Assembly (NCBI RefSeq): GCF_004341505.2
Contig: NZ_SLYP02000003.1
Coordinates: 124,001-188,000, forward strand
DNA length: 64,000 nucleotides
Direction of reading: 5' to 3'
Source: Sphingomonas sp. JUb134
Lineage (GTDB): Bacteria > Pseudomonadota > Alphaproteobacteria > Sphingomonadales > Sphingomonadaceae
The notes beneath the pieces were generated by a model, which worked only from the letters and a program-made list of their open reading frames with translations, had not been told where the DNA came from and searched no databases. Positions 1 through 64,000 of the stretch are shown here, piece after piece. Positions within the stretch are counted from its first letter, which is position 1; each line of letters starts with the position of its first letter. Made by a program: the position numbers and the translations under genes.

Positions 1-2
1 TG

Positions 3-386
3 GAAGAAGACGGACTTCATGAGGACGTGCATGTGGACGACTTTCGCGCCGCGTTCTGCAGCGTTGGGAGGCGTATCCTAACCTTCTTGATCAGTTCGGA
101 GCGTCAGGCGATTGCTGCGGTGCTGACGGAACTACCGGACGCGCGTCATGACGCCTGGACCTCTACCTATGCTGTCGGTCTGCGCGCGATTGACGCCTTA
201 CTAGCACATCCGGGTGCCGCGATCGCGCTAGCGCATACCGATTTGACGACCTTTCGTCACGCATTCTTGCACTGTTTGATCGGCCGGGCGGAGAACGTGC
301 TGCGCGCTCCTGAAACAGATCAGTCTACGAGCGAGGATTGGATGAAGGCATTGGCAGAGCTATTCTTACGGTATGGTCCAGTATAG
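3..386 (+). CDS. TetR/AcrR-type regulator, C-terminal part (cut by window edge)
   Basis: The reading frame is open to the left edge, so only the C-terminal 127 residues or so are visible. They look like the ligand-binding and dimerisation half of a TetR/AcrR-family repressor: an amphipathic helical stretch (RILTFLISSERQAIAAVL), a middle part with repeated alanine-rich helices, and a typical last helix (ALAELFLRYG). The helix-turn-helix half would lie outside the window. A GTG at 27 could start a short protein, but the in-frame codons before it code sensibly, so I treat it as internal. The gene ends at a natural TAG, about 75 bp before the IS481-family element. Family assignment is by resemblance only; the ligand is unknown. 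Confidence 0.55.
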   Translation, partial: EEDGLHEDVHVDDFRAAFCSVGRRILTFLISSERQAIAAVLTELPDARHDAWTSTYAVGLRAIDALLAHPGAAIALAHTDLTTFRHAFLHCLIGRAENVLRAPETDQSTSEDWMKALAELFLRYGPV

Positions 387-461
387 TAGTCGTTCGTGCA
401 TTATGACTGCTAAGCGGTGCCTCTTCGAGTCTCTCCTCGGAATGGAACTGACCTGACTAGG

Positions 462-1472
462 TGTTTGATCCCACGGTTTGATGGTGCGATCCTTTCGTTG
501 GAATGGAAGGAAGCCGTATGGGACAGGTACGTCACGGGAGCGCCACGACCACGCACGCTGTCCGAGCAGCAATACAGCGATCGCAAGCTTCGCTCGCGAC
601 GCTGAGCCGTGAGCTGGGGATCAACCCCAAGACGGTGGCGAAGTGGCGTAAGAGGGCGACGGTCGAGGATCTGAAGACCGGGCCGAAGGCCCCTCATTCA
701 ACGACCCTGACCGAGGCGGAGGAGGCAATGGTGGTGGCGTTCCGTCGCCACACGCTGCTGCCGCTCGACGACTGCCTCTACGCATTGCAGCCGTCGCTAC
801 CGCACCTGACCCGCTCAGCGCTGCACCGTTGCCTTCAGCGGCACGGCATCTCACGGCTACCGGATGTCGAGGGCGACAAGCCCAAGCGTCAGCGCTTCAA
901 GCGTTATCCGATTGGTTTCTTCCACATCGATATCGCCGAGGTGCAAACTGCCGAAGGAAAGCTCTATCTGTTCGTCGGCATAGACCGCACCAGCAAGTTC
1001 GCAGTCACCCAGCTGGTCGACAAGGCCGATAGGCGCACAGCATGGGAGTTCCTCGAACACCTGCTGAAGGCCGTGCCGTACCGGATACACACGATCCTGA
1101 CCGATAATGGCATTCAGTTCGCCGAGCAGCCGCGCAACCGGAACACCGCCTGGTCGCGCCAGATGCGCTTCGACATGATCTGCGAGGCGAACGACATCGA
1201 ACACCGGCTCACCAAGCCGAACCACCCGTGGACGAACGGTCAGGTCGAACGGATGAACCGCACCATCAAGGAGGCAACCGTCAAACGCTTCCACTACGAG
1301 ACCCACGACCAGCTCCGGACGCACCTCGCCGACTTCATGGCCGCCTACAACTTTGCCCGCCGGCTCAAGACGCTCAGCGGCCTCACACCCTACGAATACA
1401 TCGCCAAGATCTGGACGTCAGAGCCAGACCGGTTCATCGTCGATCCGATCCACCAGATGCCGGGACTGAACA
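462..1472 (+). mobile_element. IS481-family insertion sequence, complete
   Basis: About 1,011 bp bounded by imperfect inverted repeats: TGTTTGATCCC at the left and GGGACTGAACA at the right (its complement TGTTCAGTCCC differs at three positions). Both ends are flanked by the six-base sequence NCTAGN: ACTAGG at 456-461 and CCTAGG at 1473-1478. IS481-family elements are known to target CTAG, so the boundaries are well supported. The element lies between the TetR-type gene and the DUF3008 gene and breaks neither. It carries one transposase, whose stop codon lies in the right-hand CTAG. Confidence 0.85.
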
Positions 1473-1477
1473 CCTAG
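518..1477 (+). CDS. IS481-family transposase
   Basis: This is a 319-residue DDE transposase. The start at 518 (MGQVRHGSATTT) is chosen over an in-frame codon at 503 because it has a purine-rich Shine-Dalgarno (GAAGGAAG) just upstream and IS481 transposases usually begin this way. Residues ~15-50 form a helix-turn-helix (LSRELGINPKTVAKWRKRA). The rve-type catalytic core follows, with FHIDIAEV (first Asp), TILTDNGIQF (second Asp) and NGQVERMNRTIKE (Glu). All three catalytic residues are present and there is no frameshift, so it may be active. The TAG stop (1475-1477) is outside the inverted repeat, inside the duplicated CTAG target. Confidence 0.93.
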   Translation: MGQVRHGSATTTHAVRAAIQRSQASLATLSRELGINPKTVAKWRKRATVEDLKTGPKAPHSTTLTEAEEAMVVAFRRHTLLPLDDCLYALQPSLPHLTRSALHRCLQRHGISRLPDVEGDKPKRQRFKRYPIGFFHIDIAEVQTAEGKLYLFVGIDRTSKFAVTQLVDKADRRTAWEFLEHLLKAVPYRIHTILTDNGIQFAEQPRNRNTAWSRQMRFDMICEANDIEHRLTKPNHPWTNGQVERMNRTIKEATVKRFHYETHDQLRTHLADFMAAYNFARRLKTLSGLTPYEYIAKIWTSEPDRFIVDPIHQMPGLNT

Positions 1478-1547
1478 GAACCGTCGCTCTCGGTTGAGGC
1501 ACCATGGTTGCCCCGGTGCGTTGACCTCTCTCGAGAGGAGAGTGAAG

Positions 1548-1736
1548 ATGCCCGCAAAGCCCGCCGCCCAGCAGAAGACCGCCGGTGCCGCGCTCAGCGC
1601 CAAGCGCGGCGACACCCCGAAGTCGAAGCTGAAAGGTGCCTCCAAGAGCATGGAGGACTCCATGAGCGAGAAGCAGCTGGAGGAGTTTGCGCACACCAAG
1701 CGCAAGGGAAAGCCCGAGCACGACAGCAAGGGCTGA
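1548..1736 (+). CDS. Small DUF3008-type hydrophilic protein
   Basis: This 62-residue, lysine-rich, hydrophilic protein starts MPAKPAAQQKTAGAAL and carries the pattern KSKLKGASKSM...SMSEKQLEEFA, which matches the DUF3008 family of small alphaproteobacterial proteins. The start at 1548 is preceded by a strong ribosome-binding site (GAGAGGAGAG); in-frame codons back to 1494 lack one. It ends 3 bp before the methyltransferase-esterase fusion, so the two are probably co-transcribed. The molecular role of the family is not established. Similar small proteins are often reported among stress-associated genes, which would fit the protein-repair neighbour, but that is inference. Confidence 0.8.
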   Translation: MPAKPAAQQKTAGAALSAKRGDTPKSKLKGASKSMEDSMSEKQLEEFAHTKRKGKPEHDSKG

Positions 1737-1739
1737 ACC

Positions 1740-3731
1740 ATGACCGACTTCGCTGCCGCCCGCGCCAGGATGGTGGACGTGCAGATCGCGCGGCGTGGCA
1801 TTCGCGACGCGGCGGTGCTCGACGCGATGCGCACGGTGCCGCGCGAACGTTTCGTACCGAAGGCGCTTGCCGAATTCGCGTATGAGGACACGCCCCTGCC
1901 GATCGGGGCGGAACAGACGATCTCCCAGCCGTTCATCGTGGCGGCCATGATCGAGGCGGCCGAGATCGGGCGGCAGGATCGGGTGCTGGAGGTGGGGGCC
2001 GGATCCGGCTACGCCGCCGCCGTTCTCGGCCAGGTCGCCAATCAGGTGTTCGCCGTCGAACGGCATGCGCAGCTCGGCACCGCAGCGGCGGCGCGGATCG
2101 AGGCGCTCGGCTACGACAGCGTCCGGATCGAGAGTGGCGACGGCAGCGGCGGACTGCCGGCCGAAGCTCCGTTCGACGCGATCCTGGTGTCCGCGGGCGG
2201 GCCGGATGTACCCCATGCGCTGAAGCAGCAACTGGCGGTGGGCGGGCACCTGATCGTGCCGGCGGGAGAACCGGGCGATCAGAAGCTCTGCAAGGTGACC
2301 CGCATCACCGAGGATAGCTTCGAGGAGCAGAACCTCGGCGCCGTCACGTTCGTGCCGCTGATCGGCGCCCATGGCTGGCCGGAGGATGGCAGCCGCTCGG
2401 CGAGCAATCACACCCCCGGCGCCTCGCGCAAGCAGACGCTGCCGGAGATGATCGCCGAAGCGGCAGAGCCGCTGCCCGCGTTCGACGATCCGGCATTCGG
2501 CCGCCTGTTCGATCGGTTCGCGGATCGCCGGGTGCTGCTGCTGGGGGAGGCGAGCCACGGCACCAGCGAATTCTACCAGGCGCGTGCCGCCATCACTCGG
2601 CACCTCGTCGAGCACCACGGCTTCACCATCGTCGCGGTCGAGGCGGATTGGCCGGATGCCGCCACCGTCGACCGCTTCGTCCGCCATCGCGAGCCGCGGC
2701 CCGGCGCGGAAACGCCGTTCCAGCGCTTCCCCACCTGGATGTGGCGCAACACCGACGTCCAGGCGCTGATCCGCTGGATGCACGCGCACAATGCCGACAG
2801 GCCGATGCACGACCGTGCCGGCTTCTACGGGCTCGACATCTACAACATGTCCGGGTCGATTGGCGCGGTGCTCGACTATCTGGACCGGATCGATCCCGAA
2901 GCCGGTGCCGCGGCGCGCGAGCGGTACGGATGCCTCACGCCCTGGCAGAAGAACCCGGCGACCTATGGCCGCGCGGCGCTCAGCCGGGGCTATGCCGAGT
3001 GCGAGCGGGCCGTGATCGAGCAGTGCCAGGCCTTGCTCCAGAAGCAGCTCGACTATGCGGCGGAGGACGGCGACGATTTCCTGGATGCGGCGCAGAACGC
3101 GCGGCTGGTCGCGTCGGCCGAGCGCTACTACCGGATCATGTACTATGGCGGCGCGGAGAGCTGGAACCTGCGCGACACGCACATGTTCGAGACCCTGCGC
3201 CATCTGCTGGATGCCAAGGGGCCGGACGCCAAGGCGATCGTCTGGGCGCACAACAGCCACATCGGCGACGCGCGTGCGACCGACATGGGGCAGGTGCGGG
3301 ACGAGCTGAACATCGGGCAGCTCTGCCGCGAGGAGTGGGGCGATGCGGTCGCGTCTATCGGCTTCGGCACCCATAGCGGCACCGTGGCCGCAGCGACTGA
3401 CTGGGACGGCGACATGGAGGTGAAGCGCGTCAATCCCTCCCGTCGCGACAGCTATGAGCGGCTATGCCACGACAGCGGCACCGAGCGGTTTCTGCTCGAT
3501 CTTGCGCCCGGACGGCACGAGGCGCTGCGGCGCGCGTTGGCGGAACCGCGGCTGGAGCGCTTCATCGGCGTCATCTATCGCCCCGACACGGAGCGCTGGA
3601 GCCACTATAGCGACGCGGTCCTGCCCGAGCAGTTCGACGCCTATGTGTGGTTCGACACGACCCGCGCCGTGACGCCGCTGGGTCCGGAGCACCATCGCGG
3701 CATGCCCGAGACCTATCCGTTCGGCGAGTGA
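1740..3731 (+). CDS. Fusion: protein-L-isoaspartate O-methyltransferase + erythromycin-esterase-like domain
   Basis: A single uninterrupted 663-residue reading frame holds two unrelated domains. Residues ~1-215 match protein-L-isoaspartate methyltransferase (PCMT): the TISQPFIVAAM segment and the SAM-binding VLEVGAGSGYAA motif are both present, and the family repairs damaged aspartyl residues using S-adenosylmethionine. Residues ~240-655 match the erythromycin-esterase superfamily, with GEASHGTSEF, VAVEADWP and the conserved WAHNSHIGDAR histidine motif. The link region (SASNHTPGASRKQ) is short and polar, like an interdomain linker. It starts 3 bp after the DUF3008 gene. No signal peptide is seen, so the protein should be cytoplasmic. 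The substrate of the esterase-like domain is unknown; macrolide hydrolysis should not be assumed. Confidence 0.88.
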   Translation: MTDFAAARARMVDVQIARRGIRDAAVLDAMRTVPRERFVPKALAEFAYEDTPLPIGAEQTISQPFIVAAMIEAAEIGRQDRVLEVGAGSGYAAAVLGQVANQVFAVERHAQLGTAAAARIEALGYDSVRIESGDGSGGLPAEAPFDAILVSAGGPDVPHALKQQLAVGGHLIVPAGEPGDQKLCKVTRITEDSFEEQNLGAVTFVPLIGAHGWPEDGSRSASNHTPGASRKQTLPEMIAEAAEPLPAFDDPAFGRLFDRFADRRVLLLGEASHGTSEFYQARAAITRHLVEHHGFTIVAVEADWPDAATVDRFVRHREPRPGAETPFQRFPTWMWRNTDVQALIRWMHAHNADRPMHDRAGFYGLDIYNMSGSIGAVLDYLDRIDPEAGAAARERYGCLTPWQKNPATYGRAALSRGYAECERAVIEQCQALLQKQLDYAAEDGDDFLDAAQNARLVASAERYYRIMYYGGAESWNLRDTHMFETLRHLLDAKGPDAKAIVWAHNSHIGDARATDMGQVRDELNIGQLCREEWGDAVASIGFGTHSGTVAAATDWDGDMEVKRVNPSRRDSYERLCHDSGTERFLLDLAPGRHEALRRALAEPRLERFIGVIYRPDTERWSHYSDAVLPEQFDAYVWFDTTRAVTPLGPEHHRGMPETYPFGE

Positions 3732-3776
3732 CGATCGGCCCACGAGAAGGGCCTGCCCAAGTTTCAGGAGGCACAG

Positions 3777-4715
3777 ATGCACGAGAGCAAATCGGTACGG
3801 GTGCACGCATTTGGTGGGCCGGAGGTGCTGCGGGTCGAACCGGTCCCGATCCCCCAGGCCAAGGATGACGAGGTGCTGGTCCGGGTCGCCGCCGCCAGCC
3901 TGAATCCTGTCGACTACAAGACGCGCGAGGGCGAGTTCCCGCCGGTCGGCGAGGACGCGCTGCCCGCCATTCTGGGCCGCGACCTTGCCGGGACGATCGA
4001 GGCGGTCGGCACCCGTGCGCACTATATGCTTCGCAAGGGCGACCCCGTGTTCGCCTTCATCGGCTTCGATCGCGGTGGGCAGAGCGGATATGTGGTGGTG
4101 AAGGCGCTGGAGCTTGCCGCCGCGCCAGCTTCGATCGATCTCGTGCATGCGGCCGCGGTGCCGCTGGCGGGCATGACGGCGTGGCAGGGGCTGTTCGACC
4201 ACGGCGGCTTGCAGGCGGGGCAACGCGTGCTGATCCATGGCGGTGCCGGTGGCGTGGGACACCTCGCCGTCCAATTCGCCAAGGCAAAGGGCGCGACGGT
4301 GTTCGTGACCGCGGGGACGGGCGATCTCGACTATGTCCGCTCGATCGGCGCGGATACGGCGATCGACTACAAGAACCAGCGGTTCGAGGACGTCGCGACC
4401 GACATCGACCTCGTGCTCGACCTGGTCGGCGGCGAGACGCAGACCCGGTCCTTTGCCGTGCTGCGCGACGGTGGCACGCTCGTCTCCACGCTCGATGTCG
4501 CCGAACCCGACAAGGGCAGGGACCGCAACATCCGCGTGCCGGAACGCTGGCTGGCACAGGTCAACACGAAGCAGCTCGGCGAAATCGCGGCGCTGATCGA
4601 CGCGGGCAAGGTGAAGGTCGAGGTTGCCGCGGTGTTTCCCGTCGAAGACGCGCCCTCTGCATACGAGCGGCTGGAGAAGGGCCATGTCCGCGGAAAGATC
4701 GTGCTGACCTTCTAA
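3777..4715 (+). CDS. NADP-dependent quinone-oxidoreductase-type MDR protein
   Basis: This 312-residue medium-chain dehydrogenase/reductase has an N-terminal GroES-like fold (residues ~1-120, SLNPVDYKTREGEF) and a Rossmann NAD(P) fold with the signature HGGAGGVGHLAVQFAKAKGA (~155-175). No structural-zinc cysteine cluster is seen, so it belongs with quinone reductases rather than zinc alcohol dehydrogenases. The likely reaction is NADPH-dependent reduction of quinones or activated double bonds; the substrate cannot be read from sequence. A good Shine-Dalgarno (CAGGAGG) precedes the ATG. It follows the fusion gene by 45 bp on the same strand and is convergent with the metal transporter. Confidence 0.85.
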   Translation: MHESKSVRVHAFGGPEVLRVEPVPIPQAKDDEVLVRVAAASLNPVDYKTREGEFPPVGEDALPAILGRDLAGTIEAVGTRAHYMLRKGDPVFAFIGFDRGGQSGYVVVKALELAAAPASIDLVHAAAVPLAGMTAWQGLFDHGGLQAGQRVLIHGGAGGVGHLAVQFAKAKGATVFVTAGTGDLDYVRSIGADTAIDYKNQRFEDVATDIDLVLDLVGGETQTRSFAVLRDGGTLVSTLDVAEPDKGRDRNIRVPERWLAQVNTKQLGEIAALIDAGKVKVEVAAVFPVEDAPSAYERLEKGHVRGKIVLTF

Positions 4716-4754
4716 ATCAGCGGCGCGGGCGGTCGGTCAGCACCGGCATAGGAC

Positions 4755-5711
4755 TCAGCCGTTCCCCTTCGATGCGGATGCCGCGGGCTCCTGCTCAGCC
4801 GGCTCGGGTGCCACGAAGCTGATCTGGCCCAGGCGCCAGGATCGTTCCGGATCCCCAGTCCAATAGGTTGCGGGATACACCTTTTGTGCAGGAGGCGTCG
4901 CGCCGATCACTTGCGCGTGGATGATCCGGCCGGTTTCGCGCAACCGGACCTCCGCGCCCGGGAAGCGGGCTCTGAGTAGCTGGTCTATGGCGGCGGCATC
5001 TTCGGCGATCTTCGGACTGTCGAGAGCCCGCGGCGTTCCGTCCACCAGCTCGGCCGTTGCCGCACAAAGGGCGCGCAATCCGTCGTTGAGGATGTCCAGA
5101 GCAATGATGCCGGCCGCTACGGCATCGGCCCACCAATAGCCGAGCCCGATCCCGATCACGCCACCGATCCCGGCGATGCCGGTCATCCAGTTCGCCTTCT
5201 GGGTCTGCGCGTCGGTAAACAGCGTCTTGTCGTTGAGTGCCCTGGCCAGCGGCAGCTTCAGCCGGCCGAGCACCAGCGGCACCACGATCGAATAGATCTG
5301 GGCTGCGACCATGACCCAGCCGAGCCATAATTCGTGACCAAAGACGTCGATGGCACCGATGGTGGCATGTTCCTGCGCGAACAGGCTCATCGCGGAGTTC
5401 ACCAGCAAGCTTCCACCGAGCGCCGTCAGCGCTGCCGCCGCGATGGCGAAGGCGAGGCTGGGCGCGCGCTGGAAGCCGTTCGGAAACCGGTTTGTCGGCG
5501 CCCAGCGCTCAACCCGGACGGCGACCAGGAACACGATCGGCGGGATCAGGCTCAGGCAATCCTCGATCCAGGCCGTCTTCATCGTCTGGCTGGATCCCAT
5601 TGCCGCGCCCATCACGGCGATCACGCTGATCGTCCAGGCGATCGACCACCATTCCAGCCGCTCGGCGCGGCGCATCAGCGGCACGAGCGCTTCGGGCAGG
5701 GCGTTGCTCAT
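4755..5711 (-). CDS. Cation diffusion facilitator (CDF) family transporter
   Basis: This 318-residue membrane protein has about six hydrophobic segments (near residues 20-40, 50-65, 85-105, 125-150, 175-200 and 200-215), then a soluble tail of ~100 residues. CDF features are the acidic residues in helix 2 (IEDCLSL) and helix 5 (WWADAVAAGIIALD) and the overall length. The family exports divalent metals such as zinc, cobalt or iron by proton antiport across the inner membrane. The chosen start (MSNALPEAL) overlaps the stop of the upstream lipoprotein gene by 4 bp, indicating translational coupling. The tail lacks a clear metal-rich dimer domain, so the metal cannot be named. Confidence 0.8.
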   Translation of the reverse strand: MSNALPEALVPLMRRAERLEWWSIAWTISVIAVMGAAMGSSQTMKTAWIEDCLSLIPPIVFLVAVRVERWAPTNRFPNGFQRAPSLAFAIAAAALTALGGSLLVNSAMSLFAQEHATIGAIDVFGHELWLGWVMVAAQIYSIVVPLVLGRLKLPLARALNDKTLFTDAQTQKANWMTGIAGIGGVIGIGLGYWWADAVAAGIIALDILNDGLRALCAATAELVDGTPRALDSPKIAEDAAAIDQLLRARFPGAEVRLRETGRIIHAQVIGATPPAQKVYPATYWTGDPERSWRLGQISFVAPEPAEQEPAASASKGNG

Positions 5712-6145
5712 CGTGCCACCTTCCTTGCCTCTCGTTGCACCAGCATGATCCATGCATTCTCGCCGTTGCGTGTCACCGCATGGTCGTTCAGCGTGCTTGC
5801 CGCTGCCGTCTCGGACGCGAGCGGGGGACCAAGCGTGACGCGGGTCTTCCAAGGTGTGTCTTCGGCGAAACGCCCGCCGACCACGATGTCGAGGTCGCCG
5901 GCTTCCAGTCGCAGCAGCAGCGCCTCTTGCCCGTCGCGGGTCACGGCCGGGTTCGCCCCGGTGTCCTTCGCCAAGGCCGCGATCAGGGCGTCGGCACGGC
6001 GGATGCTCTGGAGATCGGCGCCCTCGACCATTCCGACGTGCAGGACCCGTTCTCGCCGGATGCGTTTCAGGCTGCCGTCCGGATCGCGCGGGATGTCCCC
6101 GCAGCTGGCCAACAGAAAGAAGAAGAGGGGGAACAGGGCTCGCAT
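5708..6145 (-). CDS. Lipoprotein resembling a truncated periplasmic solute-binding protein
   Basis: This 145-residue protein has a lipoprotein signal peptide: MRALFPLFFFLLASCGD, with LASC as the lipobox, so it should be anchored to a membrane facing the periplasm. The mature part (RVLHVGMVEGAD..., GQEALLLRLEAGDLDIVVGG) resembles lobe 1 of family-3 solute-binding proteins, but is much shorter than the ~250 residues usual for them. An alternative start at 6157 adds four residues and breaks the signal peptide shape, so 6145 is preferred. It overlaps the CDF transporter gene by 4 bp, which suggests a shared job, for example sensing or delivering a ligand for export. That is inference. Confidence 0.6.
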   Translation of the reverse strand: MRALFPLFFFLLASCGDIPRDPDGSLKRIRRERVLHVGMVEGADLQSIRRADALIAALAKDTGANPAVTRDGQEALLLRLEAGDLDIVVGGRFAEDTPWKTRVTLGPPLASETAAASTLNDHAVTRNGENAWIMLVQREARKVAR

Positions 6146-6291
6146 GCGCCACCCCATATCGGATTTCGCCCGATTACCGAATCAGGCGGAAGCCGAGCTG
6201 GCTGCGGTCCTCGGAAAAGGGCGGAACGATACGCCGCCAGGCTTGCATTCTGTCGACCGTGATACCTGCCCCGGGCACCAGCCGCCCGTCG

Positions 6292-6327
6292 CCGGGAGCA
6301 GGGTGCGCCTTCGCGACCTGCTCCCGG
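6292..6327 (-). terminator. Hairpin after the PQQ dehydrogenase gene
   Basis: A perfect 11-bp inverted repeat (CCGGGAGCAGG / CCTGCTCCCGG) with a 14-nt loop lies 9 bp beyond the stop of the dehydrogenase gene. There is no T-run after it on the minus strand, so it may stabilise mRNA ends or work with Rho rather than act as an intrinsic terminator. Confidence 0.45.
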
Positions 6328-6336
6328 GCACCCGCC

Positions 6337-8799
6337 TCAATCGGGCAGCGCATAGGCGATCAGCGCGTCGCTGACCGGCGTTTCCATGAAGTGGTGTCCG
6401 CCCGCCATGATCACCAGATACTGCTTGCCGTTCGCTTCATAGGTCATCGGCGTCGCCTGGCCGCCGCCCGGCAGCACATCCTGCCAGATCGTCTTGCCGG
6501 TGCGCAGGTCGATCGCCCGGATCAGATTGTCGGTGGCCGCGGCGATGAACACCAGTCCGCCGGCGGTCACCACCGCGCCACCGTTGTTGGGCGTGCCGAT
6601 GGTGAAGGGCAGCATCGAGGGAATACCGAACGGCCCGTTGGTGCGTGCGGTCCCGAACGCACGATCCCAGATGATCTTGCCGTCGGCCATGTTGATCGCC
6701 CGGATGCCGCCATAGGGAGGCTCCTTGCACAGCATGCCGGTGCCGTTCTTCGAGAACGGCCAGAACTTGTTGCGCCAGCCGGCATTCACGTCGACCGCAT
6801 AGGGCGTGTTCGCCTGCGGATCGCCGGCACCCTCCGCGCCGCCGATGTCGCCGCGCGCCTGATCGCGCGGCGCCCAGCCCCGCTTGTTCGCCTCGGCGCG
6901 GGGCACCAGCGTGACGTAGTTGGGCATGTCGTTGTAATTGGCGACGATCACCCCGCGCTGTGGATCGACCGCGATGCCGCCCCAATCGGTGCCGCCGTTA
7001 TAGCCGGGGTATTCGATCGAGTGACGCCCGGCCTCGGGCGGCGTGAAGAAGCCCTTGTAGCTCGCCTTACGGTACTGGATGCGGCAGATCATCTGGTCGA
7101 TGGGCGACATGCCCCACATGTCGCGCTCGGCCAGGTCGGGCTTGCGCAGCGTGTGCCACAGCGACACCGGCTGGGTGGCGGCGCGCTGCTCCGGCTCGAC
7201 GCCGCCCGAGGGGGCGCGGATCGCGCCCACCGGCGTCAGCGCACGACCGTTGCGGCGGTCGAGCACATAGATGTCGCCTTGCTTCGACGGCAGCACCAGC
7301 GCCGGAGTGCCCTTGAAATCGACGAGCGTCGCCTGTGCGCCGAAGTCATAGTCCCATACGTCGTTGCGCACCGCCTGGAAGCGCCAGCGGGGCTTGCCCG
7401 TGGTCACGTCGATCGCGACCAGCGAGGTTGCGAACCGCTTCTCCTCCGGCCGGCGCAGGCTGGAGTAATAATCCACCGCCGCATTGCCCATCGGAAGATA
7501 GACCAGACCCAGCTGCTCGTCGCCCGAAGCGATCGTCCACATGTTGGGGGTGCCGCGTGCCCAGGTCTGGCCCTCGGGCGGATAGCCGCTCCACTGCGGG
7601 TTCATCATGTCCCACGCCCAGCGCAGCTGACCGGTGCGCGCGTCGAAGCCCTGGATCACGCCAGAGGGCGCCCAGCGGTCCTGTCCATCGAGCACCTGAT
7701 GCCCGGTCACCAGCACCCCGCGCACCAGCGTCGGCGGCGAATTGATCGAGACGAAGCCCGGCGGCACCTCTCCCATGCCGACCTTCGCGTCCGTCTGGCC
7801 GTTGGTGCCGAAGTCCGGGCAGAGCCGGCCGCTGCGTGCATCCACGGCGATCAGGCGCGCGTCGAGCGTGCCTTCGATGATCCGGGTCGCACAAACCTGG
7901 TCGGCTGCCATGCCCGGAACCGCATAATAGACGACGCCGCGGCACGCGGCGGTATAGGGAATTGCCTCGTCCGGCACCTTGGGATCGTAGCGCCAGCGCT
8001 CCCGGCCGGTCGCCGCCTCCAGCGCAATCATGATATTCTTGGGGGTGCACAGATAGAGCGTGTCGCCGATCTTCAGCGGCGTCGTCTCCGCGCCATAGGT
8101 GTTCCGGATTTTCTCCGACTTCGGCAGGTCGCCGGTGTGGATCAACCACGCTCGCTCCAGCTTGCCGACGTTTGCCGGATTGATCTGCGCCAGCGGCGAG
8201 TAGCGCCGGGCGCTGTACGTGCCGCCATAGGCCGGCCAGTCGGCGCCGACCTGCTGACCGGACGGATCTGCCATCCCGGCGGTGCCGGGTGCGGGCAGCT
8301 GGCTCCAGATCGGATTGGGCGCATTGGCGTCCGCCACCCACAGGTTCACCCCGGTGACCAGCACCGCCGCCGCCACGCCGCCCAGCGCCAGCTGCCAGCG
8401 GTTACGCCGCCAGCTCAGCGTCGGCATCACGAGCAGCACGGCGACCAGCAGCACGACGGGCGCGACGATCCGCGGCACCAGCGCCCAGGCATCCGGACCC
8501 GATTCCCACCATGCCCATATGAAGGTGACAGCAACGATGCCGAGATACAGCCAGCCGCCGGCAAGCCGCCCCTTGATGAGCAGAGCGCCTGCCACCGCCA
8601 TCGCGACGCCGACGACCAGATAATAAAGGGACCCGCCCAGCATGGCGAGCCATGCGCCTCCTGCCGCCAGGATCAGTCCGATCAGCGCGATCACGGCGCC
8701 GACGACGATCGAACTCCAGCTACCCCAGCGGCGTGTTTCTGGACCCGCCTGCACTTGCGAAGGGGGACTGCCGAAGGAAGAGGTTCTGGAGTCGGTCAC
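6337..8799 (-). CDS. gcd: Membrane-bound PQQ-dependent glucose/quinate-type dehydrogenase
   Basis: This 820-residue quinoprotein begins at a GTG with AAGGAG upstream. Residues ~30-150 contain four to five membrane segments, the usual anchor and ubiquinone-reducing part. From ~175 onward is the periplasmic eight-bladed beta-propeller, starting DWPAYGGTYSARRYSPL, with tryptophan-docking repeats (ATGRERWRYD, RTGQLRWAWD, TTGKPRWRF, RTGKTIWQD) and the late NNGGAVVTAGGLVF segment. Length and layout match membrane glucose dehydrogenase (about 800 residues), which oxidises aldoses to lactones in the periplasm and feeds electrons to ubiquinone. Quinate/shikimate dehydrogenases are close relatives, so the symbol is provisional. 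No PQQ synthesis genes are in the window. Confidence 0.85.
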   Translation of the reverse strand: MTDSRTSSFGSPPSQVQAGPETRRWGSWSSIVVGAVIALIGLILAAGGAWLAMLGGSLYYLVVGVAMAVAGALLIKGRLAGGWLYLGIVAVTFIWAWWESGPDAWALVPRIVAPVVLLVAVLLVMPTLSWRRNRWQLALGGVAAAVLVTGVNLWVADANAPNPIWSQLPAPGTAGMADPSGQQVGADWPAYGGTYSARRYSPLAQINPANVGKLERAWLIHTGDLPKSEKIRNTYGAETTPLKIGDTLYLCTPKNIMIALEAATGRERWRYDPKVPDEAIPYTAACRGVVYYAVPGMAADQVCATRIIEGTLDARLIAVDARSGRLCPDFGTNGQTDAKVGMGEVPPGFVSINSPPTLVRGVLVTGHQVLDGQDRWAPSGVIQGFDARTGQLRWAWDMMNPQWSGYPPEGQTWARGTPNMWTIASGDEQLGLVYLPMGNAAVDYYSSLRRPEEKRFATSLVAIDVTTGKPRWRFQAVRNDVWDYDFGAQATLVDFKGTPALVLPSKQGDIYVLDRRNGRALTPVGAIRAPSGGVEPEQRAATQPVSLWHTLRKPDLAERDMWGMSPIDQMICRIQYRKASYKGFFTPPEAGRHSIEYPGYNGGTDWGGIAVDPQRGVIVANYNDMPNYVTLVPRAEANKRGWAPRDQARGDIGGAEGAGDPQANTPYAVDVNAGWRNKFWPFSKNGTGMLCKEPPYGGIRAINMADGKIIWDRAFGTARTNGPFGIPSMLPFTIGTPNNGGAVVTAGGLVFIAAATDNLIRAIDLRTGKTIWQDVLPGGGQATPMTYEANGKQYLVIMAGGHHFMETPVSDALIAYALPD

Positions 8800-9068
8800 G
8801 ACGGGGCTCCTTCACGACGACCGTTGCCGCGCAAGCTATGCTGCTTCACCAGCGCGCAGCGCCCTTTCCGGTCGGATCGAAGTCTGAGTTGCTGCAAGGG
8901 ACCTGGGACCATAGTCGCAAGATCAGCTATGGGTTGGATCGGCCAAGATCGCCTCGGGTGCGTCGTCGTGGTCATGCTCGCCCTCCTCAACGGATGGAGA
9001 ATGGACGGAGTTTGCATCCGTTCCATGAATGGCTTTGACCGGCAGAGTATTTGGGTGCTGCTGACAGG
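8800..9068. other. Intergenic stretch upstream of the PQQ dehydrogenase
   Basis: This holds the ribosome-binding site (AAGGAG) and presumably the promoter of the dehydrogenase gene on the minus strand. No convincing gene, operator or RNA was recognised. Its right edge is the left end of the IS3-family element. Confidence 0.5.
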
Positions 9069-9147
9069 TGACGTTCTCCCTGTTTTTTCATCCAAGCTGA
9101 GTGAGAGTTTTCCGGCCCTTTAAAGCCTGTGTGCAAGGAGCTGGGAC

Positions 9148-9414
9148 ATGAAGAAGTCGAGGTACACGGAAGAGCAGATCGCGTTCGCGCTGAAGCAAGC
9201 GGAGACCGGCACGCCGGTGGCGGAGGTGATCCGGCGGATGGGGGTATCCGAGCAGACGTTCTACCGCTGGAAGAAGGTGTATGGCGGGCTGGGTGTGGGC
9301 GAGTTGCGGCGGGTGAAGCAGCTCGAGGACGAGAACCGCAAGTTGAAGCAGCTCGTCGCGGACCTGAGCCTCGACAAGCACATCCTGCAGGACGTGCTCG
9401 CAAAAAAGCTCTGA
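9148..9414 (+). CDS. IS3-family transposase OrfA
   Basis: This 88-residue DNA-binding subunit has a helix-turn-helix (TPVAEVIRRMGVSEQTFYRWK, residues ~22-42) followed by a leucine-zipper-like coiled coil (VKQLEDENRKLKQLVADL). In intact elements it is joined to OrfB by a -1 ribosomal frameshift. The slippery run AAAAAAG lies at 9402-9408, six bases before the OrfA stop, and the -1 frame continues directly into OrfB (KKALTPGRRREI). The ATG is preceded by AAGGAGCTGGGAC. OrfA itself is intact, but no functional transposase can be made here because orfB is broken. Confidence 0.92.
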   Translation: MKKSRYTEEQIAFALKQAETGTPVAEVIRRMGVSEQTFYRWKKVYGGLGVGELRRVKQLEDENRKLKQLVADLSLDKHILQDVLAKKL

Positions 9415-9711
9415 CGCCTGGGCGGCGGCGCGAGATTGTCGCGCACGTCCAGGCGTCCCATGGCATCAGCGAGCGGCGCAGTTGCCTCGCGCTCGGCGTC
9501 GACCGCTCGTCGGTGCGCTACGTGTCGCACAAGCCAGACCAGGCTCCTCTGCGGCTGCGCATCCGCGATCTGGCGGCGGCACGGGTGCGCTACGGCTATT
9601 TCCGGATCTATATTCTACTGCGGCGGGAAGGCTGGCTCGTGAACCACATGGCGTAATCAGGAGCGGTGCTCGTTGGGATAGCCTGTCGTCCCCTGAAGAG
9701 GAGGACGGAAG

Positions 9712-10740
9712 ATGACCTGCTATGTTGGCCTAGATGTGTCGATGAAGGAGACCGCGATCTGCGTCGTGGACGAAACGGGCGATCGCATATGGGACGGTAA
9801 GTCGCGAACGGACCCGGACGCTATTGCGGCCGTGCTGGCGCGGAGGGCCGCAGGAGCCGTGAGGATCGGTATCGAGACGGGCCCGATGACCGTGTGGTTG
9901 TGGCACGCATTGACCGAGCGAGAGCTGCCGGTGGTGTGTCTTCATGCCAGGCATGCTGCGGCAGCGCTGAAGCTGCAGATGAACAAGACGGACCGCAACG
10001 ACGCGTTTGGGTTGGCACGGCTGGTCCGCTCGGGCTGGTACCGGCCGGTCGCTGTTCGCTCGATGGATACGCACCGGTTGCGTGCGCTCCTGATCACGCG
10101 AGACCAGCTGGTCGGCATGAGCACCGCGCTCATCAACAAGATACGCGGCCTGGCGAAGACTTTCGGCATTCTGGTCGGACCCGGAAAGGGTGGCACCTTC
10201 GAACGTCAGGTCCGGGCAACGCTGCCGGACGATCCGGTGGTCGCCGCACTGTTCGAGAGCCTACTGGCGATGCTGAGCACATTGCGGGAGCAACAGCTTG
10301 CCATTGCCAAGCAGCTCGGCCGGGTTGCCCGGCAAAGCGGCGCCTGCCGCTTGATGATGACGATGCCCGGCGTCGGACCGCTGACGGCCGTCAGCTTCAT
10401 GACCACCATCGAGGATCCTCACCGGTTCCGACGCTCGCAGGATGTCGGCGCCTATCTCGGTCTCACTCCGCGTCGCTACCAGTCGGGCGAGGTCGACATC
10501 AACGGCCGCATCTCCAAGTGCGGAGATCGTCTCACCCGCAAGCTGCTGTTCGAAGCGGCCAATGTCATGCTGTCGCGGACCTCGCAGGCGTCGGCGCTGA
10601 AGGACTGGGCTGCCGCCATCGGCCGGAGATCGGGCTTCTGGAAGGCGCGCGTTGCGCTGGCCCGCAAGCTGGCGGTGATCCTGCACCGGATGTGGATCGA
10701 CGGGCGAGGCTTTGACCCAAAGGTGACTGCCATGGCCTGA
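9712..10740 (+). CDS. IS110-family (DEDD) transposase A
   Basis: This 342-residue protein has the two-domain structure of IS110 recombinases. The N-terminal RuvC-like DEDD domain includes YVGLDVSMKET (first Asp), GIETGPMT (Glu) and KTDRNDAFGLARL (the two Asp residues). The C-terminal Tnp domain carries MTMPGVGPLTAVSF and the YLGLTPRRYQSG...CGDRLTRKLLFEA region with the conserved serine-type active-site neighbourhood. All expected catalytic positions are present and the gene is intact, with a strong ribosome-binding site (GAGGAGG). Such enzymes act with a structured RNA encoded in the element's noncoding end. Confidence 0.92.
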   Translation: MTCYVGLDVSMKETAICVVDETGDRIWDGKSRTDPDAIAAVLARRAAGAVRIGIETGPMTVWLWHALTERELPVVCLHARHAAAALKLQMNKTDRNDAFGLARLVRSGWYRPVAVRSMDTHRLRALLITRDQLVGMSTALINKIRGLAKTFGILVGPGKGGTFERQVRATLPDDPVVAALFESLLAMLSTLREQQLAIAKQLGRVARQSGACRLMMTMPGVGPLTAVSFMTTIEDPHRFRRSQDVGAYLGLTPRRYQSGEVDINGRISKCGDRLTRKLLFEAANVMLSRTSQASALKDWAAAIGRRSGFWKARVALARKLAVILHRMWIDGRGFDPKVTAMA

Positions 10741-10953
10741 TATCTGCTTTCCGAGCTGCCGCCCCGCCAGGGTGCGGCCACGGCCATCTCGTGACCCGCT
10801 TCGTGACCATCTGGAACACGGGAACCACATCGAGAGGCCGGCGATCTGGCGCCATGCTGAGGCTGGACCCGTCCTGACCTCGAAGACGACAACGATGCGC
10901 AAAAGAAGATCGACTACGAGCACCTTGGCAAACGGCTTGACCGATTAGACGAC
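10741..10953 (+). ncRNA. Candidate guide (bridge/seek) RNA region of IS110 element A
   Basis: This 213-bp noncoding tail of the element follows the transposase stop. IS110-family elements are known to encode a structured RNA in a noncoding end that directs target choice, and in the IS1111 subgroup it lies downstream of the transposase, as here. Visible structure includes a GCCGC/GCGGC stem near 10757-10779. I have not folded it, so the exact RNA limits and guide loops are not defined. Confidence 0.35.
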
Positions 10954-11265
10954 AAGCGTGTGTACCGGCTGTATCGGGAGGATGGATTGAGCCTTCGGCT
11001 CAGGCGGCCCCGCCGCAACGTCAGCGCCGCGAACCGCGAGCGCCAGCCGGCGGCATCGGCGCCGAACGAGATGTGGTCGATGGACTTCGTCTCGGACGCG
11101 CTGTTCGACGGTCGCCGGCTGCGAGCGCTAACGGTGGTCGACGCCTTCACGCGCGAGGCTCTGGCGATCGACGTCGACCAGGGCATCAAGGGCGAGCAGG
11201 TGGTGACCGCGATGGCGCGGATCGCTTCGGTGCGTGGTGCGCCGAAGACCATCAGGGTGGACAAC

Positions 11266-11500
11266 GTCCTGGGTCACGAAGGAAAGCGAGATTTGGTCAA
11301 CAGATCTCTATGCGCCGACATTGAGCGGCGAGGCATGCATTCTGAGCCAGATGGCTTCCACCGTCAACGGGATCGCTCCCTGCCATAGCAAACACAGGAT
11401 CCAGCGGCGCCGAAGCGGCCGTGGTCCTCACCGTCCTTAGAACGAGATACGCACCCAGGTGGAAGGCCCGAACATTATCTACAGGGTCGCTTTCGCGCCC
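11266..11500 (-). ncRNA. Noncoding tail of IS110 element B, possible guide RNA
   Basis: This 235-bp stretch downstream of transposase B has no convincing gene. By analogy with characterised IS110/IS1111 elements it is one of the two places where a guide RNA could be encoded; the other is 12773-12925 on the upstream side. I see no decisive motif, so this is a placement by analogy only. Confidence 0.25.
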
Positions 11501-12772
11501 TCACGGCACTTGCAGAGAGGGGTCCTTCCACCTGGCATCCGACCGTTCAAGGAACGGTCGGTACTCTGTCCCCGTCTTGATGACGGCATGGGCAACGCGC
11601 GCCATCTTGGCGGTGAGCGCCGTCATCGCCTTGCGGCGACGATCGGCATCGTCCGCGTGCCCGGCAGTGTATCGTCCGAGCTTGTCGCGGAAACTGTTGT
11701 TGCGCTGACGTGCGGCGACCTGGGCAGCCATCCAAAAGGTCCGCCGCAATCGCGCATTACCGTATTTGGACAGCATCGTGCGGCCTCGGAATGTGCCGGA
11801 CTGCCGGGTCGCAAGATCAAGACCGCAGAACTTCAGGAACTGGCGGTGATGGCTGAAGCGGCGTAGATCGCCTGCCTCGGCGAGAATGGTCAACGCATTG
11901 ATGGGCCCAATGCCGGGGATCATGCGCAAGAGCTGATAATCGCGGTTTTCGGCCAGCATGGCATGCGCCGTTCGCTCGATCTCGTCGCGCTGTCGGATCA
12001 GGTTGCGTGCTTGGGCGATCACCATGCGGAACATAGCGATCGAGACGGAATCCTCGTCGACAGGTAGCGCCACGGAGGCGCAGGCGGTCTCGTAGATATC
12101 GTTGATCAGCCGGGCTTTGGACACCTTGCGGCCGACCAAGTCCCATGCTTCGCGGGAGAAAGTCTCCTGGCCGAGCACAGTCATGCTGGCTGGGGTCGGG
12201 AATCGTTCGAGCAGAGCAAGGAACCAGTCGGATCGGCTGTTGCCAGCGAAGCGTTCAATCTCCGGGAAATAGAGCGGCAGGTAGTGGGTCAGGATGCGAT
12301 GCCATGTCTGCGTCTTAGCCTTGGAGATCGCCTCGTGCGTTTTCGACATCTCCTGCAGGTCGTTGATCCCGGCGGCGAGCGGATCGACGTATCGCTGGGT
12401 GGCGCCAATCCGCAGCATGTGCAGGATCACTTGCGCATCCTTGGAATCGTTCTTGTCCCAGCCATTGTGCAGAGCCTCGCGCGTTCGAGCCAAGGCAACG
12501 GACGAGATCAAGCGCAACTCGAAGCCGGCGGACAGCAGGCGATGCGCCAGCGTGCGATGGTAGTTACCAGTAGCCTCGAAGCCGACGATGATCGGACGCC
12601 CGATGTCGCTAAGATCCGTGGCCAAGCGATCATAATCTGCCTTTGTCGCCATCACCGTCATGCGACGTCGGCGTCCGCCTTCTGGACGTTCGATCAGGAC
12701 CTCCTGGCGGTGTTTGGACATATCGATGGCTACCAGCACGGCGTCGGTGGGATTAGAGCTACGCTTGGTCAT
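11501..12772 (-). CDS. IS110-family (DEDD) transposase B
   Basis: This 423-residue recombinase is only distantly like transposase A. The N-terminal RuvC-like domain shows LVAIDMSKHRQEVLIE (Asp), IIVGFEATGNYH (Glu) and GWDKNDSKDAQVILHML (Asp residues). The C-terminal domain has RMIPGIGPINALTILAEAGD, FLKFCGLDLATRQSG and SKYGNARLRRTFWMAAQVA. The start at MTKRSSNPT is preferred over an upstream in-frame ATG at 12835, which lies inside the palindromic sequence region; its ribosome-binding site (TTGGAGA) is modest. The gene is intact. Confidence 0.9.
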   Translation of the reverse strand: MTKRSSNPTDAVLVAIDMSKHRQEVLIERPEGGRRRRMTVMATKADYDRLATDLSDIGRPIIVGFEATGNYHRTLAHRLLSAGFELRLISSVALARTREALHNGWDKNDSKDAQVILHMLRIGATQRYVDPLAAGINDLQEMSKTHEAISKAKTQTWHRILTHYLPLYFPEIERFAGNSRSDWFLALLERFPTPASMTVLGQETFSREAWDLVGRKVSKARLINDIYETACASVALPVDEDSVSIAMFRMVIAQARNLIRQRDEIERTAHAMLAENRDYQLLRMIPGIGPINALTILAEAGDLRRFSHHRQFLKFCGLDLATRQSGTFRGRTMLSKYGNARLRRTFWMAAQVAARQRNNSFRDKLGRYTAGHADDADRRRKAMTALTAKMARVAHAVIKTGTEYRPFLERSDARWKDPSLQVP

Positions 12773-12836
12773 GGTCGGTCTGTCTCCAAAGGGTTGAGTC
12801 GACAACTTCACTTTAGAGACCTGCGGGCCGATCATG

Positions 12837-12906
12837 ACCGCCTTGATGAAGCCTGCGGGCGCTACGCGCCCTTGCCTTCATCAAGGCGGTGCGCCCCTTC
12901 GAGGGG
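12837..12906. repeat. Strong compound palindrome beside IS110 element B
   Basis: A perfect 15-bp inverted repeat (ACCGCCTTGATGAAG / CTTCATCAAGGCGGT, 12837-12891) encloses a second perfect stem GGGCGC-TAC-GCGCCC. A third hairpin, GCCCCT-TCG-AGGGGC, follows at 12892-12906. It lies between the IS110 B transposase and the point where IS3 orfB resumes. It may be part of the IS110 terminal structure or a palindromic element of its own. Confidence 0.6.
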
Positions 12907-13209
12907 CCGCTTCCCAATGTGCTATGGGCCGGAGTTCATCTCGAAGGCGCTCGACCGCTGGGCCTATGAAAACGGCGTCACGCTCGACTTTTCGCGGCCG
13001 GGCAAGCCTACCGACAACGCCTTCGTCGAAAGCTTCAATGGTCGCCTGCGCGACGAGTGCCTGAACAGCCACTGGTTCCTGTCGCTGGCTGATGCCCGGA
13101 TCAAGATCGAGGCTTGGCGGCGGGACTATAACGAGAGCCGTCCTCACACGGCTCTTGGCTGGCTGACGCCAGCTGAATATGCTGCATCCGCCGGGGTTAA
13201 CCCCGGCGG

Positions 13210-13311
13210 ATGCAAGCCGGAAGCTCGCATCACGCCCGGATGAGAAACCGGGGGACCGTCATGCAAGCCGGAAGCTCGCATCACGCCCGGATGAGAAACC
13301 GGGGGACCGTC
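13210..13311. repeat. 51-bp perfect tandem duplication at the right end of the IS3 element
   Basis: The 51-bp unit 13210-13260 (starting ATGCAAGCCGGAAGCTCG and ending GGGGGACCGTC) is repeated exactly at 13261-13311. Each copy ends with the right terminal repeat of the IS3-family element. The first copy also contains the last codons and stop of orfB piece 3. Confidence 0.95.
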
Positions 13312-13402
13312 ACTGCGATGCTCCCGACTAACTGTGTGAGCACGCGCGGTCACCAGGAAAGCATCGTCATGGCGACCATCGCGGGCTTAAGCCACCGCTC
13401 TA

Positions 13403-14576
13403 GTCACCTGAATCTAAAGTTCGCCGCATAACGTACGGTCTGCGGCTTGGCAGAAGCGCTTTACGGAGGCGAGTATCTCGTCGGCGGACTTGGTCCATCG
13501 GTAGGGCTTCGGGTTCTCGTTGTGGCGCTCGATGAAGGCACGGATGTCCTGCTCGAGCTGATTGGTGGAGGTATGGACGCCGCGGCGCAGTTGCTTGCGG
13601 GTAAGTTCGGCAAACCAGCGCTCGACCTGGTTGATCCACGAAGCCGAAGTCGGCGTGAAATGCACATGATAGTGCGGCCTGCGGGCGAGCCAGGCCCGGA
13701 CGAGCGCGGTTTTGTGGGTCGCGTAATTGTCCATGATGATGTGGACATCGAGATCGGGCGGCACCTGGGCGTCGATCTGCTTAAGGAAGTCCAGAAACTC
13801 GGCGGCGCGATGACGCTTGTAGCATTTGCCGATCACGAACCCCGAAGCGATGTCGAGCGCTGCGAACAGCGAGGTCGTGCCGTGACGGACGTAACTGTGA
13901 GTGCGCCGCTCGGGTACTCCTGGCATCATCGGCAGGACCGGCTGCTCTCGATCGAGCGCCTGGATCTGGCTCTTCTCGTCGACGCTGAGCACCAACGCGC
14001 GGTTAGGCGGGGAGAGATAGAGCCCGACAATGTCGCGGACCTTTTCCACGAACAGGGGATCGCTCGACAGCTTGAACGTCTCCGACCGATGCGGTTGCAG
14101 CCCAAAGGCCGACCAGATGCGCCGGATCGTCGTGTGGGAGAAGCCGGTCGCACCCGCCATCGAGCGTATCGACCAGTGGGTCGCGTCAGTTGGCGTGGAG
14201 CGGAGTGTGCGCTCGATCACGGCAGCAACCTGATCATCGTCGATCGTTCTCGGTCGTCCGGGCCGAGCCTCGTCCATCAGTCCCTCAACTCGGTCCTTCA
14301 GGAAGCGCCGTCGCCACTTACCGACTGTGTGCTCGTGCACGCCCAACTCAGCAGCGACAACCTTGCTCTGAATACCGTCCGCACAGCGAAGGATAATACG
14401 GCACCGCTCCGACATCGAGCGAGACACCCGCCGCCGGCGAACCTGCCGCTCCAGATAGTCCCGCTCCTCCGCCTCCAACACCAGAGGCATCGTCGGTCGG
14501 CCGCCCGCGTTCGCCATGCCAAGCTCCTCATCAGCGGAGCCAGCATACAATGCGACTTACTTCAGTTCCAGGTGAC
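13403..14576 (-). mobile_element. IS630-family insertion sequence, complete
   Basis: A 1,174-bp element with terminal inverted repeats starting GTCACCTG at the left (13403) and ending CAGGTGAC at the right (14576); the similarity continues imperfectly to a shared CGCAT. It is flanked on both sides by TA (13401-13402 and 14577-14578), the target dinucleotide duplicated by IS630/mariner-type elements. It carries one intact transposase and lies between the IS3 pile-up and scfR. Confidence 0.9.
13414..14517 (-). CDS. IS630-family transposase
   Basis: This 367-residue transposase has an N-terminal helix-turn-helix region (VVAAELGVHEHTVGKWRRRF), a second winged region (IRSMAGATGFSHTTIRRIWS), and a DDE core with ALVLSVDEKSQIQA (first Asp), DVHIIMDNYATHKT (second Asp) and FTPTSASWINQVERWFAEL (Glu). 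The start at MANAGGRPT is chosen because GAGGAGC lies just upstream; a further in-frame codon at 14550 has no site. All catalytic positions are present, so the element may be mobile. It ends inside the left terminal repeat region. Confidence 0.92.
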   Translation of the reverse strand: MANAGGRPTMPLVLEAEERDYLERQVRRRRVSRSMSERCRIILRCADGIQSKVVAAELGVHEHTVGKWRRRFLKDRVEGLMDEARPGRPRTIDDDQVAAVIERTLRSTPTDATHWSIRSMAGATGFSHTTIRRIWSAFGLQPHRSETFKLSSDPLFVEKVRDIVGLYLSPPNRALVLSVDEKSQIQALDREQPVLPMMPGVPERRTHSYVRHGTTSLFAALDIASGFVIGKCYKRHRAAEFLDFLKQIDAQVPPDLDVHIIMDNYATHKTALVRAWLARRPHYHVHFTPTSASWINQVERWFAELTRKQLRRGVHTSTNQLEQDIRAFIERHNENPKPYRWTKSADEILASVKRFCQAADRTLCGEL

Positions 14577-14635
14577 TAGGATCGAGCTTTCATAAAGCTC
14601 GTCAGGACCAGAACCGGCGTGAAACAACGACGACG

Positions 14636-16033
14636 CTAGATCTGGCGAAAGGTATAACGCGTGGTAGGCCTTCGGAACGTCTCCGGGGCGAGTGCTCGCG
14701 TGATCGGTGGAAGCGAACGATCCGGACAGTCTGGGCGCTCGCATAGATGGCAGGCCGGACCGATCGGTGTTGTTCCGCTCGCCGCGGCTGCGTATCCGAT
14801 CCGATCGGCGTGGCGCGCCTCACAGCCCAGAACCAGCAGCGTCGGTTCTGTATCTGCGGGCGCGCTGATCGCCCGTGCCCAGGTCAGATATCTCGCATCG
14901 TCCGGCAACACGGCCAAGTCGACCACTGTCTCCCCAGGCCGGCGTATTGCCCGGTGGACGCGCCAGCGTGGGCAACCGCCACCGAAGCGGGCAAAGGGCG
15001 TGCTTGCCTCCGCGAAACGCTTGGCAACATTGCCGGCAACATCCAGCTTGAGAAAGAACAGCGGGACGCCTCGCGCACCCGGTCGATCAAGCGTGGTCAG
15101 CCGGTGTGCGACCTGCTCGATCGACGCGCCGAAGCGATGTGAGAGGAGGTCGAGGTCGTATCGACTTGCTTCGGCGGCGGCGTGGAAGCGGGCATAGGGC
15201 ATTACCAGCGCGGCCGCCGCGTAGTTCGTCGCGATCTGGAAGGCGAGCGCTCGCGTTTCCGCATTGGGCGGACCGGCGATCACAACGGCAGCAGCGATAG
15301 CCTCGCTCAACTCCACTTGCGCCAGCTGCACGGCGATGCCGAACAGGCGGCTCGCGGCCGAGAGCTGTTCCGAGAGCATCAAACGGCGCCGGTGCAAGTC
15401 GTAGTGGCGTAGCGCGCCGGGAAGAACCTCCATCGGGACGACCCGAACAGTGGTGCCATGTTGTTCGCGCAATCGCGCTACCATCGCCTCGCGCAGCACC
15501 TCCGGATCGTCGCAGATGCCCAGCGATAGCGCCTCCGCCGCTTCGTCCAGCTCGGGAAGATGATTGCGACGCCGGTCTAGCCAGTCGCGCGACCAGGCGA
15601 GGGGCGAGGACAGGCGGGTATCTGACGCGCCCGCCGTTTCGACCCGGGCGGGTAACTGGCGCAGGTCCGCAAGTGCGCGGTACAGCCGCTTCACCGCCTC
15701 CGCGACGCCGGGGTAGTTTTCTGCGACTTCCAACACCTCCTGGCGGCCGATGCCGATCTCGCGGACTAGATCGTCAGCAAAGATCTCGTGCAGGTCGCTC
15801 GCCGCAGCTTCGTTCGCGCCCGCCACAAAGCCGCGCACGTCGATGTCATAGGTGTCCGCCAGTCGCAGCAGCATCTGCGCGGTGAGAGGACGCTGGTTCC
15901 GCTCCAGATGGTTGAGGTAGCTCGGCGAGACGCCCAGTTCCTCCGCCATGCGCGTCTGATTGATGCCCAGCTCGCGCCGGAGCATCCGCAGGCGCGGTCC
16001 GAGATAAAGCTTCCGATCGCGATTTGGCGCCAC
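14636..16033 (-). CDS. scfR: XRE-type short-chain fatty-acyl regulator (ScfR/RamB-like)
   Basis: This 465-residue regulator has an N-terminal Cro/C1-type helix-turn-helix (residues ~12-68, LGINQTRMAEELGVSPSYLNHLERNQR). A long sensor region follows, with an IrrE/DUF955-like central part and the C-terminal DUF2083-type domain (HLCERPDCPDRSLPP, with clustered cysteines). Proteins of this build control glyoxylate-shunt and propionate genes in response to acyl-CoA status. It begins at a GTG and is transcribed divergently from isocitrate lyase across a ~120-bp region with a candidate operator, so it very likely regulates aceA. Whether it represses or activates cannot be told from sequence. Confidence 0.85.
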   Translation of the reverse strand: MAPNRDRKLYLGPRLRMLRRELGINQTRMAEELGVSPSYLNHLERNQRPLTAQMLLRLADTYDIDVRGFVAGANEAAASDLHEIFADDLVREIGIGRQEVLEVAENYPGVAEAVKRLYRALADLRQLPARVETAGASDTRLSSPLAWSRDWLDRRRNHLPELDEAAEALSLGICDDPEVLREAMVARLREQHGTTVRVVPMEVLPGALRHYDLHRRRLMLSEQLSAASRLFGIAVQLAQVELSEAIAAAVVIAGPPNAETRALAFQIATNYAAAALVMPYARFHAAAEASRYDLDLLSHRFGASIEQVAHRLTTLDRPGARGVPLFFLKLDVAGNVAKRFAEASTPFARFGGGCPRWRVHRAIRRPGETVVDLAVLPDDARYLTWARAISAPADTEPTLLVLGCEARHADRIGYAAAASGTTPIGPACHLCERPDCPDRSLPPITRALAPETFRRPTTRYTFRQI

Positions 16034-16042
16034 ACTGTCGGT

Positions 16043-16059
16043 TTGTCATCATACGACAA
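16043..16059. promoter_or_regulatory. Candidate ScfR operator between scfR and aceA
   Basis: The dyad TTGTC-ATCATAC-GACAA has perfect 5-bp arms and lies about 10 bp upstream of the scfR start codon and about 95 bp upstream of aceA. Position and symmetry suggest a regulator site; binding by ScfR is inference. Confidence 0.4.
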
Positions 16060-16153
16060 CGTGATCAAGTCACGATCTGACCCATCGTCAATATCCGTCC
16101 TTCCGATCCGTACGGGGCCCGTTCACCACCGCCTACGACTTACGGAGGGATCA

Positions 16154-17743
16154 ATGATCTATCAGGACCTTGTCGCGGAATTGGTGGGTTTGATCGCGCG
16201 CCACGGGAATTGGAACGGCATCGCAGCGGAGGCAGCTGCGCGAATGCGGCTCCAGAACCGCTTCGACTGCGGGCTCGACATCGCGCGGCATACGGCGCGG
16301 ATCATGCGGGCGGACATGGCAGCGTTCGACGCTGACCCGGCGCGGTACACCCAGTCGCTCGGCTGCTGGCACGGCTTCATCGGCCAGCAGAAGGTCATCA
16401 GCATTCGCAAGCATTTCGGCTCCACCGCGCGCCGGTATCTCTACCTGTCGGGCTGGATGGTGGCGGCGCTCCGGTCCGAGTTCGGGCCGCTTCCCGACCA
16501 GTCGATGCACGAGAAGACCAGCGTTCCCGCACTGATCGAGGAGCTCTACACCTTCCTGAAGCAGGCGGACGCACGCGAGCTGGGGTTGTTGTTCCGTGAC
16601 CTCGACGCCGCGCGGGCCACCAACGACCACGCACGCGAGCGCGACCTGCTGGAACGTATCGACGCGTTCGAGACGCATGTCGTGCCGATCATCGCCGACA
16701 TCGACGCCGGCTTCGGCAATGCCGAGGCGACCTATCTCCTCGCCAAGAAGATGATCGAGGCGGGCGCCTGCGCGCTCCAGATCGAGAACCAGGTGTCGGA
16801 CGAGAAGCAGTGCGGCCACCAGGACGGCAAGGTCACCGTCCCGCATGAGGACTTCATCGCCAAGATCCGCGCCTGCCGCTACGCCTTCCTCGAATTGGGC
16901 GTGGAGGACGGGATCATCGTCGCCCGCACTGACTCACTCGGCGCGGGGCTGACCAAGCAGATTGCCTATAGCCGCGAACCGGGGGACCTCGGCGGCCAGT
17001 ATAATGAATTTCTCGACTGCGAGGAGGTCAGCGACCTCGCGGCCCTGCGCGGCGACGTGCTGATCGAACGGGACGGACAGCTGGTCCGGCCCAGGCGGCT
17101 GCCGTCCAACCTGTTCCAGTTCCGCGAGGGCACCGGTGCGGACCGGGTCGTGCTCGACTGCGTGACGGCACTCCGGCATGGCGCCGATCTGCTGTGGATC
17201 GAGACGGAGAAGCCGCATATCGAGCAGATCGCGGCCATGACCGACCGCATCCGCGCGGTTGTTCCCGACGCCAAGCTGGTCTACAACAACTCGCCCTCGT
17301 TCAACTGGACGCTGAACTTCCGCCAGCAGGTGTTCGACGCCTGGACGGCGGAGGGGCGCGATCTCGCCGACTACGAGCGCGCGGCGCTGATGAGCGTAAT
17401 CTATGACGGGACCGAGCTGGCGCGCGAGGCGGACGAGAGGATCCGGACGTTCCAGCGCGACGCAAGCGCGCGGGCGAACATCTTCCACCACCTTATCACG
17501 CTGCCGACCTATCATACCGCGGCGCTCAGCACCGACACCCTCGCCCGCGACTATTTCGGGGAAGCGGGAATGCTTGGCTATGTCGCCGGCGTGCAGCGTC
17601 GCGAGATCCGCGACGGCATCGCCTGCGTCCGGCACCAGAACATGTCCGGCAGCGACATCGGCGACGACCACAAGGAATATTTCGCCGGGGATTCCGCCCT
17701 GAAAGCCGGCGGCGTTCACAACACCATGAACCAGTTCGCCTGA
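16154..17743 (+). CDS. aceA: Isocitrate lyase
   Basis: This 529-residue enzyme splits isocitrate into glyoxylate and succinate, the first step of the glyoxylate shunt that lets cells grow on acetate or fatty acids. The catalytic-cysteine motif reads [17 protein letters not shown], preceded by IENQVSDE, and the metal-binding [15 protein letters not shown] segment is present. The length and the KQCGHQ form place it in the long (~530-residue) subfamily known from Pseudomonas rather than the ~430-residue enterobacterial type. The start at 16154 has a clear ACGGAGGGA site; in-frame codons upstream run back into the scfR gene and are not coding. Malate synthase lies 200 bp downstream on the same strand. 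Confidence 0.95.
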
Positions 17744-17755
17744 AGGAGAGGAAGC

Positions 17756-17932
17756 ATGACGACCGACACCATCCAGCCCACCCCCGCTCGCGCCCGAGCC
17801 GTCTTCTCCAACGAGGATTTCGGTCTGCTCAGGAAAGCGGTGATGCACTACCTGAAGCAGCCGGAGGTTCAGGACGCGCCGGAGTCGGTGAAGTACGTCA
17901 ACCTGTTCCACCGGCTAGGCCGACTGGGTTGA
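17756..17932 (+). CDS. Small conserved-looking protein between the glyoxylate-shunt genes
   Basis: A 58-residue open frame ([20 protein letters not shown]... to ...[10 protein letters not shown]) fits exactly between isocitrate lyase and malate synthase. It has a good ribosome-binding site (AAGGAGAGGAAGC), starts 12 bp after aceA and ends 11 bp before glcB, so it is almost certainly translated in the same operon. The sequence is charged with no membrane segment or known motif; the central [21 protein letters not shown] is likely helical. I do not recognise a family. A role tied to the shunt is only suggested by position. Confidence 0.7.
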
Positions 17933-17943
17933 GCCGAGGGACG

Positions 17944-20043
17944 ATGACAACCTATTGCGATCGGGCGGGGCTGCGTGTCGCTGGAGTGCTGGCGGCCTTT
18001 GTGGAGGCGCGGGCATTGCCGGCGACAGGCATCGCGCCCGACCGGTTCTGGGCGGGGGTGGCCGCGATCTTTCAGCGGTTCGCGCCGGAGAACCGGGCGC
18101 TGCTGGCGCGGCGCGACGAGTTGCAGGCAGCGATCGACGCGCGTTACGCAGCAGGCGAAGCGGTGGATGAGAGTTTCCTGCGCGGCATCGGCTACCTGGC
18201 GGACGAGCCCGCGCCGTTCCGCATCGATACCAGCGGCATCGATGCGGAGGTAGGACAGTTGGCCGGGCCGCAGCTGGTCGTGCCGGTGCTGAACGCGCGC
18301 TTCCTGCTCAACGCGGCGAACGCCCGCTGGGGCAGCCTTTATGACGCGCTGTACGGCACAGACGCGCTGCCGGGTACGGCGCCTCCGGGCGGCTACGATG
18401 CCGGGCGTGGGGCGCAGGTGATTGCCTGGGCCAGGCAGTTTCTGGACCGCACCGTTCCGCTGGCGAGCAAAAGCTGGGCCGAGTGGAGCGGTGATGCGCC
18501 CGACCTCGCCGACCCTCGCCAGCTGATCGGCCGGTCCGGCGAGAACCTGCTGCTGCGCCACAACGGTCTGCACATCGAATTGGTGATCGACCGCACACAC
18601 CCGATCGGCCGGAGCGATCCGGCCGGGATCGCGGACGTGCTGCTCGAATCGGCGCTGACGACGATCGTCGACCTGGAGGACTCTGTCGCGGCAGTGGACG
18701 CGCAGGACAAGGTCGCGGGCTATGCCCACTGGCTGGGCGTGATGTGCGGCGACCTGACCGTCATGTTCGAGAAGGGTAGCAGGCGCTTGGAGCGGCGGCT
18801 TGCTGAGGACCGGCGCTACGTCGCTCCGGATGGGATCGAGCTGGTCCTGCCTGGCCGCTCGCTGCTGTTCGTGCGCAACGTCGGCCACCTGATGACCACG
18901 CCAGCGCTCCTGCTGCCGGATGGCAGCGAGGCACCGGAAGGCATTCTCGACGCGATCGTCACCAGCCTGGTCGGGCTGCACGACCTCATGGGGCTCGGCC
19001 GTCGGCGCAACAGCCGTGCGGGGTCGATCTACATCGTCAAGCCCAAGATGCACGGGCCGGAGGAATGCGCCTTCACCGACCGTCTGTTCGACGCGGTGGA
19101 GGACCTGCTCGGCCTCGCGCGCCACACGATCAAGGTCGGCGTCATGGACGAAGAGCGACGCACCTCCGCCAACCTCGCCGCCTGTATCGCCGCCGTCCGG
19201 CACCGGATCGCGTTCATCAACACCGGCTTCCTCGATCGTACGGGAGACGAGATGCATACCGCGATGCATGCCGGCCCGATGATCCGCAAAGGCGAGATGA
19301 AGGAAGCGACGTGGATCCGCGCCTATGAGGATCGCAACGTTCAAGTCGGCCTGGCTTGTGGACTGGCTGGACGGGCGCAGATCGGCAAGGGCATGTGGGC
19401 GGCGCCCGACCGCATGGCGGACATGCTGGCGCACAAGGCGGCACATCCGATGAGCGGCGCCAGCACCGCCTGGGTGCCGAGTCCGACCGCGGCGACGTTG
19501 CACGCGACGCACTACCACGCGATCAAGGTGGCGGACCGCCAGGCGGCGCGGGCCGGGGAAGTGGTGGCCCCGATCGCCGACCTCTTGACCGTTCCGGTCG
19601 CGACCAGGCGGAACTGGCGGCCCGAAGAAGTGCGGGCCGAACTCGACAACAATGTCCAGGGTATCCTGGGTTATGTGGTTCGCTGGATCGACCAGGGCGT
19701 GGGCTGTTCCAAGGTGCCGGACATCCACGATGTCGGCCTGATGGAAGATCGCGCGACGCTTCGGATCAGTGCGCAGCACTTGGCGAACTGGCTGCTTCAC
19801 GGCGTTGCCACGCACGAGCAAGTGGATGCGGCCTTCGCCCGTATGGCGGCGAGGGTGGATGGGCAGAATGCCGGCGATCCGCTGTACCGGCCGCTCACAC
19901 CCGACAGTTTCGCGATGCAGGCGGCAAAGGCGCTCGTGTTCGAGGGTGTCGCCCAGCCGAACGGCTACACCGAGCCGCTGCTACATCGATTCCGTCTTCA
20001 GGCAAAAAGTGCGGGGAATATGCACTCGAAGTCTGCGGCTTAG
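17944..20043 (+). CDS. glcB: Malate synthase G
   Basis: This 699-residue enzyme condenses glyoxylate with acetyl-CoA to give malate, completing the glyoxylate shunt. The size matches the monomeric G isoform (~720 residues), not the A isoform (~530). Landmarks are [18 protein letters not shown] (metal and glyoxylate site region), [45 protein letters not shown] and the late [23 protein letters not shown]. The ATG at 17944 is preceded by GAGGG; an in-frame TTG at 17929 overlaps the previous stop and is less likely. It is the third gene of the aceA operon and is convergent with etfA. Confidence 0.95.
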
Positions 20044-20169
20044 CGTCGGTACTGAACTGCGGCGATTCGCAACTTGAAGAAGATGCTTCTTTCAGCCGTG
20101 TCACCGGCGGGCTGTCTGACGGGTGCTGCGAAGCGCCCACACCCGACCAGCCAGCCCACCTCACCCGGC

Positions 20170-21099
20170 CTACAGCTTCGCCGTCAGTTCCGGCACGACT
20201 GTGAACAGATCTCCCACCAGGCCGATGTCGGCGACCTGGAAGATCGGTGCGTCCTCGTCCTTGTTGATCGCGACGATCACTTTGGAGTCCTTCATGCCCG
20301 CCAGGTGCTGGATCGCGCCGGAGATGCCGACCGCGATGTAGACTTCCGGTGCGACGATCTTGCCGGTCTGGCCGACCTGATAGTCGTTGGGAACATAGCC
20401 CGCATCCACCGCCGCGCGGCTCGCGCCGACGCCCGCGCCCAGCTTGTCGGCAAGCGGCTCGATCAGTTCGTGGAACTTCTCGCCAGAGCCGAGTGCCCGG
20501 CCGCCCGAAACGATCACCTTGGCGCTGGTGAGCTCGGGGCGTGCATTCTCGGCAAGTTCGGAGCCGACATAGGTGGACACACCCTTATCGCCCGTCGAAG
20601 TGACGGGCTGGACCGTGCCCGACCCGCCAGTTGCGGCCGCCTTGTCGAAGGCGGTGGTGCGGACGGTTACGACCTTCTTGGCGTCGCTCGTCTGCACGGT
20701 GGCGATCGCGTTGCCGGCATAGATCGGGCGGGTGAAGCTATCCTCGCCCTCGACTGACAATATGTCGCTGATCTGCATCACGTCGAGGAGCGCGGCGACA
20801 CGCGGCGCGATGTTCTTGCCCGTGGTGGTCGCAGGCGCAACGAAGGCATCGTGGTTCCCCATCAGCTGAACCACCACCGGGGCGACATTCTCGGCCAGCG
20901 CATGTGCATAGGCGGCATCGTCGGCGACATGCACCGTGCCCGAGCCAGCGATCTGCGCGGCAGCCTGGGCAACGCCGTCCACTCCCTGCCCGGCGACGAG
21001 CAGGTTCACCTCGCCCAGCTTCGACGCGGCGGTGACCGCGGCGAGTGTGGCATCCTTTACCGTCGAACCGTCATGCTCGACCCAGACCAACGTTTTCAT
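20170..21099 (-). CDS. etfA: Electron transfer flavoprotein, alpha subunit
   Basis: This 309-residue protein is the FAD-carrying subunit of the heterodimeric flavoprotein that takes electrons from acyl-CoA and other dehydrogenases to ETF-ubiquinone oxidoreductase. The C-terminal FAD domain shows [55 protein letters not shown] and [23 protein letters not shown]. The N-terminal half is the usual nucleotide-fold part. It lies downstream of etfB with a 161-bp gap holding a palindromic repeat. AAGGAACGG precedes its ATG. The genes suit the fatty-acid metabolism implied by the glyoxylate operon next door. Confidence 0.95.
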
Positions 21100-21144
21100 G
21101 CTTCCGTTCCTTCAGCCACTCCCACCCGTTCGCGTCGAGGAGGC

Positions 21145-21242
21145 ATTGAGCCTGTCGAAATGCCGTTTCGAAACACGTCCACCTGGAGGCGGGGCCCTTC
21201 GAGACGGGTCTTCGACTTCGCTCAGCCCCTCCTCAGCAAACG
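21145..21242. repeat. BIME-like palindromic repeat between etfB and etfA
   Basis: TTGAGCCTGTCGAAATGCCG at 21147 and the inverted relative CCCTTCGAGACGGGTCTTCG at 21195 form a paired palindrome (GAGCCTGTCGAA... / ...TTCGACTTCGCTCAG). Such GAGC-TGTCGAA sequences are common intergenic repeats in sphingomonads. It would form a hairpin in the etfBA mRNA. Confidence 0.5.
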
Positions 21243-21260
21243 GGGAGGGGAGGATCATCC

Positions 21261-22010
21261 TTACTTTGCGATGCCCATCGCCTGGAGCTTCATCGCCAGT
21301 TCGTCGACATCGGCTACCTTGATGCCCGCCTGGCGCTTGCCAGGCTCGACCACCTTGAGCGTTTTGATACGCGGGGTGACGTCGACGCCGTAGTCGGCCG
21401 GCGTCTTCTGGGCGAGCGGCTTGCTCTTAGCCTTCATGATGTTGGGCAGAGAGGCATAGCGCGGCTCGTTGAGGCGCAGGTCGGTGGTGACGATCGCGGG
21501 GAGGGTGAAGCGGTCGGTTTCCAGCCCACCATCCACCTCACGCGTCACGGTGACGCTGTCCGCCGCCAGCGTCACCCTCGAGGCGAAGGTACCCTGGCCC
21601 CAGCCGAGCAGCCCCGCCAGCATCTGTCCGGTCTGGCTGTTGTCGTCGTCGATCGCCTGCTTGCCCAGAACCACGAGGCTAGGCTGCTCCTCCTCGACGA
21701 TCTTCGCCAGGATCTTGGCGACGCCCAGCGGCTCCACCTTCTGCTCACTGGTGACCAGGATGGCTCGGTCGGCGCCCATGGCCAGCGCGGTGCGGGGCGT
21801 GTCCTGCGCCTTGGGCTCACCGATCGAGACCACGACCACTTTGGTGACGCCCGACTTTTCCTTCAGCCGGATCGCCTCTTCGACGGCGATCTCGTCGAAG
21901 GGGTTCATGCTCATCTTGACGTTGGCGAGGTCGACGCCCGACCCGTCCGCCTTCACGCGAGGTTTCACATTGTAGTCAAGCACCCGCTTGACAGATACCA
22001 GCACCTTCAT
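21261..22010 (-). CDS. etfB: Electron transfer flavoprotein, beta subunit
   Basis: This 249-residue AMP-binding subunit is the partner of EtfA. Typical landmarks are [19 protein letters not shown] at the start, [36 protein letters not shown], the recognition-loop region [23 protein letters not shown], and [22 protein letters not shown]. The ATG is preceded by GAGGAGAGG. It begins 12 bp after the end of the broken fadL-like gene, so the promoter may lie in the remnant sequence or beyond it. Confidence 0.95.
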
Positions 22011-22022
22011 CGGAACCTCTCC

Positions 22023-22999
22023 TCAGAACGTCAGCCGAGCGCCAAGCGACAGAACCACCGCGTGCGCATCCTCCAGCGACCCGTCGGTCACGATCGGCGT
22101 CTGCACCGCCGTGCCCGCATAGGCGGCGGTGATCCGGTCGATGGTCGAGTCTTTAAAGTCTACATAGTTCGCGGCGGCGTCGATCGACAGGCCCGGGATC
22201 AGCTTGAACGTCGCGCCGGCGCCATAATTCCACCGGTCGGAATCCGGCACGCGCGCGTCGCGATCGCCGTCACGTGTGGGGGTAATGGCATGCTGCACGC
22301 CCGCGCGCAGCGTCACGGTCGGGGACACGGCATAATCCACACCGCCCGCCAGACTCCAGCTGTCGCGATAGTTCTCGGGAATGGCCGTGTTGATCGCCGC
22401 GCCGAGCCGGATCGCGTCGAACTTGCTCCAGGTATAGCGGACCACCTGGGTATTCAGCGTCAGCGCATCGGACGCGCGGAAGCGGCTGCCGACGATGATC
22501 TGCGCGGGCGTGTAGAAGGACGCCCGCGCATCGGAAACAGTACGGTTAGAGGCGGCGAGCGGACCCGCAAGGCCGGAGATTTCCAGCTCGCCCTTCAGAT
22601 GATGCTCGATGGCCGACTTGTACGCGATGCCCACGGTCGCCCACTAATGATGGAGCTGGACACCCGCCGTCCAGCCGAGATCCCAGCCGTCGCCGGCGAG
22701 CCGCTGTTCCCCATCGGGCAGCGCGGCCGACAGGTTCGGCAGCTTGTTGCTGAGGCTGGCGTCTGTGTACTCGACATTGACCGCGCCGCCGACCCGCAGC
22801 CAGTCGGTCAGCGCGATGCCAAGCGATGGTTGGATGTCGATCGTCCTCAGCCGTGTGCGATCCGCCGAATAGCGAGCCCAGCTGTTCTCGTCATAGTTGG
22901 TTGTGAAGCTGTACGGCGACGTCACCGCTAGGCCCACGGCGATGCGATCGGTCAGCGGCAGGGCGATCGCGCCCGACGGCAGCACCGAAAGTGAAGAGG
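22023..22999 (-). pseudogene. Remnant of a FadL/OmpP1-type outer-membrane transporter
   Basis: The fragment encodes about 325 residues of beta-barrel sequence in one frame with an in-frame TAG at 22644-22646. The part before the stop includes AIALPLTDRIAVGLAVTSPYSF and GWDLGWTAGVQLHH; the part after begins WATVGIAYKSAIEHH and ends with the barrel terminus VLSLGARLTF. This matches the C-terminal two thirds of long-chain fatty-acid transporters of the FadL family. The signal peptide and N-terminal plug are missing, because near 23000 the sequence passes into a MerR-type gene on the other strand. Two lesions, a deletion and a nonsense codon, make function very unlikely. Confidence 0.8.
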
Positions 23000-23352
23000 A
23001 ACTGCGGGGCATCCAGGAAGTGGCCGACTTCTTGGGAATTACGCCGCGAACGCTCAGGTTCTACGAGGATCGCGGCCTGATCGAACCGCGCAGGATCGGA
23101 ACGGTGCGCATCTACACCAAGCGCGAGACGGGCCGGATGCAGCTGATCCTTCGCGGCAAGCGCCTTGGCTTCTCGCTCCGCGACATCCAGGAGTTCCTCG
23201 ATCTGTACGAAGCCGATCCGCAGCACGTCGAACAGATGAAGTCCCGCGCAGATCGCCCCGACGACGGCGAACTCAACATTGCTCAGCGACGAACGCCGGC
23301 TTCAGGCGCGTCACCAGTGCCGATACGAAGCGACCAAACGTTCGAGACCTAA
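23000..23352 (+). pseudogene. MerR-family regulator lacking its start and natural end
   Basis: The recognisable part is a MerR winged-helix domain: IQEVADFLGITPRTLRFYEDRGLIEP...RIYTKRETGRMQLILRGKRLGFSLRDIQEFLDLYE. No start codon lies at the expected place; the open frame runs back into antisense FadL-type sequence. After VEQMKS the protein does not continue as the coiled-coil dimerisation helix that relatives have, and it ends in an unrelated tail (RADRPDDGELNIAQ...). It is therefore probably a deletion product truncated at both sides. A chimeric protein from an upstream TTG or ATG (22942) cannot be excluded. Confidence 0.6.
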
Positions 23353-23400
23353 TCCAATTTAACATAATCCTTGCTATCGGACCCAGCTTCAAGCCGAAGA

Positions 23401-23428
23401 GGGCCGTGTCCCCTGCGAGACACGGCCC
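23401..23428 (-). terminator. Hairpin terminator after TonB receptor 1
   Basis: A perfect 10-bp stem GGGCCGTGTC / GACACGGCCC with an 8-nt loop starts 15 bp beyond the stop of the receptor gene. On the minus strand it is followed by TCTTCGGCTT, a weak T-rich tail, so it is a plausible intrinsic terminator. Confidence 0.65.
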
Positions 23429-23443
23429 CGTACGGTGCAACGC

Positions 23444-26400
23444 TCAGAACTGGAAGTTGACGGCTAGCGCATAGGTGCGGCCGAAATAGGCCGTGTACAG
23501 CGGGTCCTGGCGCGTGGTGTCGACCGTCAGCCGGTTGGTCTCGTTGGTGATGTTCGAGACTTCCGCGATCAGCTTGAGGTTTTCGCTGATGTTGTAGGAA
23601 GCCGAAGCGTCCACGAAGATCGAGCTGGCGTTGGACGTCGAGTCCGCATCGACCGAACCGCTCGGCACCGCCGTGAGGAACGACGACCGATAGTTCACGG
23701 TAGAGCGGATGCTGAACTTCTCGTCCTCATAGTACAGCGTGCCGCTGGCGGTTTCCGGTGAGAGACCGACGAGCGGAGCCGTGCGCGTGAGGGTCGGCGA
23801 GATGATGTAGTCGATGTTCGAGCGCACCCGCGTGAAGTTCGCCAGCGCCCCGAAGTTGCTGAGCGCCCCCGGCAGGAAGCGGAACGGCAGCTGTACGTTC
23901 ACTTCCCAGCCGCGCAGCGGACCGCCGGGGGTGTTGTTGCTGCGCTGGACGGTGAACAGGTCGGTCGGCCGCAGCTGCGTTCCCGACAGCAAGCTCAGCG
24001 GCAGGCCGATGTCCTCGAAGGGAACCTGGGTGCTCGTCGTCTGGATATAGGTTTCGATGTTCTTGTAGAAATAGGCGACCGAAATCAGCGATCCCGGAGC
24101 GAAATACCATTCGAGCGAGCCGTCGAAGGTGTTGGCCCGGATGGGGTCCAGGAACGGGTTGCTGAAGGAGGCCGTCTGGATCACCAGATTGGCGGAACCG
24201 GCGGGGATCAACTGGCCATAGGAGGGGCGCGACATCACCCGCGCTGCCGACACGCGCGCGATCAGGTCCGGCGTGATGTTCAGGGCCAGGTTGATCGACG
24301 GCAACCAATCCTCGTAGGAGCGGCTAACCTCGGAAATCACGTACATCGATGGGTAGGTCGAACCGGGGGGCGACGCGGTGGTGATCGGACCATAGGTGTT
24401 CAGCCCGGTGTGGACATAGCGGACACCGGCATCGCCCCGCAGGGTGAACGGCAGGATGTTCTCCGTGTCGAACTTGAACATCAAATAGCCCGAGCCGTAG
24501 GTCTCCTTCACGCCACCATAGGTTCCCTTGGCGCATTCCAGATTGCAGTAGACATAGTCGTCCAGACCGACCGCCGAGCGGAACTTGTCCGGATCGATCG
24601 AAACGAAATCCTGCAGTTGCCCGTCGAGGTTCTTGCCCACCCCGCTCGTCACGAAGGTGAGGCTTGAGAGGGATACGCCAGTCGGCAGTTCGAGCGGTGT
24701 GTTGGTGGCGAGTTGCCGTTCCCGCGCGGTGTAGCTGTTGGTACGATATTGCCCGCCAACCTGCACGGTGAACTGCGACGCAGCCTCCCACTCACCGTTC
24801 AGCTCGAAGGTCTTGCTCGTGATCTTGTTGCGCCGGATGAAGTTCGACAATTGGCCGCGCTGGTCGCCGGTGGGGAGCGGTGGGCCATACTGAAACAGCG
24901 CGGCGTTCGTCGTGTCGATCCCATAGGTGATCTTGGGAATGTCCGGATTGTCGCGGAAGTCGATCGAGAAGTCGCGCGTATCGTTGGAGTCGATCGCCAC
25001 CTGCAGGCGGTCCACGTCGAGCACCGACTGGTTGATCCCCGCCAAGCCGAAAAGCCGGAAGGTGTCCGAAAAGCGATGGTCGAAGTTGAAGTTCACCTGC
25101 TTGTAGGTGGAGGTGAAGCGCTCGTCCTGCATTTCCGAGCGAAGATCGACGCCGTCGAAGAGGCCGTGGACCAGTGAGCCATTCTCGTCGACTTCGATGT
25201 CGCGCACGGAGGTGAGCGGTTGGCCGTTGTTCGAAATGGCGCGACCGAAGGAACGCGCGTCGAACATGGTGTCGAGCCGATGGACCTTGAATCGGGAATA
25301 GAGCCCGTCCAGCGAGAAGTCGGTGTCGTCGGTCGGCTTCCACTGCAGGGTGAGCGACCCTGCCAGGCGCTCCTGGTTCTGGCTGCTCTTCACGGGGCGC
25401 GGCAGGCGCGGCAGGTACACGCCGCCGCCTGGTTTGCCGTTCACCCCCGTACGGCTCATGATGTAGTCGTACGCAGCCGCCGTGCCGGTGCGCGGATTGT
25501 TGGTGCTGCAGTTGTTGGCGTCGGCGCCGATCGGCGTGCCGTTCGGCTGCGTATAGCCGGGCACCGGGCTGGTCGTCGGAACGCCGTTATAGACATAGCC
25601 TACCGGCGTGCAGAACGGGAAGATCATGCCTGCGTTGGCCGTGCCGGCCGGCTGGGCCAGGCCATAGACGGTCGTCGGGACGACATCGACCGCCGAATAG
25701 GCGTATTCGTCGATGTGCCGCTTCGAATAGGCGATGCTTCCAAGCACGCCGAACGTGTCGCCGAACTTCTTTGAGACCAGCGCGGAGAGGCGCGGATCCA
25801 CCTTCTTGCGGATGTCGTTGTAGATGCCGCGGGCGGTGCCCGTCAGGACCAGGTCGTCACCGCGCTGATCGAACGGCTTCGGCGCACGCAGGTCGACCGT
25901 CGCACCCAGCGACCCCTCCTCCACATCGGCAGACAGCGTCTTTCGCACGGAGAGAGCAGAGAAGATCTCGGTCGGGAAAGTCACGAAGTCGAATGAGCGC
26001 CCGCTCGCGACGCCGCCACGAATGTCGCTTCCGCTGACCTGCGAGACGCCTTCCATGCCGTTGATGCGCACACGGGTGAATTGCGCACCGAGACCGCGGA
26101 CGGAGATGTTGCGTCCCTCGCCGCCGTCGCCTCGCGATAGCGCGACGCCCGGGATGCGCTGCATGGACTCGGCCAGGTTCGAGTCCGGGAACTTGCCGAT
26201 GTCCTCGGCAACGATGCTGTCGATTGCCGCGGTCTCGTTGCGCTTCGCGTTGAGGGCGCTGTTGAGCGACGCGCGGAATCCCGTGACGACGATGTCGGTT
26301 TGCGGAGCGCCGTCGGTTGGCTCCTGTGGGGCTTGTGTGGAAGCCGCCGCTTGGTCCGCCTGCCCCGCCTCGGGCACGCCCACATCGCTCGTCACTCCCG

Positions 26401-26503
26401 CGGCAGCGGTTTGGGCCTGCGCCTGGATCGCGGCCGTGAGTAGCGGAATGAGAACACTGGTTGAAAGGAGCAAACGATTCTTGTTGCCGCTGTTGAGCCT
26501 CAC
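23444..26503 (-). CDS. TonB-dependent outer-membrane receptor 1
   Basis: This 1,019-residue receptor has a signal peptide (residues ~1-30, cleaved near QAQAQ), a TonB-box-like DIVVTGFRASLNSAL, a plug domain (residues ~85-210, with ESMQRIPGVALSRGDGGEGRNISVRGLGAQFTRVRING) and a large 22-strand barrel ending in the aromatic YALAVNFQF. The plug pattern and size match the TonB-Xanth-Caul type used for oligosaccharide import in Xanthomonas, Caulobacter and sphingomonads. The GntR regulator lies directly upstream on the same strand, with a TGTATGACA site in the gap. It most likely imports the glycoside handled by the divergent DUF1080 cluster; the substrate is inference. Confidence 0.93.
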   Translation of the reverse strand: MRLNSGNKNRLLLSTSVLIPLLTAAIQAQAQTAAAGVTSDVGVPEAGQADQAAASTQAPQEPTDGAPQTDIVVTGFRASLNSALNAKRNETAAIDSIVAEDIGKFPDSNLAESMQRIPGVALSRGDGGEGRNISVRGLGAQFTRVRINGMEGVSQVSGSDIRGGVASGRSFDFVTFPTEIFSALSVRKTLSADVEEGSLGATVDLRAPKPFDQRGDDLVLTGTARGIYNDIRKKVDPRLSALVSKKFGDTFGVLGSIAYSKRHIDEYAYSAVDVVPTTVYGLAQPAGTANAGMIFPFCTPVGYVYNGVPTTSPVPGYTQPNGTPIGADANNCSTNNPRTGTAAAYDYIMSRTGVNGKPGGGVYLPRLPRPVKSSQNQERLAGSLTLQWKPTDDTDFSLDGLYSRFKVHRLDTMFDARSFGRAISNNGQPLTSVRDIEVDENGSLVHGLFDGVDLRSEMQDERFTSTYKQVNFNFDHRFSDTFRLFGLAGINQSVLDVDRLQVAIDSNDTRDFSIDFRDNPDIPKITYGIDTTNAALFQYGPPLPTGDQRGQLSNFIRRNKITSKTFELNGEWEAASQFTVQVGGQYRTNSYTARERQLATNTPLELPTGVSLSSLTFVTSGVGKNLDGQLQDFVSIDPDKFRSAVGLDDYVYCNLECAKGTYGGVKETYGSGYLMFKFDTENILPFTLRGDAGVRYVHTGLNTYGPITTASPPGSTYPSMYVISEVSRSYEDWLPSINLALNITPDLIARVSAARVMSRPSYGQLIPAGSANLVIQTASFSNPFLDPIRANTFDGSLEWYFAPGSLISVAYFYKNIETYIQTTSTQVPFEDIGLPLSLLSGTQLRPTDLFTVQRSNNTPGGPLRGWEVNVQLPFRFLPGALSNFGALANFTRVRSNIDYIISPTLTRTAPLVGLSPETASGTLYYEDEKFSIRSTVNYRSSFLTAVPSGSVDADSTSNASSIFVDASASYNISENLKLIAEVSNITNETNRLTVDTTRQDPLYTAYFGRTYALAVNFQF

Positions 26504-26614
26504 GCCGCCTCTCCCTGTTATACCCGGCGCCCTTGATGGACGTCCTTGGCAGTGATGTGCCGATTACCGGCATCAATCCTGCTGTCGGGTAACACTGCAC
26601 AACCTGTATGACAA

Positions 26615-26623
26615 TAGAGGCGA
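26615..26623 (-). promoter_or_regulatory. Candidate GntR operator upstream of TonB receptor 1
   Basis: TGTATGACA is a short dyad (TGT-ATG-ACA) in the 204-bp gap between the GntR gene and the receptor start. It resembles TGTCTGACA before the DUF1080 gene and TATCTGACA before uxaC. Confidence 0.35.
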
Positions 26624-26707
26624 AGTGGTCGGGCAGTTCGCGGCAGTAGTTCTCTTACTAGAATGTAGGGTTCAACTGACCAATGTTAGCGAAACCATAG
26701 ACCTTGA

Positions 26708-27451
26708 TCAGACGGCGCGACGTGCAAAGGCGCGTCGGCGTTGCGCGGTCTCGGCACGGACGCGTTCGACCGCCTCGGCTTCGTTGAGATGGAGCAGGTG
26801 GTCGATCACGCGCGTCAGATGATCACGCATGGCGAGTCTCGCCTCGGCCGGATTGCGCGCTTCCAGCGCGCGCAGGATGCGACCGTGCTCCTCGAGACGC
26901 TCCTTCGTGCCCAGGCTGCCAGCCTTGCGCAGCACCTCGCGCGCGAGCGGCGACCGGAAGCGCAGGTCCCAAAAGTCGGTCACCGCGGAGATGATGACGG
27001 CGTTGCCCGTCGCCTCGGCGATGCCGATGTGGAAGCGGCGGTCTGCGTCCTCAGCCGCGGCCACGTCCTCCTGCGCCATCTCAGCGACAAGCGCGCGCAG
27101 CTGCGCCAGCTGGGCGTCGTCGATCTCCGTTGCCGCCACCGCCGCGACTTCCCCCTCTACAAGGCGGCGCGCCTCGATGATCTCAAACGCGCCGATGTCA
27201 TATTCCTCGCCTGCCTCGTCGGTCGTCGAGGCGAGGACAAACACGCCCGACCCCTTTCGCGCTTCGACCAGGCCCTGCATCTCCAGCGCGATCATCGCCT
27301 CGCGAATGGTCGGCCGACTCACCCCGAAGCGTTCCGTGAGGTCCCGCTCGGCAGGAAGGCGCGATCCGATGGGGAAGACGCCAGCTCCGATGTCCGCGAT
27401 GATGGCCTGCACGATCTTCCGATACAGCTTGCCGCCATTGTTGCCTGACAT
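26708..27451 (-). CDS. GntR-family regulator with FCD domain (paralogue 1)
   Basis: This 247-residue regulator has an N-terminal winged helix (residues ~5-75, IGSRLPAERDLTERFGVSRPTIREAMIALEMQGLVEARKGSGVFV). A C-terminal FCD ligand domain (~95-235) carries the metal-binding pattern DADRRFHIGIAEATGN...EEHGRILRALEARNP...MRDHL. FCD regulators often sense sugar acids. It is closely alike in layout and motifs to the second GntR protein at 62959-63717. It lies between TonB receptor 1 (same strand) and the divergent DUF1080 operon, so both are likely targets. The ribosome-binding site is weak. Confidence 0.9.
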   Translation of the reverse strand: MSGNNGGKLYRKIVQAIIADIGAGVFPIGSRLPAERDLTERFGVSRPTIREAMIALEMQGLVEARKGSGVFVLASTTDEAGEEYDIGAFEIIEARRLVEGEVAAVAATEIDDAQLAQLRALVAEMAQEDVAAAEDADRRFHIGIAEATGNAVIISAVTDFWDLRFRSPLAREVLRKAGSLGTKERLEEHGRILRALEARNPAEARLAMRDHLTRVIDHLLHLNEAEAVERVRAETAQRRRAFARRAV

Positions 27452-27482
27452 GTTTATTCCCGATCTCTAACTGCGCGCGATC

Positions 27483-27496
27483 CGACACCGCTTCCG
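27483..27496 (+). promoter_or_regulatory. Possible weak match to the TGACACCG operator
   Basis: CGACACCGCTTCCG between the GntR gene and the DUF1080 operon resembles TGACACCGCTTACC before kduI at 12 of 14 positions. It is a single weak match and could be chance. Confidence 0.2.
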
Positions 27497-27570
27497 CGTC
27501 GGCCTTCCCGCATGAAGTCGCGCTGCGTCAACCCCTTGGACGCTCTGACGGTACAAGCACTCCCTTAAAA

Positions 27571-27579
27571 TGTCTGACA
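27571..27579 (+). promoter_or_regulatory. Candidate GntR operator before the DUF1080 operon
   Basis: TGTCTGACA is a perfect dyad (TGTC-T-GACA), 93 bp upstream of the preferred start of the DUF1080 gene and in the region divergent from the GntR regulator. Confidence 0.4.
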
Positions 27580-27672
27580 GCCTCTTGCATGTGGCCGGAC
27601 CGCCTTTTACGCATGGAGCATAAAGCGCGTGGCAGCGACCGACGCGCGTCCGGGGATGAGGATGATGGCGAA

Positions 27673-29088
27673 ATGAGCGGAAGCGCAATCGCGTCCAGCA
27701 GCAAGTCGCGTCGCGCGGTGGGCAAGGCGGTGCTGGCAGCAACCGTCTGGACGACAGCGATGCTGGTCGGCGTCGCGCCACCCCTCGCCTCCCTCCGCGC
27801 CGAGACTGCCGAGCCGTGGCGCGACATCACGCCCGACGCCAGCCTGAGGGGCTGGCACAGCACGGGCGGGAATGCGCGCTACACGGTGGTCGGGGGCGAA
27901 CTGATCGGCGGGGCCGCGCCGGGCAAGGCGAACAGCTGGCTCGTCTCCGACGCCACCTATGGCGACTATATCATGGAGTTCGACGCCAAGACCGATCCGC
28001 TGCTCAATTCGGGGGTGATGGTGCGCGGCCAGAGCCGGCCCGATTACCGCAACGGCGTCGTGCACGGCTATCAGGCAGAGATCGATCCGTCGGCGCGGGC
28101 ATGGAGCGGCGGTCTGTACGATGAACAGCGCCGCCTGTGGCTCTACAGCCTCGGGCGCAACGATCCCGCCCGCAGGACCTTCCGCTCCGGCGACTGGAAC
28201 CACTACCGGATCGAGGCGATCGGCAACCGTCTGCGGACCTGGGTCAATGGCGTTCCCGCGGCCGACATCGTCGACGACACGGACGCACGCGGCTTCATCG
28301 CCTTCCAGGTGCACGCGATCCCCGAGGAGCAGGCACTGAAAGGGCCGGAAGTGCGCTTCCGCAACATCCGCGTGATCACGCAGGCGCCCGCACGCTATGC
28401 GCTTCCCGAGAACGCGCTGGAACAGCAAGGATGGCTCGCCAATCAGCTGAGCCCGGGCGAGCGCAAGGCGGGCTGGTCGCTGCTGTGGGACGGCCGCAGC
28501 ACCAAGGGCTGGCGCAGCATCAAGGGCGACGGCTTTCCGGCGAAAGGCTGGACGATCGCCGACGGAGCCCTTTCGGTCACCGGAGGTGGCGGCGACCTCG
28601 CTACTGCGACCCAGTACCGCGACTTCGAGTTGTCCGTCGACTATCGGCTCACCCCCGGCGCGAACAGCGGCATCAAATATCGGGTGGCGCCTGGCACCGG
28701 TTCGGTCGGCCTCGAATATCAGCTTCTGGACGATGCACGGCATCCCGATGCCAAGATGGGCCGAGACGGTAATCGCACCCTCGCCGCCCTCTATGACCTG
28801 ATCGCACCGCAGAATCTCCTCGACCCACCGAACCCGGGGAAGCGGATCAACCCGCCGGGCGAGTGGAACCGCGCGGTGATCGTCGTGCGCGGCAACCATG
28901 TCGAGCACTGGCTGAACGGCTTCAAGATGGTCGAGTTCGAACGCGGATCGCCGAAGTTCCGCCAAGCGGTCGCGCAGAGCAAGTTCGCCGGCCAGCAAGG
29001 CTTCGGCACCTGGGCCGAGAGCCCGATCCTTTTGCAGGACCACGGCGACCGGGTGGATTTCCGCTCGATCAAGATCCGTCAATTCTAG
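27673..29088 (+). CDS. DUF1080 (3-keto-glycoside hydrolase/lyase-type) protein, two domains, exported
   Basis: This 471-residue protein has a long positively charged N-terminus and a hydrophobic segment (AVLAATVWTTAMLVGVAPPLA), so it is exported. Two tandem DUF1080 concanavalin-like domains follow. Domain 1 spans ~50-240 (DASLRGWHSTGG, YIMEFDAKTDPLLNSGVMVRG). Domain 2 spans ~265-470 (WDGRSTKGWRSIKG, LSVDYRLTPGANSGIKYR, GEWNRAVIVVRGNHVEHWLNG). DUF1080 enzymes are known to cleave glycosides after oxidation of C3 to a ketone. The start at 27673 is chosen over ATGs at 27589 and 27613 because it follows AGGATGATGG and leaves the operator-like site upstream. It is the first gene of the oxidoreductase cluster. 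Confidence 0.82.
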   Translation: MSGSAIASSSKSRRAVGKAVLAATVWTTAMLVGVAPPLASLRAETAEPWRDITPDASLRGWHSTGGNARYTVVGGELIGGAAPGKANSWLVSDATYGDYIMEFDAKTDPLLNSGVMVRGQSRPDYRNGVVHGYQAEIDPSARAWSGGLYDEQRRLWLYSLGRNDPARRTFRSGDWNHYRIEAIGNRLRTWVNGVPAADIVDDTDARGFIAFQVHAIPEEQALKGPEVRFRNIRVITQAPARYALPENALEQQGWLANQLSPGERKAGWSLLWDGRSTKGWRSIKGDGFPAKGWTIADGALSVTGGGGDLATATQYRDFELSVDYRLTPGANSGIKYRVAPGTGSVGLEYQLLDDARHPDAKMGRDGNRTLAALYDLIAPQNLLDPPNPGKRINPPGEWNRAVIVVRGNHVEHWLNGFKMVEFERGSPKFRQAVAQSKFAGQQGFGTWAESPILLQDHGDRVDFRSIKIRQF

Positions 29089-29104
29089 ATCGGGGGGAAG
29101 AACG

Positions 29105-30415
29105 ATGCTCGACCGTCGAACGATGATCAAGGGTGCCGGAGCCACGGTGGGCGTGGCGATGTCGGCGCGCAGCTATGGGCGGATCAAGGGAGCGAACGAC
29201 CGCGTCCATGTCGCCGTCGTGGGCGTGAACGGCCGCGGACAGGCGCACATGAGCGCGTTTTCCAAACTGCCCAATGTTGCCGTCACCTACCTCGTCGATT
29301 GCGACAGCGCCGTGCTGGCGAAACGCGCCGCGGCCTCTGCCGAGCGCGGTTTCCCGGTGAAGACGGAGCGAGATTACCGACGCCTGCTCGACCGCAAGGT
29401 CGTCGACGTGGTCACCGTCGCAACCCCCGACTTCTCGCACGTGAAGATCGCCACCGACGCCATGGACGCAGGTCACCACGTCTATTGCGAGAAGCCGGTG
29501 GGCATCGCTCCCGCAGAGGGCGAGGCGATGATCGCGGTCCAGAAGCGTACCGGACGCAAGCTGCAGATCGGGAACCAGCAGCGTTCCAGTCCCGAGACGC
29601 GGCAGCTCGCAGAGCGGATCAAGGCCGGCGAACTCGGCCATGTCTATGAGGCGCAAGCATGGTACGGCATCGCGCGCAAGCCGATCGGGCGCGGCCGGCC
29701 AGTGCCGCCCCCTGCCAACCTCGATTGGGACCTGTGGCAAGGTCCGCGGCCGCGCGCGGCGTACCGGTCCAATCTCGTTCCCTACAACTGGCACTGGGTG
29801 TGGCAGTACGGAACGGGAGAGATCTGCAACAACGCCATGCACGAGATCGACGTCGCGCGCTGGCTGATGGGCCTCGCCTATCCCAAGGAGGTGGCTGCGC
29901 GCGGATCGCGCCAGTTCTTCACCAACGATGACTGGGAAATGTACGATGCGATGGCGCTCGACCTCGCCTATGAGGGCGACCGCATGATCCGCTGGGACGG
30001 GCAAAGCGGAAATGCGATGCCGCGCTTCGGCCGCGGTCGCGGCGTGCTGCTGCTCGGTACCAAGGGATCGGCCGTGGTCGACCGGAACGGGTTCGAGATC
30101 TACGATCGCGAAGGCAAGCAGACCCGCGCCGTTAGCGCCGCGGCGACATCAGAGACGACCGGCACCGTGGGCGAAGGCGTGCTGGACGTCTACCACGCGG
30201 GCAATCTCGTGGACGTGATCCGCGGCAAGGCAGCGTCGCTGAACTCGCCCATCGAAGAGGCGCACATCAGCACCACCATCTGTCACCTCGGCAACATGGC
30301 CTATCGCACCAACCGGGCGCTGACCGTGGAGGGAGCGACGGGCCGCCCCTCGAACGCCGAGGCGATGAAGCTGTGGGCGGTCGACTATGAGCCGGGATGG
30401 GAACTGAAGGCCTGA
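29105..30415 (+). CDS. Gfo/Idh/MocA-family oxidoreductase 1 (Tat-type leader)
   Basis: This 436-residue NAD(P)-dependent sugar oxidoreductase has a twin-arginine-like leader (DRRTMIKGAGATVGVAMSA), a Rossmann motif (VAVVGVNGRGQAHM) and the family motif YCEKPVGI. Its C-terminal half includes GTGEICNNAMHEIDVARWLMG, with the conserved histidine of the active site. Members near DUF1080 proteins oxidise or reduce the C3 position of glycosides. It starts 16 bp after the DUF1080 gene with GGGGGGAAG as the ribosome-binding site and is followed 4 bp later by the ApbE gene. The substrate is not determinable here. Confidence 0.88.
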   Translation: MLDRRTMIKGAGATVGVAMSARSYGRIKGANDRVHVAVVGVNGRGQAHMSAFSKLPNVAVTYLVDCDSAVLAKRAAASAERGFPVKTERDYRRLLDRKVVDVVTVATPDFSHVKIATDAMDAGHHVYCEKPVGIAPAEGEAMIAVQKRTGRKLQIGNQQRSSPETRQLAERIKAGELGHVYEAQAWYGIARKPIGRGRPVPPPANLDWDLWQGPRPRAAYRSNLVPYNWHWVWQYGTGEICNNAMHEIDVARWLMGLAYPKEVAARGSRQFFTNDDWEMYDAMALDLAYEGDRMIRWDGQSGNAMPRFGRGRGVLLLGTKGSAVVDRNGFEIYDREGKQTRAVSAAATSETTGTVGEGVLDVYHAGNLVDVIRGKAASLNSPIEEAHISTTICHLGNMAYRTNRALTVEGATGRPSNAEAMKLWAVDYEPGWELKA

Positions 30416-30419
30416 GCCG

Positions 30420-31265
30420 GTGACAATCGAGCCCGGCGTCGTGCGCTTCGCGGCGATGGGAACGCGCGTCGAGCTTCATCGCTTCGACGGCGGCGGGGAT
30501 GACGCGCTCGCCGCCGCCCGGCGCGCGATCGAGGCGGTAGATGACGCGCTCACGATCCACCGCCCCTCGCCCGCCACGGCCCTGAACGAAGCGCTGCTGT
30601 CGGGCCGCTCCGCCCCCGTCGACGACGCGCTGCTGTTCGATGCCTTGGAGGCCGCGGCGGACGGCCATGCCGAGACGGCGGGCTTGTTCGACATCGCAGC
30701 AGACGTCCGCACGGGCACGACATGGACCATGGTCGCTTTCGACCCGCTTTCGCGCCGGGTCAGGGCGGACAGGCCTCTGGCGCTCGACTTCGGCGGATTG
30801 GGCAAGGGGATCGCGCTCGACCGCGCGACGAGGGTGCTCCGCGACGCCGGGGTAAGCTCCGCGCTGCTTACCTTGGGTGAGAGCTCGATTGCGGTGCTGG
30901 GCGAGCACCCGCTGGGCGGAGGCTGGCCGTTCGCGATCCCGCATCCGGAGGATCCGGAGGTCGAGCTGCTGGCGCTGGAGCTTGCCGACAAAGCGCTTTC
31001 AATCTCGGCGACCGTGGGCGCCGGAACACGAGCGCCGGAACGCGCCGCGATCATCCGGCCGCATACCCGCGTCCCCGTTGGTGCGCCGCTTTGTGCGGTG
31101 GCGGTGGAGTCCAACGGCACCCGCGCCGAGATCATGAGCACCGCGCTGGTCGCTGCCGATAAGGATGCGGCGGAACGCCTTCTTCACGGGCGGTCGAGCT
31201 CTCGCTTCCGCTTCGACCTCAGCTCGATCGATTTACCACAGCGCACAAGGACCTTCGCTGCATGA
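30420..31265 (+). CDS. ApbE-type FAD:protein FMN transferase
   Basis: This 281-residue protein begins at a GTG. ApbE enzymes attach FMN to a threonine or serine of target proteins, using FAD and magnesium. Visible landmarks are FAAMGTRVELH near the start, RPLALDFGGLGKGIALDRA (FAD site), SALLTLGESSIAVLG and AEIMSTALVAAD, the equivalent of the usual ADALSTA magnesium site with an Ala-Glu-Ile variant. There is no lipoprotein or signal sequence, so unlike the classical periplasmic form it should act in the cytoplasm. The gene overlaps the next oxidoreductase gene by 4 bp. No clear flavinylated partner protein is encoded in the window. Confidence 0.85.
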   Translation: MTIEPGVVRFAAMGTRVELHRFDGGGDDALAAARRAIEAVDDALTIHRPSPATALNEALLSGRSAPVDDALLFDALEAAADGHAETAGLFDIAADVRTGTTWTMVAFDPLSRRVRADRPLALDFGGLGKGIALDRATRVLRDAGVSSALLTLGESSIAVLGEHPLGGGWPFAIPHPEDPEVELLALELADKALSISATVGAGTRAPERAAIIRPHTRVPVGAPLCAVAVESNGTRAEIMSTALVAADKDAAERLLHGRSSSRFRFDLSSIDLPQRTRTFAA

Positions 31266-32542
31266 CCGACCAAAGCTTTGATTTCACGCGTCGGTCGTTC
31301 CTGGATCGCGTGCTGGCGGCCACCGCCGCCGCGGGAGTCGCAGGTGCCGCACCCTGGGCCGTCTCTGCTGCGAACGCCGCCTCCGGCGTGCCAGCTTTAG
31401 CCGGCGCGGGCGATCGCGTCCGGCTCGGCGTGATCGGCACCGGCGATCGCGGCCGCGCGCTGATGCGCAACATTGCAAAGACCCGCAACTGCACTGTTGC
31501 CGCGGTGTGCGACGTCTATGCTCCCAATTTAGCCAAGGGCCGCGAGATCGCTGGCGCGAGCGTGCCAGCCTTCACCGATCATCGGGCCATGCTCGATGCA
31601 GGTGGGCTGGACGCACTGGTGATCGCCACGCCGCTCGACCTGCATGCGCGCCACACCATTGATGGCTTCGATGCCGGGCTGCACGTCTGGTGCGAGAAGG
31701 CGATGGCCCGGACGATCGCGGACTGCGGAGCGATGGTCAGCAGGTCCAAGGCGGCGGGCAAGGTGCTGCAGATCGGCCATCAGCGCATGTTCCACCCCAC
31801 CTACCTGAATGCCTTGAAGCGTGTGAAGGCGGGCGAGATCGGCACGGTCACCCAGATCCGCGCCAGCTGGCACCGCAACAACAGTTGGCGCCGGCCGGTC
31901 CCCGCCGGAGCCGACGACCGCCACGTCAACTGGCGGCTGTATCGCGACAGCTCCGCGGGGCTGATGACGGAGCTCGCCACGCACCAGCTACAGGTCGGCA
32001 ACTGGTTCCTGGACGGGGTGCCGACCCGCGTCATCGGATCCGGCAGCATCTGCTTCTGGAAGGACGGGCGGGAGGTCTATGACCATGTCGCGCTGATCTA
32101 TGAATACAGCGGCGGGCGGAAGTTCATCTACACCTCGTTGCTGAACAATGCGCGCTACGGCTGCGAGGAGCAGATCCAGGGAAGCAAGGGCACGATCGAG
32201 CCCGAACTCGGCCGCATCTATGCCGAGGTGCCGCCGAAGGTGCTCGCGCTCCAGCGCATGCGCCAGGACGTGGCACGCGGACACAAGCGAACCGTGCCGA
32301 TCGGAGGGGCCACCTGGTTCCCGGAGCTGCCCGTCACCACGCCGGGCGAGTCCCTGGGCTGGGGCGAATATGACGAGACCATGCTCCAGTTCGAGGGCTT
32401 CGGCGAGGCGGTCCGTTCCGGCAAGCCGCTGCCCGGGCTGCTTGCACAGGCCTATCAGGCAAGCGTCGCCTCGCTGCTCGGCGAACAGGCGATGGACCGT
32501 GGCGAGGCCATGCCCTGGCCGACCGGCCTGGTTGACGTCTGA
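31262..32542 (+). CDS. Gfo/Idh/MocA-family oxidoreductase 2 (Tat leader)
   Basis: This 426-residue oxidoreductase has a clear twin-arginine signal (FTRRSFLDRVLAATAAAGVAGAA), so it is probably exported folded to the periplasm. The Rossmann motif is RLGVIGTGDRGRALM. The family EKP motif appears as WCEKAMARTI, with Ala in place of Pro. The catalytic-region histidine lies in GLMTELATHQLQVGNWFLDG. It resembles oxidoreductase 1 but is clearly a separate branch. Its start overlaps the apbE stop (ATGA), indicating tight coupling. A periplasmic dinucleotide-dependent oxidoreductase usually keeps its cofactor tightly bound, as in glucose-fructose oxidoreductase; that is family knowledge, not shown here. 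Confidence 0.88.
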   Translation: MTDQSFDFTRRSFLDRVLAATAAAGVAGAAPWAVSAANAASGVPALAGAGDRVRLGVIGTGDRGRALMRNIAKTRNCTVAAVCDVYAPNLAKGREIAGASVPAFTDHRAMLDAGGLDALVIATPLDLHARHTIDGFDAGLHVWCEKAMARTIADCGAMVSRSKAAGKVLQIGHQRMFHPTYLNALKRVKAGEIGTVTQIRASWHRNNSWRRPVPAGADDRHVNWRLYRDSSAGLMTELATHQLQVGNWFLDGVPTRVIGSGSICFWKDGREVYDHVALIYEYSGGRKFIYTSLLNNARYGCEEQIQGSKGTIEPELGRIYAEVPPKVLALQRMRQDVARGHKRTVPIGGATWFPELPVTTPGESLGWGEYDETMLQFEGFGEAVRSGKPLPGLLAQAYQASVASLLGEQAMDRGEAMPWPTGLVDV

Positions 32543-32591
32543 TCCTGCCGACCCTCTGTTGCCAGACTTCCCCTCTGCCCAAGGACTCGCC

Positions 32592-33749
32592 GTGACCCAC
32601 ACAGACCGCCGCACCCTCCTCGGCCTGGCTGCTGCCGCCGGCCTTTCCGGCCTTGCTGCCGATGCGCTCGCACAGTCCGCCGCCCGCGGCGATGCCCCGA
32701 CGGAGGGGGCGCCCGCGCGCCCGGCGCCGAAGGCCAAGTATCGCGTGCCATTCGGCGTCATCGGCATGGATCATGGCCACATCTACGCCATCACCGACGC
32801 GATGATCCGCGGCGGCGGGGTGCTGACCAGCTTCTACTCGGCCGTGCCGGAACAGGTCGCGACCTTCCGGAAGCGCTACCCCGGTGCGCAGCTCGCCCGT
32901 TCGGAAGACGAGATCATCGAGGACCGGCGGATCAAGCTGGTCTGCAGCGCCGCGGTCCCGGCCCTGCGCGCGCCGCTCGGCATCAAGGCGATGCGCGCCG
33001 GCAAGGACTTCCTCGGCGACAAGGCCGCGGTCGTCACGCTGGAGCAACTCGCCCAAGTGCGCGCCGCGATCAAGGAAACGGGCAAGAAGTTCGGGATCAT
33101 GTATTCCGAACGGCTGGAGGTGCCCGCTGCCGTACAGGCCGGACAGCTGGTGCATGACGGCGCCATTGGTCGCGTCCTCCAGACCGTGAACCTGGCGCCG
33201 CATCGGCTGGGCGCACCGAACCGCCCGAAATGGTTCTGGGACACGGAGCGTAACGGCGGCATCCTGACCGATATCGGCAGCCACCAGGCAGACCAGTTCG
33301 TCTATCTGACCGGCACCAGGCGCGCCGAGGTGATCGCGTCGCAAGTCGGCAACTTCGCCCATCCCGAATACCCGCAGTTCCAGGACTTCGGCGACATGAT
33401 GCTGCACGGCGACGGCGGCACCGGTTATGTCCGTGTCGACTGGTTCACGCCCGACGGCCTGCCGACCTGGGGCGACGGGCGTCTCTTCATCCTGGGCACC
33501 GAAGGCTATATCGAGCTGCGCAAATACGTGGACATCGAGGGGCGGCCCGGCGGCAACCACCTGTTCCTGGCCGACCGCAAGGGCACGCGCTATCTCGACT
33601 GCTCCAAGGTGCCGCTTCCCTTTGGCCCGCAGTTCATCACCGACATCGTCGAGCGCACGTCCGTCGCGCAGGACCAGGAAGGCGCGCTGCTGGCAGCCGA
33701 GCTGGTGCTGACCGCACAGGCAAAGGCAACCCGCGCCACCAGCGCCTGA
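32592..33749 (+). CDS. Gfo/Idh/MocA-family oxidoreductase 3, divergent
   Basis: This 385-residue protein starts at a GTG (preceded by AAGGA) and has a Tat-like leader (DRRTLLGLAAAAGLSGLAADALAQ). Its Rossmann-like start is FGVIGMDHGHIYA, lacking the usual glycine-rich loop spacing, and the EKP motif is replaced by LGDKAAVVT. A later block reads GGILTDIGSHQADQFVYLTG, which keeps the conserved aspartate and histidine. It may therefore bind its cofactor differently from proteins 1 and 2. It lies 49 bp after oxidoreductase 2 and 47 bp before an MFS transporter on the same strand. The substrate is unknown. Confidence 0.82.
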   Translation: MTHTDRRTLLGLAAAAGLSGLAADALAQSAARGDAPTEGAPARPAPKAKYRVPFGVIGMDHGHIYAITDAMIRGGGVLTSFYSAVPEQVATFRKRYPGAQLARSEDEIIEDRRIKLVCSAAVPALRAPLGIKAMRAGKDFLGDKAAVVTLEQLAQVRAAIKETGKKFGIMYSERLEVPAAVQAGQLVHDGAIGRVLQTVNLAPHRLGAPNRPKWFWDTERNGGILTDIGSHQADQFVYLTGTRRAEVIASQVGNFAHPEYPQFQDFGDMMLHGDGGTGYVRVDWFTPDGLPTWGDGRLFILGTEGYIELRKYVDIEGRPGGNHLFLADRKGTRYLDCSKVPLPFGPQFITDIVERTSVAQDQEGALLAAELVLTAQAKATRATSA

Positions 33750-33796
33750 GCACCCGGTCCCGCGGCTTCGCCGGCACTACAGGAAGAAGGCAGAAG

Positions 33797-35113
33797 ATGG
33801 TGTTGCAAAAAGCTCCCGCCCCCGCGCTTGCCCGTCCTGCCACCAACGTCCGCTGGATCATCTGCGCGCTGCTGTTCCTGGCGACCACCATCAACTATGT
33901 GGATCGCCAGATCATCGGCATCCTGAAGCCCACCCTGGAGGTTGAGCTCGGCTGGAGCGAGGTCGACTACGGCAACATCGTGTTCTGGTTCCAGGCTGCC
34001 TACGGACTTGGGCTGCTTGCGTGCGGGCCGGTGATCGACCGTATTGGCACGCGGCTCGGCTATGCGGGCGCGATCGGGCTCTGGAGCCTGGCAGCGATGC
34101 TGCACGCCCTGGTGCGCACGCCGCTCGGCTTTTCCGGCGCGCGGTTCCTCCTTGGCCTAGGCGAGGCCGCGAACTTCCCTGCGGCGATCAAGACGGTCGC
34201 CGAGTGGTTTCCGCGACACGAGCGCGCGCTCGCGGCAGGCATCCTCAATGCGGGTGCCAATGTCGGCGCGATCGCCACGCCGATCGTCGTGCCGCTGCTG
34301 ACCATCCACTTCGGCTGGGAGGCAGCCTTTGTGGTGACCGGGCTCATCGGCTTTCTGTGGCTCGTCGCGTGGCTCCGCTACTATCGCCAGCCTGCCGCGC
34401 ACCCTCGGGTGAGCGCATCCGAGCTCGCCTACATCGAAGCCGACGCCGCCACAGAGCCGCAGGCCCGCGTGCCTTGGCGCCGCCTCTTCGGGCAGCGTCC
34501 GACCTGGGCCTTCGCCATCGCCAAGTTCCTGACCGATCCGGTCTGGTATCTGTTCCTGTTCTGGCTGCCGGACTTTCTGTCGAAGCAATATCAGCTCGAT
34601 CTGAAGACGTTCGGCCCCCCGCTGATCGCAATCTATCTGCTGGCCGACGCGGGCAGTGTCGGCGGCGGCTGGCTGTCGTCCGCACTGATGAAGCGGGGGT
34701 TCGGCGTCAACGCCGCGCGTAAGCTCGCGCTGCTGGGCTGTGCGCTGTGCGTAATCCCGATCCTCTTCGCCACCGGCGCTTCCCATCTTTGGAGCGCCGT
34801 CGCGATCCTGGGTCTCGCCGCGGCGGCGCATCAGGGATGGTCCTCCAACCTCTACGCCGTGGTGTCGGACACGGTGCCGCGCGGCTCTGTCGCATCCGTC
34901 ATGGGGATCGGCGGTGCTGCGGGGGCGATCGGCGGCATGATCATGGCCCAATATGTGGGCCACGCGCTGGAGTCCTTCGGATCCTATTGGCCGGTGTTCG
35001 TCTGGGCGAGCAGCGCCTACCTGATCGCGCTCCTGATCCTCCATCTCCTCCTGCCGCGGATCGGCGAAGCCGAAGCCGGCGCGGAAACCGGGCCCGGTCC
35101 GGCTGTGGTGTGA
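33797..35113 (+). CDS. MFS transporter, hexuronate/anion:cation symporter type (1)
   Basis: This 438-residue protein has about 12 membrane helices. The first-helix motif TINYVDRQIIGILKPTLEVELGW and the loop CGPVIDRIGTRLG are typical of the ACS branch of the major facilitator superfamily, which includes the hexuronate transporter ExuT. The segment ARFLLGLGEAANFPAAIKTVAEWFP is also characteristic. It should carry an acidic sugar or oxidised sugar product across the inner membrane with protons. It is last but one in the DUF1080 operon. A close relative is encoded at 53885-55171. Confidence 0.88.
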   Translation: MVLQKAPAPALARPATNVRWIICALLFLATTINYVDRQIIGILKPTLEVELGWSEVDYGNIVFWFQAAYGLGLLACGPVIDRIGTRLGYAGAIGLWSLAAMLHALVRTPLGFSGARFLLGLGEAANFPAAIKTVAEWFPRHERALAAGILNAGANVGAIATPIVVPLLTIHFGWEAAFVVTGLIGFLWLVAWLRYYRQPAAHPRVSASELAYIEADAATEPQARVPWRRLFGQRPTWAFAIAKFLTDPVWYLFLFWLPDFLSKQYQLDLKTFGPPLIAIYLLADAGSVGGGWLSSALMKRGFGVNAARKLALLGCALCVIPILFATGASHLWSAVAILGLAAAAHQGWSSNLYAVVSDTVPRGSVASVMGIGGAAGAIGGMIMAQYVGHALESFGSYWPVFVWASSAYLIALLILHLLLPRIGEAEAGAETGPGPAVV

Positions 35114-35127
35114 GCCGGGGCGGGGAT

Positions 35128-36309
35128 GTGACCGGCGAATGTCGCGGACCGGGAATGCTCCTGTGCGCCGGCTATACCGCCCTTGCCTATCTGGCGGTCG
35201 GGCTTCCCCTCGCAGTGCTGCCGGGCTGGGCGCTGGATCTGGGGTTCGGCCCGGTGGTCGGGGGGCTCCTTGTCTCGGCCCAATATCTGGCGACGGTGGC
35301 CAGCCGCCTGCTGGTGGGGCCGATGATCGATCGCTCAGGTCCCCGCCGAGGTGTCGTGCTGGGGTTCCTGTGCTGCGCAGGCGCGGGCATCGCCACCGTG
35401 GTAGCCCTGCAGTTCCCCTCACCCGCCGCGGCACTGGCCGTGATGCTGGCCGGCCGGCTTCTGCTGGGAGCAGGCGAAAGCCTGGTCAGCACCAGCGCGA
35501 TGCTATGGGGGATCGCCCGCATCGGTGCGCCACAGGCCGCGCGGATGATCTCCTGGAACGGCATCGCCACCTATGGAGCGATCGCGGCAGGTGCCCCGCT
35601 GGGCGTAGTCCTCAGCGAACGCGGCGGTCTGGTGCTGCTCGGTGCGGCCCTGACGTCGATCGGCATCGCCGGCTGCGCACTCGCGCTGGTCCAGCCGTCG
35701 ATGCGCGCCCGAGAGGCGGTTCGCATGCCAATACGGAGCGTTTTCGCGCGCGTGTTTCCCTTCGGGGCAGTGCTCGCCCTGGCGACGATCGGGTTCGGAG
35801 TGGTGACCGCATTCGTCACCCTCTTCTTTGCGGCGGCCGGATGGCCGGATGGCTGGATGGCCCTTTCCGCCTTTGGCGGCGGTTTTGTCGCCTCCCGGAT
35901 GCTTTTTGCCGCACGGCTCGAAAGCCGCAGCGGGCTGCGGAGCGCGTCCCGCTTCCTCGCGGTCGAAGCGGCGGGCCTGGCGCTTCTGTACCTGTCCGCC
36001 AGCCCCCAGATGGCCGTTGCCGGTGCCGCGATCACAGGGCTCGGCTTTGCGATGATCTTCCCCGCGCTGGGCGTCATCGTGATCGAACAGGTGCCGCCGC
36101 AAAGTCGCGGAACGGCGATCGGCACCTTTGCATTGTTCATCGATGCCGCGCTGTGTGCAGCAGGTCCGCTCGCGGGCGCGATCGCCGCACGCTCGAACTA
36201 CGCCCTTCCCTTCGCCGCAGCGGCCTTTTGCGCGCTCGTCGGCCTGTGGGTCACCATAGGCCTTCAAACTGCCGGGCGGAGGCACGAAGCAGAGCGGGTG
36301 ACGTGGTGA
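35128..36309 (+). CDS. MFS transporter (2), efflux-like
   Basis: This ~393-residue membrane protein has around 12 helices and an MFS loop motif (VGPMIDRSGPRRGVVLG). It belongs to a different branch from its neighbour, resembling sugar-efflux or drug-efflux permeases (VSARLLLGAGESLVSTSAMLWG-like helix 4 region). Three starts are possible: GTG 35110 (overlapping the previous stop), GTG 35128 with a G-rich site, and ATG 35155. I prefer 35128. It closes the DUF1080 operon. The transported compound cannot be told. Confidence 0.78.
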   Translation: MTGECRGPGMLLCAGYTALAYLAVGLPLAVLPGWALDLGFGPVVGGLLVSAQYLATVASRLLVGPMIDRSGPRRGVVLGFLCCAGAGIATVVALQFPSPAAALAVMLAGRLLLGAGESLVSTSAMLWGIARIGAPQAARMISWNGIATYGAIAAGAPLGVVLSERGGLVLLGAALTSIGIAGCALALVQPSMRAREAVRMPIRSVFARVFPFGAVLALATIGFGVVTAFVTLFFAAAGWPDGWMALSAFGGGFVASRMLFAARLESRSGLRSASRFLAVEAAGLALLYLSASPQMAVAGAAITGLGFAMIFPALGVIVIEQVPPQSRGTAIGTFALFIDAALCAAGPLAGAIAARSNYALPFAAAAFCALVGLWVTIGLQTAGRRHEAERVTW

Positions 36310-36356
36310 CACGCCCGCGGCGAGGCCGCCCTCGACCGGCGAACCTCTGCGCCTCC

Positions 36357-36908
36357 TCAGCCCTGCCGGAGCGCGCGCCGGGCCTCCTCCGTCACCGTAT
36401 ACACTGCCTGCCGCTGTGCACCGCGGTTGTGGTGGTCGACGCGATAGCCCTCGTAATGTCGCCGGACGAGCCCAGCGCGCACGAGCTCCGACACCGCCCG
36501 ACTGACGTTGGTACGGCCCGACTGACGTACGCGCTTGCGCACCTGGCTCTCGATCACGGCCTCCGCCTCTGCCGGGTCGGCGGGCAAGGCGCGCTTGGCC
36601 TGCAGCTCCGCACGTACCCTGCCGGCGATCGCGCGCCGCCGCGGATCCCGCTGGGCCACCGGCATCAGCGCGTCGCACAGCCAATCGCGCACCGGCACGC
36701 GACGATTGCCTTCCCGCACGAAGGGACCGGCCGAACCCGTCTGCGCGCTCGCCTGGGCGATCAGGTTCAGCACCATGAAGCTGTAGCGCGGGCGCTCGCA
36801 CAAGGTGGACAGGCGTTCGAGGACGGCAGGCAGGTCCATGGACCGGGCGGGCACCGGCGCTGCCGGCTCTTGAGCCACGGGGACCGTGAAGAGATCGGGC
36901 TGGAACAT
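36357..36908 (-). CDS. Uncharacterised protein with C-terminal winged-helix domain
   Basis: This 183-residue protein begins MFQPDLFTVPVAQEPA. The start is chosen because the frame further up contains an unlikely leader. The N-terminal half (LPAVLERLSTLCERPRYSFMVLNLIA) is helical; the C-terminal third (GRTNVSRAVSELVRAGLVRRHYEGYRVDHHNRGAQRQAVYTVT) looks like a winged-helix DNA-binding domain. Proteins of this sort recur in sphingomonads without assigned role. It is convergent with the MFS gene and divergent from kduI. Regulation of nearby sugar genes is possible but unproven. Confidence 0.65.
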   Translation of the reverse strand: MFQPDLFTVPVAQEPAAPVPARSMDLPAVLERLSTLCERPRYSFMVLNLIAQASAQTGSAGPFVREGNRRVPVRDWLCDALMPVAQRDPRRRAIAGRVRAELQAKRALPADPAEAEAVIESQVRKRVRQSGRTNVSRAVSELVRAGLVRRHYEGYRVDHHNRGAQRQAVYTVTEEARRALRQG

Positions 36909-37053
36909 GGGAACATTCCAAGCACACAGCAGCTCCGATGTGAATCCCCCGCGCGGCCCCACCCATGTTTTGACCACGAATGGCACTTTACCCGGGTGAA
37001 GTGCCACGAACGGCAGTCAGCATGCCGTCGTTCACGCACCTTGCATCCCCTTC

Positions 37054-37067
37054 TGACACCGCTTACC
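37054..37067 (+). promoter_or_regulatory. Candidate operator before kduI
   Basis: TGACACCGCTTACC matches the recurrent TGACACCGSTTNCC-type sequence also seen at 41630, 41660, 45921 and 56021. It lies about 220 bp upstream of the kduI start. Confidence 0.5.
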
Positions 37068-37287
37068 AAAGCGCATGCCCATCAAGAGGCAGGGGAGAGG
37101 CCGGTGCCGCAATCAACCGCCCAAGCTTGTGATCGTCGGATCCGGTCCGCCGGGGTGGCCGGCACGCGCGCGCCCGTTGCAGCACGCCCGTCCGAAGCGT
37201 ACCGCTGTCTCCACGCGCTCGGCGCCCCCTCGTTCGCCCGCCTTTCCGCTGCGCACCGCGCCGCCTGACGTTCCAAGAGGAGCCACC

Positions 37288-38130
37288 ATGTTCGAACGCA
37301 CCTATTACGCCACCCACCCCGACATGATGGAGTGCGTCTCCAACGAGGAACTGCGCGACCGCTATCTCATCCAGGGGCTGTTCCGCGAGGGTGAGTGCGT
37401 GCTCAACTATACCCATGCCGACCGCTTCGTGATCGGCGGGGTCGCCCCAGGCGCCGAGCCCGTGAAGCTGCCGGCTCAGACGGAGCCCGCGTCTGCCGCC
37501 GGCCATCCCTTCCTGGAGCGCCGCGAGCTCGCGATCGTCAACATCGGCAAGACCGAAGGCATCGTCACCGTCGACGGCGAGACCTTCACGCTCGGCAACA
37601 AGGACTGCCTCTACGTCACGATGGGGGCAAAGGAGGTCGTGTTCGCCGGTCAGGGCGCACGCTATTATCTGGCGTCCTGCCCCGCCCACAAGGAATTCCA
37701 GACCCGCAAGCTCGGCATCGCCGACGCGAAGGCGCTGGAGCGCGGCAGCCTGGAGGAATCCAACGAGCGCACCATCTATCAGCTCGTCATCCCCGGCGTG
37801 TGCGACAGCGCGCAGCTGGTGATGGGCCTGACGGTGCTCAAGCCTGGCAGCGTGTGGAACACCATGCCCCCGCACATCCATGAGCGCCGCAGCGAGATCT
37901 ATTGCTACTTCGAACTCGACAATCCCGACACCGATCGCGTCATGCACTTCATGGGTGAGGGCGAAGCGATGCGCCACATCGTCGCCGCCAACGAAGAAGT
38001 CGTGATCTCGCCGCCCTGGTCGATCCACATGGGCGCGGGCACCAAGGCCTATGCCTTCATCTGGGCGATGGCGGGCGAGAACCAGGACTATACCGACATG
38101 AACGTGCTGGACATCTGCCAGCTGGCGTAA
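37288..38130 (+). CDS. kduI: 4-deoxy-L-threo-5-hexosulose-uronate ketol-isomerase
   Basis: This 280-residue cupin-type isomerase converts 5-keto-4-deoxyuronate, derived from unsaturated galacturonate made by pectate lyases, to 2,5-diketo-3-deoxygluconate. Zinc ligands lie in [15 protein letters not shown] (two His and Glu), with a further His late in the protein ([15 protein letters not shown]). N- and C-terminal landmarks ([26 protein letters not shown] and [13 protein letters not shown]) match the family over its full length. The start at 37288 has AAGAGGAG upstream; in-frame codons before it give low-complexity sequence. It is the first gene of the kduI-kduD-kdgK-esterase operon. Confidence 0.96.
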
Positions 38131-38139
38131 CTTCCTATG

Positions 38140-38268
38140 CTCCCCTCCCTGGAAGGGAGGGGCTGGGGGTGGGTTCCGAGCCGCCAGGCTCGGCTCTCTC
38201 CGCCAGCCAAGAGCGCGCCGCTTCGCGACGCGCACCCACCCCCGACCCCTCCCTTCCAGGGAGGGGAG
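38140..38268. repeat. Long inverted repeat between kduI and kduD
   Basis: Two 34-bp arms (38140-38173 and 38235-38268) are inverted copies with only two mismatches, and each arm contains its own smaller palindrome (CCCTCCCTGGAAGGGAGGG type). The spacer is 61 bp. Read through as mRNA it would form a very stable hairpin. The kduD ribosome-binding site (GGGGAGGAG, 38263-38271) overlaps the right arm. Confidence 0.9.
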
Positions 38269-38277
38269 GAGTTGCAA

Positions 38278-39033
38278 ATGACGAATTTCTTCGATCTTTC
38301 CGGCAAGGTGGCGGTCGTCACCGGCGCCAACACCGGTATCGGCCAGGCGATCGCCCTCGCGCTTGCAGAAGCCGGCGCCGATATCGCTGCGGTCGGCCGC
38401 ACCCCGGCCGAGGACACCGTCGCCAAGGCGCGCGCGCTCGGCCGCAGGGCAGAGATCGTCTCGGCGGATCTTTCCACGATCGAGCCGCTCGGGCGCGTGA
38501 TCGAGGAGACGGTGGCAAAGCTCGGCGGCCTCCATATCCTCGTCAACAATGCCGGCATCATCCGCCGCGCCGACGCGGTCGACTTCACCGAGGAGGATTG
38601 GGACGCGGTGATCGACACCAACCTCAAGTCGGTGTTCTTCCTCTGCCAGGCGGCCGGCCGCCACATGATCGCCAATGGCGGCGGCAAGGTCATCAACATC
38701 GCCTCGATGCTGACCTTCCAGGGCGGCATTCGCGTGCCGAGCTATACCGCATCCAAGTCGGGCATCGGTGGCCTCACCAAGCTGCTCGCCAACGAATGGG
38801 CGGCCAAGGGCATCAACGTGAACGCGATCGCACCGGGCTACATCGCGACCAACAACACCGCCGCACTCCAGGCGGACGAAGCCCGCAACAAGTCGATCCT
38901 CGATCGCATCCCTGCGGGACGTTGGGGCGATCCTTCCGATCTCGGCGGCGCCGCCGTGTTCCTCGCGAGCCGAGCCGCCGACTACGTCCAGGGCCACATC
39001 CTCGCCGTCGACGGCGGATGGCTGGCTCGCTGA
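38278..39033 (+). CDS. kduD: 2-deoxy-D-gluconate 3-dehydrogenase (2,5-diketo-3-deoxygluconate reductase)
   Basis: This 251-residue short-chain dehydrogenase reduces 2,5-diketo-3-deoxygluconate to KDG with NAD(P)H, directly after KduI. It shows the cofactor motif VVTGANTGIGQAIA, the NNAG motif (ILVNNAGIIRR), and the catalytic Ser (INIASM) with Tyr and Lys in SYTASKSG. The C-terminus VQGHILAVDGGWLAR is typical of KduD. The ATG is preceded by GGGGAGGAG inside the inverted-repeat arm. The stop overlaps the kdgK start (TGATG), so the two are translationally coupled. Confidence 0.95.
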   Translation: MTNFFDLSGKVAVVTGANTGIGQAIALALAEAGADIAAVGRTPAEDTVAKARALGRRAEIVSADLSTIEPLGRVIEETVAKLGGLHILVNNAGIIRRADAVDFTEEDWDAVIDTNLKSVFFLCQAAGRHMIANGGGKVINIASMLTFQGGIRVPSYTASKSGIGGLTKLLANEWAAKGINVNAIAPGYIATNNTAALQADEARNKSILDRIPAGRWGDPSDLGGAAVFLASRAADYVQGHILAVDGGWLAR

Positions 39034-40046
39034 TGACGACGCAGCGCCTGCTCGCCTTTGGCGAAATCATGTACCGCATGTCCCCGCCGGGACGGGAACT
39101 GCTGCTCCAGACGCCCAAGCTCGACCTGTGGGTCGCAGGCGCCGAGGCCAATGTCGCGACCGCGCTCGCCCGCCTCGGCCACGACGTGGCCTTTGCGAGC
39201 CGCCTTCCCGACAACGATCTCGGCCGCGCCGCGATCAGCACCCTGCGCGGGTATGGCGTGGACACGCGCGGCATCCAGCTCGGCGGCGAGCGCATGGGGC
39301 TGTATTTCGTCACCTCAGGCGCGGGCATGCGCGCGACCGAAGTCATCTACGACCGCGCCCATTCGGCCTTTGCCGAGGCACCAGCCGAAGCCTGGGATTG
39401 GGACACGCTGCTCGACGGCGTCGACCGGCTCCACCTGTCGGGCATCACCCCGGCGCTCGGCCCCGTGCCCGCCGAGAGCGCGCTTGCCGCCGTCCGCGCA
39501 GCGGCCGCGCGTGGCATCGCCATCTCGTTCGACGGCAATTATCGCGTCAAGCTCTGGGAGCGCTGGGACTCCGATCCGCGCACCATCCTCACCGAGCTGG
39601 TTTCCCATGCCGACCTGATGTTCGGCAACCACCTCGACATCGCGCTGCTGCTCGACCGCACATTCTCGAGCAATGCCGAGGAGCGCCGGCGCGAGGCCGC
39701 CGAAGCCGCGTTCGCCGCCTTCCCCAAGCTCCAGATGATCGCGTCGACCGCCCGCCATGTCGAGCATGTCGACCTCCACCGGCTCTCCGCGCGCATCGAC
39801 GCGCGCGATCGGGCCGCGCAGACGGAGGAGATGGAGCTCGCCGGCATCGTCGACCGCATCGGCGGCGGCGACGCCTTTGCGGCAGGCGTGCTCCACGCGC
39901 TGCGCCGCGGCGACGATCTCGACACCGCCGCGCACACCGGCCTCGCTCTCACCGCCCTGAAGCATTCGCTACCGGGCGACGCGAGCATCTTCCGCCAGGC
40001 CGATCTCGACGCGTATCTCCAAGGCGGGCTTGATGTCCGCCGCTGA
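39033..40046 (+). CDS. kdgK: 2-keto-3-deoxygluconate kinase
   Basis: This 337-residue PfkB-family sugar kinase phosphorylates KDG to KDPG using ATP; both uronate routes in this locus meet at its substrate. Landmarks are FGEIMYRMSPPG at the N-terminus, AGAEANVATALARLGHDVAFASRLPDN, SFDGNYRVKLWERW and the C-terminal ATP-site signature DRIGGGDAFAAGVLHAL, where GGGD replaces the common GAGD. It overlaps kduD by one base and overlaps the following esterase gene by 14 bp. The KDPG aldolase that would follow in the pathway is not in the window. Confidence 0.93.
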   Translation: MTTQRLLAFGEIMYRMSPPGRELLLQTPKLDLWVAGAEANVATALARLGHDVAFASRLPDNDLGRAAISTLRGYGVDTRGIQLGGERMGLYFVTSGAGMRATEVIYDRAHSAFAEAPAEAWDWDTLLDGVDRLHLSGITPALGPVPAESALAAVRAAAARGIAISFDGNYRVKLWERWDSDPRTILTELVSHADLMFGNHLDIALLLDRTFSSNAEERRREAAEAAFAAFPKLQMIASTARHVEHVDLHRLSARIDARDRAAQTEEMELAGIVDRIGGGDAFAAGVLHALRRGDDLDTAAHTGLALTALKHSLPGDASIFRQADLDAYLQGGLDVRR

Positions 40047-41607
40047 CGGCTGGACCCGCCGCGGCGCCCTCACCGGCGTGGCGGCAAGCGGCGCGGCCCT
40101 GTGGGCCGTGAACGCGGCAAAGGCCGCCCCGGCCGGCACCGTGCGCGCGCCCGCCGGCGACTTCGTCGGCACCCGCGAGGGCGGTGTCCACGTCTTTCGC
40201 GGCATCCGCTACGGCCGGGCCGAACGCTTCCGCGCCGCCGTGCCGGTCGCCCAGCCCGGGACCCGAGTTCTCGCCCAGCGCTTCGGGCCGATCTGCCCGC
40301 AAAAGGCCGAAAGTGGCGAGCCCCGGTCCGAGGATTGCCTGTTCCTCAACATCTGGACCGCAGAGCCGCGCGCCGCCGCCAAGAAGCCGGTGATGCTCTA
40401 CATCCACGGCGGCGCCTATTCGAACGGCAGCGTCACCGATCCGCAGACGCATGGCCATCATCTCGCCGCACGCGGCGACGTGGTGGTGGTGACCGTCAAT
40501 CACCGCCTCAACGCCTTCGGCTATCTCTACCTGGCGCGCCTCGACCCGCGCTTCGCCGACAGCGGCAACCTCGGCCAGCTCGACCTGATCCTCGCCCTGC
40601 AATGGGTGCGCGACAACATCGCCGCCTTTGGGGGCGATCCGAACTGCGTGATGGTATTCGGCCAGTCCGGCGGCGGCGCCAAGATCGCCACGATGATGGC
40701 GATGCCGGCGGCCAAGGGCCTGTTCCACCGCGCCGCAACCATGAGCGGACAGCAGGTCACCGCCTCTGGGCCGCTGAACGCCACTGCCCGCACCCGCGCC
40801 TATCTGCAGCGGCTCGGCGTGACGGAAACCAATCTTGAGCCGCTGCTGGCGATGCCTACCGAACGGCTCGTGGACGCCCTCGACGCGACCGACCCAATTC
40901 TGGGCGGCGGCGTCTATTTCGGCCCGGTGCTCGACATGAGGTGGCTGACCCGCCACCCCTTCTGGCCCGGCGCCCATCCGCAGGGCCTCGCCATCCCGAT
41001 GCTGCTCGGCAACACGCATGACGAGACCCGCGCCTTCCTCAGCCCGGACAGTCCCAAGGTGCAGGGGCTCACCTGGGACAATGTCGCCGATCGCATCGCA
41101 CCCGAGCTGCGCATCGACATTCTGCCCGAATGGGTCGTCGCGCAATATCGTGGGCGTTTCCCGGACTGGACGCCCACCCAGGTCTTCTACGACGCCACCA
41201 CCTGCGGGCGCAGCTGGCGCGGCCAGGTGATCGAGGCGGAGGAACGCGCGCGTGCCGGCGTCCCGGGCTGGGTCTATCAGCTCGACTTCGGCTCGCGCAC
41301 CGATCCCAGGCGGGGCGCCTTTCACACCATGGATATCCCGCTCGCGTTCGGCACGCTCGATGCCCAAGGGGCGCAGACCGGCACCGCCGCGGATGCGCGC
41401 ACCGCCTCGGCAGCCATCCAGGAGAGCTTCGTCGCCTTCACAAAGACGGGTGACCCGAACCATGCCGGGTTGCCCCACTGGCCGCGCTACGATCTGGCGA
41501 CGCGCAGTACGATGGTTTTCGACACCCACTCGCGCGTGGAGAACGACCCCCGCCGCTGGCAGCGGGAGCTGTTCGCCCGCGTTCCCTACATCCAGCCGGG
41601 CACCTGA
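40033..41607 (+). CDS. Type-B carboxylesterase, exported
   Basis: This 524-residue alpha/beta-hydrolase has a Tat-like leader (WTRRGALTGVAASGAALWAVNAAKAA). Type-B esterase features are the oxyanion-hole segment LYIHGGAYSNGS, the nucleophile elbow VMVFGQSGGGAK (Ser in GQSGG) and a late histidine in RRGAFHTMDIPLAFG. Two cysteine-bearing segments (ICPQKAESGEPRSEDCLFLNIW) match the family. It is the last gene of the kdu operon. In this context it may remove ester groups, such as acetyl or feruloyl, from pectin-derived oligosaccharides; the natural substrate is inference. The ATG at 40033 lies inside the end of kdgK. Confidence 0.88.
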   Translation: MSAADGWTRRGALTGVAASGAALWAVNAAKAAPAGTVRAPAGDFVGTREGGVHVFRGIRYGRAERFRAAVPVAQPGTRVLAQRFGPICPQKAESGEPRSEDCLFLNIWTAEPRAAAKKPVMLYIHGGAYSNGSVTDPQTHGHHLAARGDVVVVTVNHRLNAFGYLYLARLDPRFADSGNLGQLDLILALQWVRDNIAAFGGDPNCVMVFGQSGGGAKIATMMAMPAAKGLFHRAATMSGQQVTASGPLNATARTRAYLQRLGVTETNLEPLLAMPTERLVDALDATDPILGGGVYFGPVLDMRWLTRHPFWPGAHPQGLAIPMLLGNTHDETRAFLSPDSPKVQGLTWDNVADRIAPELRIDILPEWVVAQYRGRFPDWTPTQVFYDATTCGRSWRGQVIEAEERARAGVPGWVYQLDFGSRTDPRRGAFHTMDIPLAFGTLDAQGAQTGTAADARTASAAIQESFVAFTKTGDPNHAGLPHWPRYDLATRSTMVFDTHSRVENDPRRWQRELFARVPYIQPGT

Positions 41608-41629
41608 AATCCACCATGTGGCAGACGGT

Positions 41630-41670
41630 TGACACCGGTTCCGATCGGCCGCATGTCTATGACACCGGTT
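41630..41670 (+). promoter_or_regulatory. Paired candidate operators before TonB receptor 2
   Basis: TGACACCGGTT occurs twice, at 41630-41640 and 41660-41670, exactly 30 bp apart in the same orientation. The first overlaps TTGACA (41629-41634), a possible -35 hexamer. This is the arrangement expected for a repressor covering a promoter. Confidence 0.55.
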
Positions 41671-41831
41671 ACTAGACCAGAACAGGCCGGTTGAACGACG
41701 CGCCAGACAAGCGTCGGATCGAGAGGATGTCGGACGCGGGCCTGTCGCCCGCCCTACCGAGCCGTGCGTGATACAGCGTGTCAGGAATCGTTGCCGATGC
41801 CAGACGTCGGCCGTGAGGGGAGAGATTTCGC

Positions 41832-44800
41832 ATGACTATGTCCCGTCGTACGTGCCGCGGATCGTTGCGCCTGGCCGGCGTTTCGCTCGGCGCGATGTCC
41901 GCCGCACTGCTGCTTCCGCAGGCGGCCCTCGCCCAAGCCGCCGAGGTCCCGGAGACGGTCGCACCCGGCACCCCGGCGCAGCAGGATCCGTCGCCAGCCC
42001 AGACCGCGATCGTGCCGGTCGATCAGGCCACGCCCGACCCCGCTGCCCAGGTCGCATCGCCCGAAGCAGACACGGGAGGCGACATCGTCGTCACCGGCTT
42101 TCGCCAGTCGCTAGGCGCCGCGATCGCGCTGAAACGCAACACCGTCTCCTCGGTCGATGCGATCGTGGCGGAAGACATCGCCAAGTTCCCCGACCAGAAC
42201 CTCGCCGAGTCGCTGCAGCGCATCCCCGGCATCTCGATCCAGCGCGATGCCGGCGAAGGCCGCGCGATCACCGTGCGCGGTCTCGGCGCCCAGTTCACTC
42301 GCGTCCGCGTCAATGGGCTCGAGACGGTCGCCACCTCCACCGACGGCGCCAGTTCCAACCGTGACCGCGCCTTCGACTTCAACGTGTTCGCGTCGGAGCT
42401 CTTCAACTCGATCGTCGTCCACAAGACCGCGGAGGCGTCGCTCGACGAAGGGTCGCTCGGCGCCGTGGTCGATCTCAACACGGGCAACCCGCTGGCCGGC
42501 AAGACCGGCGTCACCTTCGTGGCCTCGGGGCAGGCGTCGTACAACGATCTTTCGGAGAACTGGGGCCCGCGTCTCGCCGGCCTGCTCTCGTACAAGAACG
42601 ACGCCGGTACCTTCGGCGTCGCGATCTCGGGTGCGTACCAGAGCACCAACAATTTCGAACTCGGCAACAACACCGTGCGTTGGGCCCAGGGCGTGTTCGA
42701 TTCGGTCGACGGCACCCCCTGCTTCTCGCAGCCGAACCGGGGCGGCACCTATGTCGGCACCCCGGGCGGCGTCTGCGACCAGGTCGCGCTCGCCTTCCAC
42801 CCGCGCATCCCGCGCTACGGCTCGGTCCGTCATGATCGAGAGCGCCTGGGCCTGACCGGCAGCGTCCAGTGGGCGCCGACCGACGCAACCAAGGTCTCGA
42901 TCGACGCGCTCTATTCGCGCTTCAAGGAAACTCGCGAGGAGAAGTGGGGCGAAGTGCTGCTGCGCTCCAACGAGCGCCAGATGAACGTCCGCGACTATAC
43001 GATCGACGACAACAACAACCTGATTTCCGCAACGATCGACGACGCCTGGGTGCGCACCGAGCATTATCTTCGCGAGTCGCAGACCGAATTCTACCAGATC
43101 GGCGGCAGCTGGGATCAGGATGTCAGCGACACGTTCCGGTTTACGCTGATGGGCGGCTATTCCAAATCCAACGCCACCATCCCGGTCGAGACCACCTTCG
43201 TGTTCGACGATCGCGACGCGCAGGGCTTCAGCTACGACTATACCAACATGAAGCGCCCGGTGATCAGCTTCGGCACCAGCGTCACCGATCCGGCCAACTT
43301 CCAGCTCTCGGAAATCCGTGACCGCCCGTCCAAGACGGTCAACGACTTCCGCACCGTCCAGCTGCGCACCGAGTGGGACGTGACGGAGGGGCTGAAGATC
43401 AAGTCGGGGGCGATGTACCGCCGCTTCTCGTTCGATACCCAGGGCTTCTCGCGCGATGCGGTGGTCTGTCCGAATGCCGGCGGCACCGACGTGGTGCTCG
43501 GCACCATCACCTGCACGCCCAACAGCAACATCGGCCCGACGGCGGTGTACGGCTTCCCGGCAGGAAACCTCGGCGAGCTGTTCAACCTGGGCAAGGCCGG
43601 TCAGCCCGGCGGCACCACCACCGAGTTCCTGATCCCGAACATCGATGCAGCGGCGAACTACACCGGCCTCTATGATCGCACCGCCAATGTGCTGGTCGGG
43701 GACACCCGCAGCGTCTCCGAGGAAGTGACCGGCGGCTATGTCCAGTTCGACATGGAAGGCGACCTGTTCGGCCTCCGCTACGCGGCCAACGCTGGCATGC
43801 GCTATGCACACACCGCGCAGAAGTCGACCGGCCTGACCTCGGCTACTGCGGGCGGCGTCACCACCAACACGCCAGTGACCGTCGAGCGCAGCTATGACGA
43901 CTGGCTGCCGGCGATCAACGTCGCGCTGTTCCCGCATGAGGACATCGTCCTGCGCGGCGCCATTTCGAAGGTCATCACCCGGCCTTCGCTGGGCAGCCTG
44001 ACGCCCGGAGGCTCGGTCGACGGCTTCAACTACCGCGTCAACTTCGGCAATCCGCAGCTCGATCCGTTCCGCGCCACCTCCTTCGATCTGTCGGCCGAAT
44101 ATTATTTCGCGCCCCAGTCGCTGTTCTCGGTCGCGCTGTTCAAGAAGAACATCGCCAGCTTCCCGGTCTCCGGCACCCGCAGCGGCACCTTCGCGTCGAC
44201 GGGCCTGCCGCTCAGCGTGATCCCGGCGAGCTCGCCGGCCGCCCAGGCGCCGGAAGGCCAGCTGTGGCAGATCAGCGGCCCGGTGAACGGCGAAGGCGCG
44301 TCGCTGAAGGGCATGGAAATCTCGCTCCAGGCGAGCTTCACCTTCCTGCCGGGCTTCCTCAAGAACTTCGGCTTCCTCGCCAACGCCACCTTCGTCGACT
44401 CCAGCGCCAGCTACTCGCAGGGTGGTCCGGCGACCGAGGTGATCCAGCCTGGCGTCAGCCCGACCGGCGCACCCATCCCCGGCGGCACCCTCGGCGCGCT
44501 TCCCAACACCACCCGGGACGCGACGCTCTACGGCCTGTCGAAGCGCGCCTACAACGGCACGCTCTACTATGAGGATGCGAAGTTCTCCGCGCGCGCGTCG
44601 GTCAGCTATCGCAGCCCGTACATCGACGGCGCCTCGGCGACCGGCAACCTGTTCGAAGGCTATGACGAGACGGTCAACGTCGACGCATCGCTGCGCTACA
44701 AGGTCACGCCGAGCTTCGAACTGTCGCTGGAAGGCACCAACCTGACCGACGAATATCGCGATCGGTGGGTCGATATCGACGCAAAGCGCAACTACGAGTC

Positions 44801-44849
44801 CAACCACTTCGGGCGGACATTCCTGATCGGCGGCCGGTTCAAGATGTAG
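41832..44849 (+). CDS. TonB-dependent outer-membrane receptor 2
   Basis: This 1,005-residue receptor has a signal peptide with hydrophobic core SLRLAGVSLGAMSAALLLPQAALA, a TonB-box-like DIVVTGFRQSLGAAI, a plug (~85-215, with ESLQRIPGISIQRDAGEGRAITVRGLGAQFTRVRVNG) and a barrel that ends HFGRTFLIGGRFKM. It is a TonB-Xanth-Caul receptor related to receptor 1 but clearly distinct in the barrel. It sits in the middle of the pectin/hexuronate locus, so uptake of pectic oligosaccharides is likely. It has its own intrinsic terminator and paired operator-like sites upstream. Confidence 0.94.
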   Translation: MTMSRRTCRGSLRLAGVSLGAMSAALLLPQAALAQAAEVPETVAPGTPAQQDPSPAQTAIVPVDQATPDPAAQVASPEADTGGDIVVTGFRQSLGAAIALKRNTVSSVDAIVAEDIAKFPDQNLAESLQRIPGISIQRDAGEGRAITVRGLGAQFTRVRVNGLETVATSTDGASSNRDRAFDFNVFASELFNSIVVHKTAEASLDEGSLGAVVDLNTGNPLAGKTGVTFVASGQASYNDLSENWGPRLAGLLSYKNDAGTFGVAISGAYQSTNNFELGNNTVRWAQGVFDSVDGTPCFSQPNRGGTYVGTPGGVCDQVALAFHPRIPRYGSVRHDRERLGLTGSVQWAPTDATKVSIDALYSRFKETREEKWGEVLLRSNERQMNVRDYTIDDNNNLISATIDDAWVRTEHYLRESQTEFYQIGGSWDQDVSDTFRFTLMGGYSKSNATIPVETTFVFDDRDAQGFSYDYTNMKRPVISFGTSVTDPANFQLSEIRDRPSKTVNDFRTVQLRTEWDVTEGLKIKSGAMYRRFSFDTQGFSRDAVVCPNAGGTDVVLGTITCTPNSNIGPTAVYGFPAGNLGELFNLGKAGQPGGTTTEFLIPNIDAAANYTGLYDRTANVLVGDTRSVSEEVTGGYVQFDMEGDLFGLRYAANAGMRYAHTAQKSTGLTSATAGGVTTNTPVTVERSYDDWLPAINVALFPHEDIVLRGAISKVITRPSLGSLTPGGSVDGFNYRVNFGNPQLDPFRATSFDLSAEYYFAPQSLFSVALFKKNIASFPVSGTRSGTFASTGLPLSVIPASSPAAQAPEGQLWQISGPVNGEGASLKGMEISLQASFTFLPGFLKNFGFLANATFVDSSASYSQGGPATEVIQPGVSPTGAPIPGGTLGALPNTTRDATLYGLSKRAYNGTLYYEDAKFSARASVSYRSPYIDGASATGNLFEGYDETVNVDASLRYKVTPSFELSLEGTNLTDEYRDRWVDIDAKRNYESNHFGRTFLIGGRFKM

Positions 44850-44857
44850 GTCGTCCC

Positions 44858-44900
44858 GGGCGCCCCGCTCTCCTCCCTTGGGGCGCCCTTCTTTTCTTCC
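44858..44900 (+). terminator. Intrinsic terminator after TonB receptor 2
   Basis: A perfect 9-bp stem GGGCGCCCC / GGGGCGCCC with a 13-nt loop begins 8 bp after the receptor stop and is followed by TTCTTTTCTT. This is the clearest rho-independent terminator in the window. The next gene starts only 13 bp further on. Confidence 0.88.
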
Positions 44901-44913
44901 GCGGGAATTCTGC

Positions 44914-45903
44914 ATGATCGATCGGCGACAGACGCTGGCCGCGCTCGGCTCCGTGATGGCCGCGGCCGCCGCAGGCTCCGCGCGGGCCCAGCAACCCACC
45001 CCGCCGGCCCGTGGCACGTCCCCCGATCCCACTGAGATTCTCGAGCTGTGGCCGAACGGCGCTCCCGGCGCCCCTGCCACGCTGCCGGTCGAGCGGATCG
45101 AGGAACGCAGCAAGGATCCCGCCCTTTCCGACCGCGCCGTGACCGGCACCCACCGGCCGCGCCTCGTCGTGTTCCGCCCGCGCAAGCCCAACGGATCGGC
45201 GCTGATGGTCGCGCCCGGCGGCGGCTATGTCCGCGTCGTCCTCGACAAGGAGGGCTTCGAGATCGGCCGGTGGCTCGCAGAGCGGGGGTGGACCGTGTTC
45301 GTGCTCTTCTACCGCCTGCCAGGCGATGGTTGGGCGGCGGGTCCCGACACCCCGCTCCAGGACAGCCAACGGGCGATACGCCTCATCCGCTCGCGTGCGC
45401 AGAGCTACGGCATCCGTCCGGATCGCGTCGCCGCGATGGGCTTTTCCGCCGGCGGCCACGTCTGCGGCGACCTCGCCACCCGATACCACGCGCGCGTCTA
45501 TGCGCCGGTGGATGCCGCGGACCGGCTGAGCGCCCGTCCCGACATTGCCGCCCCCATCTACGCCGTGCAGTCGATGCGCCTCCCCGTCGCCCACGGCGGA
45601 TCGCGCACGCAGCTGCTTGGCACCCACCCCACGCCGGCGCTCGAAGCTGCGCACAGCCCCGAGGACAGCGTCCGTGCCACCACCCCGCCCTGCTTCCTGG
45701 TCCATGCCGAGGATGACGCGACGGTGCCGGTCGAAAACAGCCTCGCGCTGCGCGCCGCTCTCAAGCGCGCGGGCGTACCGGTCGAGACGCACCTGTTTAC
45801 CGAGGGCGGCCACGGCTTCGGCATCCGCGGTGCGGCGGGCAAGCCGGCGGGGATCTGGCCCGAACTGTTCGCGCGCTGGGCCAAGACCCACGGCTTCGGC
45901 TGA
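44914..45903 (+). CDS. Exported alpha/beta-hydrolase, acetyl-esterase-like
   Basis: This 329-residue protein has an N-terminal leader (DRRQTLAALGSVMAAAAAGSARAQ) and an alpha/beta-hydrolase fold with oxyanion segment VAPGGGYVRVV, nucleophile elbow AMGFSAGGHVCG, acid residue in VHAEDDATVP and histidine in TEGGHGFGI. The family includes carbohydrate acetyl esterases, so removing acetyl groups from pectin or xylan pieces is a good guess. No good ribosome-binding site is seen and the start lies just beyond the receptor terminator, so expression may depend on read-through. Confidence 0.82.
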   Translation: MIDRRQTLAALGSVMAAAAAGSARAQQPTPPARGTSPDPTEILELWPNGAPGAPATLPVERIEERSKDPALSDRAVTGTHRPRLVVFRPRKPNGSALMVAPGGGYVRVVLDKEGFEIGRWLAERGWTVFVLFYRLPGDGWAAGPDTPLQDSQRAIRLIRSRAQSYGIRPDRVAAMGFSAGGHVCGDLATRYHARVYAPVDAADRLSARPDIAAPIYAVQSMRLPVAHGGSRTQLLGTHPTPALEAAHSPEDSVRATTPPCFLVHAEDDATVPVENSLALRAALKRAGVPVETHLFTEGGHGFGIRGAAGKPAGIWPELFARWAKTHGFG

Positions 45904-45908
45904 ACGCG

Positions 45909-45934
45909 AACCGGTGTCGCTGACACCGCTATCA
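45909..45934 (+). promoter_or_regulatory. Candidate operator before the first FAA-hydrolase-fold gene
   Basis: AACCGGTGTC followed by TGACACCGCTATCA gives an inverted pair (CGGTGTC-GCT-GACACCG, perfect 7-bp arms). It is immediately upstream of the ribosome-binding site of the hydratase gene. Confidence 0.5.
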
Positions 45935-45957
45935 GATTTGGATTGGAGGAGCTCCAG

Positions 45958-46755
45958 GTGGCGACCGTATTGCAGCAGAATATCGAACGCATCGCCGATA
46001 CCTTCGTGCGAGCGCGCCGTGAGGGCATGGCGATCGTCGACTATCCCGGCACCATCCCCGCTGCGCTGGCAGAGGCCTATGCGGTGCAGGACCGCGCCCT
46101 CGCGCTCGACGGCCGCCGCGTCGCGGGGTGGAAGGTCGGCAAGATCGACCCGCCGATCGAGGGCGTGAACCGCCTCGCCGGCCCGATCTTTGCCGACCAG
46201 ATCGTCACCGCCGCGGGCGCCGGAACGCCGGTCGCCATGCCGGTATTCCGCGGCGGCTTCGCCGCAGCCGAGGCCGAGTTCCTGCTGCGCGTGGGCACCG
46301 CGCCCGATCCCGCAAAGCTCCACTATACGATGGAGGAGGCGATCGACCTGATCGACGCCGTCCACGCCGGCATCGAGATCGCCAGCTCTCCCTTTCCCGG
46401 CATCAACGCGCTCGGTGCTACCGTCACCATCTCCGACTATGGCAACAACAACGGCCTGGTGATCGGCCCGGCGATCGACAACTGGCGCGACGCCAACATC
46501 ACGGACTGGCCGGTCGAGCTCACCATCGACGGCGCCCCGATCGGCGCCGCCACCGCCGCCGCCATGCTTGACGGACCCTTCGGCGCGGCGCGTTTCCTGT
46601 TCGAGCTGCTCGCCGCCCGCGGCATCGCGCTCCAGCCGGGCGACTGGATCTCGTCCGGGGCCGTCACCGGCGTCCACCAGGTGTCGCTCGGCGCGCGCGT
46701 CGACGTCCGCTTCGACAATCGCCTCGCCACCGCCTGCACCATCGTGGCGCGGTGA
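45958..46755 (+). CDS. 2-keto-4-pentenoate hydratase / FAA-hydrolase-fold protein (1)
   Basis: This 265-residue protein starts at a GTG 7 bp after GGAGGA. The fold is recognised by GWKVGKIDPPIEG, AGPIFADQIV, AAEAEFLLRVG and DLIDAVHAGIEIASSP, with the acidic residues that bind a divalent metal, and by WISSGAVTGVHQVSLGARVDVRF. Members hydrate or dehydrate 2-keto acids. In a sugar-acid locus this would fit dehydration of a 2-keto-3-deoxy acid, but the substrate is not proven. A second copy at 55152-55982 shares the same motifs and is also next to transport and glycosidase genes. Confidence 0.85.
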   Translation: MATVLQQNIERIADTFVRARREGMAIVDYPGTIPAALAEAYAVQDRALALDGRRVAGWKVGKIDPPIEGVNRLAGPIFADQIVTAAGAGTPVAMPVFRGGFAAAEAEFLLRVGTAPDPAKLHYTMEEAIDLIDAVHAGIEIASSPFPGINALGATVTISDYGNNNGLVIGPAIDNWRDANITDWPVELTIDGAPIGAATAAAMLDGPFGAARFLFELLAARGIALQPGDWISSGAVTGVHQVSLGARVDVRFDNRLATACTIVAR

Positions 46756-46780
46756 CGATCCCCAACCACGCCATGCTGCC

Positions 46781-46882
46781 GTACCCCGGTGACGGCCGGG
46801 GTACAGTTGCGGTGCGGGTGGGGTTGGGGCTCGCCTCTCGGGGGCCTTCCCAACTGGACCCCGGCCTCCGCCGGGGTACAAG
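46781..46882. repeat. BIME-like inverted repeat pair after the hydratase gene
   Basis: GTACCCCGG-TGACGG-CCGGGGTAC (perfect 9-bp stem) plus ACAGTTG at 46781-46809 is an inverted relative of CAACTGGACCCCGGCCTCCG...GGTACAAG at 46851-46882. The second arm recurs at 52106-52137 with one difference in 32 bases. It may end transcripts or protect them. Confidence 0.7.
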
Positions 46883-46994
46883 TCCAGCTGCCGCCTTCCG
46901 CCTCCTGCCCTAGCCGTCGACCGCACACCCAATGCCCGCCACCGGCCAAACAGACGGGGACCACCCCGCACCTCCGCCGGCCCGAGGAGAGAGA

Positions 46995-49900
46995 ATGACC
47001 CGTTCCCCCGTTTCCGCGCTGGCCCTCGCCGTCGCCGTCCTCGCCGCCCCGGCCGCCGCCCAGACTCAGGCACCCGCCACTGCCGCGCCCGCCGCCGACC
47101 AGAGCCTGATCTTCCACGCCACTCTGGACACCGGCTTCACCGCCGAGCACGCAGCCGGCGACCCGGTGCCCAATTTCCGCAGCGGCATGAGCACCGTCGC
47201 CGATGGCGCCATCGGCGGCGCCGCGCGCTGGTCGGACGCCGGCTATGTCGCGTGGAAGGCGCCCGGCAACATGCGCGCCGAACGCGGTACCCTCGCCTTT
47301 TGGTGGCGTGCGCGCGATCCCCTGAACGACGTCCCCTTCGTGATCTTCCGCACCGGATTTGCCGATCACACCAGCTGGGACATGGCGTTCCTGCGCATCG
47401 ACTGGAACGGCCACGGCTTCGACGCCTTTGTCACCGACGCTAATCTCGCGCGGATCCGCGTCTCCTACACCATTCCGGAGATCCCGGACCCCAATGCGTG
47501 GCACCACCTCGCCTTCGCCTGGGACGAGACGGTGGGCGTGCGCCTCTATGTCGACGGGCGCGAAGTCGCCGCCAAGCGGCAGGTGGCCGACCTCGATTCC
47601 GGTCTCGACCAGTTCGGCCTCGCCGGCCGCGTGATCTCGCCCCACCAGGTGCAGAGCCGCTATAATTTCATGCGCGGTTCCGACGTGGACGACCTGCGCG
47701 TCTATGACCGCATGCTCGGTGCCACCGGCGTGAGCGCGCTCGCCGGCAAACAGGAGCCCGCCGCACCCCCGGCCGACGATACCGCCGCCCGCCGCACGGC
47801 GTGGCTCCACCGCTATGGCTGGGACCGCCAGAGCCCGCCCGTCCTTGCCGACGCCGCAACCACCATCCGCAAGGTCGAGTTCGCCGACGCCAAGGACCTG
47901 AAACAGTGGATGTGGAAGGGCGGCGACGGCATCCCGGAGACCACCTGGCCGGGCGTCTACAACCGCTCCAAGCTCCCCGGCCGCGACGACTATTTCGAAC
48001 TCCCCGACTGGAACGTCTATGTCGAGGGCGGCAAGACCTACGACCTCGCCGTTCCCGCCGGTGAGCGCTTCAACCGCGTCGCCATCCGCGGCGCCGCTTA
48101 TGGCACGCTCGCCTATGCGCCCGAGGGCGGCGACTATGCGACCCTCGCCAAGCGTCCCCAGGGCGTGGTCCGCACCAGCGACAGCTTTGTGGCGAAGACC
48201 GGAGGCCGCCTGCGCTTCACCAATGTGATGCAGGAACAGCCGATCCAGGAGATCTGGGCCTATAACGTCACGGCAGGAACGCCGCCCAAGGGCCTGTTCA
48301 GCCTCGATTATGTCGTCGATGCCAAGGCGTCGTCGCAGCTCCCCGCCCTCTCCGCGCTCAACGCCTATGTCGCGGGCCGCTATGCGCCCGACGAGCAGGC
48401 CACCGCCGTCGCCATGCCGGCGGGCGGCATCAAGACCGCGGTCGGCGCCGGTAGCTCGGCCGAGAGCGGCGCCGCCGTCCGCCGCGCCGACGCGCGCCCG
48501 ATCGTCCACCTGCTGGTCCCCTCCAATTTCGGCGACGCCTTTCCGGACAGGCCGCTCGCCCGCGCCTGGGACTATGGCTGGCAGAACCTCCACGCCGGTC
48601 TCGACGGTATCGCCATCGACCTGCCCGCGATGCAGCTTAAACCGGACGCCAAGGGCCTGATTCCGCTCAGCATCGTCGTGCACGATCCGATCTGGCCGGA
48701 TCGCCAGATGATCGACGTGCAGGTCTCGGTCCGCCCCGGCGAGGCGCGCACCCTCTGGCTGGATCTGCGCGACCGCATCCTCAACAACGACAGCCTCTTC
48801 CTGACGATCGCGTCCGCTGCGCCGGACTTCAACGCCGATGCGCTCAACGGCGCCAAGCTGCGCCTCGTCTTCAAGGACCGCGCAGAGGCCACCAAGGAGC
48901 ATGTCGCCGACCGCTTCAACCAGGTGAGGGACAATTGGGGCTTCCTGGTCGAGGAGCACACCGCGTCCAAGAATGCCGGCCTCTACCGCCGCGTCTTTGC
49001 CGACATCTCCGATTTGCTGCGCGTCGACCCCGACCATGCGGAGGCGCGCCGCTACTGGGCGGACATCAACTACCGCCCCGAAAACATGCCGGCCTTCACC
49101 CAGCCGCAGCCGCCCGCCGGCGTGCCGCTCTGGGCGTTCCGCCAGCTCGAGGATTTGAAGCTCGCCCGCCATTTCGTGAACTGGTGGATCGACGAGCGCC
49201 AGGTCCCCTATGGCGACTTCGGCGGCGGCATCTCCGACGACACCGACCTCACCCAGCAATGGCCCGGCCTCGCGCTGATGGGTGTCGACCCGGACAAGAT
49301 CAACGCGTCGCTGCGCGCGCTGGACGAGGCCGTCTACAAGAACGGCATGATCGAGAACGGTCTGGGCGTCCTCACCACCGACGAGCTCCACGCCTATGAG
49401 GAAGGCCTCAACGCCGACGCCGAACGCCTCTACCTCAACTGGGGCGAGCCGCGCACCGTCGAGCGGATCATGGCCACCACCAAGGCGCTCGGCGGCATCA
49501 TCACCCGCAATCCGGCCGGGCACCTCCATTTCTCCTCGAACTGGTACGGCGCCCGCAAGGTCTATCGCGAGGGCGCGTTCGAGTGGCAGAAGCCCTACAG
49601 CTTCACCGTCCTCCACGGCCCGATCCTGCTCGGCCTCTACAACGCCAACCCGGCAGCGCGCGGGCTCGTTACCGGCGTCGTCGATGGGCTGATGGCACAT
49701 GGCACCCAAGGCCCCGACGGCAACTGGAGCTATCCCAACGAGATCAATTGGCGGACGGATGCGACGCGCGTCGGCGACGGCGGCGGCGCCACCGTCCCGC
49801 TCCAGTCCGCCTGGGCATCGTGGCGCTTTACCGGTGACGCCAAATACCTCCGCCCGATCGAGACGCGCCTCGCAAAAGCTGGGCTCGCCGCACTCGCGGA

Positions 49901-50846
49901 GTTCAACGAGAACGCCTTCCAAGCCCTCCCGATGGGCGGCCAGCTCCTCGCGACCGCCCCGGCTAAGGCGGAGGCCTCGGGCGATCCCTTCCCGCTCTAC
50001 AGCGCCTGGGCGGCGACCGGCGACCGCAGCTGGCTCGAACGCCTCCACGCCGACGCCATCGCCGACAAGGCGCAGCACATGTACATGTACACGGAAGGGC
50101 ACTGGTGGTCCGACCGCGTCGACCAGCCCAACGAGATCCTCCAGCGCGAGCGCCTGGGCGGCATCGCGCTGCGCCGCAACCAGACCTGGCCCGGCAACAC
50201 GGTCAGCTGGCGCTTCGACCAGCCCGAGGCCGCAACCCAGGTCGCGATCCTCGTTCCCAACCCAAGGCCCGACGCCTTCCGCGTCATCGCCTACAACACC
50301 ACCAGCCAGCCCCAGCGCGCGACCATGACCGGGTGGACCGTGACCGGCGGCACCTGGACGATGAAGGCCGCCACCAGCAGCGACGGCGGCACCACCCTCA
50401 CCCCCATCGACACGCGCCAGCTCACCCTGGAGCGCAGCGCCTCGACGGAAGTGACCTTTGCCCCCGGCACCACCACCGTGCTCGACTTCACCCTCAGCCA
50501 GGCGAGCAGCCCGGTCGAGCAGCGCTCCGACCTGGGCATCGGTATCGACGACGTCACCGTGCAGGGCCGCCGCGTATCGGTGACGGTCCACAGCCTCGGT
50601 TCGCAACCTGTGGTCGGCGGCGCGGTGACGCTGGTGGACGCCACCGGCCGTGAAGTTGCCCACGCGGCGGTACCGGCACTCGCCGCCCCCACCGACCTGA
50701 GCCCCAAGACCGCGACCGTGCGCCTGAGCATCCCCGGCGGGGTCGATCCCGCCACCCTTTCGGTCCGCGTCGCGCTCCCGGGCGACGCGCCGGAGGTGAC
50801 GCGCCAGAACAACCAGGTCCCCCTCGCCGAGCTCGTTCGGCGATGA
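46995..50846 (+). CDS. Large exported protein with LamG-like and alpha/alpha-toroid-like regions
   Basis: This 1,283-residue protein has a signal peptide (MTRSPVSALALAVAVLAAPAAAQ) and the ribosome-binding site GAGGAGAGAG. Residues ~35-260 look like a LamG/concanavalin-type jellyroll (SLIFHATLDTGF, WHHLAFAWDETVGVRLYVDG). The central part (~700-1,050) is helical with YGDFGGGISDDTDLTQQWPG, HLHFSSNWYGARKVYREG and NWSYPNEINWRTDATRVGDG, reminiscent of (alpha/alpha)6 carbohydrate-active enzymes. The C-terminal ~130 residues are beta-rich (VTVHSLGSQPVVGGAVTLVDATG). I do not recognise a named family. Context suggests a glycoside hydrolase or polysaccharide lyase acting on pectin side chains, which is inference. 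It is coupled to the next gene by a 4-bp overlap. Confidence 0.75.
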   Translation: MTRSPVSALALAVAVLAAPAAAQTQAPATAAPAADQSLIFHATLDTGFTAEHAAGDPVPNFRSGMSTVADGAIGGAARWSDAGYVAWKAPGNMRAERGTLAFWWRARDPLNDVPFVIFRTGFADHTSWDMAFLRIDWNGHGFDAFVTDANLARIRVSYTIPEIPDPNAWHHLAFAWDETVGVRLYVDGREVAAKRQVADLDSGLDQFGLAGRVISPHQVQSRYNFMRGSDVDDLRVYDRMLGATGVSALAGKQEPAAPPADDTAARRTAWLHRYGWDRQSPPVLADAATTIRKVEFADAKDLKQWMWKGGDGIPETTWPGVYNRSKLPGRDDYFELPDWNVYVEGGKTYDLAVPAGERFNRVAIRGAAYGTLAYAPEGGDYATLAKRPQGVVRTSDSFVAKTGGRLRFTNVMQEQPIQEIWAYNVTAGTPPKGLFSLDYVVDAKASSQLPALSALNAYVAGRYAPDEQATAVAMPAGGIKTAVGAGSSAESGAAVRRADARPIVHLLVPSNFGDAFPDRPLARAWDYGWQNLHAGLDGIAIDLPAMQLKPDAKGLIPLSIVVHDPIWPDRQMIDVQVSVRPGEARTLWLDLRDRILNNDSLFLTIASAAPDFNADALNGAKLRLVFKDRAEATKEHVADRFNQVRDNWGFLVEEHTASKNAGLYRRVFADISDLLRVDPDHAEARRYWADINYRPENMPAFTQPQPPAGVPLWAFRQLEDLKLARHFVNWWIDERQVPYGDFGGGISDDTDLTQQWPGLALMGVDPDKINASLRALDEAVYKNGMIENGLGVLTTDELHAYEEGLNADAERLYLNWGEPRTVERIMATTKALGGIITRNPAGHLHFSSNWYGARKVYREGAFEWQKPYSFTVLHGPILLGLYNANPAARGLVTGVVDGLMAHGTQGPDGNWSYPNEINWRTDATRVGDGGGATVPLQSAWASWRFTGDAKYLRPIETRLAKAGLAALAEFNENAFQALPMGGQLLATAPAKAEASGDPFPLYSAWAATGDRSWLERLHADAIADKAQHMYMYTEGHWWSDRVDQPNEILQRERLGGIALRRNQTWPGNTVSWRFDQPEAATQVAILVPNPRPDAFRVIAYNTTSQPQRATMTGWTVTGGTWTMKAATSSDGGTTLTPIDTRQLTLERSASTEVTFAPGTTTVLDFTLSQASSPVEQRSDLGIGIDDVTVQGRRVSVTVHSLGSQPVVGGAVTLVDATGREVAHAAVPALAAPTDLSPKTATVRLSIPGGVDPATLSVRVALPGDAPEVTRQNNQVPLAELVRR

Positions 50847-52027
50847 AGGCGACGCGGCGCGCTGTCCTGGCTGGCCTCGGCATCCTCGCCACCCCGGCGT
50901 TCGCGCTGGGGGGCCGCAACGACCTGCGCGCCGCGCTGGATGCGGCCGAGAAGGACGGCGACCCCGCGCACCTCGCGAGCTTCGATGCCAGGGCGCTCCC
51001 GCCGGGCCAGCGCCTCGACCTGCTCACCGCCCGCGCGGGGCTCGCGATCGACGCGAAACTCGCCACTGCCACCGGCGCCGAGCGCTACACCCTCCTCCTC
51101 CAGCAACGCAGCGGCACCAACGTCACCCCCGCCCGCACCCGCCGTCGCCTGACGCTCGAGCTCGACCGCCTCACCGCCCGCGCCGACCGCTTGTTCCGCG
51201 GCCTCGGCCGCACCCAGGGGTCGGTCGGCGAACGCTACCGCGCCCTCTTCGCCGACCCGCAATGGCACTATCCCGACAGCGACGCCGGCCGTGACCAGGC
51301 CGTCGCCGACATGAACCGCGTGCTCGACGCCGCCCGCGCGCGCGTGCCCGCCTTGCTCGGCCCCGTCCCGCCCTTCTGCCTCGACGTCACCGCCCGCCGC
51401 CTCTCAGCGGCCGAGCTCGCCGCCGGCCGCGGCGGCTATCGCGAACTGCCGACCCCGCAGAAGCCCGGCGCCTATGTCGTCGACCTCAAGGACATCGCCC
51501 GCCGCCCCAGCTGGAGCCTGAGGGGCGCCGTCCACCACGAGCTGCTCCCCGGCCACATGACGCAGATGCCGATGGAGGTGCTTGCCGACCCGCACCCGCT
51601 GCGCCGGCGCTACGCCCCCTCCTATGCCGAAGCCTGGGGGATGTATGCCGAACAGCTCGCCGCCGCCGATGGCGTCTACAAGGGCGACCCGCTCGGCGAA
51701 CTCGGCCACAGCCACTGGCTGCTGTTCCGCGTCACCCGCGGCCTCGCGGATCTGGGCATCCACCTCGACGGATGGAGCATCGACCAGGCCCGTGCACAAC
51801 TGATCGCCTGGCAGGGCGAGCCCGGCTATTTCGCCCCGTTCGAGATCGACCTGCCCCGCATCGCCAAGGAACCCGCTACCCGGGCCTCGGAGGCCATGGC
51901 CTGGCTGGATCTCGCCGACACCGCCGCTCGCGTACCGGCGGCGCGGCGGGTGATGTTCCACCAGGCCATGCTCCGCCACGGCCGCATGCGCACCGAAGTG
52001 TATGGTGACTGGAAGCGCCTGGCCTGA
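50843..52027 (+). CDS. DUF885-family metallohydrolase-like protein
   Basis: This 394-residue protein has a Tat-like leader (TRRAVLAGLGILATPAFA). The zinc-hydrolase signature is VHHELLPGHMTQ (HExxxGH), followed by EAWGMYAEQLA, the expected second-sphere glutamate motif. DUF885 proteins are usually near 600 residues; this one is shorter and lacks much of the N-terminal helical part. They are treated as peptidase-like, so its tight coupling (ATGA overlap) to a large exported carbohydrate-type protein is unusual. It may process or assist that protein, or act on another substrate. A BIME-like repeat follows the stop. Confidence 0.8.
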   Translation: MKATRRAVLAGLGILATPAFALGGRNDLRAALDAAEKDGDPAHLASFDARALPPGQRLDLLTARAGLAIDAKLATATGAERYTLLLQQRSGTNVTPARTRRRLTLELDRLTARADRLFRGLGRTQGSVGERYRALFADPQWHYPDSDAGRDQAVADMNRVLDAARARVPALLGPVPPFCLDVTARRLSAAELAAGRGGYRELPTPQKPGAYVVDLKDIARRPSWSLRGAVHHELLPGHMTQMPMEVLADPHPLRRRYAPSYAEAWGMYAEQLAAADGVYKGDPLGELGHSHWLLFRVTRGLADLGIHLDGWSIDQARAQLIAWQGEPGYFAPFEIDLPRIAKEPATRASEAMAWLDLADTAARVPAARRVMFHQAMLRHGRMRTEVYGDWKRLA

Positions 52028-52035
52028 ACCACTCC

Positions 52036-52137
52036 GTGCCCCGGCGAAGGTCGGGGCCCAGTAGGGAAGGCCCCGGAAGAACGCGCACCTATCGCCTCGG
52101 CACCGCAACTGGACCCCGGCCTCCGCCAGGGTACAAG
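52036..52137. repeat. BIME-like repeat, second copy
   Basis: GCCCCG-GCGAAGGT-CGGGGC (6-bp stem, 52040s) and CAACTGGACCCCGGCCTCCG...GGTACAAG (52106-52137) repeat the layout seen at 46781-46882. It lies between the convergent DUF885 and GH43 genes, where it can end both transcripts. Confidence 0.65.
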
Positions 52138-52202
52138 AAGAAGAGTCGCCCGCTTCTAGCCCTCACCGAGCTCCCGCGCCCGCCGGAACCCGGTTCCGTC
52201 CC

Positions 52203-53822
52203 CTACAACGCCCGGTACCGGAAGTCCCGGAACCGAGCCTCGCCCGCCCCGGCCGAATACAAGCCCGGCCGCAGCATCAGGAACCCGCCCCGCACATTAT
52301 GGTGGTACCCAGAGACCTCCATTCCGCGGTCGAAGCGCTTCCACGTCCGCCCGTTATCGCCGCTCAGGTGGATGGCCACGATGTGCTCCTTGTTCGCCAC
52401 CCGCATCCGCAGGCGCCGGCCATAGGGGTTCGCCGGCCGCCCGCGCTCGATGCCGTACTGGTGCGTCACGAACCGGGTCTCGTCGAAGCCCAGCCCGCAA
52501 TAGAGCTTGTCGTCATAGAACAGCACCAGGCCCGCGGTCCCGCCGGCTGCGATCTCGATCGTGCATTCGAACTGATACGCCCGGTCCCCCGCGATCAGCA
52601 TCAGCGGCGAGGAATCGCTCGGTGCCTTGCCGGTTGCCTTCAACACCAGCGTGCCATTCTCCACGCGCGCCCGAGCGGCCTCGTTCGGTCCGGGCTGAAA
52701 GAAGTTCCACTTCGCCCCCAGCTGCAGGGTCCGGAAGTCATCCGACAGCGGCTGCCCATGCGGCAGCGCCGCGCCGCCCCTGGGCTTGGCGATGGGCTGC
52801 GACAGGTCGCCGCCCTTCATCCGGAACCAGCCATCGGCGGTCCATTCGATCGGGTCCAGCAGCGCCTGCCGCCCCAGCGTCCAGAACCCGTTCTCGAACC
52901 CGTGGTACACCGACCACCAGCTCCCGTCCGGCGCCTCGACCAGGCTCGCATGGCCGCGCGACCACCAGCGTTCCGACACATCCTCGGTTCGCACCACTGG
53001 ATTGGCCGGATCATTCTCCCATGGCCCGTGGAGTGAGCGTGATCGTGCCACGATCACCATGTGCCCGGTGGGCGGTCCCGCCGTCCCGCCCACCGCGGTG
53101 ATCTGGTAATACCAGCCGCCGTGCCGCACGATCTTGGGCCCCTCGGGCGAGAAGCTCTCGACGTCCCACTCGTCCGGATAGCGCCAGGGGTCATAGACAT
53201 GCTCGACCTTGCCTATGGTCGACAGCCCGTCGTCCGACAGCCGGATGCGGTCGCCGCCCGACAGGAACAGCCAGCGTGACCCATCCTCGGCCACCGCATG
53301 GCACGGGTCGATATGCTCGTGCAGCCCCAGCGACTTCGGGTCGGACCACGGCCCGTCGATATGATCGGCCCAGCTGACATAGATGTCGTTCGGCGTGGCC
53401 TTCACCGGGATGTAGAGGAAATACCGCCCCTTGTGCCTTTCCAGGCTCACCGCCCACACCGATCCGATGTTGCGGTTGAGCGCGGCCTTGCGCGGCTGCC
53501 AGTTCACCAGGTCGCGGCTGTGCCAGATCGTCAGCCCCGGATAGCTGTCGAAGCTGGAGAACGTCATGTAATAGTCCCCTCCATCCTTCAGGATGGCCGG
53601 ATCGGGGTGGTCGCCGGCCAGCAGTGGGTTCAGGAACCGCCCGTCGCCCAGGTCCGCGATCCGCTGGTTGTCGAAGCCGCGCTTCCAGTCCCTCGCTGTG
53701 CCCGCCTTGCAAGCCTCAGGCGCCGCCGGCGTCCCCGCCGCCCGTGCGGGCGTTCCGCCCAGCATCGCCGCTGCACCCCCGGCAAACGCCGTCCCCAGCG
53801 CGTCGCGCCTGCTCAATCCCAT
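52203..53822 (-). CDS. Glycoside hydrolase family 43 protein, exported
   Basis: This 539-residue protein has a Tat-like leader (LSRRDALGTAFAGGAAAMLGG) and starts at 53822, preceded by GGAGAA. The GH43 five-bladed propeller (~65-350) is recognised by NPLLAGDHPDPAILKDGGDYY (catalytic base Asp), DLVNWQPR, IDPCHAVAEDGSRW (modulating Asp region) and ESFSPEGPKIVRHGG (acid Glu). The rest (~360-539) is a beta-sandwich of the type found in GH43 xylosidases and arabinosidases (DDFRTLQLGAKWNFFQPG). It likely removes arabinose or xylose from pectin or xylan side chains in the periplasm. It is the last gene of a minus-strand operon with an MFS transporter and a hydratase. Confidence 0.88.
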   Translation of the reverse strand: MGLSRRDALGTAFAGGAAAMLGGTPARAAGTPAAPEACKAGTARDWKRGFDNQRIADLGDGRFLNPLLAGDHPDPAILKDGGDYYMTFSSFDSYPGLTIWHSRDLVNWQPRKAALNRNIGSVWAVSLERHKGRYFLYIPVKATPNDIYVSWADHIDGPWSDPKSLGLHEHIDPCHAVAEDGSRWLFLSGGDRIRLSDDGLSTIGKVEHVYDPWRYPDEWDVESFSPEGPKIVRHGGWYYQITAVGGTAGPPTGHMVIVARSRSLHGPWENDPANPVVRTEDVSERWWSRGHASLVEAPDGSWWSVYHGFENGFWTLGRQALLDPIEWTADGWFRMKGGDLSQPIAKPRGGAALPHGQPLSDDFRTLQLGAKWNFFQPGPNEAARARVENGTLVLKATGKAPSDSSPLMLIAGDRAYQFECTIEIAAGGTAGLVLFYDDKLYCGLGFDETRFVTHQYGIERGRPANPYGRRLRMRVANKEHIVAIHLSGDNGRTWKRFDRGMEVSGYHHNVRGGFLMLRPGLYSAGAGEARFRDFRYRAL

Positions 53823-53884
53823 CGCACTTCTCCAGCTTGGGGGTGCAGCAGCGGGCGGCGTGCGTGCGCCGCCCGCGCCTGCCT

Positions 53885-55171
53885 TCAGACTTCCTGCGCG
53901 CGCACCAGCTTGGGCGACAGCAGGTGGACGCACAGCAGCGCCAGGAAATAGGCCGAGCCCGCCACCGCGAACAGCGGCACATAGCTGCCGATGCTGTCGA
54001 GGACATAGCCTGCGTACTTGGCCATCAGCATGCCGCCGATTGCGCCCACAGTGCCGCCGATGCCGACGACCGAACCCACCGCCGCACGCGGGAACAGGTC
54101 GGACGGGAGGGTGTAGAGGTTGGCCGAGAACGCCTGGTGCGCCGCGGTCGCAACGCCGATCACCAGCACCGCCAGCCACAGGTTGTCGATCGACTGGGCA
54201 AAGAACACCGGCACCACCGCGCAGGCGCAGATGAACATCGTCATCTTGCGCGCGTAGTTGACGCTCTTGCCCGCGTTGATGAACCGCCCCGACAACCAGC
54301 CGCCCGCGACGCTGCCCAGATCGGACAGCAGATAGATGGCGACCAGCGGCGGCCCGAAGCTCAGCAGGTCCAGGTCATAGCGTTCGCCCAGATAGCCCGG
54401 CAGCCAGAACAGGAAGAACCACCAGATCGGGTCGATGAAGAACTTGCCCAGCGCATAGGCCCAGGTTTCGCGCACGCGGATCAGCCGCTTCCACGGGATC
54501 GCCGTCACCGGATCGGCGGGATCCTGCTCGATCCAGGCGCGCTCCTCGTTGGTTACCTTGGGATGCTCGCTGGGGCGTCGATACATCATCAGCCAGGCGA
54601 CCAGCCACAGCAGGCTGACCAAGCCGGTGATGATGAACGCCGCACGCCAGCCATAGGTGACGGTGATGATCGGAACCACCAGCGGCGTGATGATCGCGCC
54701 GACGTTGGCGCCGGCGTTGAACACGCCGATCGCCAGTGCCCGTTCGCGCGCCGGGAACCACTCGGTGACCGCCTTGATGCTCGCGGGGAAATTGCCAGAT
54801 TCGCCTAAACCCAGGCCGAAGCGTGCCATGGCGAACTGGGTGACGCTGTACGCGCCGCCATGGGCGATGTGTGCGATCTGCCAGATGACGAAGGCGATGG
54901 CATAGCCGAAGCGCGCGCCGATCACGTCCATGATCCGGCCGAAGCCGAGGTAGCCGATCGCATAGGCGAACTGGAAAAAGAAGATGACGTCGGCGAAGTC
55001 GGTCTCGCTCCAGCCGAGGTCCGCCGACAGCGTCGGCTTGAGCACGCCGATCATCTGCCGATCGACGTAGTTGATCACCGTCGCCGTAAACAGGAGCGCG
55101 ACGATCCCCCAACGATAGCGACCCGCCCGCGCTACCGCGCCTGCAATCGGATCAGCCCGTCCGTTCTCCAT
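53885..55171 (-). CDS. MFS transporter, hexuronate (ExuT-like) type (2)
   Basis: This 428-residue protein has about 12 membrane helices, with NYVDRQMIGVLKPTLSADLGWSE in helix 1 and RFGLGLGESGNFPASIKAVTEWFP in helix 4. These are the same ACS-branch landmarks as the transporter at 33797. It probably brings hexuronates or their short oligomers across the inner membrane. Its start lies inside the end of the hydratase gene (20-bp overlap) with GGAG upstream, so they are coupled, and GH43 follows. Confidence 0.9.
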   Translation of the reverse strand: MENGRADPIAGAVARAGRYRWGIVALLFTATVINYVDRQMIGVLKPTLSADLGWSETDFADVIFFFQFAYAIGYLGFGRIMDVIGARFGYAIAFVIWQIAHIAHGGAYSVTQFAMARFGLGLGESGNFPASIKAVTEWFPARERALAIGVFNAGANVGAIITPLVVPIITVTYGWRAAFIITGLVSLLWLVAWLMMYRRPSEHPKVTNEERAWIEQDPADPVTAIPWKRLIRVRETWAYALGKFFIDPIWWFFLFWLPGYLGERYDLDLLSFGPPLVAIYLLSDLGSVAGGWLSGRFINAGKSVNYARKMTMFICACAVVPVFFAQSIDNLWLAVLVIGVATAAHQAFSANLYTLPSDLFPRAAVGSVVGIGGTVGAIGGMLMAKYAGYVLDSIGSYVPLFAVAGSAYFLALLCVHLLSPKLVRAQEV

Positions 55172-55982
55172 GCTTCGTCTCCGACATACTCTCCTGCCGG
55201 GCGGCGGCCTCTATCGTGCCGCTCACCCGAAGTGTTCCAAACCGCGCCTCGACCCGCGCCCCGACCGCCACCTGGTGGACGCCGGTCACCGCGCCTGATG
55301 AGACCCATTGCCCCGGCTCCAGCGTCCGGCCGCGCGCAGCCAGACTCTCGACCAGGAACGCGACGGCGCCGAACGGGCCATCGAGCATGGTGCGCGCGCT
55401 CGCCTCACCGACGCAGGTGCCGTCGACGAAGGTCGCAACCTGCCAGTCCTCAAAGGCCCGGCTCGACCAGTCCGCCACCGGCGCGCCGATCAGCAATGCG
55501 TTATGATTGCCGAAGTCGCTGATCGTGACCAGCGGTCCGTCCGCATTAATCCCCGCATAGGGCGAACTCGCGATCTCGAACCCGACATGCACCGCGTCGA
55601 CCAGCTCGACGACTTCCTCCAGTGAGATCCGCTGCGTACCCGGGCGTGGCGAACGGCCGATGCGCAGCAGATATTCGGCTTCCACCGCGGCAAAGCCGCC
55701 CGCGATCACCGGCAGCGCCACCGGATCGTCGCCGGCGTTCTGGATCTGGTCGGCAAAGATCGGCCCAGCGAGCCGCGGCACGCCCAACGTGTCGCTGTGG
55801 GGCGCCGGCACGCGGCCCACCTTCCACCCGGCGACGGCACCGCCACGCAAGGAGATCGCATGGTCCTGCACGCCATAGGCCGTGGTTAGCGAGGTCGGAC
55901 GCGCGCCCGGATAGGTGGGAAGCGCCGCACCCACACGCCGAGCCTCCACAAAGGCCCGTGCGATCGCCTCTTCCCCGCTCAT
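55152..55982 (-). CDS. 2-keto-4-pentenoate hydratase / FAA-hydrolase-fold protein (2)
   Basis: This 276-residue paralogue of the protein at 45958 shares GWKVGRVPAPHSD, AGPIFADQI, AAVEAEYLLRIG, ELVDAVHVGFEIASSP and the C-terminal WVSSGAVTGVHQVAVGARVEARF block. The presence of two copies in one locus suggests either two related substrates or separate induction. It is the first gene of the minus-strand operon with an ExuT-like transporter and GH43, and has a TGACACCGGTTTCC site about 40 bp upstream of its start. Its substrate is unknown. Confidence 0.85.
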   Translation of the reverse strand: MSGEEAIARAFVEARRVGAALPTYPGARPTSLTTAYGVQDHAISLRGGAVAGWKVGRVPAPHSDTLGVPRLAGPIFADQIQNAGDDPVALPVIAGGFAAVEAEYLLRIGRSPRPGTQRISLEEVVELVDAVHVGFEIASSPYAGINADGPLVTISDFGNHNALLIGAPVADWSSRAFEDWQVATFVDGTCVGEASARTMLDGPFGAVAFLVESLAARGRTLEPGQWVSSGAVTGVHQVAVGARVEARFGTLRVSGTIEAAARQESMSETKHGERTG

Positions 55983-56020
55983 CGACAGAACATCCTCAGC
56001 ATTTCGCAGGCATGGCTATT

Positions 56021-56034
56021 GGAAACCGGTGTCA
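56021..56034 (-). promoter_or_regulatory. Candidate operator before the hydratase-ExuT-GH43 operon
   Basis: Read on the minus strand this is TGACACCGGTTTCC, sharing TGACACCGGTT with both sites before TonB receptor 2. It lies 39 bp upstream of the start codon. Confidence 0.55.
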
Positions 56035-56132
56035 GGAGCAAGGTAGTTTATGCGCTTGCGGCTCAAGGCGGACTCAGAATCTCTTCAGAGACAGCCGGCC
56101 GCGTTGCGTTCGGAAGCGCAGAGGCAGGCCAA

Positions 56133-56146
56133 GATAGCGTTACCAA
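56133..56146 (+). promoter_or_regulatory. Possible LacI-type operator before the GH3 gene
   Basis: GATAGCGTTACCAA is a partial dyad around a central CG. It resembles the LacI-family xylose operator form known from Caulobacter (TGGTAGCGCTAACA) when read on the other strand. One site only, so weak. Confidence 0.3.
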
Positions 56147-56212
56147 TTTCGTTGACCGCCTCCCGTCGATGTGCACAGTTTGATCCAAACAGAAAAACTG
56201 GGGAGGTGTCGC

Positions 56213-58834
56213 GTGGCTCGCACGTTGCTGATGGGACTTCTATTGCTGTCGTCGGTTGCGCCAATCAGCGTGGCCACCGCGCAGTCCGCGCCTTCGGAGC
56301 TCCGCTATCGGAATCCGCAGCTGCCCCCTGCCGAACGCGCCCGCGATCTCGTCTCCAGGATGAGCCTTGAGGAAAAGGCGCTCCAACTCGGCCACGACGC
56401 GCCTGCTTTGCCCCGACTGGGCATCCCCAAGTACAACTGGTGGAACGAGGGGCTGCATGGCGTGGCGCGCGCCGGCATCGCAACGGTGTTTCCGCAAGCC
56501 ATCGGCATGGCGGCGACATGGGACGTCGATCGGATGCGGGATACCGCCGACGTGATCTCTACCGAGTTCCGCGCCAAATATCTCGAGCGGCGCCATCCCG
56601 ATGGCGGGAGCGACTTCTATCGCGGGCTTACCGTGTGGTCCCCCAACCTCAACATCTTCCGTGATCCGCGCTGGGGACGCGGGCAGGAGACCTACGGCGA
56701 GGATCCCTATCTGACGGGCCAGATCGGCACCGCCTTCATCCGAGGCCTGCAGGGGGACGATCTGAAGTACTTCAAGACGATCGCTACCTCGAAGCATTTC
56801 GCGGTCCATTCCGGCCCGGAAAGCAACCGCCACCGCGAAGACGTGTACCCGAGCCTCCACGATCTGGAGGACACCTATCTGCCGGCGTTTCGCACCACGG
56901 TGACGGAGGGCAAGGTCGCTTCCATCATGTGCGTGTACAATGCGGTCTGGGGCGTGCCGGGCTGTGCCAACGCGGTGCTGCAGCAACAGTATCTGCGTCG
57001 CGACTGGGGCTTTCAGGGCTATGTGGTCTCCGACTGCGGGGCAGCGGCGAACATCTATCGCAAGGACGCGCTGCACTACACCAACACCGCTCCGGAAGGT
57101 GTCGCAGCCGGCTTCGAGAACGGCATGGACCTGATCTGCGGCGACTATCGCAACGGCATGACGACCGATCCGGAGAACATCGTCGCGGCCGTCAGGGCGG
57201 GGCATATGAGCGAGGCGACCGTGGATCGGTCGCTCCAGCGCCTGTTCGAGGCGCGCATCCGGCTCGGCCTGTTCGACCCGCAGCTGCCGTTCCCGGCCAT
57301 CACGGCGAAGGACTACGACACGCCCGCGCATCGCGCCAAGTCGCGCGAGATGGCCGAGGCGTCGATGGTGCTGCTGAAGAACCAGGGCAACCTGCTGCCG
57401 TTCAAGAGCGCGCCGCGCACGATCGCCGTCATCGGGCCCAACGCCGACAGCTTCGATACGCTGGTGGGCAATTACTACGGCACGCCGTCCCGGCCGGTGA
57501 CGGTGCTCGACGGCATCCGCGCGCGCTATCCCAACGCGCGGATCCTCCATGCGCAGGGCGTCGGCCTCATTGGGCCGGCAGAAGCGCCGGTGCCGGACAC
57601 GGCTTTCCGGGGGCTCCGAGTCCAGCATTACGCCAACCGCGACTTGCAGGGGGCGCCGAACGCCACGGAAGCCGCGACCAACGCACGGGTGGAGTGGAGC
57701 GGCGACCGCGAAAGCTCCGCACGCTGGACGGGCACGCTGGTGGCCCCGGAAACCGGCGAGTATCGCTTCCGCTTCTCCAGCGAGAACGGCTACCGCGTCT
57801 GGATCGACAACAAGCTGGTCGTGGACGAGTGGGGCGTGGGCGACGCGCCCTCGATCCTCTCGGGATCCATCCGCCTGAAGCGGGGCAAGAGCTACGCCGT
57901 CCGTATCGAGGGTTTCCAGCGCGGCGCGCGCGGCCAGCAGCAGCTTCTCTGGAGCCTGCCGAGCGCCAATGGCGACGATGCGGTCGCAGCCGCAAGCCAA
58001 GCTGACGTCGTCATCTTCGCAGGCGGCCTTTCCGCCCGCATCGAGGGCGAGGAGATGAAGGTTCAGGCGAAAGGCTTCGCCGGCGGTGATCGCACCAGCC
58101 TCGACCTGCCCGAGCCCCAGCAAAAGCTGCTCGAACGGGTCCATGCCACCGGCAAGCCCGTCGTCCTGGTGCTGATGAACGGATCGGCGCTGAGCGTGAA
58201 CTGGGCCGACAAGAACATCCCGGCAATCGTCGAGGCCTGGTATCCAGGTGGCGAGGGCGGCCATGCCCTCGCCGGCCTTCTCGCCGGAGACTATAGCCCG
58301 GCCGGACGCCTCCCGGTCACCTTCTACAAGTCCGCCGACGATCTGCCCGCGTTTGACGATTACGCGATGAAGGGGCGGACCTACCGCTATTTCGACGGGG
58401 AGGTTCTCTACCCCTTCGGCCACGGCCTTTCCTACACCGACTTCGCCTATCGGAATGCGCGCGTCAGCGACAAGACGATCCAGGCGGATGGCTCGGTGAC
58501 GGTGTCGGTGGATGTCACCAACGCGGGCGGCATGGACGGCGACGAGGTCGTCCAACTGTACGTCGCGCATCCCGGCAAGGACGGCGCTGCCATCCGCACG
58601 TTGCAGGGCTTCGAAAGGGTGCACCTGAAGAAGGGCGAGACGCGCACGGTTCGCTTCGCGCTGAAGGACCGACAGCTCAGCTACGTGGACCCGCAGGGCC
58701 GCCGTCGCATTTCCACCGGCCAGGTCGACCTCTGGGTTGGTGGCGGCCAGCCGGCATCGTGGCCGGGGCACACCCCGGCGGCCGGAGCAGCCGCTTCATT
58801 CGCGATCTCTGGCGAGAAGCTGCTGCCGCGCTGA
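56213..58834 (+). CDS. Glycoside hydrolase family 3 protein with PA14 insert
   Basis: This 873-residue enzyme has a GTG start 6 bp after GGGGAGG, and a signal peptide (TLLMGLLLLSSVAPISVATAQ). The GH3 N-terminal barrel (~35-340) has KHFAVHSGPESNR and the nucleophile region GYVVSDCGAAANIY. The second domain is VLLKNQGNLLPF onward, interrupted by a PA14 domain (~470-600, GTLVAPETGEYRFRFSSENGYRVWIDNKLV), and a fibronectin-III-like domain closes the protein (VDVTNAGGMDGDEVVQLYV). This layout is found in beta-glucosidases and beta-xylosidases acting on plant cell-wall oligosaccharides. Which sugar is released cannot be decided. A LacI gene follows on the same strand. Confidence 0.92.
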   Translation: MARTLLMGLLLLSSVAPISVATAQSAPSELRYRNPQLPPAERARDLVSRMSLEEKALQLGHDAPALPRLGIPKYNWWNEGLHGVARAGIATVFPQAIGMAATWDVDRMRDTADVISTEFRAKYLERRHPDGGSDFYRGLTVWSPNLNIFRDPRWGRGQETYGEDPYLTGQIGTAFIRGLQGDDLKYFKTIATSKHFAVHSGPESNRHREDVYPSLHDLEDTYLPAFRTTVTEGKVASIMCVYNAVWGVPGCANAVLQQQYLRRDWGFQGYVVSDCGAAANIYRKDALHYTNTAPEGVAAGFENGMDLICGDYRNGMTTDPENIVAAVRAGHMSEATVDRSLQRLFEARIRLGLFDPQLPFPAITAKDYDTPAHRAKSREMAEASMVLLKNQGNLLPFKSAPRTIAVIGPNADSFDTLVGNYYGTPSRPVTVLDGIRARYPNARILHAQGVGLIGPAEAPVPDTAFRGLRVQHYANRDLQGAPNATEAATNARVEWSGDRESSARWTGTLVAPETGEYRFRFSSENGYRVWIDNKLVVDEWGVGDAPSILSGSIRLKRGKSYAVRIEGFQRGARGQQQLLWSLPSANGDDAVAAASQADVVIFAGGLSARIEGEEMKVQAKGFAGGDRTSLDLPEPQQKLLERVHATGKPVVLVLMNGSALSVNWADKNIPAIVEAWYPGGEGGHALAGLLAGDYSPAGRLPVTFYKSADDLPAFDDYAMKGRTYRYFDGEVLYPFGHGLSYTDFAYRNARVSDKTIQADGSVTVSVDVTNAGGMDGDEVVQLYVAHPGKDGAAIRTLQGFERVHLKKGETRTVRFALKDRQLSYVDPQGRRRISTGQVDLWVGGGQPASWPGHTPAAGAAASFAISGEKLLPR

Positions 58835-58954
58835 AACATTGCCAGTGGCTCCGATCACGCCGCTGCCGGTTCGGATCATCGGACGCGCCCCTGCCGCAGG
58901 GGTGCGTCCAAATGCCGCTGGCAAACAACTTCGCTCGGTCGCTATGGATGCGCC

Positions 58955-59977
58955 ATGACCAAGGCCTCCCAGCCCACCATCAACGACGTCGCGCGTCTCG
59001 CCGGCGTTTCGAAGAAGACGGTCAGCCGCGTCATCAACAACAGCGACCTTCTGAACGAGGACACGCGCAAGCGCGTCGAGCAGGTGATCGCCGAGCTGGG
59101 TTATACGCCCAATCCGCAGGCGCGTGCGCTGGCGCTGCGCCGCAATTTCGTGATCGCGCTGATCCACGACAATCCCAATGCGCAGATGGTGCTGGGCGTG
59201 CAGCACGGACTTCTGGAGGTGCTGCGCGACACCGAATTCGAGCTGCTGGTCCACCCCGTCGATCGCGGTGACCCGGAGATGCTGGGTGAAATCCGCCGCT
59301 TCCTTGAACGCCAGCGCCCCTATGGCGTGATGCTGTTGCCGCCGATTTCCGAGAACGACCAGCTCGCCGGTCTCTGCGCGTCCATCGGCTGCCGCTATGT
59401 CCGCATGGGATCGGCCCCATTCGATGTGCCGGAGCGCATGGTCGCCTCCAACGACCGCGAAACGGTCCGCCACGCGATCGGCCATCTGATCGAGGCGGGT
59501 CACCGCCACATCTGCGTCATCGCGGGTCCCCGCGGCTTCCGCTCCGCGCTCGAACGCCAATCTGGCTACGAGGAAGCGATGAAGGCTGCCGGACTGCCGT
59601 TCGACCGCACCTGGATCGCACCCGGCGACTATACCTTCGATTCCGGCATGCGCGCGACTGAGCGGCTGCTCGACCTCTCGCCCCGCCCCACCGCGATCTT
59701 TTCCTCCAACGACGAGATGGCGGCGGGCGCCATCCATGTTGCCCGGCAGCGCGGGCTGGAGATTCCGGCCGACCTGTCGATCATCGGCTTCGACGACACC
59801 ACCATCGCGTCGCACCTCTGGCCCCCGCTCACCACCGTGCGCTGGCCGATCGAGACCATGGCGCGGGCGGCCGCGCTCAAGCTCATCGGCAACAGTGTCG
59901 GTGACGAGGACGGCGAGCACGCGCTGTTCCTGTCGACGCTGATCCGGCGCGCCTCGGTCGCGGCACCGTCCACCTAA
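58955..59977 (+). CDS. LacI-family transcriptional regulator
   Basis: This 340-residue regulator has an N-terminal LacI helix-turn-helix and hinge (TINDVARLAGVSKKTVSRVINN..., LGYTPNPQARALALRRN) and a periplasmic-binding-type ligand domain (~65-335; VIALIHDNPNAQ, RPTAIFSSNDEMAAGAI, IIGFDDTTIASHLWPPLTTVRWP). It lies between GH3 and uxaC. LacI proteins bind even palindromes with a central CG. The TGACACCGGT sites found through this locus have that shape, so it is the best candidate regulator for them; this is inference. A hairpin after its stop may end its transcript. Confidence 0.92.
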   Translation: MTKASQPTINDVARLAGVSKKTVSRVINNSDLLNEDTRKRVEQVIAELGYTPNPQARALALRRNFVIALIHDNPNAQMVLGVQHGLLEVLRDTEFELLVHPVDRGDPEMLGEIRRFLERQRPYGVMLLPPISENDQLAGLCASIGCRYVRMGSAPFDVPERMVASNDRETVRHAIGHLIEAGHRHICVIAGPRGFRSALERQSGYEEAMKAAGLPFDRTWIAPGDYTFDSGMRATERLLDLSPRPTAIFSSNDEMAAGAIHVARQRGLEIPADLSIIGFDDTTIASHLWPPLTTVRWPIETMARAAALKLIGNSVGDEDGEHALFLSTLIRRASVAAPST

Positions 59978-59980
59978 AGA

Positions 59981-59989
59981 TATCTGACA
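59981..59989 (+). promoter_or_regulatory. Candidate GntR operator before uxaC
   Basis: TATCTGACA shares TCTGACA with TGTCTGACA at 27571, with one difference over nine bases. It lies about 90 bp upstream of uxaC. Confidence 0.3.
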
Positions 59990-59993
59990 AATT

Positions 59994-60020
59994 GGCTGGA
60001 CAGTCTCCAGCCGCTTTTGC
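59994..60020 (+). terminator. Hairpin after the LacI gene
   Basis: GGCTGGA / TCCAGCC (perfect 7-bp stem, 5-nt loop) followed by GCTTTTGC, starting 17 bp after the lacI-type stop. It is a short but plausible intrinsic terminator separating the regulator from uxaCB. Confidence 0.5.
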
Positions 60021-60077
60021 ATCCTTCCGCCTACTGCCGGCGGGCCGCCCGCCTCCCTTTCTGCCCGAGGCCGTTCG

Positions 60078-61493
60078 ATGACCAAGCTTTCGCTTCACCC
60101 TGATCGGCTGCTGCCGGCCGATCCGACCACCCGGTCGATCGCGCGGCGACTGTACGAGCGCATCGCGGGCCTTCCGATCCTCTCGCCCCATGGGCACACC
60201 GATCCGGCTTGGTTCGATCGCAACGAGCTGTTCGGCAATCCGGCCAGCCTCCTGATCATCCCGGACCATTATGTCTTTCGCATGCTCTACAGCCAGGGCG
60301 TGCCGCTGGAGGAACTGGGCGTACCCCGCGTCGACGGCGGGCCCACCGAGGCCAATCCGCGCGCGATCTGGCGCCGCTTCGCCAGCCACTATTACCTGTT
60401 CCGCGGCACCCCATCGCGCATGTGGCTCGACTGGGTGTTCGCCGAAATCTTCGGGCTCGACGAGGTGCTGTCCGCCGCCAACGCCGAAACCTATTACGAC
60501 ACCATCGACGCCGCGCTGAAGCAGGAGGCGTTCCGCCCCCGCGCGCTGTTCGAGCGCTTCAACATCGAGGCAATCGCCACCACCGAGGGTCCGCTGGACC
60601 CGCTCGACCACCATCGCGCGATCCGCGCGAGCGGATGGCAGGGCAAGGTCATCACAACCTATCGCCCCGACCCCGCGCTCGACCCCGAGTTCGAAGGCTT
60701 CCGGCAGAACGTCGAGCGATTGGGGGAACTGGCCCGCGAGGACGTGTCGAGCTGGAAGGGGTACCTGCGGGCGCACGAAAACCGCCGCGCCTATTTCCGC
60801 GAGGTCGGCGGCGCGACCGCGACCGACCACGGCCACCCCAGCGCCGCGACCGCGGACCTTTCCGAGGCAGAAGCCGAGCGCCTCTATGCCCGCGTCCGCT
60901 CCGGCAGCTGCACGGCCGCCGAGGCCGAGCTGTTCCGCGCCCAGATGCTCACCGAAATGGCCCGGATGAGCATCGACGACGGCATGACGCTCCAGATCCA
61001 CCCCGGCGTCCACCGCAACCACAATGCGACCCTCATGGCGCAGTTCGGCCGCGACAAGGGCGCCGACATCCCGATGGCGACGGACTTCGTCGGCGCGCTC
61101 CATCCGCTGCTCAGCCGCTATGGCTCGGACCCGCGGCTCAACATCATCCTCTTCACCCTGGACGAGGACAGCTATGCGCGGGAGCTCGCGCCGCTCGCCG
61201 GCCACTATCCCTCGCTGCGCCTCGGCCCGCCCTGGTGGTTCAACGATAGCCCTGAGGGCATGCGCCGCTTCCGCGAGCGGGTGACCGAGACGGCCGGCTT
61301 CTACAACACGGTCGGCTTCAACGACGACACCCGCGCCTTCCTGTCGATCCCGGCGCGCCACGACGTCGCCCGGCGAATGGACTGCGCCTTCCTCGCACGC
61401 CTCGTCGCCGAGCATCGGTTGCCCGAGGACGAGGCGCACGAAGTCGCGCAGGCGCTGACCTATGACCTCGTCAAGCAGGCCTACAAGCTGTGA
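60078..61493 (+). CDS. uxaC: Uronate isomerase
   Basis: This 471-residue amidohydrolase-fold enzyme converts D-galacturonate to tagaturonate and D-glucuronate to fructuronate, the entry step for free hexuronates. The metal-binding HxH appears in LSPHGHTDPAWF. Other landmarks are NPRAIWRRFASHYYLFRGTPSRMWLDWVF, TTEGPLDPLDHH and MTLQIHPGVHRNHN, with PPWWFNDSPEGMRRFRE near the C-terminus. The length fits the family (~470). It overlaps the next gene by 4 bp (GTGA), so isomerase and reductase are coupled. Confidence 0.96.
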   Translation: MTKLSLHPDRLLPADPTTRSIARRLYERIAGLPILSPHGHTDPAWFDRNELFGNPASLLIIPDHYVFRMLYSQGVPLEELGVPRVDGGPTEANPRAIWRRFASHYYLFRGTPSRMWLDWVFAEIFGLDEVLSAANAETYYDTIDAALKQEAFRPRALFERFNIEAIATTEGPLDPLDHHRAIRASGWQGKVITTYRPDPALDPEFEGFRQNVERLGELAREDVSSWKGYLRAHENRRAYFREVGGATATDHGHPSAATADLSEAEAERLYARVRSGSCTAAEAELFRAQMLTEMARMSIDDGMTLQIHPGVHRNHNATLMAQFGRDKGADIPMATDFVGALHPLLSRYGSDPRLNIILFTLDEDSYARELAPLAGHYPSLRLGPPWWFNDSPEGMRRFRERVTETAGFYNTVGFNDDTRAFLSIPARHDVARRMDCAFLARLVAEHRLPEDEAHEVAQALTYDLVKQAYKL

Positions 61494-62956
61494 GCGCACG
61501 CCTTTCGAACGCGACCCTGGCAACGCTGCCCGCCGAAGTCGCCCGCCCGTCCTATGACCGCGCCGCGGTGAAGGCGGGCGTCGTCCACCTGGGCATCGGC
61601 GCCTTTCATCGCGCACATCAGGCCGCGGTATTCGACGCCGCGCTCACCGCAGGAGACCTGCGCTGGGGCATCATCGGCGTATCGCTGCGTTCTCCGGGCG
61701 TGCGCGACCAGCTGGTACCACAGGACGGGCTCTATACGCTGGTCGAGCGCGAGGGCGACGCCCGGCGCCTGCAGCTGATCGGGGCGGTCCAGACCGTGCT
61801 GGTGGCGCCCGAGCATCCGGCGGCGGTCGTCGCCGCGCTCGCCAGCCCCGACACGCATCTCGTCACGCTGACGATCACCGAGAAGGGCTACAAGCTCGAC
61901 CCCGCCACCGGCGCGTTGATCGAGGCGGATGCGGATGTCGCCGCCGACCTCGCCAGCCTTGAAGCGCCTCGTACCGCCCCGGGCTTCTTGGTCGCGGCCC
62001 TCGCCCGCCGCCGCGCTGCGGGCCTTCCCCCCTTCACCGCGATTAGTTGCGACAACCTGCCGCACAATGGTGCGCGACTGCGCCAGGCGGTGCTGCGCAT
62101 GGCCGCCGCGCACGACGCGGAGCTCGCCGCCTGGATCGAGGCGGAGGGCGCCTTCCCGCAGACCATGGTCGACAGGATCGTCCCCGCCACCACCGACGCC
62201 GATATCGCCGAACTCGCGCGGACCTTGGGCGTGGAGGACCAGGCGATGGTCAAGACCGAGCCCTTCTCCCAATGGGTGATCGAAGATCGCTTCGCGGGTC
62301 CGCGGCCGGACTTCGCGGCGCTTGGCGTCCAGCTCACCGACGACGTCGCGCCCTGGGAAGAGGCCAAGCTCCGACTGCTCAACGGGGCGCATTCAGGCAT
62401 CGCCTATCTCGGCGGTCTCGCAGGCATCGACTTCGTGCACGAGGTAGTGGCGCTGCCCGAAGGCCGCCGCTTCGTCGAGCGGTTGTGGGAGGAGGCGGAG
62501 TCGACGCTGTCGCCGCCGCCCGGCCTCGACGTCGCAGCCTATCGGGCACAGCTGATGGCGCGCTTCGCCAACGCCGCGCTCCAGCACCGTACCCGGCAGA
62601 TCGCGATGGACGGATCGCAAAAGCTGCCGCAGCGGCTGCTTGCAAGCATCGCCGCGTGTCGCGCGACGGATACCCGCTGCCCCGCCCTGAAGCTTGCCGT
62701 TGCCGCGTGGATGCGCTGGCAGGAGGGCATCGACGACCAGGGCAGAGCCTTTACCGTCGATGATCCACTCGCTGCGCGCACCGCCGCGGCATTGGAGGGC
62801 ACCATCACGGCCGAGGAGAAGGTGGCAGCGCTGCTCGCGCTCGACGCGATCTTCCCCCCTGCTCTGGCCGAAGACGCCGCGCTGGCACAGCTTCTCGCGG
62901 CTTGGCTGCACCGCCTGGAGACGGAGGGCGCCCGCGCGACCCTCGCCCGGCTGTAG
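61490..62956 (+). CDS. uxaB: Fructuronate/tagaturonate reductase (mannitol-dehydrogenase family)
   Basis: This 488-residue NAD-dependent polyol dehydrogenase belongs to the long-chain mannitol dehydrogenase family. It shows the Rossmann start VVHLGIGAFHRAHQA, the conserved TITEKGY and SCDNLPHNG motifs, and the catalytic-lysine region MVKTEPFSQWVIED with KLRLLNGAHSGIAYLG. Following uxaC by a 4-bp overlap, it must reduce tagaturonate to altronate or fructuronate to mannonate. Sequence looks closer to the mannonate/fructuronate (UxuB) type, but the neighbour uxaA points to altronate, so the symbol is provisional. GTG start. Confidence 0.85.
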   Translation: MSARLSNATLATLPAEVARPSYDRAAVKAGVVHLGIGAFHRAHQAAVFDAALTAGDLRWGIIGVSLRSPGVRDQLVPQDGLYTLVEREGDARRLQLIGAVQTVLVAPEHPAAVVAALASPDTHLVTLTITEKGYKLDPATGALIEADADVAADLASLEAPRTAPGFLVAALARRRAAGLPPFTAISCDNLPHNGARLRQAVLRMAAAHDAELAAWIEAEGAFPQTMVDRIVPATTDADIAELARTLGVEDQAMVKTEPFSQWVIEDRFAGPRPDFAALGVQLTDDVAPWEEAKLRLLNGAHSGIAYLGGLAGIDFVHEVVALPEGRRFVERLWEEAESTLSPPPGLDVAAYRAQLMARFANAALQHRTRQIAMDGSQKLPQRLLASIAACRATDTRCPALKLAVAAWMRWQEGIDDQGRAFTVDDPLAARTAAALEGTITAEEKVAALLALDAIFPPALAEDAALAQLLAAWLHRLETEGARATLARL

Positions 62957-62958
62957 GA

Positions 62959-63717
62959 TCAGCGGATCGCGGAAAAACGGTTTGCGCGATCCCGCAACTG
63001 GGCCGCCTCGGCGCGGGCTCGTTCGAGGGCATCGTTCTGCGTCGCCTCGAGCAAGTGCTCGATCACGCGGCCCAGGTGGCGGCGCATGGCTTGGCGCGCC
63101 CCGTCCGGATCGCCCGCGGCGATCGCATCGAGGATGGCCCGATGGTCCTCGATGCGCGGTTTCTCCCCTGCCCGCCGCGCGCGGTCGAGCACGGCCATGC
63201 AGAGGGGCGAGCGATGCCGCACGTCCCACAGCGTCTCGATCGTCAGCACCATCGCGTCGTTGGCGGTCGCCCGCGCGATCTGGCGATGGAACTCGCGATC
63301 GGCATATTCGTCCGGGCTGTCGATCGCGTTCTCGGCGATCATCCGCTCCAGAATGTCGCGCAACGCTGCCACGTCCGCCTCGTTTCGGGTGAGCGCAGCC
63401 AGCGCAGCGCACTCCCCCTCCACCAGCCGGCGCGCCTCGATCAGTTCGAACGCCCCGATGTCCAGATCGGACGGCTGCAGCAGTCCCGGCGCGTGGGCGG
63501 TCACATAGACGCCCGATCCACGCCGTGCCTCGACCAGTCCGAGGATCTCCATGCCGATCACCGCCTCCCGCACCGTCAGGCGGCTGACGCAGAAACGATC
63601 GACGAGTTCGCGTTCGGTGGGGAGCCGGTCGCCCGGTGCGAAGCGCCCGCTGACGATGTCGGCCTGAAGGGCGTCGATGATCGCTTGGTAGAGCTTGCGT
63701 CCGGCGGGTCGGGTCAT
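62959..63717 (-). CDS. GntR-family regulator with FCD domain (paralogue 2)
   Basis: This 252-residue regulator has a winged helix (KLYQAIIDALQADIVSGRFAPGDRLPTERELVDRFCVSRLTVREAVIGMEI) and an FCD domain with EYADREFHRQIARATAND...EDHRAILDAIAAGDP...MRRHLGRVIEHLLEA, carrying the metal-binding histidines and acidic residues. It is very like paralogue 1 at 26708. Start 63717 (MTRPAGRKLY) is preferred, with AGGAA upstream. It follows uxaA on the same strand by 58 bp and is convergent with uxaB, so it probably controls the uxa genes in response to a hexuronate-derived ligand. Confidence 0.9.
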   Translation of the reverse strand: MTRPAGRKLYQAIIDALQADIVSGRFAPGDRLPTERELVDRFCVSRLTVREAVIGMEILGLVEARRGSGVYVTAHAPGLLQPSDLDIGAFELIEARRLVEGECAALAALTRNEADVAALRDILERMIAENAIDSPDEYADREFHRQIARATANDAMVLTIETLWDVRHRSPLCMAVLDRARRAGEKPRIEDHRAILDAIAAGDPDGARQAMRRHLGRVIEHLLEATQNDALERARAEAAQLRDRANRFSAIR

Positions 63718-63775
63718 GCTGGGTTCCTGCACCCCGTCAGCCTAGGCGGCACGACTGGCCCTGTCATCCATCGAC

Positions 63776-64000
63776 TTAGACGGTCACACCCTGCTTCCAC
63801 AGCGCGATTTCCCGCTCGCCGTTGCGCTCGGCGCGTGTCTCTGCACCGGAAGCCGTGGCGATCACCAGGTCGAGCAGCCGTTCGGTCACCGCCTCCGGTG
63901 CCTCCCCTTCCAGCAGCGGCCCCGCGTCGAAGTCGATCCATCCCGGCTTACGCTCGGCAAGCCCGGTGTTGGAGGCGATCTTGAGCGTCGGCGCCGGAAA
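63776..64000 (-). CDS. uxaA: Altronate dehydratase, C-terminal part (cut by window edge)
   Basis: The frame is open to the right edge and gives 74 residues: LKIASNTGLAERKPGWIDFDAG, then EAVTERLLDLVIATASG, and the ending GEREIALWKQGVTV before TAA. This is the typical C-terminus of altronate dehydratase (UxaA/GarD family), which converts altronate to KDG with an iron or manganese cofactor. It supplies the missing step between the uxaB product and kdgK. It is read towards the GntR regulator and probably shares its transcript. Confidence 0.88.
   Translation of the reverse strand, partial: FPAPTLKIASNTGLAERKPGWIDFDAGPLLEGEAPEAVTERLLDLVIATASGAETRAERNGEREIALWKQGVTV

Follow-up and report, generated by a model that had tools for sequence, protein, structure and literature searches.

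The seven-gene operon described here, from Sphingomonas sp. JUb134, is best read as encoding a periplasmic oxidation-first pathway, in which a glycoside would be oxidized and then cleaved by a 3-keto-glycoside hydrolase. Within this best-supported general reading, we regard it as an even call that the substrates are hexuronic acid glycosides, most likely D-glucuronides. Oxidation-first glycoside cleavage has been recognized only recently, and few such pathways are known. If a cassette carried by 62 of 295 genomes in a single genus indeed acts on a uronide, its probable substrate, the range of this chemistry would broaden, and the substrate class is amenable to testing.

The operon lies in a 64-kb window (the whole stretch of DNA analyzed) of a 4.1-Mb genome whose named relatives are Sphingomonas, and its tightly packed genes all occupy the plus strand. 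A protein with two DUF1080 domains (DUF1080x2; 27673..29088) is followed after 16 nt by the Gfo/Idh/MocA enzyme GfoA (29105..30415) and, 4 nt further on, by an ApbE-like protein (30420..31265), which overlaps a second Gfo enzyme, GfoB (31262..32542), by 4 nt. A third, GfoC (32577..33749), begins 34 nt downstream; the transporter MFS1 (33797..35113) comes 47 nt later and overlaps the transporter MFS2 (35110..36309) by 4 nt. Divergent from these genes, on the minus strand, are an FCD-type GntR regulator (GntR1; 26708..27451; Pfam GntR and FCD domains) and a TonB-dependent receptor (TBDT1; 23444..26503; above the cut-off of TIGR01782, TonB-Xanth-Caul). Both transporters match MFS_1; the nearest model to MFS1 is TIGR00893 (D-galactonate transporter), below its cut-off, and MFS2 exceeds that of NF003477. 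Every gene named in an initial annotation of this DNA was found at or very near the position it had been given, with Pfam in agreement for each, and spacing and strands bear out its description of a tight operon with the regulator and receptor genes transcribed divergently. The window is a dense polysaccharide-gene region. A scan of promoters and terminators, not used as evidence, returned 0 promoter-like and 8 terminator-like signals against 4.9 expected for the latter. A candidate operator, TGGT-n2/3-ACCA, occurs upstream of 9 of 53 DUF1080x2 genes, compared with 1.2% of random window segments, but was dropped because it is absent from the window itself.

The core of the operon is a widespread sphingomonad cassette. 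Across the 295 genomes of the genus, GfoB occurs in 63, DUF1080x2 in 63 and the ApbE-like protein in 62, and gene order is kept over most of 54 named loci, far beyond chance. These loci hold DUF1080x2 in 52 cases, GfoA in 52, GfoB in 53 and GfoC in 46. A TBDT1 orthologue adjoins the cassette in 43/54, a GntR1 orthologue (at least 60% identity) is present in 30/54 and MFS1 in 16/54; MFS2 occurs in only 1/54, and so is not core. Since the genomes are related, counts of the cassette and its linkages do not represent independent events. At E 1e-60, DUF1080x2 was found in 2 of 296 genomes of an order-wide sample, its own included, and GfoB in 1 of 367 of a class-wide sample, its own only, in samples that hold few close kin and at a threshold that would miss distant relatives. 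No publication on the cassette or on the ApbE–Gfo pair was found among the matches listed in a search of titles and abstract openings, with subscription literature outside its scope.

The hydrolytic step would be the work of DUF1080x2. As judged from sequence, this protein belongs to the 3-keto-disaccharide hydrolase family PF06439 (280.4 bits against a cut-off of 26.8, in two stretches, each domain alone above the cut-off), and cleavage of 3-keto-glycosides is its predicted activity. Its closest solved chain is 4jqt (E 1e-127), and the two matches uphold the earlier view of a two-domain DUF1080 protein of a 3-keto-glycoside family. Its leader appears signal-like by eye; a pattern search found a twin-arginine motif in 1 of 52 orthologues.

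The oxidative step would fall to the Gfo enzymes, all three of which possess a Rossmann domain, a C-terminal domain and the Lys/His pair of the Gfo/Idh/MocA family. Pfam recognizes Gfo domains in all three; in GfoC, of the PDB 3u3x/2p2s group, the Rossmann domain scores 21.8 bits, under its 24-bit cut-off. K130 and H246 of GfoA are invariant in 53/53 aligned sequences, K146 and H241 of GfoB in 54/54, and the corresponding Lys and His of GfoC in 47/47; these we take to be the catalytic residues. The best NCBIfam model for GfoA is BT_2158_fam, ‘glycoside 3-dehydrogenase’ (NF058561), whose equivalog cut-off of 750 bits neither GfoA (137.2 bits) nor GfoB (56.9 bits) reaches. Tat-like leaders had been noted on all three oxidoreductases, and the motif recurs in the N-terminal region of every orthologue scored: 52/52 for GfoA, 53/53 for GfoB and 46/46 for GfoC. 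The same pattern appears in 0/54 ApbE-like proteins, 0/16 MFS1, 0/38 GntR1 and 5/43 TBDT1. The leaders are called by motif pattern rather than by a signal-peptide predictor, and export itself is predicted.

In an alternative that we find quite unlikely, one Tat-exported Gfo protein, either GfoA or GfoB, would act by itself as a glycosidase that depends on NAD, like those of GH109 and GH188, and DUF1080x2 would be an accessory or binding protein. Enzymes of that kind oxidize, eliminate, hydrate and reduce within one active site. The GfoA profile does match the GH109 chains 2ixa (E 1.2e-14) and 6t2b (E 4.9e-14), but its best PDB matches, well ahead of these, are 8tdf (E 3.9e-36) and 8tdh (E 1.1e-35), deposited as ‘Dehydrogenase’ and ‘Predicted dehydrogenases and related proteins’. 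GfoB is nearest to generic inositol, DgpA and GFOR-type enzymes; its structure model, built from an alignment of close relatives only, has a mean pLDDT of 59.6, too poor for use. Gene content cuts both ways: locus L069, with full flanks, holds the ApbE-like protein, GfoB and GfoC without DUF1080x2 or GfoA, and genome G337 is without DUF1080x2, whereas DUF1080x2 is also present in 60 of the 62 genomes with the ApbE-like protein and GfoB. The best NCBIfam model for GfoA is BT_2158_fam, ‘glycoside 3-dehydrogenase’ (NF058561), whose equivalog cut-off of 750 bits neither GfoA (137.2 bits) nor GfoB (56.9 bits) reaches.

In the oxidation-first pathway that we favor, TBDT1 would carry a glucuronide across the outer membrane, and a Tat-exported Gfo enzyme, most likely GfoA, would oxidize C3 using tightly bound NAD(P). 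DUF1080x2 would then cleave the 3-keto-glycoside, and NAD(P)H bound on GfoA, GfoB or GfoC would re-reduce the freed 3-keto-uronate, such that the net reaction would be hydrolysis. Import of glucuronate via the MFS1 permease, and its use by UxaC, UxuB, UxuA and a KDG kinase under an ExuR-like regulator, would complete the route. A periplasmic pathway fed by its own receptor had been suggested from the outset: the Tat-like leaders and the receptor beside the cassette in most loci favor that proposal, while the FMN transferase role assigned within it is not supported and the likely substrate has shifted.

Several known systems offer partial precedents. One is the Bacteroides oxidative glycoside pathway of the BT2157/BT2158 type, which pairs a PF06439 hydrolase with a Gfo 3-dehydrogenase; there, too, a DUF1080 protein lies beside Gfo enzymes and BT2157 is a 3-ketotrehalose hydrolase, as given in the accessible text of PMC9007349. 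GfoA is nearest to BT_2158_fam and to 8tdf/8tdh, but scores far under the cut-off of the former, and the Sphingomonas cassette goes beyond the Bacteroides type with two further Tat-leader Gfo enzymes, the ApbE-like protein and glucuronate genes nearby. The chemistry also has a precedent by name in the Gfo-family chain deposited as glucuronide-3-dehydrogenase P2B11 (PDB 8tdi), yet this chain matches GfoB weakly (E 1.6e-11), no better than generic Gfo enzymes do, and is not among the matches listed for GfoA. Zymomonas glucose–fructose oxidoreductase (GFOR), which is Tat-exported and NADP-bound, resembles GfoB (E about 1e-17) but differs in substrate, and we know of no ApbE partner for it. According to its title, Halbig 1999 ties GFOR export to a structural signal that arises when the cofactor binds.

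The glucuronate assignment comes from the company that the cassette keeps. In 33 of 62 genomes, UxuA (mannonate dehydratase, PF03786) is found no more than 10 kb from the ApbE-like gene, where about 0.4 would be expected by chance at a rough 1.2 copies per genome. Three layouts occur: UxuA is downstream on the same strand in 3 of these genomes, downstream on the other strand in 6 and upstream in 24. In L035 and L065 it immediately follows GfoC and precedes MFS1, in the same orientation. At least one of UxaC, UxuA and UxuB is found in 30 of the 54 named loci, UxaC beside the cassette in 19, and 9 of the 16 loci with MFS1 also hold UxuA. The NCBIfam model that fits GntR1 best is ExuR, with the Uxu operon regulator second; neither cut-off is reached. 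On the other side of the ledger, a UxuA match at E 1e-80 is absent in 17 of the 62 cassette genomes. The window's own operon is without UxuA: the nearest is 35 kb from the ApbE-like gene, a short way beyond the window's end (contig position 189417), where it follows a UxuB-like fructuronate reductase (61490..62956, +; best model, below cut-off) and the glucuronate isomerase UxaC (60078..61493, +; equivalog, above cut-off). These two genes are 24 kb off, among xylan-type genes, and the host genome has two UxuA matches, one running to a contig end. Closer to the operon are KduI (5-dehydro-4-deoxy-D-glucuronate isomerase; 37273..38130, +) and KduD (2-dehydro-3-deoxy-D-gluconate 5-dehydrogenase; 38275..39033, +), both equivalogs above cut-off, and a PfkB sugar kinase, a probable KDG kinase (39132..40046, +; NCBIfam models below cut-off). 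KduI and KduD each occur in 0/54 loci at the thresholds used, and are neighbors specific to this window. D-glucuronate catabolism is present and linked to the cassette, UxuB by a sub-cut-off model only.

The recurring neighbors are genes of D-glucuronate catabolism, which makes a glucuronide the more probable substrate by comparison with plant glucosides at large; the oxidative glycoside pathway first envisaged is still the best-supported reading, with its likely substrate narrowed to this class. One could instead suppose that the same pathway serves neutral glycosides such as lactose, raffinose or phenolic glucosides, with uronate genes nearby because sphingomonads pile up plant-polysaccharide genes. 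This we consider doubtful. The polysaccharide-rich window fits such a supposition, as do the 24 of 54 named loci whose flanks, several of them incomplete, are without UxaC, UxuA or UxuB. Caulobacter offers a parallel, since CCNA_01705, with a single DUF1080 domain and a putative signal peptide, matters there for lactose and is proposed to cleave the oxidized glycoside (accessible text of PMC9007349). Like the Sphingomonas system, the lactose 3-dehydrogenase LacABC with CCNA_01705 is alphaproteobacterial, putatively periplasmic and equipped with a DUF1080 protein. However, the Sphingomonas oxidizer would be of the Gfo family and its context is uronate, not lactose. No LacA-type or LacABC domain turned up when about 37 distinct proteins of the window were scanned, a set that leaves aside positions 1-6157 and some other ORFs, nor any GMC-type dehydrogenase domain among the part of the window genes scanned. 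UxuA near the cassette in about half of its genomes, and within the operon in close relatives, together with a regulator whose best model is ExuR, argues for the glucuronide. Taken at the level of sequence, the comparison supports the gene set, its order, the Tat motifs, the invariant Gfo residues and glucuronate linkage in about half of the genomes. For GfoC relatives on Rhizobium plasmids, the match covered 12% of the query, and the two regions viewed had no sugar-specific neighbors.

To our knowledge, there is no settled account of how Gfo enzymes that depend on NAD(P) can function in the periplasm, where free NAD(P) is absent, and a strictly linked, catalytically altered ApbE provides a concrete candidate protein for this question. 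The protein keeps the entire ApbE fold and matches PF02424 at 97.7 bits; the MGT start motif, the glycine–lysine helix motif and the catalytic-triad Ser are retained. Its alignment, however, places Ala in the column of the general-base His, which belongs to an H-x-x-D-P motif—His257 is the general base of Vibrio ApbE in the accessible text of PMC12052999—and Glu in the metal-site Asp column. The motif H-x-x-[DN]-P-x-[ST]-G is found in 0 of 120 listed relatives (of 361 matches), whereas, on our count, 20 of 23 further members of the ApbE family from this order carry H-x-x-[DN]-P at those positions. Nor is an export signal, lipoprotein or other, evident in the protein or in the 120 relatives scored: the MGT core motif lies at or before residue 29 in all 120, at 13 in 67, and among the 8 whose leaders are longest, the highest 12-residue hydropathy mean is 1.16. 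Such a signal is typical, not universal, for ApbE FMN transferases.

These features make it very unlikely that we are dealing with an ordinary FMN transferase, one flavinylating an unseen partner that passes Gfo electrons from the periplasm into respiration, even with fold and several motifs shared. Scanning 26 proteins of the window and 298 from the 8 largest neighbor clusters gave no strict D-x-x-[ST]-G-A-[ST] target, and a flavinylated carrier encoded in the cassette was dropped for this reason; a loose [ST]GA[ST] occurs in 9/43 TBDT1, in 1/20 of the MFS cluster and in the window's MFS1. The ‘ApbE flavin transferase’ of the initial annotation is not supported as a working FMN transferase. 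A canonical FMN-transferase role is improbable for this protein, and the label ‘FAD:protein FMN transferase’, carried by the NCBI-named members listed, probably misnames the family.

The probable client of the ApbE-like protein is instead GfoB, which it would assist either in the cytosol, by loading the cofactor or aiding maturation, or as a companion exported alongside it. More tentatively, and with the balance somewhat against it, we suggest that the ApbE fold, having lost its flavin-transfer base, was recruited as a dedicated partner of Tat-exported GfoB that may bind a dinucleotide and act in cytosolic cofactor loading and proofreading before export, or as a hitchhiker re-oxidizing GfoB in the periplasm. 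If true, this partnership would give the ApbE fold a new function, set within an oxidative pathway for glucuronides; we know of no earlier dedicated maturation factor for an NAD(P)-dependent Tat substrate. Mirror-tree correlation for the two proteins is 0.79, against 0.42-0.93 for other pairs, and does not single them out. By gene content, they behave like a unit that is inherited together: 62 of 63 GfoB genomes also hold the ApbE-like protein, on the same contig and strand in 61, with alignments no more than 70 bp apart in 60 of those 61, and both are missing together from G332 and G343, which retain DUF1080x2 and GfoA.

The cassette is genuine and conserved, and most of it belongs to a kind already known; what is new here is the uronide direction and an altered ApbE protein paired with GfoB. 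The gene list of the initial annotation was correct, every gene being recovered by ORF calling and Pfam scans. On the + strand lie DUF1080x2, encoding a protein with two PF06439 domains (27673–29088), the Gfo/Idh/MocA oxidoreductase gene GfoA (29105–30415), the ApbE-like gene (30420–31265), two further oxidoreductase genes of that family, GfoB (31262–32542) and GfoC (32577–33749), and the transporter genes MFS1 (33797–35113) and MFS2 (35110–36309), spaced in that order by 16, 4, −4, 34, 47 and −4 nt. On the opposite strand, Pfam identifies the GntR/FCD regulator GntR1 (26708–27451) and the TonB receptor TBDT1 (23444–26503). The window is positions 124001–188000 of contig C3 in a 4.1-Mb genome whose named relatives are Sphingomonas.

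An ApbE-like alignment, run in a single scan against named genomes, yielded 54 named loci, titled as Sphingomonadales genera with the sole exception of a record titled Microvirga sp. SRT01; orthologues were called there at per-gene identity thresholds of 40–60%. ApbE-like is present in all 54 by construction, GfoB in 53, DUF1080x2 and GfoA in 52 each, GfoC in 46 and TBDT1 in 43, and because of these counts we regard the five enzyme genes and the receptor as the core. Counts of 16 for MFS1 and one for MFS2 likewise mark the transporters as local additions. GntR1 accompanies 30 loci and a further regulator, GntR2, 16. Across a genus sample of 295 genomes, GfoB and DUF1080x2 each occur in 63 and ApbE-like in 62.

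ApbE-like and GfoB behave as one unit. GfoB is present in 62/62 ApbE-like genomes, and in the sole genome with GfoB but no ApbE-like match (G545), the GfoB is only partial and lies where a contig begins. The two share contig and strand in 61 genomes, with no more than 70 bp between alignments in 60 of these and 341 bp in the other (G507); in G338 they fall on separate contigs. Departures from the full set are modular: ApbE-like and GfoB are both absent from G332 and G343, where DUF1080x2 and GfoA are retained (in G343 also GfoC), G337 has GfoA, ApbE-like, GfoB and GfoC without DUF1080x2, locus L069 has ApbE-like, GfoB and GfoC without DUF1080x2 and GfoA, and G364, which lacks the pair, carries a GfoA-like gene and a DUF1080 domain. 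ApbE-like therefore tracks GfoB, not DUF1080. Mirror-tree correlations lent the link no added support.

For the ApbE-like protein we consider FMN transfer less likely than a role in cofactor loading or maturation, or than export as a hitchhiker of GfoB; a novel role of this kind is still somewhat doubtful. There are precedents: to go by the title of Halbig's 1999 work, Tat export of NADP-containing GFOR reportedly requires a structural signal that arises when the cofactor binds, Tat cargo is served by maturation proteins for redox enzymes (PMC6708511), and PaoABC reportedly uses hitchhiking for its export (PMC4273604). Gfo, MocA and DUF1080 are absent from the main text of an ApbE survey (PMC8238504). 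Separately, the ApbE-like genes of five loci (L078, L079, L080, L083 and L085, at about 10300–10600) carry an aligned in-frame insertion of ~90–100 residues after the LFD motif, and split matches suggest the same in L081 and L082. Inverted repeats (28 nt, 93% complementary) occur within the L079 insertion, which therefore resembles a repeat element that inserted in frame into a loop.

Among the remaining enzymes, DUF1080x2 matches the solved two-domain chain 4jqt over its length (E 1e-127); in the more distant genomes G364 and G552 its second domain alone aligned. The GfoA profile ranks chains 8tdf (E 3.9e-36) and 8tdh (1.1e-35) top, DgpA next and GH109 chains far lower; GH109 and GH188 are NAD-dependent glycosidases. 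Against the curated glycoside 3-dehydrogenase model GfoA scored 137 bits, short of the 750 cut-off. For the GfoB profile, matches of about equal strength are found to the types of inositol dehydrogenase, DgpA and glucose-fructose oxidoreductase, and GfoC groups with 3u3x and 2p2s. Lys and His columns, which we take to be the catalytic positions of the Gfo family, are invariant in all aligned orthologues, window included (53 GfoA, 54 GfoB and 47 GfoC sequences).

By pattern, an N-terminal Tat motif occurs in every orthologue of GfoA (52/52), GfoB (53/53) and GfoC (46/46), compared with 0/54 for ApbE-like, 0/16 for MFS1, 0/38 for GntR1, 1/52 for DUF1080x2 and 5/43 for TBDT1. As the DUF1080x2 leader also appears signal-like by eye, the enzyme set, the ApbE-like protein excepted, is probably periplasmic. 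Elsewhere in this genome, 5295–7489 of L128 (C3:46000–62000) contains a second, single-domain DUF1080 gene, with a Gfo-like gene directly before it (31% identity to GfoA in the match) and a TonB-receptor-like ORF after; no ApbE-like match was found within that stretch.

As to substrate, one recurrent neighbor cluster of the cassette is the D-mannonate dehydratase UxuA (PF03786, E 2.5e-115), which in L035 and L065 sits between GfoC and MFS1 on the same strand. It lies within 10 kb of ApbE-like in 33/62 genomes of the genus (by strand, 24 upstream, 6 downstream on the other strand and 3 downstream on the same strand), against a chance expectation of ~0.4 genomes, a figure that assumes roughly 1.2 copies in 4.1 Mb and is uncorrected for relatedness. 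UxuA is found in 45/62 cassette genomes versus 106/233 others (Fisher p 0.00017, relatedness likewise uncorrected). UxuA acts in the breakdown of D-glucuronate and not in the branch for galacturonate, so a D-glucuronide is our best guess from these gene neighborhoods. Six loci from Sphingopyxis, Porphyrobacter and Sphingobium (L036, L037, L039, L073, L077 and L086) have UxaC nearby instead of UxuA, four of them with a UxuB-like gene. In the window, UxaC and UxuB lie 24 kb downstream among GH43 and GH3 genes, with a UxuA copy just beyond its end, and ExuR is the top-scoring model for GntR1, under cut-off. Across the 54 named loci UxuA appears in 24, UxaC in 19 and UxuB-like and KdgK in 4 each; at the per-gene thresholds KduI and KduD were each found beside the cassette in 0/54. 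Against the uronide reading, no UxaC, UxuA or UxuB gene was seen in 24/54 named loci, and 17/62 genomes are without a UxuA match at E 1e-80.

In the pathway we propose, substrate would enter through the receptor, a Tat-exported Gfo protein with bound cofactor would oxidize C3, and DUF1080x2 would perform the cleavage; back-reduction would occur on the bound cofactor, so that free NAD(P) would be unneeded, before import and catabolism via UxaC–UxuB–UxuA. The case for and against this uronide pathway as stated is, in our judgment, evenly balanced.

The Withers group is said to have described a broad-specificity Bacteroides pathway. Other reports connect DUF1080 with lactose in Caulobacter (PMC9007349) and, in Thermogutta, with xanthan, a glucuronic acid-containing polymer, where the proposed cut is in the glucan backbone, not at the glucuronosyl bond (PMC5673643). 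Elimination of 3-keto-glycosides is described for Agrobacterium (PMC10628242), and a tool paper includes a DUF1080-family example (PMC9765024). Among the 8 papers found on DUF1080, PF06439 or the new family name, no title or abstract opening concerns this cassette.

Elsewhere in the window, a 216-residue ORF of coding-like composition (36357–37007, − strand), with no match in Pfam or NCBIfam, separates the operon from kduI, and a 35-nt inverted repeat (94% complementary, 59 nt between arms; 38140–38268) stands immediately upstream of kduD. An ORF of 1304 residues (46932–50846) within the esterase/receptor/GH43 region has a single recognized domain, laminin-G/concanavalin-like, at residues 103–266, the remainder being without Pfam match. 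A FadL/TodX-type outer membrane protein gene (22023–23012, − strand) is split into adjacent ORFs (22023–22634 and 22644–23012) matching separate parts of the family profile; either the gene has been disrupted or the sequence contains an error. A mobile-element patch at 9712–14550 consists of three consecutive transposase genes, two of IS110 type and one of DDE type, and is adjoined by a PQQ-dependent dehydrogenase gene (6337–8799).
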